Assembly: GCA_022539475.1 (NCBI GenBank)
Contig: VCMS01000213.1
Location: 1 to 64,000 of the forward strand
Length of the DNA stretch: 64,000 bases
Origin: Gracilaria domingensis
Taxonomy: Eukaryota; Rhodophyta; Florideophyceae; Gracilariales; Gracilariaceae
Reading direction: 5' to 3'
Part shown: positions 1 through 64,000 of the stretch, one piece after another
How positions within the stretch are numbered: position 1 is the stretch's first letter
Layout: each line of letters opens with the position of its first letter
Translations under genes and position numbers: made by a program
The notes under the pieces: generated by a model
The model's input: only the letters and a program-made list of their open reading frames with translations
Told to the model about the DNA's origin: nothing
Databases searched by the model: none

Positions 1-291
1 AGGTCTATGGATTTGCTGGTAGATACCATTACATGTACCAGATGCTACGCACTACCTGATGCTGTCATCGGGTGGCGGGATTTCCGACCCACGTTTGTCA
101 ATGGTGACGAGGAGGAGGAGGCGGAGGATGAACTGTTGTCCGATAAGGAGGGTGGGGCGGTTGACATGGACGAAGACCAAGTGGTCGTGGAGATTGGTGT
201 GGAAGCGGACGCCGGTAGAACCGAAGTGCTCGAGAGTAGTAGTGATGACGATTTGCCAATAATGAGGCTGCGAGCGCCTCGAAGTGGATGA
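1..291 (+). pseudogene. 3' end of acidic-tail protein, left copy (partial at window edge)
   Basis: The reading frame runs in from the left edge to a TGA at 289-291. It corresponds to the last ~95 codons of the right copy (14,767-15,210) but is locally altered near its start, where the copies differ by small indels. What is visible is a strongly acidic stretch (a run of Glu around positions 109-125), a Val/Glu-rich middle and a conserved ending SSDDDLPIMRLRAPRSG. I do not recognise the family. The acidic tail is typical of nuclear or chromatin proteins and some transposases, but nothing here proves that. Confidence 0.4.
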
Positions 292-555
292 GAATGAGAT
301 GATTAGTAAATTATGTGTGTCTTGCGAGTATTAAGAGTAGTATACTATTACAAGGCTATACATATGAACATAGAAAAGGTGCGGCAGGCTGGTAATTGAA
401 CAAATGTCAAACGTCTTTGGTCCAGTTGCGTCTAATTGCAACATGCCAAATGCTCGGTATCGTTAACATCATTGGTGGCCCCAGTCAATTCGCAATTGAA
501 AATGTAGCGTCCTAACATTTCTGAAACTGCACTTAAGGTTGCTTTTAAGAGAAGT

Positions 556-1467
556 GTGAAACTGAGAAGTCTATACAGTTCCTGTCTATGCGGTACTTGT
601 GGCAGTATGGTGACTGTATCAGGAAAAATGGCAGAGAAACAGAGAGACTTGGCGGAAATTTCACCAAATACCTTGTCTAAGTTCATATATGCCAATGGCT
701 ACGGTATATTAAGTTCCGTTGATGGAACGTTGAGAAGAGAAGGATAGTCAATCCCAGAAGAAGTTGTGAAGTGTATGAAGTTCATTGACGAACGTGTTGG
801 TTTCGGACTTGTCACAGGGGGTGATGTGGGCGACGTGGAGGGGAAAATGGAAGGACTCGGAGACTATAAGTTTGGTGTCTCGGCGAATCATGGAGCTTTC
901 CTGCGTTTCTCTGACGAGAGGGAAATTAAGGGTGCATTCAATGATCACACCCTTGACCACACTGTTGACGGACTACTGTTCCTGGCAAGGGATTTGAATA
1001 GGAAGCATGGTATTGTGAATGATGATGACAAGGGGTTCGTGGAGACTAGAAGTGATAGTGGCCTTCCCAATTTCGTGTACAACAAACTGTGGCAGTGGAA
1101 AGAAGAAGTGGATTCTGCTATTGGGGACCTGTTGCAGAAGATGGATGCGTTTGTTATCTATCCCGGCGATAAAAGTTGCGAAATTGTGGACAAGCGATAC
1201 ACAAAAGGAAGCGGAGGAGAAAATCTTGTGGATAATGAACCGAGATTTATTGATACGGATGACGTCGTGACGTTCGGAAGTGCTTTGAGCGACGGGCCTT
1301 TGCATGAGGTAGGCGTGTACGGCGTTCACGTCAAAGAAGATTGTATCCCGGGTGGAGTACACAACCTGTTCGAAAGCGTGGAGGATGTACATTCGACAAT
1401 TATGTTGGTGGCTCTGTTGTACGGCTACGAGGAAAAGCAGCACGATAAAAACCACCAAGATTCATAA
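556..1467 (+). pseudogene. HAD-family phosphatase-like pseudogene, left copy
   Basis: The frame resembles HAD class IIB phosphatases (Cof/trehalose-phosphatase-like fold). It has a motif I region GYGILSSVDGTL, a TGG-D segment where active relatives have TGRD, and a motif IV region SALSDGPLHEV. Two features argue against activity: the nucleophile aspartate of D-x-D-G-T is serine, and a TAG at 745-747 interrupts the frame just after motif I. Both are shared with the right copy, so they predate the duplication. This copy has GTG where the right copy has the first ATG. The convergent paralogue at 1,520-2,475 keeps the DVDGT motif. Substrate unknown. Confidence 0.6.
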
Positions 1468-1519
1468 AATGGTATTGAGATATACACGACACTTTTATTA
1501 CTGAGATCTCATATCATAG

Positions 1520-2475
1520 CTAAGTATTAAGGGCATCGTAGCACTTGAAACAAATTCCAAGAGCATTTCTAAACCTTTGACACTTGCATTTTCTGTACCC
1601 GTACAGTTCTGCCACCCTTCTGATGGTCTCATGCACGTCCTCCACGCCATCAACAAGATATGTTACCGCTGTTGGATGGTCTTCTCCCTTCACATGAACT
1701 GCCAGGGTTGCCATTTCCTATAGAGGGCCATCATTGGAAGCATTCCCGAAAGCAACGATTAAATGTGTGTCGAACTGGGGGTCGTTTTCAACCAAGGCTA
1801 GCGCCCCACTATTTTTCGTGAAACGAATGTCCCCTATGTCACAGTTTTCATCTTGAGGGTACGCAACCAGGTTCGGAAAGGATGTCAACACTTTTGAAAT
1901 ACCGGAGTTAACTTCTGTTTTCCACTTCGAGAGTCCATTGTACGTGAAGTTAGGGAGTCCACTGTCTTTTCTAGTGCTCACCACTGCTTGTTGACGTGAC
2001 GCTCTTCGTGAAGTCCGTGCGATTCATTTAAGGAGAGTGCAAGTCTCTCAAGTTCGGCTGCACATCTTTCGTAGCCTTCCCTGTCAAGGTCCTGATCAAT
2101 TTCGGTACCATTGGATAATCTCACCCGTGCGCCTTGGTTTCCAGAGATGCCAAAAGTGTAGCCACCCAGGTGCTCCATGAAACTCTCGGCATCCTCTATA
2201 TCTCGCCCAGTAGCAATTCCGAAACCAACGCGTGCGTTGATGTACTTCATGCATTTGACTGTTTCGGCAGGAATGTTCTCCCCAGCTCTTTTCAGAGTAC
2301 CGTCAACATCACTAATCACGGCGTAGCCATTTTCGAATATTTCGTTAGCCAGCTGCTGAGGAGTTACTTCTTGGGCTCTAACTTCCGAGTTATACATGTT
2401 TTGAAAGCTTTCGAAAGGGTTCGTTTTGCAAATGGGTGTGGGTATACGAATGAGAAGGATGTGATTGATGTTCAA
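1520..2475 (-). pseudogene. HAD-family phosphatase-like gene, left copy, frameshifted
   Basis: Paralogue of the convergent gene at 556-1,467. It shows motif I DVDGTL, the TGRD segment, a lysine-bearing middle region and motif IV FGNASNDGPL, which identify a HAD hydrolase (class IIB-like). Relative to the right copy it carries an extra 5 bp at about 1,992-2,001, a tandem duplication that shifts the frame in the cap region. Both copies also share an in-frame TAG directly after the motif IV sequence NDGPL, before a further 64 codons beginning EMATLAVHV that align with the other paralogue. Probably non-functional. Motif IV has GN where active enzymes usually have GD. Confidence 0.6.
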
Positions 2476-2505
2476 AAGGTGTTTCGTAGTATAAAAAGAG
2501 TCTAA

Positions 2506-3023
2506 GAACGACCATATACGGGTATTGTAGTACTGTTTTAAAACGTTACTAGGAGGAGAAGTTTTTGCATCGATTTGAAGTAAAGAAAGGATGATTTAGT
2601 CATAAATTATATGTACGGGTTCAAGTGGGTAAAGAAAACTGTAAATATCTTTACATGAGCTTAGAAGTCAAGAAGAGTAAAACAACCTCCATTCTGGGTT
2701 GAAACCCATAAAAGGGTTACCTTACTTTATACGTGTGCCCCAAGTAATGCAAACGCTTAGTTCTTCAGAAATATCACAATTTTTGTACTTGTTTCGTTAC
2801 TAGTATCGTGCACTTTAATGATATGGAATGACCATTTTCTATCTAGCAAAATCTTAGCGAAGTATTAGTGATAACGGATGTAGGATTTAAAGTGGCATAT
2901 TTGAACCACAGAAGGAAGAACAATATAAGTAATGTAATAGGAACAGGTCATTTCGATAAAGTAACTTTTATGTTTAACTATCTCTAAAAGGTTTACAACA
3001 CCGAAAAGTCATGTGTTCTAACC
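2506..3023. other. AT-rich intergenic spacer, left copy
   Basis: No convincing ORF. It lies between the 5' end of the HAD gene and the 3' end of the reductase-like gene and is repeated with minor changes at 17,420-17,938. A TATAAAAAG string at about 2,490 points rightwards and has no gene downstream on that strand. I see no other structure. Confidence 0.5.
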
Positions 3024-3926
3024 TCAAAGCTGGGGGAATGGGGAGCGGGATAACTTTTCCTTAACAACGTTGACGTAGTTTGTATGAAAAGGAGCGGGGT
3101 CACCGCCTACAATGTTTCTTTCTTGGCGGGAAAAGTCGTAGAAGTACGCGTTCCTAAACTGAAAGTCGGAGAAAGAAGTAGGGAAGCCAACGAGAGTTTT
3201 CCCATATGCAAGAAGTCGCCCAACGGTCTCTTCCAGGTTGAAAGTAGTACCTGTCTTAAGCGAAACTATCTTCAACAGCTCTTTCATTATTGTGAGCACA
3301 ACCGTACTGCACTCCGTAGCGACTACGCCCATAGGAATGAAACCTCTTGAGGCCCCGACGATGTTGAACGCTGATAGCCACACGAGCTTCTCATAATAGC
3401 TTACGAGAAATGTGTCTTCGTCGACAACCCCGCAAGTGAGACCCATAGAGCTAAACCTGTCTGCAACGTTGGAGGCCCACTTTCCTGTTGCGACAGTGAG
3501 ACCATCCGGAATTTGAGGAATGACACCATCCTGCGGAGCTGCGTTTCTTGAGGGGACACCAGCGTATAGGACAACTTTTGAACATTTGTCCACACCGAGC
3601 TTCGAAACCAATGGTATGATGTCTCCATTCTGGAAGAAAACGAGATTCTCTCTGAGCGAATAAGGGCAAGCCTGAATTACGGTCTCCAGGGTGTTCGTTC
3701 TTCCACAAACTAGTATCGGTACATCAGAAAGATGAGAGGTAGCAGCCATGCTGCAGAATTCGTGTGCGAAAATGACCGTATCTTCTTCGTTCGCCAGCAT
3801 GGTACCTATACGCTCCCTTCCAACAATAACGGCCCGAGTCCTTCGGGCGGGAGACGAGGCCTGACGGACGTCAGAGTATCTGGGACTCGGAGGCGGAGTC
3901 GGAGGCATGTCGGACTGGGAGTTCAT
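3024..3926 (-). CDS. Ketopantoate-reductase-like protein, left copy
   Basis: A 300-codon frame starting at the ATG of MNSQSDMPPTPPP, the same start as in the right copy. After a Pro/Ser-rich leader there is a Rossmann strand-loop (VIVGRERIG; the right copy has the canonical GKGRIG, so this copy has lost the central glycine). The segment FFQNGD, like the QNG of ApbA/PanE proteins, follows, then a helical C-terminal half with EKLVWLSAFNIVGA, like the conserved Lys region of that family. The fold assignment rests on these segments; the substrate is not known and 2-dehydropantoate is only the family default. The gene is not obviously broken, but the Gly loss and the absence here of the divergent promoter region and epimerase start suggest it may be decaying. 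Confidence 0.6.
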   Translation of the reverse strand: MNSQSDMPPTPPPSPRYSDVRQASSPARRTRAVIVGRERIGTMLANEEDTVIFAHEFCSMAATSHLSDVPILVCGRTNTLETVIQACPYSLRENLVFFQNGDIIPLVSKLGVDKCSKVVLYAGVPSRNAAPQDGVIPQIPDGLTVATGKWASNVADRFSSMGLTCGVVDEDTFLVSYYEKLVWLSAFNIVGASRGFIPMGVVATECSTVVLTIMKELLKIVSLKTGTTFNLEETVGRLLAYGKTLVGFPTSFSDFQFRNAYFYDFSRQERNIVGGDPAPFHTNYVNVVKEKLSRSPFPQL

Positions 3927-4341
3927 TGCAAGTGTTCGATTGTTTTTGTGTGACGATAAAAAGGGAAGATGGGGCGGAGAACTGCTGGGGTAAAGAGTGT
4001 TACGTAAGGACAAACGGTTGGGAAGCGCAGAACGGGAACATGGTTCACTTTGTGAAAGTGAGCGAAATGTATGATATGTGATTGTACTGAATGAATGATA
4101 GGGCTTGTATGAGACGACAAGCCACAAAGTGTGATGATGTTTTATGAAAGGTAGGTGGAACAGTAGAAAGTGTGCAATGAATGAAACTGATTTCGAACCT
4201 GAGTTGTAAAGTAGTTGTAAAGTACGAGTTACGGGGAGCTTGAATACAGGACGAAAGGAGCCATTTTGGCGTCATAAATGAGGTGAACGGGTTTTATAGC
4301 TTCAATCGGATTGCCATAATTAAAAGGATGGAGTTGGATTG

Positions 4342-4644
4342 CGCCCGAATACGTCTATAAAGGTCGTAGAAGCACTTATGAAGGAAGGAGTTGTAGACAT
4401 GTTATTGTTGATGACGGTGGAGCCAGGGTTTGGAGGACAGGCGTTTATGGAGGGTGTTCTTGATAAGGTGCGACATGCAAGGAAGTTGTACCCAAGAATA
4501 GGGATACAGGTGGATGGAGGTATTGGACTGAGTACTGTGAAAGCAGTAGTGAAGGCCGGTGCAAACATTTCAGTTGCAGGATCTGCCATCTTTGGCTCGA
4601 GTAACCCAGCTCATGTCATAGCTGGTTTTCGAAAGGTTGGTTAG
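4342..4644 (+). pseudogene. Ribulose-phosphate 3-epimerase, 5'-deleted left copy
   Basis: Encodes only the C-terminal ~100 residues of the epimerase (MTVEPGFGGQAFM, then VDGGIG and the phosphate-binding VAGS). Alignment with the right copy shows a 455-bp loss at about 4,320-4,341 that removes the TATA box, start codon and N-terminal half. A short shared AAT at the junction suggests microhomology-mediated deletion, with a second small loss a few bases on. The remaining codons are almost unchanged, so the deletion is recent relative to the duplication. Confidence 0.9.
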
Positions 4645-4711
4645 AGGTAGTAGCATAAATTTATTGTTTATTACATTGTTACCTTTACGTGTTATCACAA
4701 CCAAATTCTCC

Positions 4712-5043
4712 TTCTCCATTAGAGATGTATTTCTCTTGTATGACAACCGGGAAAGGATGTGAGAGAACATCAATATATCCCCAGTGGACGCTGAGAGGGA
4801 GGATGAACTACTCTACGTGCTATCATTGTTACCCATCCGGTGTCGAGTGGTGACATATTCTTTTTTTGTCACAACCCAGACAGGATGTGACGGAAGAAGA
4901 ACATGCCCCCAGTCGAGACAGAGGGTGAGCAACTCTAAGTACAATCACTAGTGCCTAGCTTGCCTCCACTGGCAATATCTTCCTGTTTTGCTATAACCAT
5001 CGAGTGGGGTTATGGTGGAAGAGAAAAATATCGCCGGTCGAGG
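4712..5043 (+). repeat. Three tandem long hairpins, left copy
   Basis: Counterpart of the better-described array at 20,071-20,402 (offset 15,359). Units lie at about 4,712-4,791, 4,840-4,919 and 4,963-5,043. Each unit is an imperfect inverted repeat with 36-37-nt arms and a 6-9-nt loop, and shares the words CCAGTCGA-like and GGATGTGA-like with the others. A few positions differ from the right copy, mostly without destroying the stem. The array follows the truncated epimerase copy. Confidence 0.75.
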
Positions 5044-5284
5044 CGAGGTGGGTGGGGATTATGTGAGCGCGAAAGAGGAGACAGAGAGGTGGCGCTCAAA
5101 TAGTGGAAGGTGCGAAGGTGTACAGTAGATGTTTTGGCGGGAAATGGGATGAGGGAAACAGGGACAATCATGGTGCTGGATATAGCCCGTGTGGTTGGAC
5201 AGTGGGGGTGGACAGCACAGTTTAGCTCGATTGCACTGTATCGCAGCGGAAACTTCGATCCAACTACTACTTCTTCTTCTGAAG

Positions 5285-6206
5285 ATGTCGAACGGATACG
5301 TGAAGGATGAGGAGCTGTTGGTGCTGTTGGAGGGGAAGGAGGTACCGCCGACGCCGTCACCAAAGCGGGAAGAGGACGTGATTACGGCGGCTGGTCGGAT
5401 GTCGCAGAAGAAGGAAGTGGCTGATGAAGGAAAGAAGTGTGAGGCGAGGAGAGGGGATGGTGATGAGGTGGAGAAGGGGGTAGAATTGGAGGTGGAGGGG
5501 GTCGCAATGGAGAGAAGGGGTGCGGTGCATCTGAGTCAGTTAGAGGTTGGAGACCAGATAGAGAGTGGGGGCGGAGAGGGTGACAGGGGATGCGGTTTGT
5601 GGGGGAGATGAAGGCGAGGGTGGGGATGTTGGGGTTGGTGATGAAGGAGCAACTGGACGATGGAATTGTGGAGATTGTAACGGAAATGGGCGGTGTGGTG
5701 CTGAGTGGGGGTGGTAGTAGTGTTTCGGTTGAGGCGATTTCGAGCCTGCGGAATTCGTTGTCGGTATTGGGAGTGGAGATGAGAAATCATGTGTATGGGA
5801 TAGTGGAGTGTGCGGGAAGGGAGGTTGGAGAGTTGCGGGAGGAGAATAGGGTTCTGAACGAGAGGTTGGACGTGCTGGAGAAGGAGGTGAAGGAGCTGTG
5901 CAAGAGGCAAAGATTGGTGGAAGAGGAGAGGGTGAAAGGAGGTGTGGAGGGAAAGACGGAGAAGGGAAGTGTGGGAAGGGTGGCGGTGCAGAAGGGGTCT
6001 CCTGTGACACAAAGAGTGGTGGGGTTGGGGATGGGAAGAGCCGTCTGAAGAAGAGGCGTAAGGAGATGAAGAAGGTGGAGGAGGAGGTGCCGCGGGAGGG
6101 AGTGGGAGCTCCGGTGGTGACTGGGTTTAGGAGTGCGGCGGAGGTAGCGCGGACTGCGAAGGGGATTCTGAGGGGACAGGAGGAGAGAAGGATGGGAGGG
6201 ATTTGA
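5285..6206 (+). pseudogene. Coiled-coil protein gene, left copy, frameshifted
   Basis: Starts at the ATG of MSNGYV. The first ~100 codons are open here but closed by stops in the right copy. Further on, a one-base difference near 5,587 and a 7-base difference near 6,010 put the rest in other frames. The middle carries a heptad-like Leu/Glu-rich stretch (REVGELREENRVLNERLDVL) typical of a coiled coil, followed by a Lys/Arg-rich segment. I do not recognise the family. Base composition is very purine-rich on this strand, which also creates long spurious antisense frames. Confidence 0.5.
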
Positions 6207-7764
6207 AGCCGTTTTGGGGCGAGGCGGGTATACGAGAAGGGGGAGGGTTGTCCACCTGACTTCTACAAAATGACGTTTGCGGAGACGGAGAGAGAGGATG
6301 CGAACGCTGAGGGGCGAGAAATGGGTAAATAGCGGGGGTGGTGTGGACTCGGAAGAAGTGATGGGATGATTGAGGTGGGATGAATTGCGATTGGCATTGC
6401 AACATGGGAGAAAATGGAAACGCAAACTAGCACGAGTGCAGTTTTGAGAGAGGGTCGCGGAAAAGAGTGAATGGGGTGGTGCGGCGAAGTAGAACCTCTA
6501 CAAAAACTAGGGGACCCAAGCACTAAACTGCGCGAAATGGAATTTAATATTCCAAAATTTCTTAATTTTTTGAGTGCCAGCCTCTGCTACCCCCTCGCGC
6601 GCCCCAAATAGCCCCAAAACTAGCTTAGTTTCCAAAGCGAACAGACTATATTCCACTTTGCAGAACACAGACGAATGGAAACTGAACCTAGACTTCCATG
6701 TTCTGGAAATTCATCATCTGTACAGACCTTGCTGGACTCTACGTTTTCTGCGGCTAGCATTTGCGTGAAGCTCGTGAACGTGTGGTGCAACCACGTGGGA
6801 CGGGAACTGCGTAGGTTGCACTTTTGCGGAGCAGTTGAGCATGGGAACTCCGCTCCTGGGTGACAACCGAGGTCAGGAGCGAGATCAGTCCCGTAGAGTC
6901 ACACAGATTGGTCTCAACGGTCATGCTTGGGGTCCCAAGCTCTGGAAGGTGAGTCAAGCCGAGAGTTCTCAGCAAACTTCTGTCGTTTGCCACACCCCCG
7001 TTGTGCCTTCCAAGTCGTCGTAACTCTCCTTCCTGCTGTCTCTCTTGACCTTGCCCTTCTTGTGCTTCCCCACCCACCACATCCCGGTTCTACACTTCTA
7101 TGTTTACCTTTTGTTTCTATGGCGCCCGAGGGAGATAATCTGGGACGCGCAAACAGAAGCTTTTGCGAAGCCGCAGCTCGGTGCTGCGACGCAACCATTT
7201 CACGAAGATTTGGTCGCTCTCCTTCGGCGAAAGAAACGCTTGGCGCGCAAACCAAGCATTCCCACATTAGTAAAATCTACTGGTTCTGGCCCGCGTACAG
7301 TGCGGAATAAAAAATATTTACTGGACGACCCTTGCCAATTTCTGGACGACCCTCGCCAAAAACTAGCATCTGCAAGAGACAGACGTACCCTACCGTTGGG
7401 TTAGACTTGTGCGGGCGTGGCTCTCTCTCCCGAAGTCCGTTCTTCTTGGTTCCCCGTCTTTCCGTCTTCTCCGTGGTGGTTTCTTTTGTTGTCCTTGTTC
7501 TCGTCATCGTTCTTTCCCGTTTCCATACCCCACAGTTGTCTTTGATGTTGCTCCTCTCTGTTCCTTCGTCTTTGTGCGGGCCTTCCCTGCCTGCATCTGT
7601 TCCCTTGCTTCTCTTGTCGGCCTTGAACTCTGGTTTTGCTGGTTCTTTCGCGTTTCGATTCCGTTCCTCACATAGTGTTGCTTTGCATCTGTTGTTGCTA
7701 GACACACTGTGCGATACGGCGTCAGGTTCCTATTAACCTACGGCCCTGAGGCAATCGTTCAAGA
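6207..7764. other. Non-coding stretch: end of duplicated segment, then pyrimidine-rich DNA
   Basis: Up to 6,677 this repeats the right copy, including a short palindrome GGAATTTAATATTCC. From about 7,040 to 7,740 the + strand is strongly T/C-rich (many TCTTCC and TTCTTG words) and has open frames in several phases with no recognisable domain. This reads like a promoter/5'UTR region of the zinc-finger gene that follows. No clear TATA box was found. Confidence 0.45.
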
Positions 7765-7833
7765 GTAAGTTGTTCTCAGCTGCTCTTTTGGCATTTTGTG
7801 TGACTACTAACTTCTTGTTTGTTTCACATCAAG
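7765..7833 (+). other. Predicted spliceosomal intron (5'UTR)
   Basis: It has a GTAAGT donor, a perfect TACTAAC branch site at 7,805-7,811 and an AG acceptor 22-23 nt after the branch A, with total length 69 nt. A TAG at 7,866 in the downstream zinc-finger frame means the intron would lie in the leader rather than between coding exons, unless splicing differs. Introns of 59-88 nt elsewhere in the window support the size. Confidence 0.5.
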
Positions 7834-7871
7834 CGCCAAGGTCTTTCGTCTCATCCAGCGAGTATTAGTCC

Positions 7872-8264
7872 GTGATTGACTCGGACGAGCGTTTAGGAGA
7901 AGTCCCCGATCCCGTTCAGCAGATAAAGAAGTCGGTTGTGCAGCCTCTTGACGAGCCACGCGAGCGCCATATCTTTCGTGTAGCCACTCAGAAGGAGAAG
8001 CGCGGCCGTAACCCTCCGCCGCGTAAGCGAATCTTCAAACGCTGTCGGGTCTGTGACATCAAGGCCCAAAGCCAGCGTCAGTTTGAAGTCCATCAAGGCG
8101 TCCGTCTCCATCGCAGAGCTTTACGCGGCGCAAACTATACCGGGCTGGACATTCAATGCAAGGCTTGCGACATCCGGTTCTCTGAAGCCCACGATCTGCA
8201 CGTCCACTACAGGAGCCGCCGTCATCGTGCGACAGTTAGAAAGAAAAAAAATACTATCTTTTAG
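7872..8264 (+). CDS. Protein with two U1-type C2H2 zinc fingers
   Basis: A 130-codon frame with two fingers of identical spacing, C-x2-C-x12-H-x5-H (CRVC...H...H at about residues 57-79 and CKAC...H...H at about 94-116). This is the U1/matrin type found in RNA-binding and spliceosomal proteins. The flanks are very basic (RKR, RRHRATVRKKK), consistent with nucleic-acid binding in the nucleus. There is no ATG in frame after the upstream TAG at 7,866, so the protein either starts at a non-ATG codon (GTG at 7,872) or its first exon has been missed. I infer RNA or DNA binding from the fingers; the target is unknown. Confidence 0.5.
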   Translation: MIDSDERLGEVPDPVQQIKKSVVQPLDEPRERHIFRVATQKEKRGRNPPPRKRIFKRCRVCDIKAQSQRQFEVHQGVRLHRRALRGANYTGLDIQCKACDIRFSEAHDLHVHYRSRRHRATVRKKKNTIF

Positions 8265-8494
8265 AGCACAGCTATCTCTTTTCATTGTACAGTTGTACAG
8301 TTGCACATTACACGATATCTTCTGCGGAATGATATCCTGCAACGCATGAAATACTGTTGCTAGTACAGATGATGTCCATTATGAAATCATACCGTTTTAT
8401 TCGTATCTATTCTTCTATCGACCGCTTTTGCTAACCACTACTTCGCTATATTACATGTACCATTTCTCCATGACGAAGCGGGTGTAGGCTCAAT

Positions 8495-8670
8495 CTGCGG
8501 CAGATGCCGCAGAGGGCACCTGCACCAAAGTGCGGTATCGGTAGAACCCATACGCACTCCGAGAGGATGAAACGCGAAGCGCCTCATCCTCTCCGTCCCT
8601 CATGTAGGGAACCATGCCCAGATGCATGGTTCCCTACTTGAGGAACCTGCACCTGTAGCTCGTGAGCTAC
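8495..8670. repeat. Row of four short hairpins
   Basis: Four inverted repeats stand in a row: 8,495-8,512 (7-bp arms), 8,561-8,593 (10-bp arms), 8,604-8,637 (14-bp perfect arms around CCAGAT) and 8,655-8,670 (7-bp arms). They lie ~230 nt downstream of the zinc-finger gene and are separated by 10-50 nt. No protein frame covers them. They could be a 3'-end structure, small-RNA precursors or the remains of a foldback element. Confidence 0.6.
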
Positions 8671-9918
8671 GTACGCATCAAAAGACATTTACCTGTATAC
8701 GCAAGCAGAAAGTATCCATAAGTTAGTCAATGCTACGTTGGATACATTTGAAATGCGATGGAACGTACCATTGATAATGCAAAACAGAAACGTTGCGCTA
8801 GAAAAGTCGAGGGACCTAGTAACTCGCAAAAGTAACCCAAAGCTTATTTCCTGCCGTGTACATGTCGCAGAGCGCGAAGAGACGTGGTGAGGATTGGTTA
8901 GTTTAGAACAAAGATACGTAGAAGGATATGGAAGCACGTACGAAAAGACTGCACGGAAAGACTGCACGGAATACATCGGTGAGATACGGATGATGTCCGC
9001 TTTATGGAGGCGTACATTAGGCGGACATGAAGCGTACCTCATTCTCTTCCCCGCACTCTACTTCGTAGCGAGTGCGAGAGCGGAGAAAGGTACGACGGAG
9101 CGCCGCTCGTGATCCGTGCCATCCACATCCTCGCGTTCTACTCCGGCGGAGTAGAACGCGCGACGGTAACGGTCGGTCGGACGCCGGAGGTGCGGCGGCG
9201 GCGGCGGAGGGAAGAGATTTATTTTTCTGTGCGTAATTGGACAGGTGTACAGCGTACAACGTTGCGAAACCACAGGTTTATAACCAGTGGTAGATAATAC
9301 GAGAAGTACACCCTTGTGTTGAGGTCGACGTGTACCTACGTTCTTTTTTGAACGAAAGCACGTGATTTAAACTCAAATATATATTCTCCGTTCTCAGCAT
9401 GACGTCGATCTTGACTGTCACTTGACCTCCTTCTCCCTTCGGACGACCTTCCCTTGCAGTCTTTGTCGTCGTATCTCGTTCATTTCTTCTTCCCATGGTC
9501 TACTACTGTACACATAAGAAGCGTGGGTGCCCCTTCGTTACTCGCCGAGGAGTCTTATCTCTTCAATAGCATGTCAACCATTGCCCGTTTCGTCTGAAAG
9601 CAGCGCTGAAAGACGACAATAGACAGCCCATTCGGAGAAGCAAGCGTCTCAAGCTTTCCGCGTCCGCGCCCGCATCTTCCGAAACGGTCACTGCTCTTTG
9701 TCGCCTTCCCGAGCCTCCGGTGTTCGAGGACATCGTTGACCCCACTCCGTGCGCCCCTCCCATTCCGAACACTTCGCATTGTGTTTCTCCTTCCCCGGGT
9801 CCCGCGTCATTAGAGCGAGAACACGGAAGCAGTTCCCGCCCAGTGCCTTTTGAGAAGACCCTCGGTGATTTGCATATGGATTATCTCACGGTTTGTCTGG
9901 CTTCAGTAGCTTCTAACC
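8671..9918. other. Intergenic DNA with one strong hairpin
   Basis: No recognisable gene. At 9,132-9,160 there is a perfect 13-bp inverted repeat with a 3-nt loop (arms CGCGTTCTACTCC). An open frame at 9,720-10,097 has no recognised domain and may be a leader of the transposase remnant that follows. Confidence 0.4.
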
Positions 9919-10875
9919 TTGATCATCGTGGCAGACGAGCTAATTGGGCTACTTCGGGACCTGCAATTCTCGCAAAAGCGATTCAACGAGACCATAACAA
10001 GTTCCAAGCGCTGTACAGAACTGAAGAACGCAATTTTCGAACGATACGCCTCAAAGGACGGTTTCAATCGAAGAACTGTCTCGCCAGAAGGATGTAAGTT
10101 CAGCTCTACCCTCTACACGAGAGACCACGTTCAGACAATTGTGAAACAGCTCCAGTTGGCTAACAACGAAAACACATTCTTCCACCCTATAACTCAGACC
10201 CACTCCACGAAAGTATCCCACCGCATGTCCGCCTCTCTCGCAAGAGACGCCACCTCAAAACTTAAGGAAATGTTCATGGGCTCTTTGGATAGTAGAATAG
10301 TGTGGTACTCCCAAGAAATAAGTTACAGTGAATCTTTCGTAGGTCTTCTGCAGGTATACACCGATAACTCTTCAACAACTCTAAAGCAAACATCGGTTAC
10401 CGCCTATCCTCTTCACCTCATATTTCTCAACTTCTCCGACGAGCTACGCCGTAAGTGCATCCGTGATGACCTCACAGTAGTGGCATACTTCCCTACCACA
10501 CTAATCGAGGTTTCCGCATCTAAAGCAAACGCAATGCCATTCGTTTCTAGCAAGTCTCTACGCGAGTCCAGGATGCAAATCCTTCAAGAATCTCTTCGTC
10601 AAGTCCTGGAGCCCATTCTAAATCTCACGCAGAAAGGTTTTCAGTTCATCGGCGAAGACAAACTAAGTCGAGTGTGCCATCCTCTGCTTGCAAGTTATTG
10701 TGCGGATATTCCTGAGGCTAAGGACATTCTGTCCATTCTTCATGGGACCAAAACAGAAAGCCCGTGTCATAGATGCAAAGCCCCTCGCTCATCTTTATGC
10801 AGTCCTATTCCCACCTCATTCAACGGACGTTCTGTTAGAACAAGCTGTGCCTCGCCCCATAGAATCTCAGTCTGA
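9919..10875 (+). pseudogene. Plavaka/TNP2-like DNA-transposon transposase remnant
   Basis: About 318 codons with the order of segments seen in KDZ/CACTA-related transposases of the Plavaka type. These are an RDL-x(n)-N segment, a VYTDNSS-T...YPLHLIFLN strand like the D-containing 'YADGT..YPV...NLP' region, a VVAYFP segment like GWLP, a long helix, then an SIL.G...CHRCKAP C-x2-C motif. The first acidic residue (YTD) is present. No 'D-LH' C-terminal catalytic region follows, and the downstream sequence is out of frame, so the copy looks truncated. Family assignment is by motif pattern only. The neighbouring inverted-repeat element at 12,639-14,709 could belong to the same or a related transposon. 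Confidence 0.45.
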
Positions 10876-11101
10876 TTCACAAATGTTTCGTGTGTGTGCC
10901 TCAGGTCCTTCATGTCACAGTTTTACGCTACAAAGTGTGACTTTCTCATCCCCTTCCACACCTTGTCCATATTCATTCGAAGGGGACTGGATATCTCCTT
11001 CATGGGCGGCTCAATACCAGTCTTTTGGATGTTGTAACCGGCAACCCGAGATTCATGCTCCGCAAGATTCACCGGCTTCTCGAATTCGTCGCTCTCGGAG
11101 C

Positions 11102-12343
11102 TCACGAGGTCCATATACTCTCGACGAAGTGGGGGTGGGGCAGACTTGGTTGAAGAAGTTTCGGCATTACGGGAGTTTTAGGAGTTTTCGTCAGTTCAAT
11201 ATCGGGTTTCGCGTGAATGCCCACATTGAACCCTGCTGCACGATGCATATCCTGCATCGGTTTCCATAGCAACTCCGAAAAGTTCTGAAATCGTGCAGGC
11301 AACTCACCGGAGTCAGAACCAGATACGGTATCCATCCGTATCTCTGAAAACTCTATCCAGTTCCTCATCTGATCAACCCGTAAGCTATAGAGGCTATCGT
11401 GGGTGCATATGGTTTCGAGGTCTGTCAAAAACTCCTTAGCCAGTATTCGCAGGTTTGTATCGCATTCATCGCTCAAGGTCTCCACCGATCCACTAGTACT
11501 GCTCTGTGGCACATTCTGTGTGTTGAATCGAGTACTCTGGCTCGGCGGGGCATAACCAGACTCCCGTGTCTCTAGCGCCGTATACTTCAACGTCTGCATA
11601 TTCATGTAAATGTATGGTTTCACCATGTGCTGAACGTTCGTGTATCCAAGATGAGCCGCAAAACAACTCCATGCCCATACGACCTCACTGATAGCGAATC
11701 CCAGTCGATCACAGTTGTCTTTGGAGAACGACGTAAAAGTGGGTATGTACACAGCTGGTGCATGGTTCACTTTTCGTTTCTTTTTCGGTTGTTTCTTCTT
11801 CATCATTCGGATGTTGTCGTTCTCTCCCATTATGTGGCCGAGGTATGATAAGTATATAACGACCTCAAATGGGTTCACAGCTGTTGGTGGGATGAACACT
11901 GTCGTCTTCAAAACCTGCTTTCTCCTGGTCATGAAATAACCAACCAGGCACCGCACCGGTAGGTATGTACCCATATCCATAGAGAGAAGGAAAAAATCGC
12001 GGAGTCTCTGGTCCTCATCCCCGTCCTTCTTGTCAAGAAGCTTCGTTACAAGATATCGTTGCTCCACAGGTTCGTTATTCACAACACTCTTTCGCAGCTG
12101 TTGCAGTGTCAAGTTCTGCAGGTTCTTGGAGTTAGTGGCCTCCTCAAACATCTTCTTTGCCTCCGGAAAATCCTTATAGTTCTCGGCGCAGAACTCTATT
12201 AGCCCTCTAAACCCCACGTCCCGTGGCCGATCAGGGCCTCCATCGCTGTTTGCCAAAGCATCGCGAAGAACCAAGAAAAGTCTGACATATACATGGAACA
12301 CCGGAGGCGGAGCACTCATGTCGATAGTGTATCTCCTCTCCAT
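11102..12343 (-). CDS. Hypothetical 413-aa protein with nuclear-localisation-like stretch
   Basis: The frame is open back to 12,655, but the first ATG is at 12,343 (MERRYTID). I do not recognise the family. Visible features are a helical N-terminal half (LRDFFLLSMDMGTYLPVRCLVGYFMTRRKQ), a basic cluster KKKQPKKKRK near residue 190 typical of a nuclear signal, and a Ser/Thr-rich linker before a helical C-terminus. It converges on the transposase remnant and begins just beside the 2-kb inverted-repeat element, so it may be an accessory protein of a DNA transposon. Its length without stops suggests recent coding constraint. Confidence 0.5.
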   Translation of the reverse strand: MERRYTIDMSAPPPVFHVYVRLFLVLRDALANSDGGPDRPRDVGFRGLIEFCAENYKDFPEAKKMFEEATNSKNLQNLTLQQLRKSVVNNEPVEQRYLVTKLLDKKDGDEDQRLRDFFLLSMDMGTYLPVRCLVGYFMTRRKQVLKTTVFIPPTAVNPFEVVIYLSYLGHIMGENDNIRMMKKKQPKKKRKVNHAPAVYIPTFTSFSKDNCDRLGFAISEVVWAWSCFAAHLGYTNVQHMVKPYIYMNMQTLKYTALETRESGYAPPSQSTRFNTQNVPQSSTSGSVETLSDECDTNLRILAKEFLTDLETICTHDSLYSLRVDQMRNWIEFSEIRMDTVSGSDSGELPARFQNFSELLWKPMQDMHRAAGFNVGIHAKPDIELTKTPKTPVMPKLLQPSLPHPHFVESIWTS

Positions 12344-12638
12344 TATCGGTGGAATCCATCGCTTCAGCGCAAACAACGGAGGCGAGCCTTTAAATGGCGA
12401 CTTACGCTGGGCACCCCCGCTTTCGGCAGCTCCTCCCAGCGCACTGCCAGTCTCGTCCGTGTCCGTGTCCGCTCCCTTCTGAGGTCGGTGTCCGTGCGGC
12501 TTCGAGCGGGTGCGATAGCGTCGCCTGTCGGCCACGTCGCGATTCGGAGCTATTGCAAAGGTCGCGTATTGTGCTAATAGTCGCGGACCAAGTCGGTGTG
12601 AAGCGCTAGTTTTCTCTAGTTTGATATATGTGCACGGC

Positions 12639-13176
12639 GTGTGCAGCGAAATCACTGCCGGAAGTGCCGGGAGGAGTGTCTTGGGAGGTCTCCGGAGGGT
12701 GCCAGAATGTGGCCAGAAAGTGCCCGCGGGCGGGGGGGGGGGGGGGGGGTCGGTCGTGTTAGGGTAGGTACCCTATCACGACCAGAGCCCTCCGCCTGCG
12801 GGCATAAAATCGCACATTTTTCAAAAAATCGCCCAAACCATGCGCGCGGGCGGGGGGGGGGGGGCTCGGTCGTGTTAGGGTGGGTACCCTAACACTACCG
12901 GACCCCCCGGCCCGCGGGCATAGAATCGCACATTTTTCAAAAACTTGCCCAAAACGTGCCCGCGGGCGGGGGGGGTCCGGTCGTGTTAGGGTACCTACCC
13001 TAACACGACCGACCCCCCCGCCCGCGGGCACGTTCTGGCCACATTCTGGCACCGTCTGGAGACCTTCCAAAACACTCCTCCCGGCACTTCCGGCACCCAC
13101 CGCGTCACCTCAATGCACCAACGCGTCTTCTCCATCGCTCAAACTCTCCCTAATTCCTACGCGCACCACACCTACC
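12639..13176. repeat. Left arm with three palindromic TTAGGG/CCCTAA cassettes
   Basis: Cassettes lie at about 12,722-12,803, 12,842-12,919 and 12,958-13,029. Each has GCCCGCGGGC at or near both ends, then a G-run (up to ~18 Gs on the + strand at 12,731-12,749) mirrored by a C-run. The core is GGTCGTGTTAGGGTA and its complement around two bases. Each cassette is nearly a perfect palindrome of ~70-80 nt and could form a cruciform. Between cassettes is an AT-rich linker with CGCACATTTTTCAAAAA. Confidence 0.8.
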
Positions 13177-14288
13177 CTCTCTGCGATCACCATCTCCATT
13201 CCGAGGTGCTACACTTCACTGAATCAGTGATCGAATCTGTACTATTGAGTGGTTCCCACCTGTTCTACACGCTGCAGCAGTATATGCACCAGGATGTTGC
13301 AATTGTTGGTCCAATCCGATTGCGAGAAATTACAATCACCCTTCCCCTCTGCAATCTCAATTGCAATCTTCCTCACCGTTTGCATTCGCGATTGCAATCA
13401 TCTCTCTCCTTCGCAATCACGATTGCGATTGTGAGTCTTTGTGCAATCGCAATTGCAATTGCAATACAACGTAGATCTGGCAGCTCTCGTTATGTTCTAC
13501 ATTGTATGTTTAACTCTACGCTAATCTCAAACATAATATGGGAGTGTAGAGAAAGCTTTGTCTACGTACGAATAACTTTAGAACGGCGCTTTTCCGGATG
13601 TCAGCAGTATAGTCGATTGCAATCTGATTGCACATTGTGCTTGCCATCTGCAATCAGATTGCAATCACTAGCTCTTAAAGCAATCGCCGATTGCCATTGG
13701 TGATTGCAATCGATTGCGCAAGCAATGGATTGGAATCAACCCCTGGGCACTTGACCGGCAAGCGCGTGAGGGAGGTGTCCCACCACAGAATCCCCGGGAG
13801 CAGGCAAAGCTGCGATAGAGGCTACGAACTGTAACGCTTTGTGTTTGTGGCACGAAGGTGGTAGGAGGGGAGGGCGAGCACGTACGGAAGGGTGTGAAGC
13901 GCGTTCGCAACGCCCTTCACACCCTGGTGTCAGCAGCGGTCGGTGTCGCGGGTTCGGAGTCAGACTGTTGTTGCGCGCGGTCGCTGGAGAGCACATCAGC
14001 GGCCCTCCGATGTGCTGCATGCGCGTAAGGAACATAGGGATGAAATTGCGTCGTGTACAGTCGATGACTGGGATAAAGATTAGTTTACTGAAAGTTATAA
14101 GCTGTTTCATAGCTTACCACTAGACTACAAAAGACTGCTATCGATGGCGCTCTTAAGTATTGCTGCGCCAGGGGCGGCCGCCGGGCCATCGGCGTTGCAT
14201 CCAGTATATCAGACCCCGTCGTGGAACACGGCGCAGAATGCAGAGAGTCCCCCACATCATTAACACTCGACACCATCCTCTTCTCTAG
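13177..14288. other. Interior of foldback element with GATTGCAATC word cluster
   Basis: No convincing ORF. A cluster of the palindrome GATTGCAATC and its half words fills 13,310-13,720. Perfect copies begin at 13,390, 13,615, 13,657 and 13,702, and there are many CAATTGCAATC- and CGATTGCAAT-like variants. The rest (13,730-14,288) shows GC-rich DNA without structure I can name. Confidence 0.5.
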
Positions 14289-14709
14289 AGTAGGTGTGGT
14301 GCGCGCGGAAATTAGGGAGTGTCTGGACGGTGGAGAAGACGGGATGGTGCACTGAGGTGACGCAGTGGGTACAGGAAGTGCCGGGGGGTGTTTTTTGGGA
14401 GGTCTCCGGAAGGCGCCAGAATGTGGCCAGAATGTGCCCGCGGGCGGGGTGGGGTGGGGCGGGGGTTGGTCGTGTTAGGGTAGGTACCCTAACACGACCG
14501 GACCCCCCCCCCCGCCCGCGGGCACGTTTTGGGCGATTTTTTGAAAAATGTGCGATTTTATGCCCGCGGGCGGGGGGGGTCTGGTCGTGTTAGGGTACCT
14601 ACCCTAACACGACCGACCCCCCCCCCCGCCCGCGGGCACGTTCTGGCCACATTCCGGCGCCTTCCCGGGACCTCCCAAAACACGCCGCCCCGCAGTGATT
14701 TCGCTACAC
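14289..14709. repeat. Right arm with two palindromic cassettes
   Basis: Inverted copy of the left arm. Cassettes lie at about 14,436-14,523 and 14,562-14,637, with the same GCCCGCGGGC borders, G/C runs and TTAGGGTA-GG-TACCCTAA core. The arm ends at GCAGTGATTTCGCTACAC, immediately upstream of the acidic-tail gene of the right duplicate. Confidence 0.8.
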
Positions 14710-14766
14710 CCGGCCGCCGGTACGTTGGCGCCGCTGTCCACGGATATTGGCGGGAGTAGGCTGTAC

Positions 14767-15210
14767 ATGAAAGTGAATGAGTGTACTCTTGACTACTATG
14801 CAAAGCATTTGAAGAGCACGATTAGAGATCGCGACCATTGCTCGCGTGAGTCATCATTGCGCGAACTCCACGACTCTAAAGCGTACAATCAGCGTGCGAG
14901 CGGCTATGTCTATGGGTCTATGGATTTGCTGGTTAGATACCACATGTACATGGTACCAGAGGGCTACGCACTACCTGATGCTGTTCATCGGGGGCGGGAT
15001 TTCCGACCCACGTTTGTCAATGGTGACGAGGAGGAGGAGGCGGAGGATGAATTGTTGTCCGATAAGGAGGGTGGGGCGGTTGACATGGAAGAAGACCAAG
15101 TGGTCGTGGAGATTGGTGTGGAAGCGGAGGCCGATAGATCTGAAGTGCTTGAAAGTAGTAGTGATGACGATTTGCCAATAATGAGGCTGCGAGCGCCTCG
15201 AAGTGGATGA
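14767..15210 (+). CDS. Acidic-tail protein, right copy (likely 5'-truncated)
   Basis: The first ATG after the end of the foldback element (14,767, MKVNECTLDYYAKHL) gives 147 codons. The frame is open upstream only to the element boundary, so the true N-terminus may have been lost or replaced. The central segment RASGYVYGSMDLLVRYHMY is followed by an acidic tract and the ending SSDDDLPIMRLRAPRSG shared with the left copy. I do not recognise the family; a chromatin- or transposase-type acidic tail is possible. The right duplicate starts within this gene at about 14,914. Confidence 0.45.
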   Translation: MKVNECTLDYYAKHLKSTIRDRDHCSRESSLRELHDSKAYNQRASGYVYGSMDLLVRYHMYMVPEGYALPDAVHRGRDFRPTFVNGDEEEEAEDELLSDKEGGAVDMEEDQVVVEIGVEAEADRSEVLESSSDDDLPIMRLRAPRSG

Positions 15211-15474
15211 AAATGAGATGATTAGTAAATTATGAGTGTCTTGCGAGTATTAAGAGTAGTATACTATTGCAAGGCTATACATATGAACATAGAAAAAGTG
15301 CGGCAGGCTGGTAATTGAACAAATGTCATACGTCTTTGGTCCAGTTGCGTCTAATTGCAACATGCCACATGCTCGGTATCGTTAACAACATTGGTGGCAC
15401 CATTCAATTTGCAATTGAACATGTAGCGTCCTAACACTTTTGAAACTGCACTTAAGGTTGCTTTTAAAAGAAGT

Positions 15475-16386
15475 ATGAAACTGAGAAATTTATGCAGTTC
15501 CTGTCTATGCGGTACTTGTGGCAGTATGGTGACTGTATCAGGAAAAATGGCAGAGGAACAGAGAGACTTGGCGGAAATTTCACCAAATACATTGTCTAAG
15601 TTCATATATGCCAATGGCTACGGTATATTAAGTTCCGTTGATGGAACGTTGAGAAGAGAAGGATAGTCAATTCCAGAAGAAGTTGTGAAGTGTATGAAGT
15701 TCATTGACGAACGTGTTGGTTTCGGACTTGTCACAGAGGGTGATGTGGGCGACGTGGAGGGGAAAATGGAAGGACTCGGAGACTATAAGTTTGGTGTCTC
15801 GGCGAATCATGGAGCTTTCCTGCGTTTCTCTGACGAGAGGGAAATTAAGGCCGCATTCAATGATCACACCCTTGACCATACTGTTGACGGACTACTGTTC
15901 CTGGCAAGGGATTTGAATAGGAGGCATGGTATTGTGAAGGATGATGAGAAGGAGTTCGTGGAGACCAGAAGTGATAGTGGCCTTCCCAATTTCGTGTACA
16001 ACAAACTGTGGCAGTGGAGAGAAGAAGTGGATTCTGCTATTGGGGACCTGTTGCAGAAGATGGATGCGTTTTCTATCTCTCCCGGCGATAAAAGTTGCGA
16101 TATTTTGGACAAGCGATACACAAAAGGAAGCGGAGGAGCAAATCTTGTGGATAATGAACCGAGATTTATTGATACGGATGACGTCGTGACGTTGGGAAGT
16201 GCTTTGAGCGACGGGCCTTTCCATAAGGTAGGCGTGTACGGCATTCACGTCAAAGAAGATTGTATCCCGGGTGGAGTACACAACCTGTTCGAAAGCGTGG
16301 AGGATGTACATTCGACAATTATGTTGGTGGCTGTGTTGTACGGCTACGAGGAAAAGCAGCACGATAAAAACCACCATGAATCATAA
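15475..16386 (+). pseudogene. HAD-family phosphatase-like pseudogene, right copy
   Basis: Same architecture as 556-1,467. ATG at 15,475; motif I reads SSVDGTL (nucleophile Asp replaced by Ser); an in-frame TAG lies at 15,664-15,666; TGRD is replaced by TEGD; motif IV reads SALSDGPFHKV. The long open frame of 233 codons after the TAG is still well preserved in both copies. Possible explanations are slow decay, use of a downstream start (MKCMKFIDERVGF) to make a non-catalytic protein, or stop read-through. The missing nucleophile makes phosphatase activity unlikely in every case. Confidence 0.6.
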
Positions 16387-16438
16387 AAGGGTATTGAGAT
16401 ATATACGACATTTTCATTGCTGAGATCTCATATCCTAG

Positions 16439-17389
16439 CTAAGTATTAAAGGCATCGTAGCACTTGAAACAAATTCCAAGAGCATTTCTAAACCTTTGAC
16501 ACTTGCATTTTCTGTACCCGTACAGTTCTGCCACCCTTCTGATGGTCTCATGCACGTCCTCCACGCCATCAACAAGATATGTTACCGCTGCTGGATGGTC
16601 GTCTCCCTTCACATGAACTGCCAGGGTTGCCATTTCCTATAGAGGGCCATCATTGGAAGCATTCCCGAAAGCAACGATTAAATGTGTGTCGAACTGGGGG
16701 TCGTTTTCAACCAAGGCTAGCGCCCCACTATTTTTCGTGAAACGAATGTCCCCTATGTCACAGTTTTCATGTCGAGGGTACGCAACAAGGTTCGGAAAGG
16801 ATGTCAACACTTTTGAAATACCGGAGTTAACTTCTGTTTTCCACTTCGACAGTCCATTGTACGTGAAGTTAGGGAGTCCACTGTCTTTTCTAGTGCTCAC
16901 CACTGCTTGTTGACGCTCTTCGTGAAGTCCGTGCGATTCATTTAAGGAGAGTGCAAGTCTCTCAAGTTCGGCTGCACATCTTTCGTAACCTTCCCTGTCA
17001 AGGTCCTGATCAATTTCGGTACCATTGGATAATCTCACCCGTGCGCCTTGGTTTCCAGAGATGCCAAAAGTGTAGCCACCCAGGTGCTCCATGAAACTCT
17101 CGGCATCCTCTATATCTCGCCCAGTAGCAATTCCGAAACCAACGCGTGCGTTGATGTACTTCATGCATTTGACTGTTTCGGCAGGAATGTTCTCCCCAGC
17201 TCTTTTCAGAGTACCGTCAACATCACTAATCACGGCGTAGCCATTTTCGAATATTTCGTTAGCCAGCTGCTGAGGAGTTACTTCTTGGGCTCTAACTTCC
17301 GAGTTATACATGTTTTGAAAGCTTTCGAAAGGGTTCGTTTTGCAAATGGGTGTGGGTGTACGAATGAGAAGGATGTGATTGATGTTCAA
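16439..17389 (-). pseudogene. HAD-family phosphatase-like gene, right copy, single in-frame TAG
   Basis: Unlike its left copy the frame is continuous for 250 codons (17,389-16,637) and includes DVDGTL (motif I), TGRD, the cap region and FGNASNDGPL (motif IV). A TAG at 16,634-16,636 follows NDGPL, and 64 further codons in the same frame (EMATLAVHV..., ending in a Cys-rich CKCQRFRNALGICFKCYD) align with the paralogue on the other strand. A protein ending at the TAG would contain all catalytic motifs but lack the last strands of the Rossmann core. Start may be 17,389 or the later ATG at 17,311. Function: sugar-phosphate phosphatase-like at best. Confidence 0.55.
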
Positions 17390-17419
17390 AAGGTGTTTCG
17401 TAGTATAAAAAGAGTCTAA

Positions 17420-17938
17420 GAACGACCATATACGGGTATTGTAGTACTGTTTTAAAACGTTACTACGACGAGAAGCTTTTGCATCGATTTGAAGTAAAGA
17501 AAGGATGATTTAATCATAAGTTATATGTACGGGTTCAAGTGGGTAAAGAAAACTATGAATATCTTCAACATGAGCTTAGAAATCAAGAAGAGTAAAACAA
17601 CCTCCATTCTGGGTTGAAACCCATAAAAGGTTTACCTTACTTTATACGGGTGCCCCAAGTAATGCAAACGCTTAGTTCTTCAGAAATATCACAATTTTTG
17701 TACTTGTTTCGTTACTAGTATCGTGCACTTTAATGATATGGAATGACCATTTTCTATCTAGCAAAATCTTAGCGAAGTATTAGTGATAACGGATGTAGGA
17801 TTGAAAGGGGCATATTTGAACCACAGAAGGACGAACAATATAAGTAATGTAATAGGAACAGGCCATTTCGATAAAATAACTTTTATGTTTAACTATCTCT
17901 AAAAGGTTTACAACACCGAAAAGTCATGTGTTCTAACC
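17420..17938. other. AT-rich intergenic spacer, right copy
   Basis: Counterpart of 2,506-3,023, non-coding. It lies between the 5' end of the HAD gene and the 3' end of the reductase-like gene. No promoter or terminator that I can defend. Confidence 0.5.
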
Positions 17939-18841
17939 TCAAAGCTCGGGGAATGGGGAGGGGGATAACTTTTCCTTAACAACGTTGACGTAGTTTGTAT
18001 GAAAAGGAGCGGGGTCACCGCCTAAGATGTTTCTTTCTTGGCGGTAAAAGTCGTAGAAGTACGCGTTCCTAAACTGAAAGTCGGAGAAAGAAGTAGGGAA
18101 GCCAACGAGAGTTTTCCCATATGCAAGAAGTCGCCCAACGGTCTCTTCCAGGTTGAAAGTAGTACCTGTCTTAAGCGAAACTATCTTCAACAGCTCTTTC
18201 ATTATTGTGAGCACAACCGTACTGCACTCCGTAGCGACTACGCCCATAGGAATGAAACCTCTTGAGGCCCCGACGATGTTGAACGCTGATAGCCACAAGA
18301 GCTTCTCATAATAGCTTACGAGAAATGTGTCTTCGTCGACAACCCCGCAAGTGAGATCCATAGACCTAAACCTGTCTGCAACGTTGGAGGCCCACTTTCC
18401 TGTTGCGACAGTGAGACCATCCGGAATTTGAGGAGTGACACCATCCTGCGGAGCTGCGTTTCTTGAGGGGACACCAACGTATAGGACAACTTTTGAACAT
18501 TTGTCCACACCGAGCTTCGAAACCAATGGTATGATGTCTCCATTCTGGAAGAAAACGAGATTCTCTCTGAGCGAATAAGGGCAAGCCTGAATTACGGTCT
18601 CCAGGGTGTTCGTTCTTCCACAAACTAGTATCGGTACATCAGAAAGATGAGAAGTAGCAGCCATGCTGCAGAATTCGTGTGCGGAAATGACCATATCTTC
18701 TTCGTTCGCCAGCATGGTACCTATACGTCCCTTTCCAACAATAACGGCCCGAGTCCTTCGGGTCGGAGATGAGGCCTGAGGGACGTCAGAGTATCTGGGA
18801 CTCGGAGGCGGAGTCGGAGGCATGTCGGACTGGGAGTTCAT
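17939..18841 (-). CDS. Ketopantoate-reductase-like protein, right copy
   Basis: A 300-residue protein from the ATG at 18,841 (MNSQSDMPPTPPPSP). A Pro/Ser-rich leader of ~30 residues is followed by a canonical dinucleotide-binding loop GKGRIG, a β-strand ILVCGRTNT, FFQNGD (the QNG of ApbA/PanE enzymes), then the helical domain with EKLLWLSAFNIVGA and FDLEETV-like segments. The family reduces 2-oxo acids with NADPH (2-dehydropantoate to pantoate in CoA synthesis), but several family members have other roles, and the catalytic Lys/Glu set could not be confirmed by alignment. It is divergent from the epimerase gene, with start codons 463 bp apart. This copy looks intact. Confidence 0.65.
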   Translation of the reverse strand: MNSQSDMPPTPPPSPRYSDVPQASSPTRRTRAVIVGKGRIGTMLANEEDMVISAHEFCSMAATSHLSDVPILVCGRTNTLETVIQACPYSLRENLVFFQNGDIIPLVSKLGVDKCSKVVLYVGVPSRNAAPQDGVTPQIPDGLTVATGKWASNVADRFRSMDLTCGVVDEDTFLVSYYEKLLWLSAFNIVGASRGFIPMGVVATECSTVVLTIMKELLKIVSLKTGTTFNLEETVGRLLAYGKTLVGFPTSFSDFQFRNAYFYDFYRQERNILGGDPAPFHTNYVNVVKEKLSPSPFPEL

Positions 18842-19304
18842 TGCAAGTGTTCGATTGTTTTTGTGTGACGATAGAAATGAAAGATGGGGCGGATGACTGC
18901 TGGGGTAAAGAGAGATACTTAAGTACAAACGGTTGGGAAGCGCAGAACAGGAACATGGTTCACTTTGTGAAAGTGAGCGAAATGTATGATATGTGATTGT
19001 ACTGAATGAATGATAGGGCTTGTATGAGACGACAAGCTACAAAGCGTGATGATGTTTTATGAAAAGTAGGTGGAAGAGTAGAAAGTGTACAATGAATGAA
19101 ACTGATTTCGAACCTGAGTTGTAAAGTACGAGTTACGGGAAGCTTGAATACAGGATGAAAGGAGCCATTTTGGCTTCATAAATGACGTGATCGGGTTCTA
19201 TGGCTTCACTCGGGTTGCCATAATCTTCTTTTTTATTGAGGTATAAAAGGAGGGTGTGTCTGGGAAGGACGGGTTTGGCGTTACTGAAGTTATCGGCGTT
19301 CAGT
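18842..19304. promoter_or_regulatory. Divergent promoter region between reductase-like gene and epimerase
   Basis: The 463-bp gap between two divergent start codons. It contains the epimerase TATA box (19,242-19,249) and, on the reductase side, AT-rich DNA with GAATGAATG repeats (about 19,000-19,015). In the left duplicate the epimerase half of this region is deleted. Confidence 0.6.
19242..19249 (+). promoter_or_regulatory. TATA box of epimerase gene
   Basis: TATAAAAG in the context GAGGTATAAAAGGAGG, 56 bp upstream of the ATG at 19,305, leaving a 5'UTR of roughly 25-35 nt if initiation is at the usual distance. It makes an upstream start near 19,236 impossible and so fixes the ATG at 19,305. 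Confidence 0.75.
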
Positions 19305-20003
19305 ATGGATTCTCGTTTAATTATAGCGCCATCAATTTTGGCTTCAGACTTTGCTCGCCTTTCAGATGAAACGAGTGCAATGGAAGAGGCTGGATCGGAG
19401 TGGCTGCATATAGATGTAATGGATGGTCATTTTGTGGCGAACCTTACTGTTGGACCGCCTGTTGTGAAAGCGTTGCGGAGGCATACGAAATTGTTTTTGG
19501 ACTGTCATCTGATGGTATCAGATCCTGGGCGCTGGATAAAAGACCTTGCAGAAGCAGGCGCAGACGGAGTCACATTTAATACCGAGAGTGTGGCTAAGGG
19601 ACTAGAAAAGTGCGATGTACCAACTGAGGAGGAGAACGTGGTGTTGAAGAAATTATGTAACCGAATTAAAAGGATGGGAATGCAGGTTGGAGTTGCGTTG
19701 CGCCCGAATACGTCTATAAATGTCGTAGAAGCACTTATGAAGGAAGGAGTTGTAGACATGTTATTGTTGATGACGGTGGAGCCAGGGTTTGGAGGACAGG
19801 CGTTTATGGAGGGTGTTCTTGATAAGGTGCGACATGCAAGGAAGTTGTACCCAAGAATAGGGATACAGGTGGATGGAGGTATTGGACTGAGTACTGTGAA
19901 AGCAGTAGTGAAGGCCGGTGCAAACATTTCAGTTGCAGGATCTGACATCTTTGGCTCGAGTAACCCAGCTCATGTCATAGCTGGTTTTCGAAAGGTTGGT
20001 TAG
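19305..20003 (+). CDS. RPE: Ribulose-phosphate 3-epimerase
   Basis: A 232-residue TIM-barrel enzyme, the usual length for the cytosolic form. It interconverts D-ribulose 5-phosphate and D-xylulose 5-phosphate in the pentose phosphate pathway. Signatures in order are APSILASDFARL, HIDVMDGHFVANLTVGPPVV (metal ligand His and catalytic Asp), DCHLMVSDP, GVALRPNT, MTVEPGFGGQAFM (second catalytic Asp region and flexible loop), IQVDGGIG and VAGSDIFG (phosphate site). One oddity is TFNTES, where most relatives have FH.E at the second metal-ligand region. The ATG is chosen because the TATA box lies just upstream. There is no transit peptide, so the enzyme is probably cytosolic. Only copy with a full gene in the window. 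Confidence 0.95.
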   Translation: MDSRLIIAPSILASDFARLSDETSAMEEAGSEWLHIDVMDGHFVANLTVGPPVVKALRRHTKLFLDCHLMVSDPGRWIKDLAEAGADGVTFNTESVAKGLEKCDVPTEEENVVLKKLCNRIKRMGMQVGVALRPNTSINVVEALMKEGVVDMLLLMTVEPGFGGQAFMEGVLDKVRHARKLYPRIGIQVDGGIGLSTVKAVVKAGANISVAGSDIFGSSNPAHVIAGFRKVG

Positions 20004-20070
20004 AGATAGTAGCATAAAATTATTGTTTATTACATTGTTACCTTTACGTGTTATCACGACTATATTCTCC

Positions 20071-20402
20071 GTGTCCATTGGAGATGTATTTCTTTTGTAT
20101 CACAACCGGGAAAGGATGTGAGAGAACATCAATATATCCCCAGTCGACGCTGAGAGGGAGAATGAACTACTCTACGTGCTATCATTGTTACCCATCGGGT
20201 GTCGAGTGGTGACATATTCTTTTTTTGTCACAACCCAGACAGGATGTGACGGAAGAAGAAGATGCCCCCAGTCGAGACAGAGGGTGAGCTACTCTAAGTA
20301 CAATCACTAGTCCCTAGCTTGCCTCCACTGGCAATATCTTCCTGTTTTGCCATAACCATCGAGTGAGGTTATGGTGGAAGAGAAAAATATCGCCAGTCGA
20401 GG
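20071..20402 (+). ncRNA. Three tandem pre-miRNA-sized hairpins downstream of the epimerase gene (candidate)
   Basis: Unit 1 spans 20,071-20,150 (arms 37 nt, loop GGGAAA; about 26 Watson-Crick plus 3 G-U of 37). Unit 2 spans 20,199-20,278 (arms 37 nt, loop CAGACA; about 28 plus 3 of 37). Unit 3 spans 20,322-20,402 (arms 36 nt, 9-nt loop; about 28 plus 3 of 36). Units are spaced 128 and 123 nt apart and are related to each other, sharing CCACTGG/CCAGTCGA outer words and ACC...GG inner stems. They start 68 nt after the epimerase stop, so they could lie in its 3'UTR. The same array is kept in the left duplicate. An RNA product is inference from structure only; the array could instead derive from an old foldback element. 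Confidence 0.55.
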
Positions 20403-20643
20403 CGAGGTGGGTGGGGACTATGTGAGCGCGAAAGAGGGGACAGAGGGGTGGCGCTTAAATAGTGGAAGGTGCGGAGGTGTACAGTAGATGTTTTGGCGGG
20501 AAATGGGATGAGGGAAACAGGGACAATCATGGTGCTTGGTATAACCCGTGTGGTTGGACAGTGGGGGTGGACAGCACAGTTTAGCTCGATTGCACTGTAT
20601 CGCAGCGGAAATTTCGATCCAACTACTACTTCTTCTTCTGAAG

Positions 20644-21583
20644 ATGTCGAACGGATACGTGAGGGATGAGGAGCAGTTGGTGCTGTTGGAGGGGAAGGAG
20701 ATACCGCCGACGCCGTCACCAAAGCGGTAAGAGGACGTGATTACGGCGGCTGGTCGGATGACGCAGAGGAAGGAAGTGGCCGATGAAGGAAAGAAGTGTG
20801 AGGCGAGGAGAGGGGATGGTGATGAGGTGTAGAAGGGTGTAGAAGGGTGTATAATTGGAGGTGGAGGGGGTCGCAAAGGAGAGAAGGGGTGCGGTGCATC
20901 TGAGTCAGTTAGAGGTTGGAGACCAGATAGAGAGTGGGGGCGGAGAGGGTGACAGGGAGATGCGGTTTGTGGGGGAGATGAAGGCGAGGGTGGGGATGTT
21001 GGGGTTGGTGATGAAGGAGCGACTGGACGATGGAATTGTGGAGATTGTAACGGAAATGGGCGGTGTGGTGCTGAGTGGGGGTGGTAGTGGTGTTTCGGTT
21101 GAGGCGATTTCGGGCCTGCGGAATTCGTTGTCGGTATTGGGAGTGGAGATGAGGAATCATGTGTATGGGATAGTGGAGTGTGCGGAAAGGGAGGTTGGAG
21201 AGTTGCGGGAGGAGAATAGGGTTCTGAACGAGAGGTTAGACGTGCTGGAGAAGGAGGTGAAGGAGCTAGGCAAGAGGCAAAGATTGGTGGAAGAGGAGAC
21301 GCTGAAAGGAGGTGTGGAGGGAAAGACGGAGAAGGGAAGTGTGGGAAGGGTGGCGGTGCAGAAGGGTTCCCCTGTGACCCCGAAGACAAAGAGTGGTGGG
21401 GTTGGGGATGGGAAGAGCCGTCTGAAGAAGAGGCGTAAGGAGATGAAGAAGGTGGTGGAGGAGGTGCCGCGGGAGAGAGTGGGAGCTCCGGTGGTGACTG
21501 GGTTTAGGAGTGCGGCAGAGGTAGCGCGGACTGCGAAGGGGATTCTGAGGGGACAGGAGGAGAGAAGGATGGGAGCGATGTGA
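20644..21583 (+). pseudogene. Coiled-coil protein gene, right copy, N-terminal half closed by stops
   Basis: Begins with the same ATG (MSNGYVRDEEQ) as the left copy, but stops appear after 28 codons and again near 20,830-20,850. From about 20,855 the frame is open for 242 codons and contains the whole coiled-coil region (REVGELREENRVLNERLDVL), a Lys/Arg-rich patch (KSRLKKRRKEMKK) and the ending GILRGQEERRMGAM. Thus the two duplicates are broken in complementary halves. A downstream promoter or start could still produce the C-terminal half. No family recognised. Confidence 0.5.
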
Positions 21584-22408
21584 AGCCGTTTGGGGCGAGG
21601 CGGGTATACGAGAAGGGGGAGAGTTGTCCACCTGACTTCTACAAAATGAACGCGTGATGGGCGAGAAATGGGTAAATCACGGAGGTGGTGTGGACTGGGA
21701 AGAAGTGATGGGATGATTGAGGTGGGATGAGTTGCGATTGGCATTGCAACATGGGAGAAAATGGAAAGGCAAACTAGCACGAGTGCAGTTTTGAGAGAGG
21801 GTCGCGGAAAAGAGTGAATGGGGTGGTGCGGCGAAGTAGAACCTCTACAAAAACTAGGGGACCCAAGAACTAAACTGCGCGAAATGGAATTTAATATTCC
21901 AAATTTTCTTAATTTTTTGAGTGCCAGCCTCTGCTACCCCCTCGCGCGCCCCAAATAGCCCCAAAACTAGCTTAGTTTCCAAAGCGAACAGACTATATTC
22001 CACTTTGCAGAACACAGACGATGGAACCGTAACATAACGTGGCAGCACCGACCACTAGAGGCGCAAGAGAGTCTGCTAGCTAATGGTGCCCGGTTGGTAG
22101 ATCCGGAGCACGTCGCGAGCGGACTCGTAAAGCCTAAAAAAGTCTAGCTATCCCAATAGATCGACTGTAGAAAACCTACGGGTCTAAGAATTAGCCAGAG
22201 GGTGCTTGAATATACAATTTCCTGGGGAGGGAGCTCCACACTCACCCTTAAGTGCGAGCGGATCTCAACCAGCCCCCGTGGCACGCTACACGTACCGCGC
22301 TGACAGCGGCACCGTAGCGGTGCTGCTACAAAACTATCTACTTAGGTAATTGCGTTCGCTAATTAAATTAAAAGGACAAGCCCGATCTCAAGTCGTCTTA
22401 CACGTGGC
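21584..22408. other. End of duplication and featureless junction DNA
   Basis: 21,584-22,024 repeats 6,207-6,677. Beyond 22,024 the sequence is unrelated to the left copy, contains no convincing gene, and passes into the AT-rich Gypsy fossil at about 22,409. I see no clear LTR or target duplication here. Confidence 0.4.
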
Positions 22409-24240
22409 ATGCCTTTAGGTCCTTCGTTGAGCGGGCTGCGGCTCCAGTCGCTGTATCATATTAGATCTGCAGATACATCCTTGCCATATGAATTAACATG
22501 TGATGCCTCTGGAACTATCATAGGAGCAGTCTTGACACAAACAGACGAAAAAGGATGTCGTTCTGTCGCATATTCATCACGAAAACTAAATCCCACTAAA
22601 CAAAAAGATTCGACACATGAACGAGAACTACATGCTATTATTTACGCATTAAAAATGTGAAGACCATATTTACAAAGCTCAAAATTCAAAATACTCACAG
22701 ATCACCATCCACTTGAGTATTGAGAAAGTGAAAAGCTATTATCAAGAAAACAAGCACGATGGGTGGAGTTCATGCAAGAGTTCGATTATGAAATTTACTA
22801 TATAAAAGGAAAACTTAATACAATAGCAAATGCACTGTCTCGAAAAGAAAGACAAGTTCATCATGTGACGGCAAACACTATAACAAAACTAATGAACATT
22901 ACAACAGTTTGTGTTCACAAAAAAACCTTAAAAAAACTAGAAGAAGACTATATGAACCATGTAGTCTTCACAAATATTTATAAGAAACCACAATATCTAT
23001 ATGAGAAAAACAGAAAAAGACTGTAATTTGAAGGAAAACTTTGTGTAGCGTATGGAAGCATAAGAGATAAAGTCATTCATGATAATCAACGATCATTACT
23101 TGGAGCTCACCGAGGAATTCCGAGAACAAAGGAATTACTATCGGCCTAAGATGAACAAGGATATTGAAGACTTTGTGACAAATTGTCATGAATACCAAAA
23201 GGTTAATAGTTCAAATCAGAAGCAATTAGGACGTTTAACTCCATATCTGCCACCAATCAGGAAATGGGAAGTTATATCAATGGAATTTATCTTTAAACTG
23301 CCATAAACCGTTGAAAGATACTCTGGCATACTAAATGTTGTCGATAAGCTTTCAAATCGAACACATTTCATTCCTCTGAAAGATAACGTTAGCGCTAAAG
23401 TAACAGCAGAAGTCGTTTATAAGGAAATCTATAAGCACCATGGCATACGAAGGAAAATAATATCAGATCGGGATCGAAGAATTACAGGTAATTTTTAGAG
23501 TGAACTTATGACATTCTTAAAAGTCACATTAAATCTGTCAACTGCATTCCATTAACCAACTGATGGACAGTCGGAGAGATCATTTCGGACCTTAGTAGAA
23601 ATGCGACGTTGCTTCGTAAGCTATTCACAAAGAAACTGGGTTAAATATTTACCGGGCCTTGAATTTGCTTAGAATAATCAAATTAATGAAGCCATAACAT
23701 ATATCTTCTTTCTCGAGTACGGGCAACACCAAATAAATGTTGCAGATATTCTTGTATCGGATGAATTAACCATTACAACCGTTGCTACAGAAAAATTCAT
23801 AGAGGAAATGAAATGTGCAATAAATATTGCCTGTGAGTCAATGAATGCTACCAAGCAAAATGCGGCACGTCCTCTAGATCCAAAAAGAAAATATATTGAT
23901 TTTAATACAGGAGATCAAGTTATGTTATTTACAAAGAATTTCAAATTGAAAACTGGATGTGTTAAGAAATTTGCTTCGAAGTTTATTGGATCCTTCGAAG
24001 TATCTATAAAATTAGCAGAAGAAAGATCATTTGAGTTTAAACTGACACAACAAATGTCAAATATGCATAATGTTTTCCAGGTCTCTTTAATTAAGCAGTA
24101 TCAAGCACACATGAGAAACAATTATGAAGAAGAACTGAAATCATGCGAATTTCTTGAAAAGAAGTTAGAAGTCGAAAAAGTATTAGAACATCCAATTCGA
24201 CAACGCCGACTGCAGTACCTTACTATAAAGTGACTAACTT
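22409..24240 (+). mobile_element. Ty3/Gypsy retrotransposon fossil, 5'-truncated pol
   Basis: Recognisable parts in order are an RNase H region (LTCDASGTIIGAVLTQ, then the NALSRK end), an integrase zinc-binding/core region (CHEYQKVNSS, WEVISMEFIFKLP) and the C-terminal region (FNTGDQVMLFTKNFKLK...FIGSFEV...HNVFQVSLIKQY). Protease, reverse transcriptase and gag are absent. It is broken in many places (at least five) and no LTRs were identified, so it is old. It is markedly more AT-rich than the rest of the window, unlike the GC-balanced element at 46,065-57,786, and belongs to a different lineage. Confidence 0.85.
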
Positions 24241-24299
24241 TTCTAAAGATTCTTGGATTAATAGCCAAACAATCTTCTTAAAAACACTACAAAAGATCA

Positions 24300-24842
24300 T
24301 TGAGATATACACAGAAGAACAGAATGTTGGTCGTCGATTACAGTTGCAAAAACTCTGAATTCAATTTCATAAAAGACGTCATAGGAGGTAGGCTTTCTCA
24401 GAAATGGATTACCAATATGAAAATAAATGAGAGAGTAGGCTTGGAACTACTTTGGAATTTAATTCAACAATGTTTAGCATTTAACGAATTTTATGGACTA
24501 TTCATAGAATCACCAGCAAAATTCGAAACTCTGATTTCGATATGTACTTGTTACAAATCCAAGTTATCCAAACTGTATTTTATTCATCTTTACCATTATT
24601 CAGTAGAGAAATTGGGAAACGCCATTGAAGACGAAACATATGCAATGGAAGTGCGAAGTTTTATATCTAAGCCAGCATGGAAGAATACTCGTATATTTTT
24701 AAAGCCAAAAGTCAAGGGGAAAGATTATTCCGTATCCGTTCATACTAATGCAGTGATTATCGAGGACGATAATGAGTTTAAGAGGGAAAGATTTGTAACG
24801 CTGGCATTGGCACAAGTGCTAGGACTTGTGTCAATTGTGTAA
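24300..24842 (+). other. AT-rich 180-codon open frame behind the Gypsy fossil
   Basis: Open frame with no recognised domain, in the same AT-rich composition as the fossil upstream. It is followed within 80 bp by a perfect hairpin (24,918-24,945). It may be part of the element's 3' region or an unrelated remnant. No function is claimed. Confidence 0.3.
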
Positions 24843-24917
24843 AACTTAGTGCAATTTTTGCAACTAATTAGTAAGCTTTGTTTTTAATGTGGTCTGAGGG
24901 GGTAAAATTTTCTATAC

Positions 24918-24945
24918 AAGCGGTTCCGAGGAGACGGAACCGCTT
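24918..24945. repeat. Perfect 10-bp inverted repeat
   Basis: Arms AAGCGGTTCC and GGAACCGCTT around an 8-nt loop, at the end of the AT-rich element region. It may mark the end of the element or act as an RNA 3' structure. Confidence 0.7.
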
Positions 24946-25595
24946 ATGACTTCATCTCCTCCTTCAAGCGCAACAATAAAAGACAAAGAAGCGCCTAATG
25001 TGCCTTCTTCCTCAACTGAACAACACTCTCAATATAGAATAAGATATCTAGAACACATTACAAAAGTAAAAGTAAGCTTTGCAGTTCCTATTTAATTAAT
25101 TATTTTAAATTAAGCAATAAACTTGTAGCTACCATAACATGCAGCGACAATGCCACGTGCGCGCAACTGTGTCACGTCACTCTATCAAAACTTACCAACT
25201 TACAAATATTGAATTTATTACTTGTATTGCTAATATGGCCGTTTTATGACAACGAACGTAGTTTCCCGCAAGCTCCAGGCATTTAGCGAAAACTTTTGGA
25301 GGTATCTTAGGGGCTTGCGGGAATTGCCGTTACTGGAAGTATTTTCTGTTTACTCTATGTCACGTAAGATGCGAATATCGCCATTGTTGGAATTCGTAGG
25401 TTGTAATAAAGCACAAAACATGTGACAAAAACAATTTTTTGGTGCCGTATTGGTGCACCGATGAATCGCTGAATTATTTTATGGGCCCCATAGGGCCCTT
25501 AGGGCGACTGTTTTGACACTTTTTGTCGCACCAAATCGCGCCGATCCGAAGTTTCCCGCCGGCGTCAGGGGTTGTCTAACGTGTGATGGTTCTAG
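24946..25595. other. Intergenic DNA with 11-bp inverted repeat
   Basis: No gene seen. At 25,263-25,273 and 25,313-25,323 lies a perfect inverted repeat (TTCCCGCAAGC) with a 39-nt spacer, and further on a GGGCCC-rich palindromic patch (about 25,481-25,503). It is adjacent to the 3' end of the helical-family gene. Confidence 0.4.
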
Positions 25596-26672
25596 TCAAG
25601 TGAATGCAATATCTTCCTCGGCCTCCATCATTGCAATGACTTCCTTCAGAGATGGATCTTCATCCGTCCAGCTGCTCCGACTTTGATCCAGGTTGGACCA
25701 AGTCTCCGACACTTTTTCATACGAAATTAGATCCCATACTTCTTCTATTGAACTTGCAATTGGCTCAGTGAGCAGGTCAATTGCTTGTTGCAGGCCATTT
25801 TCCGCATCAGGATCTTTCCCCTTGAATGACTCCAGCAACAGTATTGACTCTAGATTTCCGTTCATGGCCACTGCTGCCGAGGCAAGTGCTGTCAGAAGAG
25901 CTACACTCACTCTTCTCTCAAAGTTTTCTTTGATCTGATCCTGAAGCTCATCACGCTGTTTGGCTCCTTCTACAGCGGCAATGACTGTTAAAGCCACATC
26001 TGCCACAATTCCCAATACGGTCAACACTTTCCCTGCTGTCTTAACAAATTTGAGAGCTTTCCCGAGGCTTGTAGTGGTCTCAAATGATGTCGATAATGTC
26101 GATGATGCCTTGCTTGCAGCCTTGAAAAGCTCCCCAGCTTCTTCTAGAGCGTTGGCACCGCCCCGAAGAGCGACCGTGAATGCCTTCATCGTCAGACGAG
26201 TACTTACAAACACTGCATTGCTTTTCACCAGCTGAATAGCTTTAGCACTAACTCCTCCTACTGCAGATGCCAGTGTTATAGACGTAATCGCACCGAAAGC
26301 TTTTTCCAGGTTTGCACTCGTTTTGCTCAAGTCCGCCAATAATTCCCGAAGAGCTTTCTCTAGCTCTGGAGGCAGCTCACCTACCACTCTGTCAACCAAC
26401 TCACTGACTGTGCGCAACCCATGTTTCCTCATCAGGTCGTTGAGCAGCGGTAAGATTCGAGCATCAGCTTCATCAAGTTGATTCGTTTTGTCTCTTATCG
26501 CATTTTGCATACCCGAAACATCGTCTAGCAGCTCTTGAACTCGCTTTGCTCGATCACGATTCTCTGCAGAGAAAATTAATACATTTGTTAGACAATGGAC
26601 TGACACCGAGTGACAGGATTTTGTTGCAACTTAGACTTTCAACTCACCTGAGTAGAAGAGGTCAATCGACAT
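25596..26672 (-). CDS. Helical family protein A (two exons)
   Basis: Exon 1 is 25 nt (26,672-26,648, MSIDLFYS plus one base). The intron is 26,647-26,564 (84 nt, GTGAGT donor, CTAAC near the acceptor, TTTTCTCTGCAG acceptor) and exon 2 is 26,563-25,596, together coding 330 residues. It aligns without gaps over most of its length with protein D (34,390-35,470). Residues 1-95 look helical/coiled coil, 99-120 are small-residue-rich and hydrophobic, and 187-207 form a hydrophobic segment ending in the family signature AAVEGAKQRDEL...IKENFERR. The C-terminus has LDQSRSSWTDEDPS. There is no signal peptide. The layout, soluble helices around membrane-capable segments, suggests membrane insertion or a large helical bundle; function unknown. 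Divergent partner of protein B. Confidence 0.75.
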
Positions 26673-27505
26673 CTTGGAAAATTGGGAGAGATAACCCAAA
26701 ACTAAAGTTGGAGCTCGCAGAAACGTCTATGTTCGATGCATCACCTCGCATCAACATAGGGACCTGTTCACATTTATCTATCGCTCCTCAAAATTTGATC
26801 TACTAAACTCCACCTCGAACCGTGGCTGGATTGAAGGCCGATGTGGGCTAACGTGTCTTTGGACTGAGAGTTGTTACCATACACTTACGTGACTTTCTTC
26901 ACGTCTCTGTCATAAAAAAACAGACATGTGCTCTCAGCAGCTCTTTCAAAGGGGATAGAGAAATGACGCAACTCATATACGTGTTTTTCAGGAGCCACGC
27001 ATTGGGTTAGGTTACTTTTTTGGAGGGGGCACCCTTACGTTCGCTTCGTGGTCCCAAACCTGACTCATCAGAATCTATTCATATATCTACCCAGGACTAC
27101 CTAACCCTGCGCCCGTTTTGGATGAGCATTAGAGAAGTGTTCTTCATGGCTCACTCAGAGTGAAGTTCCGACGTTACCCTTGTAACTTCTCTCTCATTTA
27201 CAGTTTTGCGAGGACAAGGTCTCTTGTGCGGTACCTTAATGTCAACGTGGAAGGCAACAATGAGCGTGGCACAACTCCGTGACAGTCCTCATCCATGCAC
27301 TGGTGCATTTCTTCCACCAAACCTAGCGTAACATGTGACGCCAGATAGCGTGTACAAAAATGAGAATAGATCGTACCTGTGGCACCCATTTCAAATAATG
27401 GACCCGACAGGCCCCACACACTTCCGGGTGTTCTTCCCACTACTGTACCTATTCCTGAACTCTGCCGAAAATTCAACCCCATCGACAAACAGCCTTCTTA
27501 CCACG
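26673..27505. promoter_or_regulatory. Shared upstream region of divergent genes A and B
   Basis: The 833 bp between two divergent start codons. No TATA box could be placed with confidence for either gene. Small frames in the region have no recognisable domain. Confidence 0.4.
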
Positions 27506-28534
27506 ATGTCGGTCGATCTATACTATCCCAGTAAGTTCTAGATATCTCTACCACTTCACCCCCACATGGGATCAATGCCCTAACACGCTTATTTGCTCAT
27601 ACTTTAAGAATTGAGACAACTCGAACAGAGAAGAGATCAGCTTGTGAACGACGCCAGCGGTCTTCATCGCAGGATTCTTCTCCGCTCCGAAAGTTTCGAA
27701 GAAGCAGACGAGACAATTTCTCCAACTCTAGTCGACGTCCTGCAGAAGAAAGGAATCAGCTCTGCTCGCGAAGTAATCGATCAAACTTTGCCTAAGCTCA
27801 CAGATGTGAAGAAAACCTCTTTGGAAAAAATTCTGAGCGCCCTACAAACTGCCCACCTGAACTTTGACGCTCCAATCAGCTATTTCCTAGCCCTTCCGCT
27901 GGTTTCTGATGGTGCAAGTGGCGGTGATCACCTGTCTCTGCTAGTGGACTCTGCGGCGTTGTACGTAGCCTCTCGTCTCTCTGCCAAAGCTGTGGCTCTC
28001 TCTTTATCAGGAAGCAATGTTTCTTTACGGGAAGCTTCTAAGACTGCACAGGTTGCGAGCACCATTTACGAAACTCTTCAAGATCAAAATTTAAACCCAG
28101 TCATTGAGTTTGGACTTCGGGTTAACAGATATGCCCCCGACTTCTCAGACATACCTCTTGCTCCTATCGTCTCTGTTGCTGACGGAGCTGCCCAAGTAGC
28201 AAAGCTCCAATCTGATATTAACTACCTCTTCAGGAAAAGGCTTAGTTTGGAGCTGGCGGATAATCTCTGTTCCACGTCTGTGACTCTGACTGGAAAATTG
28301 GGTAGTGTGTTCACTCTCCTGTCAAAGATGAGGGGAATAGAAGCTATGGACTCCTCTCTGCAGCAAGCAGTAGATATTATAGTGACCTCTTTTGTTAACG
28401 ACGTTGGGAGTGTGTGGGACTCGGGAACTTTTGAGGCTGCCGCCGCTGTCTGGACGGCGACGGATAGGGAACGGAGCAGCTATGTCGAAGATGATCCGTC
28501 TGTAGAAGAAGCAATTGAGCAGCTGAAACGTTAA
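27506..28534 (+). CDS. Helical family protein B (two exons), diverged member
   Basis: Exon 1 is again exactly 25 nt (27,506-27,530, MSVDLYYP plus one base). The intron is 27,531-27,608 (78 nt, GTAAGT donor, CCCTAAC branch-like site, TTTAAG acceptor) and exon 2 is 27,609-28,534, together 316 residues. The N-terminal coiled-coil region and the C-terminal motif (DRERSSYVEDDPSVEEAI) align with A and D. The hydrophobic second segment and the EGA-K-R-EL signature are weakened (VADGAAQVAKLQSDINYLFRKR), so this member may have lost or changed the membrane-active part. Function unknown. Confidence 0.7.
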
Positions 28535-28749
28535 GCATTTAGGAAAGAGGAGTGAAAATATAACACCTACCGATGTTATCATTAGTTCCGCGAACGACCT
28601 CTCCACTGTTCTCCGTCACTTTTCATAAAATGAAGAGACCTTTCAACATGCATTCCTCACCAAGGAAATTAATTTGCTGCTTGCAAAGAGTTGTTTCCGT
28701 AGCATGTGGTGAAATGTGTTCCTGCTTCATTGCGATACCCTGTACGTCT

Positions 28750-29214
28750 TCTTCCTCTTCTTCTTTATTGCGGACAACAGCTCTCATTTACAGGGCTGGA
28801 GTAGAACCACTACAGGTAGTTCTCTCTCGCCAAGAAGGCTAAAAACTGATGAGGATATTCTCAAATCAACTTCGGCAAATCTAGGTCTCGGCGTTGAGCT
28901 ATTGCTGGTAGCTTCTCTCTTCTTGACGCATTTGTTAGTGGAAACCAAAATACACAATGCTCTGCGTCTTTCTTGACATTTGCTTCGCATTCGCATCGTA
29001 CAGTGTCAGGAATCAACACAATGTTGATGCTCGGCGAAGAGACACAGGTCTCTAAGCTGTTCACAGGAACGGTGAGCAAAGAGAAACGAGGCGGGCACTC
29101 CGACACAGGTCGGTTGCGGCAGTATAGTTTACTGTTGCGAAACAAAGTTTCTACCAGAGAAGTCGAAAAGACGACTAGCGTCGACCAGACAAGTATAAGG
29201 CAAAACACAATCAT
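28750..29214 (-). mobile_element. LINE 3'-end fragment (RNase H C-terminal tail)
   Basis: On the minus strand a segment VRCECEANVKKDAEHCVFWFPLTNASRREKLPA matches the C-terminal cysteine/histidine tail of the LINE fragment at 59,368-60,450 (CDCGTGVKKDVHHVLFRCPLTNASRR). The frame changes shortly after, with FAEVDL and an LLGERE segment continuing in another frame. The fragment ends toward lower coordinates in a GAA-rich simple-repeat tail (about 28,750-28,766). It is 5'-truncated, frameshifted and non-functional, in the same orientation as the other LINE fragment. Confidence 0.6.
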
Positions 29215-29385
29215 AATCTAGACAAGTGTATCTATGCCAAATTACGCTCCAGGCAAGAAAGAACCGGCACAATGAGGGGAACATTGATCTTCTTCGTTCG
29301 CCACCTCCACGATCCATCGTGATCGTGCCTTTATTCTGAGCTCTGCGCTCATCTGCTCTGTTCAAATTGAACTACTTTCAATTGA

Positions 29386-29865
29386 ACCGATACCAGGCCC
29401 GCACACATGACTAACTAAAAGAGACAAAACGGAAGTCATTAGTCGGCCCTGTTTGTCGGTAGTTAGTCATGTATTAGTCATCATTTAGAGTGTTGAGCTT
29501 CTTGCCAAACTTTTGTGAAATACTCCTAACAATATTGGTACACGCTTTCCCTTTTGCATGTAGCGAACTAATCTGTGAGTTTTTGAAAACCGCTGCACCG
29601 CAACTAGTCTTGAACAAACACTTTCAAAACTTTGCACATCTCTGTTGAGTTGTTTGCATGTGAAGCCAAAGTGAGGCGACCTCGCCCAGGAGAGTGTCAG
29701 ATCTCTTATCGGCATTGTTCAACGCGTATGATCTACCGTTACGTTTTTCATTTTCAATGCCTCCCTGTAGGGCCCGCACGTAAGACAAGAGGTCGTTTTG
29801 TTCATCGTTTACAGTCCTATTTTTTGCTATAGTTAGTCAGTCATGTGTACGGGGCTGACCGATAC
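29386..29865. mobile_element. hAT-type MITE with perfect 8-bp target duplication
   Basis: The element runs 29,394-29,857 (464 bp) and is flanked on both sides by ACCGATAC (29,386-29,393 and 29,858-29,865). Its termini are imperfect inverted repeats of ~24 bp starting CAGGCCCG/CAGCCCCG and containing ACACATGACT and AACTA; one end has four extra bases. CAG-starting termini with 8-bp duplications are diagnostic of the hAT superfamily. Subterminal copies of TTAGTCA (for example around 29,440-29,480) fit transposase-binding repeats. No ORF inside, so non-autonomous. Confidence 0.85.
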
Positions 29866-29934
29866 TGTTAGTCACGGCGCGTTGTCAGTCTATGATCTTG
29901 AACTTTTAACAAACTACATCTCAAGTTCTATAGT

Positions 29935-29958
29935 ATCAATTCGATATATCGAATTGAT
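29935..29958. repeat. Perfect 24-bp palindrome
   Basis: ATCAATTCGATA followed at once by its complement. It lies between the hAT MITE and the WD40 fragment, with no gene assigned. Confidence 0.7.
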
Positions 29959-30259
29959 GCAAACGTGTTGCGCAGGATTAGCGCAGTTTGTTGGCGTGAG
30001 ACGATGGAGCGAAAGACTGGCAGCGCATTTTCGCTTCGCTCGCGGTGCAACCATGCGCAAACACACACCTGTGCGCCCTGTGAGCAGCTGTTCCGTGGAG
30101 TCACCGCTCTGAAAGTCGCACATTCGCACAGTTTTGAGGCTGATACGGTGCGCTTGCCATGCACCTTCACTCCCGCGCACTTCACCCAAGCTCTGTGCGC
30201 CTGCGACAGCACACCATCGGCGCTTTCGTGCGACGCACGTTGCTTCCCTTGTGTGATCT

Positions 30260-30504
30260 TGCAGCGGATGCATTCGAGAGCCGTCGGCGCTCACTGCAAT
30301 GAGCGGTACTGACGATGTGTGCATATGACCTCGCGGTGCTTTTCCGAAAGCGGTGCTGCTGTTGGCGTCCCATAGGTGCACTGCGCTGTCGTTCGAGCAT
30401 GACACGAAGGTGTTGCTCGTGCTCATCGCAACGCATGTCTGATGTCTCAACGTCAGTGAAATTGGGGCGAATGTCCTACGGCCTGCCCGCTCTGTGTCGC
30501 ACAA
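30260..30504 (-). pseudogene. WD40-repeat fragment
   Basis: The minus-strand frame from 30,504 reads TFAPISLTLRHQTCVAMS, then NTFVSCSNDSAVHLWDAN...GH...VPLIAVSADGSRM. This is one and a half WD40 blades of the type found in NACHT-WD40 proteins (SGSNDxTVRLWD consensus). Upstream and downstream sequence loses the pattern and the frame, so this is a gene remnant. It could derive from a larger WD40 gene elsewhere in the genome. Confidence 0.6.
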
Positions 30505-31765
30505 CTGATATGTGCCATCTCTTCTCCCGCATGCAAACCGAGATCCATCATCGCAAAAGCCGAAAAAGCGCCAGTGATTTGCACATTCGTGCTTGATGGG
30601 CAGCCCTTATCATGGTGTGCGTGCCGACATCATATCGATGATGATGAGCAGTATCTAGGTGCGGTGGGTCATTGAGTTCGGTGACACGGTGTGTGTGACG
30701 CTTGTGCGCACCAGAGCGATCCGGCGGACGGCCGAGTGAGAAGGAAGGAGAGCCCGAAGGAACGAACGGCTGGTTTCGTCTACGTTGTTCGGAAGCGACA
30801 CCGCCTGAGGCTTCGTAGGCATGTACCGACGGTAGCCCAAGAGGCCGCAAGAGCAAAAGCCATGCTTCAGGGAAACATCCACCGGCGTGTGTAGCGAAAC
30901 AGCGCTTCAACAAGAAGCTGTTCGTCTTGCGTTCAGATCTTGGATCCCCCCGTGGAACGGCTCCAACAACAAAAAAAAGTCGCTCATTTCCGCCCATCAT
31001 GGCATGATGCCTGACTGTTAGTCAGTGACTAACGCTGCCGGCAACACCATGCATACTCCATCAGAAACACTGGGCGGGTTCTCGAGATTCGAGATTACAA
31101 GTATAGATGACACAGGCGTCCAGTTGGCGCGCAGTTTCGTCCTCACCACTGGAGTCCCACGCTTGCAATTGGTTTGTGGTTTGGACACGTCCTAGGCTTG
31201 GGTCAGGCCGCCAAGCGGCCTCACCCAAGCCTGACTGCTGACCATCGTGAAAGCGCCTGTCTCAGTGGCGAGAGCGCCTAGCCTTCGAACAGAATCGCCA
31301 ATTTTGTCGCCCCCAATGGAGCCCTCGCTAACACCAGCACGCAAACCCGACGCCTTCGCGAAACCCCAATGCTCATACCTTTCTTGCGCTTCTAGCTCCT
31401 TTCTTTGCACACACTCTCGAGTTAACGGGCAAGCCGAGCGAAAGCGCTCCTGCTAAAAACGCCTGGCAGTCGCCTCCACATAAGTCTTCTTAGCCAGACT
31501 TTGTCGTGGGTTGCAAAGTAAGGATAACCCAGGAATTGCAAAACCCTTACCTCGCCATCTACGTGTACTGCAAAAGGGCTATGGAAATCTTACCCTTGTA
31601 CATGGGACTTTTGCATAAGAAAACTGTCGGATACCCGAAGACTGTCACTCATCAGACTGTCCGGTTTTGCTATTACGTTTTGCTCACTACACGTATTCAA
31701 GATCGTTCAGCTTCAATCCCCTTGTGACGTACACAAGTAAATGCTTCACTATTCATTCCTCTTGG
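30505..31765. other. Intergenic DNA with an 18-bp hairpin
   Basis: No convincing gene. The hairpin at 31,194-31,232 has 18-bp arms with one mismatch and a 3-nt loop (AGGCTTGGGTCAGGCCGC). TTAGTCA words at 31,015-31,030 resemble those of the nearby hAT MITE. Confidence 0.4.
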
Positions 31766-32944
31766 TTAAGCAGCTGGAACCAAGAACTTGGCCTGTGCCA
31801 TAAACATTCTGCCTCCTAACCCTTGTGGAGACAAGTCGACGAGCTTCACTTGCATACAATTCTGCACAAGATGATCATTTTGACCTTCGACGAAGTATTC
31901 TGCATCGTCTTTCTCGACCTCCTTCAGTGTGATGAGATCTCCCTCATCGTGAAGACTAACGTACTTACCGTTCTTTTTCAACCAAACTAGTGCAGACTTC
32001 TCCGTGGTTTCGGTTTCCATTTCGATTACGATGTTGTCTTTCTCGCTGAATTCTTTTTCCGTCCCGTCTTCTGATTGAACCGAGCTCAGCTTCACTTTCA
32101 CAAAACCTTCAGCGGTCACCTCCTTTTGTGATCCTGAAGCGGAAACTAAAGAACGTGTGAAACTTCTTGGCTGAATGGTTTTCGGATCTTCATTTGTCCA
32201 GCTTCTCCTGCTTGAATCCAGTTTATGAAGTTGTTTATCGACTGAAGCCAGCGTGACATTATCGAACATTTGTTTGGGACCTGCGAGAAGTTTAGAGAAC
32301 TTCTGGAATTGTGATATGACATACTCTTGGTCTTTGCTTAGGTTTATGGTTCGAAGTAAGGCCTTCAGAAGAGCTGACCAGTACCCAATGACGCGCATTT
32401 GCTCCAGAGCCAGCTTTGCCTTTCGCCGGTTCTGAAAGTTGTCCCGAATGTTTCTTCTGAGCTCCTTTCTCATCTTGGCACCCTCAATTGCTCCTGCGAT
32501 CAACCCCGCTATGGCAACAACGGCGAACACAATACCGAGAGCTGCTAGAGCCGCGCCACCAGTCGCAAGCGTGATTGCGCCCATCATGACTAGCACTCCA
32601 ACAATAACTGCCCCGCCGAGAGACACGAGAGAGGTGACACCGGTGATAATGCCATCCACTCTGTTGTTTTTGTCCATCCTCTCGAGAAGATCTTCGTAGT
32701 CTTTCAACGCCTGACCAGACAAGCTTTGACGAGCTGCTTGATTGAGTTCGTCAACGGAGCTGAAACCAAGAGACTTCAAAATGTCGTTCATGAGCGGTTC
32801 CATTTGATCTACTGTTCTGAGGTATTGTTGTCGCAACGACTCATACTCTCTTTGGATGCCTTTGATATCGGCATAGAGCTGCTCTGCTCTTCTGCGACGA
32901 TCCGGATTGGCAGGGTAGAACATGTCACTCATTGTATTTCCCAT
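31766..32944 (-). CDS. Helical family protein C with extra C-terminal domain
   Basis: 392 residues from the ATG at 32,944 (MGNTMSDMFYPANPDRR). The MGxxxS start fits N-myristoylation. MSDMFYPANP corresponds to the exon 1/exon 2 junction of A, B and D, but there is no intron here, so this gene either lost it or arose by retroposition. Residues 15-95 are helical, 99-153 are strongly hydrophobic (two membrane-capable stretches separated by TGG), and the signature GAIEGAKMRKELRRNIRDNFQNRR follows. LDSSRRSWTNEDP ends the shared part. A unique ~110-residue C-terminal domain (GFVKVKLSSVQSEDG...KSALVWLKKNGKYVSLHDEGDL...) looks β-rich. The frame is open upstream to 33,097, so an earlier start is possible. 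Function unknown; membrane association is likely. Confidence 0.75.
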   Translation of the reverse strand: MGNTMSDMFYPANPDRRRRAEQLYADIKGIQREYESLRQQYLRTVDQMEPLMNDILKSLGFSSVDELNQAARQSLSGQALKDYEDLLERMDKNNRVDGIITGVTSLVSLGGAVIVGVLVMMGAITLATGGAALAALGIVFAVVAIAGLIAGAIEGAKMRKELRRNIRDNFQNRRKAKLALEQMRVIGYWSALLKALLRTINLSKDQEYVISQFQKFSKLLAGPKQMFDNVTLASVDKQLHKLDSSRRSWTNEDPKTIQPRSFTRSLVSASGSQKEVTAEGFVKVKLSSVQSEDGTEKEFSEKDNIVIEMETETTEKSALVWLKKNGKYVSLHDEGDLITLKEVEKDDAEYFVEGQNDHLVQNCMQVKLVDLSPQGLGGRMFMAQAKFLVPAA

Positions 32945-33284
32945 GTTGAGAATGGATGCGTGTGTTGAGCAAGAGAATGCGCTTCTGCAGATTAGAGCCG
33001 GTGCGGACGATGGTGGAACTTCGGAAGTGCAGCCTTGGAGTGGTTGTTGTGGTCCGGGTACTTGTTCGTCATGAGCTATTTTTACCACGCTTTTCAAAAG
33101 AGATGGCAGGCAAGGTTTAAACCAGGTTTGGGATGCTGAGGTTAAGGATACTCTTGCGTCTTCGTAATGTGTGACATAACTTTAACGCTACTACGATACG
33201 TGTAAGGTACAAATGCCCTGAATGGAACGAAGATATGCCCAACTCATCGATTCGACATTGTCAAAAGCAAAATCTGGCAACTGA

Positions 33285-33336
33285 ACTTTCCACAATGCGA
33301 GTGGGCCACTTGTCGCCCACTCGCATTGTGGAAAGT
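33285..33336. repeat. Perfect 21-bp hairpin
   Basis: Arms of 21 bp (33,285-33,305 and 33,316-33,336, starting ACTTTCCACAATGCGAG) pair perfectly around a 10-nt loop. It lies in the region upstream of genes C and D, about 340 bp from the start of C. Confidence 0.75.
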
Positions 33337-33470
33337 CATGTTTGAGCTCGGAGTTCTGAATGTTACGTAACCCCTGTACGTAACTTAACTGCTGGTGTAC
33401 ACAGTACATGTAGATGTCAGGTTGCCTCCTAATTGGCTAAAAGAATCGTTTTGTTACACCGGTGCCCCAA

Positions 33471-33830
33471 ATGATAGAGGACCTAACTGACAGCGAATGT
33501 GGAATTGCCGTTGTGTACCACAGGGAGATCCCAGCAGCAATAATAATGGATTCCCAGACTTCCGGCTCCCGGATTTTAGGGTTTTCGTCGCCGACTCTTA
33601 CGAGAAAACAAGTTCTCAGTACTTTCATATCCACGGCATGGATGAAAACAGACGCGGATGAGACGTTGATGGTTCTCGTGATGACTCTGCAAAAAACGAA
33701 GCTGGTGATAAAGTTAAAACAGCTGTATCAGGCTTTGATGAAAGCGGTCCCCGCAGCTGCGTTGCCGGATGCTGACGCTCAACGTGTGGATACCACATAT
33801 ATTGATACTGATGATAATTCTGACAGATAG
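33471..33830 (+). CDS. Small hypothetical ORF between genes C and D
   Basis: About 119 codons from an ATG at 33,471 (MIEDLTDSECGIAVVYH), ending in an acidic DDNSDR. It contains a helical KLVIKLKQLYQALMKAV segment. No family recognised and no supporting promoter; it could be fortuitous. Confidence 0.25.
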   Translation: MIEDLTDSECGIAVVYHREIPAAIIMDSQTSGSRILGFSSPTLTRKQVLSTFISTAWMKTDADETLMVLVMTLQKTKLVIKLKQLYQALMKAVPAAALPDADAQRVDTTYIDTDDNSDR

Positions 33831-34248
33831 ATACATCAGAGTTTCATTGAAGAGGTAGAATAATGTTATTCTCAGACGCCAACGCAGGTTTTGCACCTAT
33901 CGTTTTCATCTCGCGAATGAACAGTATGACACACGTACTCTGGCTACTGCCACTCACACTCAGTCGGACACGGCGCAACATGTAGGTAAATGAGAACGGG
34001 CTCATGAAAAGATAACGCCCTTGCGTATCCTTACGCGTTGCTGCGTTGCTTTCCTTCTTCAATCCACTACTGTACTATTGTCGTGCCTCTTCGTGCCGCA
34101 ACTCTTTCATCTTACCACGACCAAACCTGTCGTGGCCGCTTGTGAAATTTGACAGTGATCAAGTGTAACCAAAATTCGTTCGTCTTCCCAGCGCTTAATC
34201 CTTCTGTCATACAGAATCTGTATCTGTCTAGCGATCTTCTTCGTTCCG

Positions 34249-34256
34249 TATAAAAG
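34249..34256 (+). promoter_or_regulatory. TATA box of gene D
   Basis: TATAAAAG, 141 bp upstream of the ATG at 34,390, in the same form as the epimerase TATA box. It implies a 5'UTR of about 110 nt. Confidence 0.6.
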
Positions 34257-34389
34257 CTCATCCCCCGGTCTACACCCCCCATCGATCACCCTCTCACTCT
34301 CACCACACACATCCATACCATCTCTCAAATCACAATCCATCAGCTCTTCTTCATACGTTTGATACCTTCTTCTGTCGTAACTATCCGTC

Positions 34390-35470
34390 ATGTCTATTGA
34401 TCTTTTCTTTCCAGGTATGTTCACATTTACTACGCTGCCTATCATCTCCCATTTTCCTGTAGGACCAATGTTGCTGACCAACAACGCTCTCCAATCATAC
34501 AGCGAATCGCAGCCGCGCCCAACGCCTTACTGAACTCGTCGATGATATCACTGCCATGCAGAGGGAGCTCAAGCTCGACTCCGACAACCTCGATGCAAAG
34601 GATGAGAGTATGAGGCCATTAATGAACAAGATCATGGACGCGAACGGCCTTACAACGTTTGACGAACTTGTTGAAAGATCGATTCAAGTATTGAGTGCAG
34701 ACGAAGCTCAGGACATCAGGGACATGCTCGAGGAGATTAAGAAGACGAATACTGCAATCGAGCAGACTTTCGGGGTTTTTGCGCTGCTTACGCTGAGCGC
34801 CACTACTGCCGCCGCTTCAGCTAAAGCGGTTCAGTTGCTCAAGAGCGGTGCACTGGTGACCTCCAGTCGTCTCGTTATTCGCGGTATTGCTCGTGCTATA
34901 TCTGGGGGTGCGAATGCTTTGGAGGAAGCTGCTGCACTTTTCAGGGCTGCGAGAACAGCGTCCACTGTTCTGCTGAGAAACTTTGAAACCGGTACGAAGG
35001 TTGGGCGAGTAACAAAGTTTGTGAAAGTGGCTGGCAAGGTTATGTCTGTTGTTGGATTCTTTGCCGATGCCATCGTGGCAGTAATCGCTGCGGTCGAAGG
35101 CGCCAGACAGAAGGAAGAACTAATTAATGCAATCAAGGAAAACTTTGTCAAACGTCTTGAGGTGGCTTTGATCAACGAGCTCGGTACGGCTGCAGTGTCT
35201 TTCAATGGAAACTTGGAATCTGTTCTGCTGATCGAGAACCAGATCGTAGAAAATCCCCTCCTGGAGGATGCTCTTCGCCCGACGATCGATATTCTTACCG
35301 ACAATGTTGTGAAGCAGATGGAGGCACGATTCGAAGAGTTGTCCTACGAGGGTGCGGCTGAAACGTTCACGCAGTTGGACAGCAGCCGTAACAGCTTCAC
35401 TGATGATGACCCGACTGTAGCGGAGGCTATTAAGAAGCTTGACTCGGAGGAGAGTGTTGCTTTCAGCTAA
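34390..35470 (+). CDS. Helical family protein D (two exons)
   Basis: Exon 1 is 34,390-34,414 (25 nt, MSIDLFFP plus one base). The intron is 34,415-34,502 (88 nt, GTATGT donor, CTGAC near the acceptor, CATACAG acceptor) and exon 2 is 34,503-35,470, together 330 residues, the same length as protein A. The N-terminus (PANRSRAQRLTELVDDITAMQ) is helical. Residues 98-120 and 188-208 are hydrophobic, with the signature AAVEGARQKEELINAIKENFVKR; LDSSRNSFTDDDP is near the end. Transcribed divergently from C. Lack of a signal peptide and the amphipathic/hydrophobic layout suggest an intracellular protein able to associate with membranes. Defence or membrane-remodelling roles are speculation. Confidence 0.8.
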
Positions 35471-36918
35471 AGTGGCTGGGAGATTACCTGGGAAGCATGT
35501 CAGCACGGTGAGGAGAAGTGTTGATACCTGTATGCATTCCTGGAGTTGAAACATGATTGACTGGTTGCCAGTTTAACAAACTATAATCTACTTCATTGCC
35601 TTAGATATTTGAGTAAACGCGATCGCGATTGCACTTTCTAGAACAAACGTTCCTTATTTCTTTATTTCTGTCAACACCCGAGCAACATATGAAACAACGA
35701 AACTGATGCACAGTGTTGTGCGGAGTTTGAGTGGATAGTTACCCGATTTGGGTTCTACCCGGAAACGGTAGCCCTTTTATCTTAGTCGAAGCACTGTAAA
35801 ACGCTGATAAAACCAGTACTAGTATGTAAAAGCCTACTTTAGGGAGCTTCATCCACACAATTCAGTGTAGCTATCAATAACAGATAATCTAAGAATAATC
35901 TTTTCATGTTAGATCTGACAATTTAAACTCAAGTCATTACATCATCCCCCACATTGTCAGATCTCTTGCAGACCAAGTGCATTTCGCAACTCCAGAAACC
36001 TATCTCGGTGCAATGGTTTTGTGAGTGCAGGAGTAAGGAGGAAACTTCGTTGAGCGTTGCGAGCGTTGCTAGGAGCATTACAGTACTTTTCGTCGACTTG
36101 GGCGCAAAATTGGCTACGTGTCCACCTCTCGCCATTTTATCAGCCGTACACGTACTAATGGTGCACTCGAACGATGCAGTCGGGAGCGCTTTCACCGACT
36201 TCCGAGCACTGCCGTCAACAGTCGACCGCGTCAACAGCGGCCATGGAGAGGAACACTGCAGATGCCATCCTCCCTGCACACTCCCCCTGCGCGCGCATGG
36301 CGCGCGGTGGCGTTCACAGCGCCTCATCGCCGCGCCATGCCCTCGCGCTCCGCTTTCCTGCTGCGTTGCTTCCGAGACAAGCACCACGACGAGCACTCGG
36401 TTGAAGCTTCGCCTCGGCGGACGCCGCTCCAACGCAACGCGTCCTCCGCGCATGTCTTGTGACACCAGCTCGCCACGTCTGTCCGCCTCGTCCACCTCGT
36501 CCGCCTCGTCATCCGCCGGCTGCGCATTTTCAATCCACACGTTCCATCTAAATCGCCGTCGTACCGTCCATCAAACACGGCCGCACCCGATCGACCACGG
36601 CGTGCACCACATCTTCAACTTTCGCGTTCGTCACTGGCAGCCGCGCCACCCACTCCCAAACTCTTTCTCTCCCTCTGCCGTCTCGACCAACTGCAGCACC
36701 TCGACGCGCCATGTAGTACCGAGCTGCAGGGTGGCCGTAACTTACTTGCTGCACGTCCTAAGCGCTCAGTGTGTTCACTCAACTTAGGGCGCAAACCAGC
36801 GCTGCGGAGATATTTGTACGGAGCAGCCACTTCGCTAAGCCACCATCACCGCCGAGCCAGCGTACATTTCATAGACATCCGCACGAGTGCTTGTGCTTGT
36901 CGTTCTACATCCACTCCC
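35471..36918. other. Intergenic region, possible missed exons on minus strand
   Basis: 35,471-35,930 is AT-rich and without structure. From 35,929 to 36,754 several frames are open on both strands in GC-rich DNA. A minus-strand stretch at 36,548-36,754 (HPAARYYMARR..., RVWEWVARLPVTNAKVEDVV) looks the most protein-like, but I could not connect it to splice sites or a known family. Confidence 0.3.
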
Positions 36919-39489
36919 TCAGCCATCGTGCGAGAACTTCGTCACAAAATATGTGAGATTGATGTAATAGCCCTCCTCAGTCAGTTCTTCCCCCAGGTTG
37001 TCCTCAATACATTGTTCCACAGCACCCTGCAATTCTTCAATGTCTGACTTTGATCCGAACTTTATCGAAGGCGGAGAAATACAACACTCTTCCAGAAATT
37101 GCACCAAACAATCATTTAAACTAGATCGCAGGCGAGTCTCCGCATCACTTGAACCGAAAACGAACTGCGTCCATTCGCATGCCATGTCGACAATTGCCGC
37201 CTGTAAATTGCCCGATGCTAGAGTTGGTTGATCGGTATGCTGCTGAACGTATTGGTGCACAAATTGAACCATCCTCAACTTATATCCGATTTTCATTTCG
37301 GGTGGATGTATTTCACACTGTACAAATTCTCTAGCCTTGTTCGTGAACCTGGAAATGTTGCATGACCTGCCTCGGCTCAGAGTGCGTGGTGAAACCTTCT
37401 CACGGAGCAGAAAGTGCTTTAGACACTCGTTCCAACGACCGAACAACTCTTCGCTGTTGTTCGAAGCGTTCAAGACAAAGTGTGTCCAAGTTTTGGCCAA
37501 CTCGGCGGTTGCCATCGTTGAATCGTATCGATTTAGGCGTTCTTGCGATTTTTCTTTGTCACGGATAGAGTGATCTCCATTGAGAACAAAATCTATTTCA
37601 TTAGAAGCATACTCACGGGAATCAGCGTCACAAAAGTCACTCTCACTTTCGTTGGGATCACTCCGATTGAAATCACTTTCGTCAGCAGCGGTATTTTCAA
37701 AGAGAGCGAAATGGCTATCCAAACCAGACTTGCTTTCGCCACGGTGATCAAATTGATCACTGTCATAACTGGGCGAAAATGCTTCCGGAAGAGGCGCGTC
37801 GTTCTTGGTGGGGGCAAGAGTGACACTCGCGCGATTGTAAAACAGACAGCGGACCTGTTCTTTGGTAAACCCGTACTCTTCGAAGACGCAAACAATTTGA
37901 GCTTGCTTGGTCTCTGATAACGTGGAGAAATTACATTGCTCCAGAATGGCACTGGCTGTCGATAAGGAGTATTCGACTACATCTGCGCCAGATAATTCAC
38001 CACAAAGCTCTGCAGCGACTTCGAGAGCGTTGGAAACCGCTCCTCCAGCAATTGGAATCAATTTCAACGCTATAGCTATAACGTTGCAAACCAACTGCTG
38101 CTGACGATACGCATCAAACGCAGATCGCAGATCGCCTATCGTTGTTTCCAACGTCGTGAGGCGTTCGAAAAGCGTGAGGCATGCTTTCTTCAAGACAAAC
38201 AGCTCCGAGTTCACCGATTGACGTTGGTGAATGCCTTGAATATAAGCATCAGCGGAATCAATGAGGTTCATTTGTTTGGCTTTGTGAAGGCAGTGGAAAA
38301 CGACACGCTTGTCTTCGTGGTTACTTATGGTTAGATCCGTCACGGTGCAATACAGTTGGTCCTTCCAGAAATACAGCTTTCCGTCAGGGTGCTCGGGATC
38401 GATGTGACAGTCGGTGATAGCGAGCACGAGAAGGTCGTGAGCGGCTTTCCATTCGGGAAGCGAACGAGAGCAGTTTTTTTTGTTGATGAGCTCGGTGCAG
38501 GGCTCTGAAGCGATGACGGAATTCTGTAGGACCGACCGCAATGCGTCTTGTAGTGGAGAGAGAGGAGTAAGGGTGGGGATTGCAGCTGGAGGAAGAGGAG
38601 GCAACGTCGGTGACTTAACGCGTCCGGCGGCACGCATTTGCTTATACAGCTCGTTGTCTTTCGTCTTCAGTGACCAACATGCAGGGCGCAGATTGTAATC
38701 TCTCTTCAACGGACGAGCTCCGGCGCGCCAGAGCATGGCTGCCAGCTGCGTGTGCCCTTCATCGGCGGCAAGATGCAGCGCAGTATAACCATCCTCTTTC
38801 TGAGCGTTTACGTCGGCTCCGCCGTATAACAGTGAGACGGCAATGTTCATGTGTCCGCCGTGAGCAGCGTGATGCAATGCATTCCAACCGTAGATTCCAG
38901 CCCTGTGCACGTCGGCGCCGCATTGAAGCAGCTCGTTCACCACCTCCTTGTGTCCAGTAGCAGCAGAAAGATGCAACGCATTTATACCACGGTTGTTTGC
39001 GCTGTGCAGATCAGCGTCGCGCTGGAGCAGCTCGTTCACCACCTCCGTGTGCCCATTGTGGGCGGCAAGATGCAACGCATTCCACCCAAGCTTGTCTGCG
39101 CTGGTCACGTCGGCGCCGCGCTGCAGCAGCTTCCTCACCATCCCGTTGTGTCCGCCGCGAGCGGCAAAATGCAAGACATTCCATCCATCGCTGTCTGCGC
39201 TGTGCAAGTCGGCGCCGCGCTGCAACAGCTCGTTCACCACCTCCGTGTGCCCATCGTGAGCGGCATGATGCAATGCATTCATACCGTTGCTGTCTGCGAT
39301 GTGTAAGTCGGCGCCGCGCTGCAGCAGCTCGTTTACCACCTCCATGTGTCCGCCGGCAGCGGCACGATGCAACGCATTTTGTCCGACCTGGTCTGTGCTG
39401 TGCACGACGGCGCTGGTTTCAAGAATGCGCCGCACGCGATTCAGATCGCCGTCGTTGGCGGCTTTCCTGAGCTCTTCGCCGGGTTCCAT
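36919..39489 (-). CDS. Ankyrin-repeat protein with helical middle and duplicated C-terminal module
   Basis: 856 residues from MEPGEELRKAANDGD (ATG at 39,489, chosen because ankyrin repeat 1 begins there; the frame is open 40 codons further up). Residues ~3-266 form eight 33-residue ankyrin repeats (consensus GWNALHHAAHGGHxEVVNELLQRGADLHSADS), a protein-protein interaction surface. A Pro-rich linker leads to a helical region with a hydrophobic, Gly-containing stretch (VIAIALKLIPIAGGAVSNALEVA). A Ser/Asp/Glu-rich disordered segment follows. The last ~190 residues contain two similar ~85-residue modules (TWTHFVLNAS... and EWTQFVFGSS...). No catalytic domain is seen. It is probably a cytosolic scaffold or signalling protein; function unknown. 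Confidence 0.8.
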   Translation of the reverse strand: MEPGEELRKAANDGDLNRVRRILETSAVVHSTDQVGQNALHRAAAGGHMEVVNELLQRGADLHIADSNGMNALHHAAHDGHTEVVNELLQRGADLHSADSDGWNVLHFAARGGHNGMVRKLLQRGADVTSADKLGWNALHLAAHNGHTEVVNELLQRDADLHSANNRGINALHLSAATGHKEVVNELLQCGADVHRAGIYGWNALHHAAHGGHMNIAVSLLYGGADVNAQKEDGYTALHLAADEGHTQLAAMLWRAGARPLKRDYNLRPACWSLKTKDNELYKQMRAAGRVKSPTLPPLPPAAIPTLTPLSPLQDALRSVLQNSVIASEPCTELINKKNCSRSLPEWKAAHDLLVLAITDCHIDPEHPDGKLYFWKDQLYCTVTDLTISNHEDKRVVFHCLHKAKQMNLIDSADAYIQGIHQRQSVNSELFVLKKACLTLFERLTTLETTIGDLRSAFDAYRQQQLVCNVIAIALKLIPIAGGAVSNALEVAAELCGELSGADVVEYSLSTASAILEQCNFSTLSETKQAQIVCVFEEYGFTKEQVRCLFYNRASVTLAPTKNDAPLPEAFSPSYDSDQFDHRGESKSGLDSHFALFENTAADESDFNRSDPNESESDFCDADSREYASNEIDFVLNGDHSIRDKEKSQERLNRYDSTMATAELAKTWTHFVLNASNNSEELFGRWNECLKHFLLREKVSPRTLSRGRSCNISRFTNKAREFVQCEIHPPEMKIGYKLRMVQFVHQYVQQHTDQPTLASGNLQAAIVDMACEWTQFVFGSSDAETRLRSSLNDCLVQFLEECCISPPSIKFGSKSDIEELQGAVEQCIEDNLGEELTEEGYYINLTYFVTKFSHDG

Positions 39490-39616
39490 GCTTCGGTATG
39501 TCTCAAAAACGTGTAAGTGTAGCGGGTTGAGCGCTGGTGCGACGGCAAGGTTCCCTACTTGCTTCTTCACGGGAAGCGACTGTGAGCACTGTGGCGGCGC
39601 CAAACGCACATCAAGA

Positions 39617-39665
39617 CAGGGCCTGCGGAGTCTGGGTCATGATGAACCGAACTCCGCAGGCCCTG
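39617..39665. repeat. Perfect 15-bp hairpin upstream of ankyrin gene
   Basis: Arms CAGGGCCTGCGGAGT (39,617-39,631) and its complement (39,651-39,665) with a 19-nt loop, ~130 bp upstream of the ankyrin ATG. Confidence 0.7.
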
Positions 39666-39721
39666 CCTCAATAAGCGTTGACGAGCTGGAGCATTGGCGA
39701 ACGCCGCGCGGCTAACGGACA

Positions 39722-39767
39722 AGCTAAGCTTTTTCTTCACTCCATCGTCTGGAGAAAAAGCTTAGCT
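39722..39767. repeat. Perfect 15-bp hairpin beside MITE
   Basis: Arms AGCTAAGCTTTTTCT (39,722-39,736) and its complement (39,753-39,767). A third copy of TAAGCTTTTTCT lies just past the neighbouring MITE at about 39,999-40,010. Confidence 0.7.
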
Positions 39768-39782
39768 AGAGAGAGAGAAACC

Positions 39783-40001
39783 TAAGGCCCGTTCTACACC
39801 GGGACATGGACAGATTTGCAGCTGTCTATTGTCCACAATTTTGGGGTCGCTTCTGAGCGACCCCACTGAAGAGACACTTCAAAAATCGTTCTTTCAGATT
39901 TGTTTTTAATTTTTCTGCCGGCAAGGTTGATTTATTTTTAATTTTTATGGTACACGTGTGCCAATTTTGCGTGTCCATGTCCTAGTGTAGAACGGGTCTA
40001 A
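39783..40001. mobile_element. PIF/Harbinger-type MITE
   Basis: The element runs 39,786-39,998 (213 bp) between TAA target duplications (39,783-39,785 and 39,999-40,001). The terminal inverted repeats are 27 bp, starting G(G/A)CCCGTTCTACAC and continuing GGACATGGACA, with about three mismatches. The TAA duplication with GG/GA-starting termini fits PIF/Harbinger-type elements. The interior is AT-rich with a short hairpin (GGGGTCGCT...AGCGACCCC) and no ORF. Confidence 0.75.
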
Positions 40002-41246
40002 GCTTTTTCTCTTGCAGATATAACATGCTATGACCAAGCGATACGATCCAACGGCTGTGCCAGATCTCACCACGAGCATCTTCCGCCACGCCCATCGTGT
40101 TTGCAAAGCGCATCATGTCGTGCGTGCGCTCGACGCCGCTTCAATCGGCGCAGGAGTTGTTTCTGTGTGCGGTACAGCGCACGTACCGTGCACTCGGGTG
40201 CATCATTTCGCGCACGTACGCTCCACTCTCTTCAGCATCTATGGCTTCACCACGTATTGGGGCGGCGTGCCAGGGCGCTCATCTGCACCGTCTACTCCAG
40301 TTGCGTCGCAGGCTTTCGATGTGCCGGGAGAGCGCTGTATGGAGCCGAGAACGCTCCCGAGTGCATAGATGCACGTCAGTGTATGACGTACTTCCTATCA
40401 TAGCGCACATCATGTGCGCCGAGGATTAGCTTGCGCGCGACACGCACGGTGCGCGTTGACGCACGGTGCAAGCGCAAGCGAGCCACACGCCTGTATGGCA
40501 CTGTCATTGCTGGCAGGGAAGCTACGCTGAGTAGCCGCAGCCGTTGAGCCAACCACTGAGATCTTTGACAGCCGTCGGTAATGGCGCGGGCGTGGCGGGG
40601 CACGGGATGAAAGGCGTAAGAAGCGGCTGCGAAAGTAGGCTGCGGATGCCGTGCGTGGCGATCGGTTGTCAGCGAATGCTACCATGATGGAAGCGGTGGC
40701 GCGGGGCGAGCGGAGCGGATCGATAACGTGCACAGCTCGACCGCCGGCGAGTCAGGCACTCGCCGGAACGGTCGTGCATTTTATTTGGCAACGCCGTCGC
40801 AAACGTTCTCTGCGCTCGCCTCGCAAGAGGTCATGCGCGCGTAACAAATTGAGCTCTCTCAACCGTCCTTGCTGTGACACCGTGTTTGTTCCTGCTCACG
40901 TGTAGCCGCACAGTGTGCGGCGCACACACGACGCTCCGCCGCCTCAATACCCTTGGCATCCTGCTAAAGTTACCGACGGTACCAGGGGTAAGCTTCCTAT
41001 CCTTAACATTTATCTACCCATCTGCGACTGCCCCAACATTGCGCACGTCGCATTTCGCTCGCCTCGTGGCACAAGGCTCGTGTCACCCCCCGACGTTTCT
41101 GGTTCCGCTGCCGTCGCGCTCCCAGCCCCACTGCTCAGTGCGCATCGCGCCGTGGCCCGACACCCGACGCCACTTGCTTGCCCGCGCATTGCGGCGTCTT
41201 CCACGGCGCTGCGGAAGACGCCCGCAGCTCGTAACAACCACACGTC
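40002..41246. other. Upstream region of pseudokinase/Sel1 gene
   Basis: GC-rich with CpG-containing repeats (CGCACGGTGC twice near 40,450-40,470). It contains a compound hairpin at 40,738-40,774 (6-bp plus 9-bp arms, CCGGCGAGT/ACTCGCCGG). Several frames are open but none shows a domain. No TATA box located. Confidence 0.4.
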
Positions 41247-44105
41247 ATGGTGTTCGGTCCGTTCGGAGTTGACGCCTTCGCGTTGACAAACATACTCTCC
41301 ATTCTCCAGGAGGTCACCGCACGATTGCGCGCGCCATGTGACATTCACGCCCTCGCGTCGTATTTGCTTGCTCGCGCCGAACGCGTCGAGTCGCTTATGC
41401 ACGACGACAATGCCGACGCTAAAGACTCTGACAAGCTTGTTCGCGTGCTTCCGTCCGAGGAGGTGCTCCAGCACCACAGATTCCTCATTCCTGACACCGA
41501 GGCTCGCAGCCCAGTGTCGCTAATAGAGCACACTATGCGCATGTTCCTCCGCCGCGATCATTACTCGGAGCTTCTTCGTACCGCGGCAGGCTATCAAAGT
41601 CACGAAATCACTGAAAGAATCCTTCACGGTGTCGCCGAAATTCAAAAGGACGTTCACGCCATGAGACAGGAAGCCCATGTCTCCAAGTACATACCTAACT
41701 GTGTACGCGTTAGAGAGGCTCTGGCATTGCTTTCTGAGCCTCACATTCGACTTCTCGGACTTGACTCGTGCCACGACCGAGTCTGGAAACCAATTCATCA
41801 GCTTGACAAACGCCTCGGTGTTATCCCCTGTTGGGGACCTTGTCCTCAGTCCCCACCATTGTTTGCGAACGAATACAACCTCTCCACGCGTTTTCGCATC
41901 CTGATGGACGTTGCCACAGCCTTCACTGTCGCCCATCAGGTTGAATGGTATCACGGACGTCTCACTCCCGACATGATACGAATCATGGAACTCACAGCCG
42001 AACAACAGACCACATCCACCAAGCCGACTGAAAGCCTTCCAAGTGCAATTGTCCTGCATTTTGCTGACCTTCAGAACCGAATCGGCTGTGGTGCATGTGA
42101 CTCCTGTTTCTCACGAGAGAAAGAAATCAAACTCACAGAACACCGCGAGTCTTCGAATCCAAACAGCATGCACTTTTCGTTTAGACATCGCCCACAATCG
42201 GGACTGATTTCCATAGATCCTGGAGCTGAAGACCGATACATTTTCGGCAACTTGGTCTGCTGGCTCTACTCTGGACAATGTTTTGATTACAACGATCCAA
42301 ACTGCCAACACAATTGTGATCTCCTGCAGCACGTTCCGTGGCCCTTGCGAATGATTGTCACTGACGCGCCCGATTTGGAGTTGCCCGCAATTCAGCTATG
42401 GTTAGATCAACTTGACAAAAAGGACATCGATCCACTCTGTGACCAACCTCTTTGCGCCATACCTTTGCGACATAGTTCAAATCTTTCATCTTCCCCAAGC
42501 CGAGTAAACACTTTCAACCAGGCCGATGAGGCTGCAAAGTCAAAGGAAGAAGCGATTTTCGAGTGTTCCATACGATCTGCCGCTGTAGCTGCCAAGAATG
42601 GAGAGCAGCAGGCCGTACTTCATCTTGGACTTCTCCTTGAACTTCAGTTCCGAAATCTTTCGCAGAAGTTCTCAGTGGAAGCACCGATAGCGATCAGAGC
42701 CCTTCAAGATGCGTACGACTACTACGCTGCTGCAGCCGAGTTGCAAAATACATCCGCACTTCTTCATATGGCTCGTCTACAGTATCAAGCCTCGTTTGAC
42801 CGAAAGTCCACTCTCCCTGGACTATCACAGTCTCAAATATTGTCTTTACTGCTGGAAGCTGCAGTGCAACGGAACGTTGGTGCATATCAAGCGCTTGAAA
42901 CTGTTTGCGAACATGGATTGCGAGTTGCCATGGAAAACTCTTCTCCTGACAAGAATATCAAGAGATTAAGTCCTTCGTCGCGTGAAGATAACTCGTCCGT
43001 TGCGGAATCGGATATGATGAATGTGACGTATCAAATGGGGCTACGACTGCGGCGAGGAGATAATGACATACACGTCGATGACAACTTAGCCGTCGGGTGC
43101 TTTTTCATCGCACGTAACCTCGGGCACCTTGGCGCGTCATTGGAACTTGGGCTTTTCTTAGTAGAGAGGGCAGTCACTCTGGAGGGAGTGCGACAAGGAA
43201 TAGATATGCTGCAAAGGTTGGCGAACTGGCCTCTTGGTGGGAACACTGGGTCCGTGGAAAGCTTGGAAGCTTGTTTTCGCCTTGGTCGTTGGTGCCTCTA
43301 CGGACTTCCTCATGATTTTGGGCGACTTGTCTTGAAGAACGAGCCGATGGCAATCAGATACCTCAAAGCAGCTGCGGAACAGAACCACAAGGAGGCAATG
43401 GTGCAATATGGAATGCTGCTTGAAAAGGAATGCAATCAGAACGGATATCAAGAGACACCCGTCGCTCATGAGTGGATCTCGAAGGTAGGCGACTGTCCAA
43501 GTGCTTACTGCATGTTGGCGACATTAGAGTGGTTAAAGGCTAAGCGAAATTGGAATCTCAAGGCGCGCAGTACTGCGGGCATGTCTTTCGACTCTGCTAC
43601 TTCTAGCGACAATGGAGCAAATGGAGGAAGAAAGCAGGAAGGAAACCGAAAACTGCAGCTTTTCAGAAAGCGCCGTCTAAAGGAAAGCGATCAGCGGAGT
43701 CAATCGAGTTTTAGTAATGGTTCCTTGACAGACTCAAGCGCCCAAGATGATGCTTCGCGGGAACTGAGCAGACAAACTGCATGCAGTCTCCGAATAGCAG
43801 AGAAGATTTTCCACAAGTCCCATCAACCAAATGATCTGTACCCAGAAAAACAACACGATCCGCTCCCTCTGTACAAGAACGCTGAGTTTTACAACGACAT
43901 GAAGAACATCTGGAAACTATGTGATCCGAACGTGCGAGTAGCTGATTTGGAGCTTAAGGCAAAAAGGCTACTTCGCCAAGCGATCGGAAGTACGTCACCC
44001 AGTACTGACGGTATTGCATGGAAGAGAAATAGGCGGAACTGGATACTGGAGGATCAGGCTATCGTACGGAAAGCAGAAAGCTTACTCAAAGAACTGAACG
44101 CATAG
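41247..44105 (+). CDS. Pseudokinase-like protein with Sel1-like repeats
   Basis: 952 residues from MVFGPFGVDAFAL. The N-terminal ~150 residues form a helical region. It is followed (about 215-400) by a divergent kinase-like fold, with a VATAFTVAHQVEWYHGRLTPDMIRI segment where kinases have the HRD catalytic loop and EDRYIFGNLVCWLYSG resembling the αF-helix region. HRD and DFG residues are not present, so it would be a pseudokinase. From ~430 to ~790 there are degenerate Sel1/TPR-like repeats (AAVAAKNGEQQAVLHLGLLL, YYAAAAELQNTSALLHMARL, AIRYLKAAAEQNHKEAMVQYGMLL). The C-terminal third is Ser/Gly/Lys-rich and charged. Such helical-pseudokinase-solenoid proteins are typically signalling adaptors. 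No introns detected. Confidence 0.65.
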   Translation: MVFGPFGVDAFALTNILSILQEVTARLRAPCDIHALASYLLARAERVESLMHDDNADAKDSDKLVRVLPSEEVLQHHRFLIPDTEARSPVSLIEHTMRMFLRRDHYSELLRTAAGYQSHEITERILHGVAEIQKDVHAMRQEAHVSKYIPNCVRVREALALLSEPHIRLLGLDSCHDRVWKPIHQLDKRLGVIPCWGPCPQSPPLFANEYNLSTRFRILMDVATAFTVAHQVEWYHGRLTPDMIRIMELTAEQQTTSTKPTESLPSAIVLHFADLQNRIGCGACDSCFSREKEIKLTEHRESSNPNSMHFSFRHRPQSGLISIDPGAEDRYIFGNLVCWLYSGQCFDYNDPNCQHNCDLLQHVPWPLRMIVTDAPDLELPAIQLWLDQLDKKDIDPLCDQPLCAIPLRHSSNLSSSPSRVNTFNQADEAAKSKEEAIFECSIRSAAVAAKNGEQQAVLHLGLLLELQFRNLSQKFSVEAPIAIRALQDAYDYYAAAAELQNTSALLHMARLQYQASFDRKSTLPGLSQSQILSLLLEAAVQRNVGAYQALETVCEHGLRVAMENSSPDKNIKRLSPSSREDNSSVAESDMMNVTYQMGLRLRRGDNDIHVDDNLAVGCFFIARNLGHLGASLELGLFLVERAVTLEGVRQGIDMLQRLANWPLGGNTGSVESLEACFRLGRWCLYGLPHDFGRLVLKNEPMAIRYLKAAAEQNHKEAMVQYGMLLEKECNQNGYQETPVAHEWISKVGDCPSAYCMLATLEWLKAKRNWNLKARSTAGMSFDSATSSDNGANGGRKQEGNRKLQLFRKRRLKESDQRSQSSFSNGSLTDSSAQDDASRELSRQTACSLRIAEKIFHKSHQPNDLYPEKQHDPLPLYKNAEFYNDMKNIWKLCDPNVRVADLELKAKRLLRQAIGSTSPSTDGIAWKRNRRNWILEDQAIVRKAESLLKELNA

Positions 44106-45117
44106 AACTATCGGGGAGGGGATGATAGGACCCTCAATGTACATCAATCGCAGAGACGGAAGAAAGCTGCATGAGAGCTAAACGCCGTAGCATGAGAGCT
44201 TTTTGGGAAACCTTCGGAAGGGGAAAGGCCGATGAGCTGCCCGACGACATTTTGTATCAAGACAGGATGTTCGTGGGCCTGAGCACAACCGTTGTCGTCG
44301 ATGTCGAAGTCTGCCGACTCGCGGTCCTCTGGCTCCTTCAGGAGCTAGAGTTCCGGACCAACGAGGCCCAGTGTCCCGGCGCCCGGCGGCGCTGTTCTAC
44401 TGGACAACGATGGGGAGCACAGTGGCGGCCCTCGGCAGGGCTGCATGTGCAGACGGACTAACGGCCCTCGCTGGGGCTGCGTCGCGCTGGTCGTCAGAGA
44501 CCGATACAAACAATGGTATAGTTGTAGAAGATAGTTTATTGATGATTGATGAGTAAAGACAGTGAAGTCGTTCAACGACAGCTAGCTTTCTACTTATGTA
44601 CTGCTTTGAGATAGCGTAAACCTGCTAAACCGCGTATCTCCCCGTTGAGCCAGATTAGTTACTGGAGCTCTGAAAAGACGCATATGCGCCTCTAATAAAT
44701 CAAATACAGTATATCCCCGATTTGTCACTCAGGTCCTGAAGCAATATGTGATATCAGGAACTGGGGCACACCTGATAACCTATAGCGGGGCCATTTAATT
44801 TTATTCACAAGATTACTTTCGATCGCGCTCAGGTCTGATAACACAGACAGTGGCGATCTTCGCCAAGAACGTCACGCATCATTCCTAGTTCCTCCCGGCC
44901 CGATCTTCCCAGCTCCGACACCATAATTGACATTGATTGTAACATTGCCAGAAAAATGCCCATGGTTACGAAGAAAAGAATGGACAGGCACTTCGGGCTC
45001 CCTGACGACAACATCACACTTCTCGTTCATTGCTGCAAACTGCCGAACTCTGCTTAGGTCAATCTCTTACGTCTTCTCCTTCTTTTCTAAGGAGACGACC
45101 AAATCTTCTTGTCCACG
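44106..45117. other. Intergenic DNA
   Basis: A 96-codon frame (44,171-44,461) begins MRAKRRSMRAFWETF but shows no domain and is doubtful. The rest contains short words such as TCAGG/CCTGA in both orientations around 44,730-44,840, perhaps a decayed inverted-repeat element. Nothing firm. Confidence 0.35.
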
Positions 45118-46064
45118 TTAGCCCTCACCAAAATCGACATTCTTACTTCTCGTAGCCAAACGCTTTGTGGCAGGATCTTCGAACTCACCCAAAATCCCTG
45201 CTTGCTGACGTTTACCGAGAGTCCCTCTCAAGTTAGTGTACGAAGCAAACGACCTGTGAACACGATGTCCAGAACTAATGGCCACGCTAGAATCCGGCAT
45301 TCCAGCGCGAAATAGTTGCGTAATAACCGTAGAAAGCAATCCATGTATGGTCATTGAATTACGCACGCCAACTCCAACGATCTTGTTTGCTTTGAAAGCA
45401 TCCGTTATGTAGCGAACAATCGTGCTCCCGCTAATGTTCTGGGGTTTGAAGAAGCTTTCCACCGTGGATGCTCTGTAGTTCACGGCACAGAAGAATTTTT
45501 CCTGAGGCTTGCGAATCTTACCCACTTTCTCGAGATACTCGTCGATATCTTTGTAAAAATTGATGCGACCCGAGAGCTGTGTGCGATTCCAGATGTATAT
45601 CTCTTTGGGTTTTGAATTCAGCCACTTAAGCCCTCCTGATTGCGTCTTTGATGCACCCTCCGAACGTCCGATACGACCGACGATGCGTATGACAACCTCG
45701 TCACCTTCTGTTTCTTTGGAAACATCCTCCAGACGTAACACAAGAAGCTCGTTCTTGCGAAAGGCGGTCATTAAGGCCACATCAAATATCAACCGTGTAA
45801 TATATCCACGAGGATGCGACTTGGCAAGCTGCAAAGACCCATATAAGTCGTAAATGTTCTTTTCTGTGAGGACATTATGACTCTTACGACATTGACCCTT
45901 TGCTTGTTGCTGCCTTATCTTGTTGTCTAAAGCCGTCGCTAACCCTTTCTGAGGATCCGAGAAAACCCTGCCACTAAAACGGTTAAGGTCATATCCCCAT
46001 CGATCTTTACATGCTCTCTGGAGACCTGCAACATAGGCTTTCAAAGTTGCTGGGCTCAGCTCTT
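45118..46064 (-). pseudogene. Crypton-type tyrosine recombinase (DUF3504-like), C-terminal part
   Basis: The minus-strand frame reads KELSPATLKAYVAGLQRACKDRWGYDLNRFSG..., then LIFDVALMTAFRKNELLVLRLEDV (box I Arg region of tyrosine recombinases), MTIHGLLSTVITQLFRAGMPDSSVAISSGHRVHRSFASYTNLRG (box II with the His, GH and a Tyr-containing segment). The second catalytic Arg of HxxR appears to be Leu, so catalysis is doubtful. The closest patterns are Crypton recombinases and the Crypton-derived domain of animal KIAA1958/ZMYM proteins. The frame is cut at 46,064 by a Ty3/Gypsy insertion; with the duplicated CTCTT counted once, it continues in frame into 57,787-58,418. Confidence 0.7.
46060..46064. 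repeat. Target-site duplication, left
   Basis: CTCTT, repeated at 57,787-57,791 on the other side of the Gypsy element. Confidence 0.95.
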
Positions 46065-46635
46065 TGTAGTATAGCCCGGCCAGATCAACGGGGGCTTACA
46101 AGACCAAGTGGTGACGTCACGGGCTCCCGGGCACGTGTGTCTACTGTACCACGTGGGACGCGCAAGCGCAGGCTTCGACAGAACTAATTAGTCTATTCTC
46201 GATAATTTAGAATTAATAATTACTAGGTAGTGTAGATATGTGGCCGGGGTGGTGCACCACAAATGCACCTCCCGGTGGCCCACGTGGCACTAGGCCCGTG
46301 AGAGCCGGAGGGGCGCTCGGGGGTACTAAACCCCCGAGACGCCAACCTCCCACACCAAATGGTAAAGTCAAGCACCAACTAGGCTGATTTGACACCAGTT
46401 CGGTTCTACAGTCACCAATTGGTAAGTCTAGTAGTCCTCTAATAGTTTTGCTGACCTCGAGGGTTATACGTGCCTGCCGCACACCAGTGCAGGCGTATTT
46501 ACCACTTAATCACCGTGCACTATAGGCAACGGTGGGTGCTGCCGACCTATTAGGTGTCACGCGTTTCACTCCTCCGCCGGGTCGAGCCCACGCGGGGCTC
46601 CCCACTAGCAGCTCGCACCGATCGGTTATACCACA
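46065..46635 (+). repeat. 5' LTR
   Basis: Begins TGTAGTATAG and ends GGTTATACCACA. It contains three perfect ACCANNTGGT sites (46,103, 46,354, 46,414) and a short hairpin around 46,315-46,340. A TGGTCTCCCGACC string at 46,641, five bases past the LTR, is a candidate primer-binding site; the matching tRNA was not identified. Confidence 0.95.
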
Positions 46636-46768
46636 TATTTTGGTCTCCCGACCTAGAATTTGTGGATTACCAAGTGGTTTTTGGAAAGGGGGGATTTGGA
46701 AGTCACGAGATACCTGAGTGGTTTGGTCGCCGTTGCCGAAGCAATTTGCTCCGACACCAGTTACCTAA

Positions 46769-49036
46769 ATGGAGAAACGGAGCGTCCGTCACCCGAAAAG
46801 GGCGCCGAGCGCTCCACCAAGTGGCCACCCCGTACGGGGTTCGGTGTCCCATCCGGTGTTGGATAACCCGGAGGACCTGATTCGGAAGGAGCGCCCACCG
46901 AGGGGGAAGAAGATAGACCGAGAGGCTGGGGGCCCCTCGACGCTTCCCCGGGCTGACCAAGTGGCCGAAGGAGCAGGCTCCGCAACGGAGGAGCCCGCTC
47001 CTGTAACAACCCCAGTGGTAGACCAAATGGAGGTGCCAGTCGGACCGCGACTGGACTTGGACGAGGTCACCCGAGTGGTAGTTGATCGAGCCTCCCAGGA
47101 GGTCCTCGACAAGGTACCTGTGGTGGTGTTACAGTACCTCGAGAACGAGGTACGAGGACACATCGACCGATTGGTTATGCTGGCTCTGCAGCAGCAGGGG
47201 GCTAAGCTTCAACCTGAGATGGTGGCCCAGGCCGCGCTCATGAAGCAATCTCCCCCGCCTGCAGTAGACGCCACCACACCACTTGGTATTCTCCACCCTA
47301 ACCTTCCTACACAACAGACTGGTGAAGGATTTATCGACCGCATGGGGAAAGGGGCCGAGCCTCCAGGGATGGAGGGCCCGAGGTACGTTTACCTCCCCCA
47401 ACCTACTGGTGTAGCTCCGTCAGGACCAAGTGGTGGAGACCCTGATGGAGATTCGTCGAGCTCAGGAGACGAGCGTCGACGTAAACCAAATGGTAAGAAG
47501 AAGAAAACCAAAAGGGGAAAGGGAAAGAGTCGCCGGTCGGACTCGGACTCTTCGTCCTCAGACACCGATTCGGATTCGTCAGGAGACGACGACCGTACAG
47601 GTTCACGACGCAAGAGGAAGGACTCTCGCAAGAAGAAAGGAAAGAATCCCCGTAAGGGTAAGACCAAAAGGTATAACGATTCGGACTCAACTTCCGACGA
47701 GGAGACTGACCTAGAGGTGCTTACGCCGCTCAATGATTTATTCACCAAAGCGGTTGACTATCGTACCTATAGGTTAGAGAATAGACAGGCTGAGTATACC
47801 AAAGAGGTAGCTCAGAAGATAACGAAGCATCATAGGAAGCTTCGTTTCCAACTGGGTGAAACTCGCTTTAGCGGGGATGACCCTATTGCGATCATTGATT
47901 TCCTTCAAAGGTTCAAGATCGCTTGTGATCAAAATGGGTTTTCAGAGGCAGCAGCCATGTGGCTGTTTCAATTCTACCTAACTGGTCAGGCTGGAGCGTT
48001 GCTCCACAGCCGCATCCAAGGAAACACCATGGCGGTGGACGAAGACCAAACGGAAATGTTGACAACATACCCACAGGTGGTTAACTTCCTACTGGAAACC
48101 TACGCGACCGATGAGGTAATCCAGGAGGCGTACGCAGAGGTGCTTGCGTACCGCCAGCGCGCGGGACAAACCGAATTGGAATTCGCTCGCTTCCGATGGG
48201 CATTAGCCTCCCGCTGTGGAAGCGTCTTTGCTACCAAAAGGTTGAAATCGATGTACGCCGACAACGTGGCGAAGTCTATCCGATCACAGGTTCGTAACTA
48301 CCTAGCTACCAACCGCACGGTCGACTACAACGCACTAGCCCGCCATGCACAGGGACTAGGCGACACCGTTCGGTCAGGGGCCAGGAAAGACTCCGCACCA
48401 CTTGGCAAACCATCGAAGGAGAAAGGAAAAACCAGGCGGTCAGTGTTTGACGTAGAGGAAGAGGAGACCACTACGGGGGAGGCGTCCACACAATACGCCT
48501 CCCAGGGTCACCCAGTCCACTTGGTGCATGCGCAACCGACAACTCGATCGCACGGTAATACCTCTTGGTCCAGCTCGCTATCCAGCGAGCCACCCTCAAG
48601 ACAAACCTCAGCTCCACCATCACAGGTATCCGTACCGGTCAGCCCGGTCCTAGCGGTACCATTCAAGCAATATGGTGAACGAGGACCACCCCCGCAGCAA
48701 TGGAGTGCAGTACCTACTGGAGGCCGTCCCCCATCGCGCGCGTCGTCGCTCGCGATGAAGGACCCCACAACCGGCAATCTCCTCTGTTGGTTCTGTTTGT
48801 CGCCTCACCACTTGGCCACAGCGTGCCCAAGTGTGGCTCCGCAGAACAGGAACGCTCTCCTGACTGCTCGCCAGCAGAACCACCAGGATATATTTGGGCC
48901 CACGGCGCGGAGCGCAGGCACGGGACACGCAAATGCGCGACCCAATGCAGCCACACCTCATCAGGTACACCTCGTTACGGAGCAGGACCAAACGGATCCC
49001 GCCCCGCAGGCGGAAAACGCCGAACAGTTGGGATAG
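46769..49036 (+). CDS. gag: Gypsy element gag
   Basis: 755 codons. After a Pro-rich N-terminus there is a very Ser/Asp/Lys-rich linker (about residues 224-310). The retrotransposon gag core lies at about residues 364-537 (ETRFSGDDPIAIIDFLQRF through the conserved YRQRAGQTELEFARFR helix). A zinc knuckle CWFCLSPHHLATAC (C-x2-C-x4-H-x4-C) is near residue 672. The 3' end overlaps the start of the pol frame in another phase, so pol would be reached by programmed frameshifting as in many family members. Part of the element at 46,065-57,786. Confidence 0.9.
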   Translation: MEKRSVRHPKRAPSAPPSGHPVRGSVSHPVLDNPEDLIRKERPPRGKKIDREAGGPSTLPRADQVAEGAGSATEEPAPVTTPVVDQMEVPVGPRLDLDEVTRVVVDRASQEVLDKVPVVVLQYLENEVRGHIDRLVMLALQQQGAKLQPEMVAQAALMKQSPPPAVDATTPLGILHPNLPTQQTGEGFIDRMGKGAEPPGMEGPRYVYLPQPTGVAPSGPSGGDPDGDSSSSGDERRRKPNGKKKKTKRGKGKSRRSDSDSSSSDTDSDSSGDDDRTGSRRKRKDSRKKKGKNPRKGKTKRYNDSDSTSDEETDLEVLTPLNDLFTKAVDYRTYRLENRQAEYTKEVAQKITKHHRKLRFQLGETRFSGDDPIAIIDFLQRFKIACDQNGFSEAAAMWLFQFYLTGQAGALLHSRIQGNTMAVDEDQTEMLTTYPQVVNFLLETYATDEVIQEAYAEVLAYRQRAGQTELEFARFRWALASRCGSVFATKRLKSMYADNVAKSIRSQVRNYLATNRTVDYNALARHAQGLGDTVRSGARKDSAPLGKPSKEKGKTRRSVFDVEEEETTTGEASTQYASQGHPVHLVHAQPTTRSHGNTSWSSSLSSEPPSRQTSAPPSQVSVPVSPVLAVPFKQYGERGPPPQQWSAVPTGGRPPSRASSLAMKDPTTGNLLCWFCLSPHHLATACPSVAPQNRNALLTARQQNHQDIFGPTARSAGTGHANARPNAATPHQVHLVTEQDQTDPAPQAENAEQLG

Positions 49037-52000
49037 AGGCCTTCCCCAACTGTCCGAAGACGGAAGGCCTTCCAGAACCAAGTGGTGCAAGTATGGACAA
49101 TTACCCATTGGTTACAGGGGAGGAGAGCCTTATGGACGGCACCGAACCGATATGCTTCCTCAAGCATAGTAACTATAAGGTAAACGTCACCCTCGGGTTT
49201 ACTTCTAACCACTTGGTACCATGCGTCACTGTCCTGGACACCGGGGCAGGACCTAATCTGGTGAATGCCAAACTATTAACTAACAGACAACTTAATAAGC
49301 TTCAGCCATGTACATTAACTAACCCACTGGTTGACGCCAACAACAGACCACTAACCGTCATGGGAGCGCTTACCATAATGGTATTGATTGACACCATGAG
49401 GGTCCGAGTTCGCTTCATAGTCGTTAACCAACTGGCAACAGACTGTATCCTTGGCACAACTTTTATAGACCATCATGTCAGGGCAATTTTTCCACGTTCT
49501 AAGACAGTTCTGTTCCATAATGGCCCCCGGATCGCCATTATTGGTAACCACAAGGGTGCCTCTCCGAAAGAGAACCGCACTCGACACCAACCGGTCCCGG
49601 AAAACACACTCTCCAACAAGGTGCGATTGGCAAAGGCGGTAACAATACCGCCTATGAACCACTTGGTAGTGAAGGTCACATGCCAACAACCTGGCCTGTT
49701 ATCCGTTCAGAACCATTCACGGTTGGCCGAACGACACATGACCTTAATGGCGAATGGTATAGTCGACAACATACCGACAAAACGGTTTCAGGTCTACCTG
49801 AGTAACTTCAGCAACCGCCCGGTCAAGTTGCCAAAGCACACCGTAATTGGTCTTGCCTTACCGGCTCCCCGTACGATCTTTACAATTATACCACAATGGT
49901 CCCACGAGGTCGTGGATGCTAAGGAAGGGGGGGGCAGTGTCAATTCGTTGAATTCGTCGCGAACAGACCATGTGGTGCAGCGACTAGCTGAGCGAGAAGA
50001 CCAGAAACTGGAGCTCGACCCAGTGACCAATTGGAAGACGGAGGTGAATATAGGACTTGAAGGGGAAGAGCTCAGAGCTCGGATCCTTGGACTCCTGGAG
50101 CCATTCAGTACCATGTGGTCGGGTAAGCTGGGAGCCATTAAGGCCACCCAGCACAGGATTGACCTCAAACCGGACTCCCGTCCCATCCACCAACAGCCAT
50201 ACCGCGCGGGACATAAGGCCCGTGAGGTAGAGCTGGAGGAGGTAGAGCGGATGCTCCGCGAGGGGGTTATAGAACCGGCAAACTCGGAATGGGCTAGCCC
50301 TGTAGTGCTAGTCCAAAAACGAGGAGAGACCCGTATGAGGTTCTGTATTGACTACAGAAAACTTAATGCCGTAACGGTAAGGGACTCGTACCCCATCCCG
50401 AGGATGGATGAATGCATCGACTCCCTAGGAGATGCGAACATCTTTACCACACTGGACGCCAACTGCGGGTATTGGCAGATCGAAATACCAGAGGGTGACC
50501 GTGATAAGACTGCGTTTACATGCCACGCAGGCCTGTATCGCTTCTTACGCATGCCGTTTGGTTTAAGAAACGCCCCCGCTACCTTCCAAAGGGCGTTAGA
50601 CATTATACTGTCTAAAGTGAAGTGGACAACCGCATTGGTATACATAGATGACGTAGTCATCTACTCGAGGTCCATAGAGGAGCACTTCTCGCACGTCCAA
50701 GTGGTACTGCAGTTGCTACAAGAGGCAGGCGTGACCCTCAAACTACGAAAGTGTATGTTCTTCAACCAAGAGGTAGAGTACCTAGGGCATACAATAAGCC
50801 CCGGGAAACTCGAAGTGACCAAACGGAATATCCGAGCGGTACAGGAAGCGAAGCTCCCTACGTCGCAGACGGACATACGATCCTTTATAGGTCTCTGCAA
50901 CGTCTACCGGCGGTTCATCAAGGGTTTTGCAAAGATAGCCGCACCCCTGAACCGGAGGTTGCAGAAGGGGCAGCCCACACACTTTGACCACCTGGAAGAG
51001 GACGAGGTAGAGGCGTTCTATACATTGAAAGCAGCGCTTCTCTCCCCACCGGTACTGGCATTGCCCAAAACGGGACTCCCGTATACACTGGACACGGATG
51101 CGTCGGACGCCCAAATAGGTTGCTGCCTAATGCAGGAACAGGAGGACGGCAAGCTCGCACCAATTGGGTATTGGAGTAGAGCTCTTAACCAAGCGGAGCA
51201 GAACTACACCGTAACGGAGAAGGAATGCCTAGCGGTTGTTTGGAGCATGCTCATGCTACGTCCTTACCTATATGGTGTGCGCTTCACGCTCCGAACGGAT
51301 CACGACTCCTTGAGGTGGATATTAGGCTTGGCGGACGCATCGGGTCGTCTGGCCCGATGGCGTCTGAGACTCTCGGAGTTTGAGTACGATGTGCAGTACC
51401 GCCCCGGGGTCAAGCACCGAGTGGCGGATGCATTGTCTCGGTTGAATACCGAAGGATTGGACACTGACCCAGTGGACGACGACATCCCATGCTTTACTAT
51501 AGAACCAGCTAACCACGAGGTCAATGAAGTTCTGAAGCGATACTGGCATGATGACAGTACGTACCAAGTGGTAGTGGAGACCCTCCTTCCTGTGGAGGAA
51601 GGGGAACACGCTCCAATCACCCGTGAGGAATTCTTACGCGAACAATCGACCGATAGGTTGTGCAAAACGCTCGCTGACGTACTTCGAAGGAAGGATTCTC
51701 ATTTCGACGTCGACCACAATGGGTACCTCATCAGACGCTCACCTGTAGACGGAGCTCTCCAGAAGGTCGTACCTGAGTCATTAAGACAAAGGGTGTTATA
51801 TCTGTCACACAATCCACGGCTTTCGGGACACCCTGGAGCCACGCGGTTGTACTATACCCTTCGGAGGCAATTCTACTGGCCGCATATGGCTAACGATGTA
51901 TATACCTATGTGGCGCAATGCAATTCGTGCATTAAGACCCGAGGTGGTGTGGCGAAGCACAGGAAGTACCTAAAGCTATTCCCGGCGGCGGGGCCCCTGG

Positions 52001-52410
52001 AATTCGTAGCAATCGACATACTGGGGCCCCTGCCCAAGACCTCAGAGGGTTACCGCTTTGTAGTAGTCATAACCGACAGGTTCACAAAGCTCACCAGAGC
52101 CATACCTCTGAAGAACCAAACGGCAACGACACTAGCGACAGCCTTCCTGGAGAATTGGGTCTACCCGTACGGTGCTCCCATGTACCTACTGACCGATAAC
52201 GGTTCGAACCTAGCTTCTAAGTTCTTCGAGGCGGTTTGTACAATGCTAGGGGTCAAGCACTACTTTCCTACGGCCTATCATCCGCAAACAAACGGCCAAG
52301 TGGAACGCTTCAATAAGACCCTAGTGGCACGCCTACGGCACTATGTCGAAGAGCACCAAACCACATGGTCGGAGTATGTCCAACCATTGACATATGCGTA
52401 CAACCTCTAG
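48700..52410 (+). CDS. pol: Gypsy element pol region (protease, RT, RNase H, integrase)
   Basis: Parts in order are an aspartic protease with VLDTGAG (about residue 177 of this frame), a reverse transcriptase with CIDYRKLN, MPFGLRNAPATFQ and YIDD (about residue 648), and RNase H with DTDASD and DALSRL. An integrase with the zinc-binding region and catalytic core segments (DILGPLP, DNGSN, YHPQTNGQVER) completes the set. The order RT-RH-IN is that of Ty3/Gypsy. Part of the element at 46,065-57,786; considered as a fossil, no repair is proposed. Confidence 0.9.
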   Translation: MECSTYWRPSPIARVVARDEGPHNRQSPLLVLFVASPLGHSVPKCGSAEQERSPDCSPAEPPGYIWAHGAERRHGTRKCATQCSHTSSGTPRYGAGPNGSRPAGGKRRTVGIEAFPNCPKTEGLPEPSGASMDNYPLVTGEESLMDGTEPICFLKHSNYKVNVTLGFTSNHLVPCVTVLDTGAGPNLVNAKLLTNRQLNKLQPCTLTNPLVDANNRPLTVMGALTIMVLIDTMRVRVRFIVVNQLATDCILGTTFIDHHVRAIFPRSKTVLFHNGPRIAIIGNHKGASPKENRTRHQPVPENTLSNKVRLAKAVTIPPMNHLVVKVTCQQPGLLSVQNHSRLAERHMTLMANGIVDNIPTKRFQVYLSNFSNRPVKLPKHTVIGLALPAPRTIFTIIPQWSHEVVDAKEGGGSVNSLNSSRTDHVVQRLAEREDQKLELDPVTNWKTEVNIGLEGEELRARILGLLEPFSTMWSGKLGAIKATQHRIDLKPDSRPIHQQPYRAGHKAREVELEEVERMLREGVIEPANSEWASPVVLVQKRGETRMRFCIDYRKLNAVTVRDSYPIPRMDECIDSLGDANIFTTLDANCGYWQIEIPEGDRDKTAFTCHAGLYRFLRMPFGLRNAPATFQRALDIILSKVKWTTALVYIDDVVIYSRSIEEHFSHVQVVLQLLQEAGVTLKLRKCMFFNQEVEYLGHTISPGKLEVTKRNIRAVQEAKLPTSQTDIRSFIGLCNVYRRFIKGFAKIAAPLNRRLQKGQPTHFDHLEEDEVEAFYTLKAALLSPPVLALPKTGLPYTLDTDASDAQIGCCLMQEQEDGKLAPIGYWSRALNQAEQNYTVTEKECLAVVWSMLMLRPYLYGVRFTLRTDHDSLRWILGLADASGRLARWRLRLSEFEYDVQYRPGVKHRVADALSRLNTEGLDTDPVDDDIPCFTIEPANHEVNEVLKRYWHDDSTYQVVVETLLPVEEGEHAPITREEFLREQSTDRLCKTLADVLRRKDSHFDVDHNGYLIRRSPVDGALQKVVPESLRQRVLYLSHNPRLSGHPGATRLYYTLRRQFYWPHMANDVYTYVAQCNSCIKTRGGVAKHRKYLKLFPAAGPLEFVAIDILGPLPKTSEGYRFVVVITDRFTKLTRAIPLKNQTATTLATAFLENWVYPYGAPMYLLTDNGSNLASKFFEAVCTMLGVKHYFPTAYHPQTNGQVERFNKTLVARLRHYVEEHQTTWSEYVQPLTYAYNL

Positions 52411-52566
52411 GTCCACAGGGTCACTCAAACAACCCCATTCGACCTGGTACTTTCGCGAACACCACATGGTATTATCGTCCAGCCCGGACCTGACCGCTCG
52501 GAAGCGGCCGGGACACTCACACCGGCGAAGGTCAAGAGAAACATACTCCAGAAGTTACGCGCCGCT

Positions 52567-53337
52567 TTGGCTGCTGCCAAAGTTAAGATGACAGCAGCCC
52601 AAGAACGGTATAAAGCGGACTATGACCGAACGGTGAGCAAAGTGACCAAAGTGGTAGCAGGAGACATGGTCTTCCTTGACGTGCCACCAAAAGGTAAGCG
52701 ACCAACCCCAGCGGAGATGGAAGAGGACATCCGCCTTGAGGAGGATATCAATTCTAAACTACTACCCAAGTCCACGGGACCATACAAGGTGATTCGCTCC
52801 GACGAGCATACCGCTACGGTCATAATGGAAGGTTTGGAGAACACGGTCTCCATCGACAGGATTGTCAAGGCCGCACAACCGACGACAGCGAATGCACAAC
52901 CAATAGGTGAGCCAACGCAGCAGGAAGCGGAGAGGGAGCAAACGTCTCCCATACCCCCTCCTATGATGAGTCAGCCGAGCGGTCAACCTTCCACCAGAGC
53001 CGTAACGGCTGACCCCACGACCCAAGCGGCACAGGGGATCGAGCCTCGGCAAGACCAACGGGTCACACCACCCACGGGGAGCCACGCACCCCATGACCAA
53101 ATGGAAGAGTCACACCCTCAAGTAGACACTCAGGAGTGCGCTATTGACACCATTGTAGGTCACGAACACACCACAAAGGGTATGCGCTACCGGGTAAGAT
53201 GGTATGGATGGTCGCCCGAGCACGACTCTATGGAACCACCTGGTCATATCCCTAACAACTTCATCATCCGATACTGGCGCAAACAAGGGCGAACGCCCCC
53301 ACCAACTGGTATTGCTTCGCGTGGTACGCGTCGCTAA
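52567..53337 (+). CDS. Gypsy element chromodomain-bearing C-terminal region
   Basis: The frame carries a typical integrase C-terminal segment (GDMVFLDVPP...GPYKVI), a low-complexity Pro/Gln linker and a terminal chromodomain (IVGHEHTTKGMRYRVRWYGWSPEHDSMEP...W). This marks the element as a chromovirus, the Ty3/Gypsy branch whose integrase is steered by chromatin. In chromoviruses this region is the C-terminal end of the integrase. Confidence 0.85.
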   Translation: MAAAKVKMTAAQERYKADYDRTVSKVTKVVAGDMVFLDVPPKGKRPTPAEMEEDIRLEEDINSKLLPKSTGPYKVIRSDEHTATVIMEGLENTVSIDRIVKAAQPTTANAQPIGEPTQQEAEREQTSPIPPPMMSQPSGQPSTRAVTADPTTQAAQGIEPRQDQRVTPPTGSHAPHDQMEESHPQVDTQECAIDTIVGHEHTTKGMRYRVRWYGWSPEHDSMEPPGHIPNNFIIRYWRKQGRTPPPTGIASRGTRR

Positions 53338-53444
53338 GGAAGGGGGGGGGTTATCGAAGCCGTTGAACGCCACGCTACACGAAAAGCTAACTAACTAACC
53401 TAACAGGAAAACAAAAGAAGATCAGAGATCACAATGCAAGACAC

Positions 53445-53450
53445 TTTATT
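53445..53450 (-). promoter_or_regulatory. Poly(A) signal of antisense ORF
   Basis: AATAAA on the minus strand, 38 nt downstream of the antisense stop codon, in the short interval between the ends of the two convergent coding regions. Confidence 0.65.
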
Positions 53451-53488
53451 AGTCGAGAAGAATCCACGAGAGGGAACCACGAGGTGAC

Positions 53489-56023
53489 TTAGGAGGCCTT
53501 GGAGGACCCACGGCCACGTCCGCGTCCACGACTGGTTCCACGACCGCGACCACGTCCACGGGAGGTCCCGCGAGATGAAGCGGAACCTCCACGACCAGAG
53601 GACACCGACATAGGTCCGGCGGAGCTTGCGCCCCCGCCGCTAGCCGCGCTCGGTGGCGCACCACCACTTGGTAAGGGAGCAGAAGTACCAGCAGGTCCCG
53701 CAGGGGTACCGCGGCTGACTACCGGCATGGTATTCGCAGGACCAGTGGGTGGATGGAAGGAAGGCGGTAAGCTAGACGGAGGGATGCCACCAGAGGTCGG
53801 AGGAGCAAGACCACTAGACGGCCCTGCACCGGGGGTCAGACCAGTAGGCGGCCTAGGAGCACCGGACGTCGGCGGAAGCGGAGCCGAACGGAAACCAGTT
53901 GAGAAACCACTTGGTGCTCCTGTCCCAGTACTTGCTGGAGGAAGAGGAACGTTGTGAGGACCAAGCGGAGTATGGAAAGGTGCCGAAGGATCACCACCAG
54001 GAGGTCCACCAGGGAGTTGATACGTACCAAGGCCACCAAAGCCTACCATTGGGGTCGCAGGTTGCTGTGACGCAGGAGCGTACGGGTTGAAACTTTCCAC
54101 AGGGGGTCGATGTAACGGCGCGTGGCCTTCCACAAGGTTGCTCAACTGACCAACATAGGCTGTCACCTCACGGTAGAGATTGCGCTGGAAGTAGTCGCGG
54201 AACTGTCGCAGCTCAGAAGTGCGCCGCTCGTGGTGAGCAACCACGGGGAGCAAGTTGGTAAGAGTATCCACAGCGGTGAGGATGTCATTTGGACCAGGAC
54301 GGTTGAAGTGCACCATCGAGGCGTGGTTGAGACGAGCCAGAGCGCTCCGTATCGCGCCACTATCACCACCAGGGGGCACCGGATTCACCGGAAGCGACTG
54401 GAAACCAACCCGAAGAGGCCCCTGGGCAGCCCGTCCGGGAGGGTGAGCAGCCGCCTGAGGGTTAGCCGGACCACTTGGAACAGGCGCAGCCACGCTGGTC
54501 GGAGGAGTAGCCTGTACAGGTGCCGACGGAGGCAATGCGGGGGACTCATAGTTCTCGGCAGCCACCATCACGGTATCGTCATTACCAAATGGGTCTTCGC
54601 CAGCCATGTGCTGCTGTTGGAGAGGCACGATGCTATGAACCTCCGGGTCGTAGACATCCCAACCCCGTTCAGGCCCCCAATTGTGGTTACTTACCGCAGT
54701 GAGGTAGCCATCCAACTGCTGCGCAGTATATTTGGTGCCCTCCACGATGTTGGAGAGCCCCATGGCACGAATGTCGCCGACCACATCGTTGGGAATATTG
54801 AAGATACGACCAACTGGTTGAGTTCCGCTGATCCCGACAGACTTGTCAGGGCAGCGCGTGTCCCAAGTCACACCTTCCACGGAAGCCTGAAGGGCGAGGA
54901 TAGCCACCATGACGGCCCACTCGCTGCGCGCGACCGACCAAACGGCATATGCGTTGTTCCTCTCGAGGGAGATGCTACTACCAAAGTACGCAAGGACCGA
55001 CGGGGTCGGCACTTCCAGCCACTGACATACTTCATAGTGGTCCCACCAAGAGGGTCGATTGACATACCATGTCCGGCGGTTGTGGTCGCTCTGCGACCAA
55101 TATTCAACGTTGTGGAACAGGAACATGGTCCGCGTACGGTTGTTACGGTGACGAACACGGCTCTCAGCCATCGCATCGGTCGCCCACCTCTCACGGTCAG
55201 TCCAATAATTGGTATCTAAAGGGCGCTCAAACGCGACGTACTCCAGATCGACCTCGATGTGCGTAGCAGGTTCGTCCAAGCGGTGAAGGATATCTACCAA
55301 ACGGCGGAAGTAGTGGACCTCCCCATCGCAGCGGATGAAGGGGAGATCCGACGGTACGGCCACGGGGATGTAGTATAGAAACTTCGTGTGTCGCTGCCGC
55401 GCATGGAAACACTGTTGTCGACCGAACCGGCTCTGCTTCTCGCCCTTGCGTGGTGGAGGAGGTGCCATAGGCACCGCCTCCAACCGGCGACAATCCCAAC
55501 GGGCAATTGCGGTATACTGCGTGAGACCCATGTGGCGGAACCGCAAGGGACAGAGTGAGGAACTGATGTGGAAAGGCCAGTTCCCCAGAGCGACCAATTC
55601 GGCGGAGATATCGGCAAAGCGTGCACCATAGTGGGCATGCGGCTGCCCGTGCGTCCTATTAAGGTCATGAGGATTCAGCTGTTGAGCCTCCACCGTACCG
55701 GCCACCGCAAGAGGGTTAACATTGCTCGGACCCGCGGCGGCTGCGTAGAGATCATACCCACCGCGACCGTAAGGGTCTTGACGAGAACGCGTACTCGACC
55801 GCGTGTTAGGCTTGAAGATGCCACCTCCGCGGCCGCGCGCTACCCCAGGGGTCTTGCCAGACATTCTCGACCGGGAGGCAACAGTTTCGCGAACCGAACG
55901 GTTGACCTCCGCCGAGGGGGAGACTTCAGAAGCCGAATATCCCTTTATAGGGTCGAAGTGCGGCTCCTCCAATACCAAGTGGTTGGCCTTCACGGGAGCC
56001 TCGGCGCCCGATGGAAAGGACAC
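53489..56023 (-). CDS. Antisense 844-aa accessory ORF of the Gypsy element
   Basis: A long frame on the strand opposite to gag-pol, between pol and the 3' LTR. It starts MSFPSGAEAPVKANHLVLEEP. A basic, Arg/Gly-rich N-terminal part (RSRQDPYGRGGYD) leads to a ~350-residue globular-looking middle with many aromatic residues (GNWPFHISSSLCPLRF..., NRRTWYVNRPSWWDHYEVCQWLEV...). A Pro/Gly/Ser-rich linker follows, and an RG-repeat tail (SRGRGRGRGTSRGRGRG) typical of nucleic-acid-binding proteins. An AATAAA lies on the same strand at 53,450-53,445, 38 nt past the stop, so this is a proper transcription unit. No known family recognised. Antisense accessory ORFs occur in some plant Ty3/Gypsy groups; relation to them is untested. 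Confidence 0.75.
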   Translation of the reverse strand: MSFPSGAEAPVKANHLVLEEPHFDPIKGYSASEVSPSAEVNRSVRETVASRSRMSGKTPGVARGRGGGIFKPNTRSSTRSRQDPYGRGGYDLYAAAAGPSNVNPLAVAGTVEAQQLNPHDLNRTHGQPHAHYGARFADISAELVALGNWPFHISSSLCPLRFRHMGLTQYTAIARWDCRRLEAVPMAPPPPRKGEKQSRFGRQQCFHARQRHTKFLYYIPVAVPSDLPFIRCDGEVHYFRRLVDILHRLDEPATHIEVDLEYVAFERPLDTNYWTDRERWATDAMAESRVRHRNNRTRTMFLFHNVEYWSQSDHNRRTWYVNRPSWWDHYEVCQWLEVPTPSVLAYFGSSISLERNNAYAVWSVARSEWAVMVAILALQASVEGVTWDTRCPDKSVGISGTQPVGRIFNIPNDVVGDIRAMGLSNIVEGTKYTAQQLDGYLTAVSNHNWGPERGWDVYDPEVHSIVPLQQQHMAGEDPFGNDDTVMVAAENYESPALPPSAPVQATPPTSVAAPVPSGPANPQAAAHPPGRAAQGPLRVGFQSLPVNPVPPGGDSGAIRSALARLNHASMVHFNRPGPNDILTAVDTLTNLLPVVAHHERRTSELRQFRDYFQRNLYREVTAYVGQLSNLVEGHAPLHRPPVESFNPYAPASQQPATPMVGFGGLGTYQLPGGPPGGDPSAPFHTPLGPHNVPLPPASTGTGAPSGFSTGFRSAPLPPTSGAPRPPTGLTPGAGPSSGLAPPTSGGIPPSSLPPSFHPPTGPANTMPVVSRGTPAGPAGTSAPLPSGGAPPSAASGGGASSAGPMSVSSGRGGSASSRGTSRGRGRGRGTSRGRGRGRGSSKAS

Positions 56024-57214
56024 AGGTGTACCGGTCTGGGACGGCAGACAGGGCTACGAAGAGTCAACCACGTGGTAATTCGATTGAAACGGCGCCGTCT
56101 CACCCCCGGGGTCCACCACAACGGGAAGGGCGCGCGCGATGCCCTCTTCGGCACCGTCTTCACGGCGTTCGAACGTCATCGACCACCCCGTTGGGGAAGC
56201 GGGTTGATCACCCATGAGGTATAAAAGGCGCGAGTTGGAGCGAGAGCGTGCCACGGAGGATACCAACCGAGAGGGGGAACACCACCAATTGGATGACTAG
56301 ATGAAACCTGAGGGGTCACAGAGAACGGGCACGCCGCTCGAGCGAGCTGACACACCGTGAAAATGACCAGGGTTGTGCGCCGGCTGGACGGGTTCCGTGA
56401 ACCAGGGAGGTTACAACCACCCCAGAGGGAACCTAAGGGACGGAAGGAGACCGCGAGGAACCAGGTGGAGGGGCGCTGAACGCCACGCAGTCGGGTAAAC
56501 CCCTCGGCTGGACCTGAATCAAGTCTGAACACCCCGATGAGGCAGACCACTAGGTAGAAGCGGCGTCAGCACCGGTACGGTCACGAAGTCTGAAGAGCCA
56601 CGGGCAGGAGTCTCCTCACCCTCGACGCGGCCGCCCAAGGCAACGACACCCCAGTGGCGCCCTCACTCAAGCGGAGAGACAGTACGTGTCGGAACCAACG
56701 AGGTATCACCTCAGTACGGCACAAGACCAAGTGGCCAACAGAGAATAGGAGCGACACCACGAGGGGGCGGTGTGCCGATCGGTTGACAACTGCGAACCCC
56801 ACCGAAGGGAGGCTCGAAACCAACTGGTAAGCCGGGACTAACCCGCCCAGGGGGAGGACGGACAGGGGAAGATGGAGTGACGGACTCCTCCGGGAGGGAC
56901 CGAAGAGGCGAAGACAACCACGTGGTACCAGGCGCGCGACAAGATCAACCTGAATGGTCGCGGTTCGCGGTTTCGCGTTCCAATACCACGAGGGACGTAA
57001 GGTACGATCGCACCTACCACAGGGGGGTACGGCGGCGTGGGTAATGGCGCTGCAGTGCATGTGGCGAACCGCGCCGTGCACCGCGCCATCTTCGCGTCAT
57101 CGCGAGACGCGCCGTGCGCCAGGCGATGCGCGCCGACGACCGTTTGGTGAAAAGGCGGCAAACGCCGTGGGACCTTCGCGGCCACGGGGCGTGCCTGTCG
57201 GTAGGAGGGGGGTC
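56024..57214. promoter_or_regulatory. Presumed antisense promoter region and polypurine tract
   Basis: 1.2 kb between the antisense start and the 3' LTR, without a convincing ORF. It has perfect ACCANNTGGT sites at 56,067, 56,819 and 56,917 and several one-mismatch variants. A purine run AGGAGGGGGG at 57,203-57,212, ending two bases before the LTR, is the likely plus-strand primer tract. A TATAAAAGG at about 56,220 points rightward, away from the antisense ORF, so the antisense start signal is unclear. Confidence 0.5.
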
Positions 57215-57786
57215 TGTAGTATAGCTCGGCCAGATCAACGGGGGCTCTACAAGACCAAGTGGTGACGTCACGGGCTCCCGGGCACGTGTGTCTACTGTAC
57301 CACGTGGGACGCGCAAGCGCAAGCTTCGACAGGACTAATTAGTCTATTCTCGATAATTCAGAATTAATAATTACTAGGTAGTGTAGATATGTGGCCGGGG
57401 TGGTGCACCACAAATGCACCTCCCGGTGGCCCACGTGGCACTAGGCCCGTGAGAGCCGGAGGGGCGCTCGGGGGTACTAAACCCCCGAGACGCCAACCTC
57501 CCACACCAAATGGTAAAGTCAAGCACCAACTAGGCTGATTTGACACCAGTTCGGTTCTACAGTCACCAATTGGTAAGTCTAGTAGTCCTCTAATAGTTTT
57601 GCTGACCTCGAGGGTTATACGTGCCTGCCGCACACCAGTGCAGGCGTATTTACCACTTGGTCACCGTGCACTATAGGCAACGGTGGGTGCTGCCGACCTA
57701 TTAGGTGTCACGCGTTTCACTCCTCCGCCGGGTCGAGCCCACGCGTGGCTCCCCACTAGCAGCTCGCACCGATCGGTTATACCACA
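57215..57786 (+). repeat. 3' LTR
   Basis: 572 bp, about 98.6% identical to the 5' LTR. It carries four perfect ACCANNTGGT sites (57,254, 57,505, 57,565, 57,652), one more than the 5' LTR, where the fourth has changed. Confidence 0.95.
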
Positions 57787-58418
57787 CTCTTTATCACCTC
57801 TCTTGGTCCTCCGCATGGCGATAAATTCTATGATGACTGTATTGAGCCGCCGCAATTGCTTCTTGGTCCACAAGCTGGTATCCTGGGGTAGACTTAGCCC
57901 ATCTTCGGTGCGAAATAGATAATTGAAACAAGCCCCACTGCTTCTTCGAGCAAACTCTTACGCTTCCAGGGCGGAGTACGTTTTTCTTGAAGTACTTCCT
58001 TCTTCGAAAGGATCCATAAGTTGAATGCGTCAATGACAAACTCGGTGAACTCATTAAAAGCAGTGGCTGTTGCGCGGATGGTGTTGTCCGGCACATGTTT
58101 TCCGAGCAACTTCGATACAGTCTCGGACAAGGTAGGCTCCACTGAAATGTTGCCGTTTAAATGTTCGCCAGAGTTCAAGGAAGTACTGGGCTCAGGTCTT
58201 GCAGATGTGGGTAGAAGAGATGGCGGAAGAGGTGGTGTCGGTGGAATGTGAAAAGTCGAGCTCACTTCAGATGTGTGATTGGAAGTTGCGTAGCCAGGAT
58301 TTGAGTCCCCTTCAAAGCACTCTTTTATTGCAGCCACTGGAGGCAGTTGCTGTTGAAACGTCTGAGCAGCATTTGGCTGTTCATCGAATGTCTGTGTCCA
58401 GGATGGGTTCACGATCAT
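57787..58418 (-). pseudogene. Crypton-type recombinase gene, N-terminal part
   Basis: Starts at the ATG at 58,418 (MIVNPSWTQTFDEQ). A Pro/Ser-rich leader leads to HVPDNTIRATATAFNEFTEFV, like the start of Crypton/DUF3504 proteins (VP.NT....A...F..W). A 59-nt intron at 57,961-57,903 (GTAAGAG donor, AG acceptor) would keep the frame and join it to DGLSLP...SLWTKKQLRRLNTVIIEFIAMRRTKRGDKE, which at the insertion site continues in frame to LSPATLKAYVAGLQR at 46,064 downward. The intron is inferred from frame only, since its branch site is weak. The gene is disrupted by the 11.7-kb Gypsy element. Confidence 0.55.
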
Positions 58419-59367
58419 TGTAGTTTTGGCTGCGCATGAAGGCGAGGGGATCTGAACGGTCCATGGAGAAGCTCAAGAATGTGCTGCCTTTAACATCCAC
58501 TTGCGCTACGCAACTGTCTTGCAGACACAGTGCGCCGTTGGGCTGCCGTTAAACGCCATCCTGACTACGCAACTGTCGAGTAAAGATAGTGTGTCCTTCA
58601 GCCACCAGCGAACGCAATCTGAGTGACAAGCAAGTTATCACTCGGTGGCTCGCCACGAAATGCGTACCTCGGCACAATATATCGGGCCTCGCTGCGCTCG
58701 GACCCGATATATTGGCCTCGGTCCGCATTTCTCTGGCTTGCCCCGGTTGATAACTTATACGTATATCTCTCGAGAGAGAGATATACAGTATCCCTATCAA
58801 TACAGTTGAGGCTTCACTGCCACAAAACACAAATCTCACTCTTCTGACCGCCAGGGTCCCAAACAACCCGACATCGAGATTCATATCTTAAACATTCTTC
58901 ATCAACACACTCGACAGTCGACGGTGATTCATGGAGCTGAAGAGCCCAGACAGTGATCGGAGCACCTTTGGAGCATTGGTACAGTATCATGATTGGTTTT
59001 TGGAAACAAGTTATGGTTTGCTCTCAGGCAAACTGTGAATAACACCCTCGATTCGAGAACACGAGTGCACTTCAATGGTACTGAACTAGCTGAAGTCGTC
59101 TCAGAACAGAAATCGCTCACCAATGCTTGCATCTAGATACGCACAAAACACGGCCGCGGACACATCTTGGAGATGAAAGACCCTCTGCTGTCGCTTGAAC
59201 TTTGATGCCGCTTGGGCCTCCGGCAGGCTTCGGCTCGTTTCACAATATGGTACAAATTGAGATGCAGATAAACTCTATTGCTACAGACATGTCTTTGACA
59301 CACTGCAGCGAATTCTGCTCCAGTCAACGTCCTCCCATTTCACATCGCTTGTTTTGCCGTATCAATT
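58419..59367. other. Intergenic DNA with repeated 13-mer
   Basis: CTACGCAACTGTC occurs twice (about 58,506 and 58,565). A long hairpin is listed separately. No gene recognised; small frames have no domain. Confidence 0.4.
58632..58756. repeat. Long imperfect hairpin, ~55-bp arms
   Basis: Arms 58,632-58,686 and 58,703-58,756 pair over most of their length. The outer nine bases (AAGTTATCA) and inner eleven (AATATATCGGG) are perfect, and about three quarters of the middle pairs. The loop is 16 nt. Followed at ~58,760-58,785 by a second short palindrome built on CTCGAG with GTATAT/ATATAC ends. It may be a small foldback element or a small-RNA precursor. Confidence 0.65.
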
Positions 59368-60450
59368 CTTCTTCTTCTTCTTTAATATGGTCAGTAGCCC
59401 CTTATTCCGAGGCTCCAGGAAAACGATCTAAAGATAGTTTTCTCTCCTAAGAAAAGCCATTATTCATCGCTTAGCTATCGCTTCGCGGCGTAAGATCTTT
59501 AGTGTCTTGGTAAATGGGGTTGTAAGGACGGCCATGTCCAAGCACAATGCAAGTAAGCACAACTTCTTGCACGCAGTACACTCGACAAGAGATGTACTGT
59601 TCCCGGGTTGGGTGGGAGGGTGTTTCAAACCGCGGGCGTGGCGCCAGATGCTCTACCAATCGAGAGCAAATGATCAGATCTACCTTCTCTCGAGAGAAGA
59701 TAGACCATGATCATTCCGGTGAAGAGCATCTTGCGCCGCGCCGCCTCTAGAATTTGCTCTGATAAATCAACTTCTGTGTGTCCTCGAAAAATTAAAAACT
59801 TTGACTTCCACTGTCTAATCTGATCTATCAGCATCTTGTTCTCTCTCTCGCGCGGCGCGGGAAGCGTCGTACGCCGTGAAGCGTTTGTTAACGGGCATCT
59901 GAACAACACGTGATGCACGTCTTTCTTGACTCCCGTGCCACAGTCGCAGCGGACTACTTTCTTATCAAGATAGGTTGCGACTGGATGCAATTGAGGAAAG
60001 TGACAGGTGCTAAGCTGCGCCAACGCCACTTCGGCCGCTCGCGCCGCTCGATCATCTTCTAAATTGTCCAGACAGCCCTGAGCAATACTCTTATTCTTCT
60101 TCTTTTGCGACAAGTAAGATCGGATATCCGCGAAGTCAACTGGAACTTCTAGCTGAAGCTTCAGCGACAACCCGAGGCCGGACCGCGCAAGTATGTCTAC
60201 GCGCTCATTTCGTTCAACCCCAAAGTGACTTGGAACCCATGCTATGCAGACCGTACCAGGACTACAGAGGTGGTCGAGCTCAGCCGCCAATTGTTGCAAG
60301 CTTGAACACTGTCTCTTCAGGTCGCCTTGTAAAGCCTGTACCAAGGCCAATGAATCGGTGAAAAAACGACAGACTCCATGCGCACGACTCATAATCTTTC
60401 TGACCGCAGCTATCATTGCTCTTATCTCGGCTGGTATCAAATCATATCCA
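59368..60450 (-). mobile_element. 5'-truncated LINE: RNase H domain and 3' tail
   Basis: The minus-strand frame has the LINE-type RNase H signatures PAEIRAMIAA, FFTDSLALVQAL (catalytic Asp), WVPSHFGVERNERVDILAR (conserved His/Asp). A C-terminal segment CDCGTGVKKDVHHVLFRCPL follows, a Cys/His motif common at the end of such ORF2s. No reverse transcriptase remains, so the copy is severely 5'-truncated. A GAA simple-repeat tail lies at about 59,368-59,384. The element abuts the 3' end of the receptor-like gene in the same orientation and appears to supply its last codons and stop at 60,437. A related fragment is at 28,750-29,214. Confidence 0.75.
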
Positions 60451-63000
60451 GTATCTTTAGGTCCGCTTCCTTGTTGCTTTCGCTGTCTTTCACCATCGCC
60501 AGAAAATCCATAGCACCAACCGTTTTGCGTTCCTCCGCAGGACCAGGTGACGTGGATGGTTGTTGCGGCGGAAGGGTCTGATTATTCGCACCGCTTGCCT
60601 CTTCCCCTGTTTCGTTCTTGACCTTTGTTCGTGCAAGTCTCCTTCTCGCCCAGAGAGCGACTAGTATGACGGCCGCTATGAGAAAAACTGCAGCGATGAC
60701 GACTCCTACAATCACTCCAACAGACAACCCGCCGCCTTCACATGTTTCGCTCCTGGCATCGGATCTTCCTCCACAGCACCGTCGGTCGAAGTCGCTTCTA
60801 CGAGCGAGTGACTGATCTCTACAGATCGGGTTGGCGTTGTTGAGAGCCTCATCTTCGTCAACAGAGCACGATGGCGAATCTGAGAAATCGCAGTCCACCC
60901 TGTTGAATGGTTCATATTCTGATGTACTCTGTGGGTCGTAAATAGCTTCGGCCGGACAGCGCTGACTTGCGTTTGGACTGTCAAATGGAATCTCGCATAT
61001 GGCCAATCGCTTGGCGTCGCATGGCCCCACATTCCAATTGCCCTCAACTCCCCTTTGGTCCGTCGACACACATGCGTCAACAAGGATCTCATTGTGAAGC
61101 GTATTGATCTCTTCCTCAAACGATCCACTCGTGATGCTGAAGCCTAGACTGCTTTGCACCAACTGCGATCCGTTCCCCCATTGTAGAGGACGGCCTCTAG
61201 GAGCGTGCACTCCAATCCAACTTCCATCGAGAGAGCTAAAGCCCGCAACAATCTGATTCTTTCCCGCGTTGTCAATAATTGCGAGATCACTGGGCTGAGG
61301 CTCGAAGCCTACGGATCTGCACAAGTTTCGAGCCTCAGCCCAAGACTGTGCCTCCTCGGACCTCCAATAAAGTGAATTTCCAGCTCGGATGCAGGTCCGA
61401 GGATTCAAACTTCTAAAGAATACGTCTGCGCACATACCACCGTATCGCCGTCGAAGTCTTTGCAGTTCACAGCCTCTCAAATCTCTGGCCCTACAACCCC
61501 TTTTCTCATTCTCCCATCTGTCCTTGACGGCTGATACAGCTGTATCTCTGTCCCCTACAGCGCTAGCGACCTCGCCGATAGTGTATCAACTCCTACAGCC
61601 CCAATCAACCGTCTCGAGTCCGGGTCATACACAGGGTGAGCTATAGTAAACATTTCGCCTAACCCATCGGCATCCATGTATACGTCCGAAGTATACTGTT
61701 CCCTCGTTTGCGTGAGAGATGCAATATCAGTGTACGCAAGGAGAGATGTCTCGGGATTCTGACTCGACGATACTTGGCTCCAGACGCCGGGATTTGAAAA
61801 GTCACACACGAGAGACCGAGCGACGCGTTGAGCGTCGTTGTTATTTCCTTCTGTAAAGGTAACAATGGAAACATCGTCTTCAAAGCTTTCCTGACCGCGT
61901 CTGACGATATTAACTATGTCGTCTGTGCAAGTGCACCTCGCAGATTGTGCTCGAGATGGTACACACTGCTCAAAACATTCCGGTTGATTACCAATCAACA
62001 ATACAATGATCTTGGAGCAAAAGCTGGCTTGATCGCTAGCTACCGACTCTTGAAGCAGATCAAAGGCTTTCGAGAATGCAGTCCCTATAGCAGGCGATTC
62101 ACCTGATGGTTGTAAGCGTCTTAAATCCAATAAGAGCCTGTCTTTGACGTCATCTGTTGCTCTCTGGAGCTTCTGGAAGCCACCCAATGTCTTCACTTCT
62201 TTGTCTACTGCAATTACAGAGACGTAATCTTTCTGTTCCAGAGCCCCTATAGCACTTTCCAAAGATCTAGTGAGCACCTTGTCAGCACTAACCAAAGAAG
62301 TTTGGTCCAAGATAAACACAACATCTTTCAAGCCTGAAGCGGCGGCGATATACCAAGGACGAGTCATTGGAACAAATCCACATTGTTCGATGTCGGCCTC
62401 GTTTCGTTCTCTTGCGTGCCCTGGGTACGAAAGGAACAGTCCTGAAGAAGTGGACGCATATAACCAACTCTGGAGCCCGTGTGTGTCAAATGATTTGCGC
62501 AATGAGTCGCGCATAGATTTGAGAGCACAGGTATCTCTAAGTACATCACGGTCCTGCACTCGAATGTTGTGTGTGTTGTTCCGCGTATCGTATCGTACTG
62601 AGTCGGGTGTAAAGCTGAGGTGAGGAGTTTCGAAATTCAACAGTCTCTTCTCTGGACTACAACTGGAAGGACAGATTGAGTCCTCACTGGACGCCAAGAG
62701 CAAGCCGGAACAGCGATATCTAGGCCCGAACGCATCGCTGGCACAGTCGAATGAAAGACACGAGCCTTGGTTGCAGTTCTTAGAGGCTCGACATCGTGCT
62801 GAGGGGTTCAAGACCCTTGCCAGCTCAGCGGCTACATCGCGCGCAGCTTCATTCTTTTCGTTGTAAAGTTTATCAAAGGCATTGTTGGCTTGGACAGACG
62901 ACGTAGCATGGAAGAGAAGAAAGAGTAGCGAGGCTCTTATAAAGAAGCCTGTAATGAGGCACCAAGTTCGCCACGGTTGCATGAGACAGCTGTCTTCCAT
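60437..63000 (-). CDS. VWA-Cache-C-type-lectin transmembrane protein, apparently frameshifted
   Basis: Start at 63,000 (MEDSCLMQPWRTW; ATG at 62,982 also possible) with a signal peptide ending near SSVQA. A VWA-N-like segment (MTRPWYIAAASGLKDVVFILDQTS) leads into a von Willebrand A domain whose metal site is degenerate (DQTSL for DxSxS). A Cache-like end (AHPVYDPDSRRLIGAVGVDTL) follows, an arrangement like calcium-channel α2δ proteins. The first frame ends at 61,555. From about 61,590 the next frame continues IGEVASAVGDRDTAV..., then GCELQRLRRRYGGMC, a C-type lectin domain (WAEARNLC...WIGV...W...CDAKRLAICE), a Cys-rich stalk, one transmembrane helix (VGVIVGVVIAAVFLIAAVILVAL) and a cytosolic tail. 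A one-base loss near 61,580 (mutation or assembly error) explains the split. Probable cell-surface receptor. Confidence 0.65.
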
Positions 63001-63580
63001 GAACCTCGATAAGGTACGAGGAAATTGAAACCCCGAAGATGACGCTGGTAATGTGGACCTCGAGTACCGATAGAACCAAATGAATGCGCGTACGCTGTAA
63101 CTCCTCGGAACAGGAATCGTCAGCGACCTTCTCCGACCCAACTAGTTTGGACACCGACCCCGAAGTCCAAAGATCACCCGCGTCCAAAGAAATGCACGTG
63201 TATGTCAGGCGCACGTCTGTGCACCAGGACATAGCCGTGATCCCAACTGTACCTTCGTGCATTCCTGTTGGACACTATCCTGCTGGACATGTCGCAGCTA
63301 TAATATATCTACTCTGTTTTGTAGCCACACAAAACAATTTGAGGTGTAAAGGGTGAAGTCTGTGGGGGATCGAAATGTCACGCAACTTTGGCACGCAATT
63401 GCGACAATGGTGGTGTTATCTTGCTCAGCATTCGGAGCCAAACGACAGTGAGCTCATCAGGAACAAATCGTTTATCTACAAGTTGCGATTTATCTACGCT
63501 CCACGCAATATAGGGTCCTTTCGGCGTAGATACTTGCTTGTACTAGCTACTGACAGTATGTTTTGTCAGGGTGCCCTTTC
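63001..63580. other. Intergenic DNA
   Basis: Upstream of the receptor-like gene and downstream of the dehydrogenase gene, both on the minus strand. It contains AT-rich words (TATAATATATC at about 63,299-63,309) but no defensible promoter element. Confidence 0.35.
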
Positions 63581-64000
63581 TCAGAACGTAGAACCCAAAA
63601 ACCTTCCACTCGACCAGCGCCGATTTCGAACGGGGTCAAAGACATCACGCACCTCCTTTAGAAGCGCCTCATCTGGCGGTTGTTTAATAAGGTTAAGATT
63701 CTTGTGCAGCGTATCAACGGAATCGATACCGACAAGAGTAGAAGCAGCGACGCTTTCGTCCACTTGTAACGCAAACTGGAGTGCTAAAGTGGCTAGATCA
63801 GCACCACGCTTCTCGCAAAACTCGGCGGCACTCTTTGCCATTGACTTGATTTCTGCGTCGGCTGGATGCCATGGTGCAGGTCCTCTTGATGTGGGAAGTC
63901 CCATGCCGAGTGGGGAGCCACATATGACACTGACATTTGCTTTGTGAAGTGCTGGAAGTATGTTTGACAATCTATCATTTTGCAGGCAATAGTTGCAATA
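63581..64000 (-). CDS. L-galactose dehydrogenase-like aldo/keto reductase, C-terminal part (runs off window)
   Basis: The frame is open from the right edge to the stop at 63,581 (139 codons seen). YCNYCLQNDRLSNILPALHKANVSVICGSPLGMGLPT, then GPAPWHPADAEIK, LALQFALQVDESVAASTLVGIDSVDTLHKNL and the ending PVRN..WSSG match the C-terminal third of plant-type L-galactose dehydrogenases. These oxidise L-galactose to L-galactono-1,4-lactone with NAD in ascorbate synthesis; some relatives act on L-fucose or D-arabinose. The catalytic Tyr/Lys/His lie in the missing N-terminal part. The seen part is intact. Confidence 0.8.
   Translation of the reverse strand, partial: YCNYCLQNDRLSNILPALHKANVSVICGSPLGMGLPTSRGPAPWHPADAEIKSMAKSAAEFCEKRGADLATLALQFALQVDESVAASTLVGIDSVDTLHKNLNLIKQPPDEALLKEVRDVFDPVRNRRWSSGRFLGSTF

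What the first reader, a model, noticed from the sequence alone, without database searches (positions are those of the whole stretch)
46065..57786. 28 copies of the palindrome ACCANNTGGT along one Gypsy element
Perfect matches start at 46103, 46354, 46414, 46669, 47278, 47425, 47485, 49077, 49208, 49658, 49967, 50110, 51563, 52360, 52461, 53235, 53301, 53663, 53906, 54809, 55974, 56067, 56819, 56917, 57254, 57505, 57565 and 57652. With eight fixed bases, about 0.2 would be expected in 11.7 kb at equal base frequencies. There are also many one-mismatch versions (ACCAAGTGGC, ACCAAATGGA, ACCACTTGGC). The two central bases vary freely (AG/CT, AA, AT, AC, TG, CA, CG, CC). Sites occur in LTRs, gag, pol and the antisense ORF. 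Inside pol they fall in all three codon phases and encode different residues (NHLV, TMWS, PSGA), so selection is on DNA, not protein. The core is an E-box (CANNTG) with fixed flanks. This looks like a dispersed array of dimeric binding sites, either for an element-encoded protein (anti-silencing, packaging or insulator role, compare VANC targets in VANDAL transposons or Su(Hw) sites in Drosophila gypsy) or for a host factor.
Basis: partly seen in the sequence, partly recalled or inferred. Interest (0 to 1): 0.88.

Follow-up and report, generated by a model that had tools for sequence, protein, structure and literature searches.

The report
Retrotransposon studded with paired DNA half-sites
An intact mobile element in what is probably a red-alga genome carries about a hundred copies of a short mirrored DNA word along its whole length, kept by selection even inside its genes, which suggests that a protein recognises the element by this pattern.

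Summary
In detail: all 28 ACCANNTGGT sites are where stated, against 0.2 expected. They are the strongest class of a larger array: half-sites ACC and GGT recur at spacings of 4 (61 pairs), 5 (38) and 6 bp (17), about 8 each by chance, over LTR, leader, gag, pol, antisense ORF and tail; 10.4 per kb against 0.40 in window 1-45100. The reversed arrangement is not enriched. Codon-preserving shuffles never reach the observed pairs in four ORF segments. Between subfamilies, fourfold-degenerate bases inside pairs are kept 23/24 and 25/25, others about 60% (stratified P 2e-3, 1e-4): selection on nucleic acid. An invariant CC/GG core, flexible spacing and no G-U tolerance argue against an E-box and against RNA hairpins, for a dimeric duplex-DNA binder. 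The antisense-ORF protein (dN/dS 0.12-0.20 in 13 of 15 pairs, no known relatives) is the leading candidate, unproven: 11 of 12 copies at 76-82% pol identity, two or more with sites, show no antisense-ORF match nearby. Function (self-recognition, perhaps VANC-like anti-silencing) is inferred.

The parts
46060..46064 (.). target-site duplication CTCTT, left copy
46065..46635 (+). 5' LTR, TG...CA; 8 ACC-N4..6-GGT pairs, 3 perfect ACCANNTGGT sites (46103, 46354, 46414)
46636..46768 (+). leader, perfect site 46669
46769..49036 (+). gag ORF (755 aa; no Pfam family over its cut-off); 26 pairs; perfect sites 47278, 47425, 47485
49037..52410 (+). pol (ORF open from 48700): weak protease match below cut-off, RT, RNase H, integrase; perfect sites 49077, 49208, 49658, 49967, 50110, 51563, 52360
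52411..53337 (+). 3' part of pol, in a second ORF (52567-53337) with chromodomain; perfect sites 52461, 53235, 53301
53489..56023 (-). antisense ORF (aORF), 844 aa from GTG, open frame 854 aa (mostly 935-946 aa in the open full-length copies); dN/dS 0.12-0.20 in 13 of 15 pairs of open copies; perfect sites 53663, 53906, 54809, 55974; candidate binder
56024..57214 (.). tail between aORF and 3' LTR; perfect sites 56067, 56819, 56917; G-rich purine tract just before 57215
57215..57786 (+). 3' LTR; 9 pairs; perfect sites 57254, 57505, 57565, 57652 (57652 is lost in the 5' LTR)
57787..57791 (.). target-site duplication CTCTT, right copy
46065..57214 (.). dyad array: 61 ACC-N4-GGT + 38 ACC-N5-GGT + 17 ACC-N6-GGT (24 of them ACCANNTGGT); start positions of the N4 and N5 classes are listed in the full report

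Best explanation
The whole element is a dense array of binding sites for a dimeric sequence-specific protein that reads double-stranded DNA: half-site ACC (often ACCA) facing GGT across 4 bp (best), 5 or 6 bp. The array lets that protein recognise and cover the element's own DNA at about 10 pairs per kb, LTRs included, and act on it for the element's benefit, most likely by opening its chromatin or antagonising silencing (VANC-like). The most likely binder is element-encoded, with the conserved antisense-ORF protein as lead candidate. Shown: array, specificity, absence from the other families sampled (short stretches), selection at synonymous sites, purifying selection on the aORF. Inferred: dimer on dsDNA (about 0.8), element-encoded binder (about 0.5), aORF as the binder (about 0.35), anti-silencing as the role (about 0.3).
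For: Spacing and arrangement specificity: ACC..GGT at gaps 4/5/6/7 = 61/38/17/9, GGT..ACC flat, no other inverted triplet to a like degree. Density 10.4/kb inside, 0.40/kb in window 1-45100. In fetched loci (overlapping ones counted as they are, ten loci left out) element parts have 10.80/kb over 217 kb, the rest 0.95/kb over 43 kb: 41 pairs, 26.8 expected from other gaps, three of these loci having been fetched because they hold a site. Codon-preserving shuffles, pairs at gaps 4-6: gag 26 (max of 1000: 14), pol 32 (16), chromodomain ORF 11 (9), aORF 21 (13). Selection: fourfold sites in pairs kept 23/24 WIN->L064 and 25/25 L033->L064, all others 298/498 and 294/497, stratified P 1.9e-3 and 1.3e-4; against unpaired ACC/GGT 44/69 and 45/72, P 0.028 and 4.7e-3. 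Half-sites L067->WIN 129/132 against 190/223. Pairs rarely closer than 20 bp: 3 against 12.7 at random, P 5e-4, as for a footprint. Genome-wide ACCAAGTGGT 838+850 against 83+56 for its reversal, while the 33 perfect sites on contigs C1-C3 amount to at most 0.017 per kb against 0.021 for the reversed control over the genome, so host DNA shows no sign of using the motif. aORF dN/dS 0.12-0.20 in 13 of 15 pairs.
Against: No binding data. No DNA-binding domain recognised in the aORF; AlphaFold models from the single sequence are unusable (pLDDT 50 and 30). Variable spacing (4-6) is unusual for a rigid dimer. Of the 12 copies with pol identity 76-82% in the capped list, only one (C15) has a listed aORF match within 10 kb (both score a limited number of candidates and the list is cut), although at least C28 and C38 carry motif sites: array and aORF may be separable. 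Spacing is not regular beyond the short-range gap (CV 0.882 against 0.884 random). Retention of whole perfect sites is weak per pair of copies (P 0.003 to 0.58). Half-sites are not better kept in 3 of 32 comparisons (e.g. WINa->L033a 34/42 against 82/99), and P<0.05 in only 13 of 32. In the chromodomain ORF the N4 class alone (6, shuffle maximum 8) and the perfect sites alone (2, maximum 2) do not exceed all shuffles.
Confidence: 0.45

Rival explanations
1. The binder is a host DNA-binding protein that the element exploits (activator, chromatin opener, integration or replication factor).
For: The array is maintained by selection, so binding helps the element; some related copies with sites show no aORF match nearby.
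Against: No sign of enrichment in host DNA: two sites in the other 52 kb of the window; 33 perfect sites on contigs C1-C3, no denser than the reversed control; stretches of three other Gypsy families have 1, 1 and 0 pairs in 801 bp where the window's homologous stretch has 4. A host factor with no host sites is odd, though one with few host targets would fit.
Confidence: 0.28
2. RNA-level signal: ACC/GGU mini-hairpins with 4-6 nt loops in the genomic RNA, recognised by Gag for packaging.
For: Gap preference 4>5>6 resembles hairpin loops; 3-bp stems have a mean of -1.7 kcal/mol for gap 4, and 17 of 60 gap-4 pairs have a local pairing probability over 0.5 (no shuffled control was run); some strand asymmetry of mismatches (16 at the last base against 2 at the first).
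Against: G-U logic absent at gap 4: GCC..GGT (wobble) is 2.1-fold over background, no more than the non-pairing ACC..GGA, ACC..GGG and TCC..GGT (2.5, 3.1, 2.6-fold), and ATC..GGT is not enriched (2 against 2.2). Stems do not extend: next outer pair complementary in 6 of 61, 25% expected. GGU..ACC hairpins, of like stability, are not enriched.
Confidence: 0.15
3. Target of host silencing (a recognition code used against the element).
For: A host that must recognise a family could use any dense motif.
Against: Sites are kept at synonymous positions, while an element under attack should lose them.
Confidence: 0.04
4. By-product of base composition, codon use or protein sequence.
For: The element is T-poor and C/G-rich.
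Against: Dinucleotide shuffles and Markov models up to order 4 (2.0 perfect sites expected) and codon-preserving shuffles all fall short; the arrangement control GGT..ACC is flat.
Confidence: 0.01

Closest known systems
VANC/VANDAL anti-silencing system of Arabidopsis (PMC5735166, passages read)
   Same: A transposon family carries many copies of a short motif; in VANDAL an element-encoded protein binds it (ChIP-seq, gel shift) and the whole element loses DNA methylation.
   Different: VANDALs are DNA transposons (recalled); VANC motifs (YAGTATTAY; AGTTGTCC and AGTTGTAC) are not palindromes and lie in tandem repeats of non-coding parts, with much weaker binding to coding probes. Here: LTR retrotransposon, inverted half-sites with 4-6 bp spacing, dispersed through coding sequence; no methylation data.
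Papillomavirus E2 and its sites ACCN6GGT (PMC8353396, passages read)
   Same: Same half-sites ACC and GGT in the same orientation, read by a self-encoded dimer.
   Different: Spacing 6 there, 4 preferred here; in the passages most Alphapapillomavirus genomes have four sites, all in the control region. No relation of E2 to the aORF showed in the Pfam and PDB-sequence scans. A resemblance only.
Retand Gypsy elements of plants with antisense ORFs between pol and 3' LTR (PMC11963269, abstract read)
   Same: Gypsy element with an antisense ORF between pol and 3' LTR; its TRP28 protein domain is suggested to bind DNA.
   Different: No Pfam match in this aORF; this element has a chromodomain, Retand is non-chromovirus; about half of those elements have tandem-repeat arrays there, and the abstract mentions no dispersed motif.
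Drosophila gypsy insulator with Su(Hw) sites (recalled, not looked up)
   Same: Cluster of sites for one protein inside a Gypsy element.
   Different: A dozen or so sites in one short untranslated region and a host zinc-finger protein (recalled); here the sites are everywhere.

Membership tests
Ty3/Gypsy LTR retrotransposon with chromodomain | LTRs, target duplication, gag, pol order RT-RNase H-integrase, chromodomain after integrase | tested here: met
VANC-type self-recognition system | dense family-specific motif under selection within the element | tested here: met
VANC-type self-recognition system | motifs arranged in tandem repeats of non-coding regions | tested here: not met
   pairs are spread over LTR, gag, pol and aORF; at seed 15 and length 60 the only direct repeat in 45000-59000 is the LTR; the tandem-repeat finder was not run
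VANC-type self-recognition system | VANC protein homolog encoded | tested here: not met
   aORF has no Pfam match at E<=1 and no homolog at E<=1e-3 among 7988 candidates scored; no direct comparison with a VANC sequence was made
VANC-type self-recognition system | protein binding and loss of methylation | not testable with these tools
   needs protein and methylome
bHLH E-box | invariant CANNTG core | tested here: not met
   inner A/T tolerant (ACCANNAGGT 10 against 0.87), CC/GG nearly invariant, 5- and 6-bp classes need no CANNTG
Papillomavirus E2 site | ACC-N6-GGT as the preferred spacing | tested here: not met
   N6 is the weakest of the three enriched classes: 17 against 61 for N4 and 38 for N5
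Retand antisense ORF | antisense ORF between pol and 3' LTR | tested here: met
   53489-56023 minus strand
Retand antisense ORF | TRP28 domain | tested here: inconclusive
   no Pfam match at E<=1; whether TRP28 has a Pfam model was not checked
RNA packaging stem-loops (recalled) | base-pairing with wobble tolerance and extending stems | tested here: not met

The most novel reading that the evidence does not exclude
A retroelement-wide recognition code: a self-encoded dimeric protein with no known relatives marks the element's own DNA through about one ACC..GGT pair per 100 bp (about two per 100 bp if all excess CC-N4..6-GG pairs, these included, are counted), written into synonymous positions of all its genes and into its LTRs, so that every part of any copy, fragments included, is recognised.
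Probability: 0.4. Interest if true: 0.92.

Novelty: new variant of a known kind. Interest (0 to 1): 0.8.

Why it matters
Short motif arrays that mark a transposon as self are known to me only from VANDAL DNA transposons, where they sit in non-coding repeats. Here an LTR retrotransposon keeps about a hundred inverted half-site pairs, most of them inside its genes, with measurable constraint on synonymous sites. If a single protein reads them, it would be a second, independent design of element self-recognition, would give a function to a long antisense ORF (a recurrent and unexplained feature of Gypsy elements), and would supply a DNA-binding protein with a readable code and no known relatives. 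A gel shift would test it directly.

Tried and rejected
Chance, composition, codon use and protein constraint. E-box/bHLH. RNA hairpins. Nucleosome-like regular spacing: CV no different from random. The first retention test, on whole perfect sites, had little power; it was replaced by half-site and fourfold tests, and those by a position-stratified version after one search showed that divergence from the C51 copy varies strongly along the aORF. Motif footprint in the proteins of 120 metagenomic relatives (46-64% identity): 0.29 [YHND][HQ][LMV]V matches per protein against 0.17 in shuffles, 4 in the window's pol; no clear sign of the array in them, but this sees one reading phase only, and DNA of these relatives was not at hand. 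Residues at half-sites against the majority of the 12 closest relatives: 18 of 31 agree, elsewhere 494 of 723, P 0.24, no general effect. Structure prediction of two aORF pieces gave unusable models, so no fold search was made. Viral-contig scan with pol: nothing. Papers holding Gracilaria domingensis, genome sequence and PacBio together: none.
Full report
1. Observation. Dinucleotide shuffles of the element give 0.22 (maximum 3 of 500), and Markov models of order 1-4 give 0.25, 0.68, 1.08 and 2.02. The element is complete: LTRs 46065-46635 and 57215-57786, target duplication CTCTT at 46060-46064 and 57787-57791, gag, pol with RT, RNase H, integrase and chromodomain, and a long antisense ORF between pol and 3' LTR.

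2. What the motif really is. Sites with one mismatch never lose CC and only once GG, but tolerate other bases at the inner A/T and at the last T. An unbiased scan of gapped triplets put ACC-N4-GGT first and showed ACC-N5-GGT as a separate class. Counting by gap: gaps 3-8 give 6, 61, 38, 17, 9, 3; the reversed arrangement GGT..ACC stays at 3-13; CC..GG at gaps 4, 5, 6 gives 210, 152, 116 against about 82. No other inverted triplet is enriched over gaps 4-6 to a like degree (next: 24 against 15). The rest of the window shows none of this (ACC..GGT 8, 8, 5 at gaps 4, 5, 6 in 52 kb). Every segment of the element takes part, except that the short stretch 53338-53488 has one pair only. The conserved RT/RNase H part (50001-52000) has the fewest pairs of the four 2-kb bins that lie wholly inside the element (26, 11, 26, 14), as expected if coding constraint competes.

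3. Positions (first base of ACC). Other N4 (37): 46267, 46617, 47166, 47401, 47663, 47709, 47765, 48069, 48233, 48312, 48365, 48431, 48560, 49103, 49189, 49322, 49586, 49814, 50487, 50765, 51512, 51649, 52072, 52403, 52625, 52686, 52899, 53054, 53476, 53687, 53741, 53996, 54165, 54639, 55893, 56546, 57139. N5 (38): 46394, 46454, 46545, 46712, 47009, 47069, 47592, 47744, 47798, 47976, 48026, 48107, 49372, 49393, 49547, 49890, 50629, 51159, 51266, 52163, 52645, 52810, 53721, 54045, 54293, 54564, 54584, 54996, 55045, 55766, 55842, 56102, 56210, 56306, 56401, 56571, 56694, 56948. The N6 class (17) was counted, not listed. The N4, N5 and N6 counts leave out the 3' LTR. By chance about 8 of each class are expected, so single members are not certain.

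4. Selection. Codon-preserving shuffles (1000 each) never reach the observed number of pairs in gag (26; mean 6.4, max 14), pol (32; 7.6, 16), chromodomain ORF (11; 3.6, 9) or aORF (21; 5.7, 13); in the chromodomain ORF the N4 class alone (6, max 8) and perfect sites alone (2, max 2) are reached. Copies of the family were compared. In one search, half-sites in pairs are kept better than the same trinucleotides outside pairs in 29 of 32 comparisons, with P<0.05 in 13 (best: L033a->L064 35/38 against 59/101, P 6e-5; L067->WIN 129/132 against 190/223, P 5e-5; the reverse WIN->L067 136/150 against 183/216, P 0.06); the three exceptions are WINa->L033a, L064->L066 and L030a->L033a. Because divergence varies along the aORF, I repeated the test in 200-bp strata. 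Fourfold-degenerate sites, pairs against all others: WIN->L064 23/24 against 298/498 (P 1.9e-3), L033->L064 25/25 against 294/497 (P 1.3e-4), L064->L033 37/40 against 286/484 (P 4e-5), L064->WIN 35/40 against 287/474 (P 1e-3), WIN->L066 22/24 against 276/498 (P 1.8e-3), WIN->L065 20/24 against 278/497 (P 0.019), gag-pol WIN->L067 61/64 against 801/914 (P 0.07). Against unpaired ACC/GGT only, P is 0.028, 4.7e-3, 0.018, 0.036, 0.051, 0.13 and 0.25 in the same order. These comparisons share sequences and are not independent. WIN->L022, ->L030 and ->L033 were run unstratified only, with fourfold P of 0.09, 0.06 and 0.04 against other sites. In gag-pol all 11 perfect sites of the C51 copy are perfect in the window, two with a changed centre; of the 14 window sites covered there three are lost in that copy.

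5. Where else. In the fetched loci, element parts have 10.80 pairs per kb over 217 kb (loci overlap; ten loci left out), the other parts 0.95 over 43 kb, where other gaps predict 0.62. Stretches of three Gypsy families at 40-44% identity have 1, 1 and 0 pairs in 801 bp each; the window's homologous stretch has 4. A 600-bp stretch of one member of the sister clade at 65% RT identity has 1; in its 264-bp part that aligns with the integrase it has 0 where the window has 3. Genome-wide, ACCANNTGGT counts 4164 against 1620 for the reversed pattern, ACCNNNNGGT 21944 against 18689, ACCAAGTGGT 838+850 against 83+56, ACCATGTGGT 254+214 against 58+50, ACCAACTGGT 217+230 against 93+96. The 33 perfect sites on contigs C1-C3 come to at most 0.017 per kb, against 0.021 for the reversed control over the genome, so most of the excess probably lies in this family. 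The place lists stop at 100 places. In their listed parts, copies with pol identity 79% (C28 near 83 kb: 4 sites; C38 near 187 kb: 2) and 82% (C15 near 306 kb: 3, plus 2 of the AG class) carry sites, some at the same distance from RT as in the window and some at new ones; four members of the 64-65% clade (C31, C37, C41 near 30 kb, C48) show no TG- or AC-class site within 10 kb. So the array probably arose after the split from the 64-65% clade, or was lost there.

6. DNA or RNA. A hairpin model predicts G-U tolerance and stem extension. Neither is seen: at gap 4, GCC..GGT is 2.1-fold over background while the non-pairing ACC..GGA, ACC..GGG and TCC..GGT are 2.5-, 3.1- and 2.6-fold; ATC..GGT 2 against 2.2; the next outer base pair is complementary in 6 of 61 (25% expected). 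GGT..ACC is not enriched. Pairs closer than 20 bp are rare (3 against 12.7, P 5e-4), as a protein footprint would demand. Against this, the graded gap preference and 3-bp stem energies of about -1.7 kcal/mol leave the RNA reading possible. A mismatch asymmetry in perfect-like sites (16 at the last base, 2 at the first) is much weaker when the inner bases are ignored (ACC-N4-GGV 62 against 23; BCC-N4-GGT 29 against 12.6; sums).

7. Who binds. The aORF protein is under purifying selection (dN/dS 0.12-0.20 in 13 of 15 pairs of open copies; the other two 0.40 and 0.49) and is open in many copies. It has no homolog at E<=1e-3 among the 7988 candidates scored from 5.8 billion proteins, no Pfam match at E<=1, no significant PDB sequence match (best E 0.46), and unusable single-sequence models. 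Its C-terminus is Gly-Arg rich. In its favour as binder: it is the only long gene of the element without a routine function, and none of the 20 copies of the 64-65% clade listed, which seem to lack the array, has a listed aORF match within 10 kb. Against: of the 12 copies listed at 76-82% pol identity only C15 has one, although C28 and C38 carry sites. All three lists are capped (104, 103 and 150 candidates scored; one search leaves some matches unlisted). The aORF may be too diverged there (matches elsewhere go down to 39%), lost and used in trans, or not the binder.

8. Host. The only organism named among the 120 listed pol relatives is Chondrus crispus (P0117, 58% identity); the assembly size of 77.9 Mb agrees with the 78 Mb given for Gracilaria domingensis in PMC10388701 (passages read). 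A red alga, probably Gracilaria, is my inference.

9. Known systems. VANC/VANDAL (PMC5735166, passages) is the nearest working model. E2 (PMC8353396, passages) shares the half-sites but uses ACCN6GGT. Retand (PMC11963269, abstract) shares the antisense ORF. Searches for a dispersed motif array or an anti-silencing motif in an LTR retrotransposon and for red-algal Gypsy elements, of which I saw listings and starts of abstracts only, showed nothing like it; the library is incomplete.

Noticed in passing
window 52360-52369: The integrase stretch EHQxDWDEFV of most of the eight relatives shown reads EHQTTWSEYV here: both Asp are replaced in the codons that hold the motif ACCACATGGT. Suggestive of the DNA site overriding a conserved residue, but the general test was not significant.
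   Followed up: partly
L064 and L067 (contig C51 copy): The C51 copy looks like a mosaic: gag-pol about 93% like the window, aORF about 82% with synonymous divergence above 1 in its N-terminal part but 0.19 at its C-terminal end, next to pol. Recombination between subfamilies is likely.
   Followed up: partly
L049, L059: One LTR with the 3' end of an element on one side and the 5' start of another on the other: tandem elements sharing an LTR.
   Followed up: no
window 57652 and 5' LTR equivalent 46502: A site is intact in the 3' LTR and has GG changed to AA in the 5' LTR of the same element: probably a loss after insertion.
   Followed up: no
window 3024-4127 and 17939-18928: Two near-identical host ORFs in a duplicated stretch; the two extra perfect sites at 176 and 15095 lie at matching places of the duplication.
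   Followed up: no
window 45118-46044: Tyrosine-recombinase ORF (Phage_integrase, E 7e-9) directly upstream of the element, on the minus strand.
   Followed up: no
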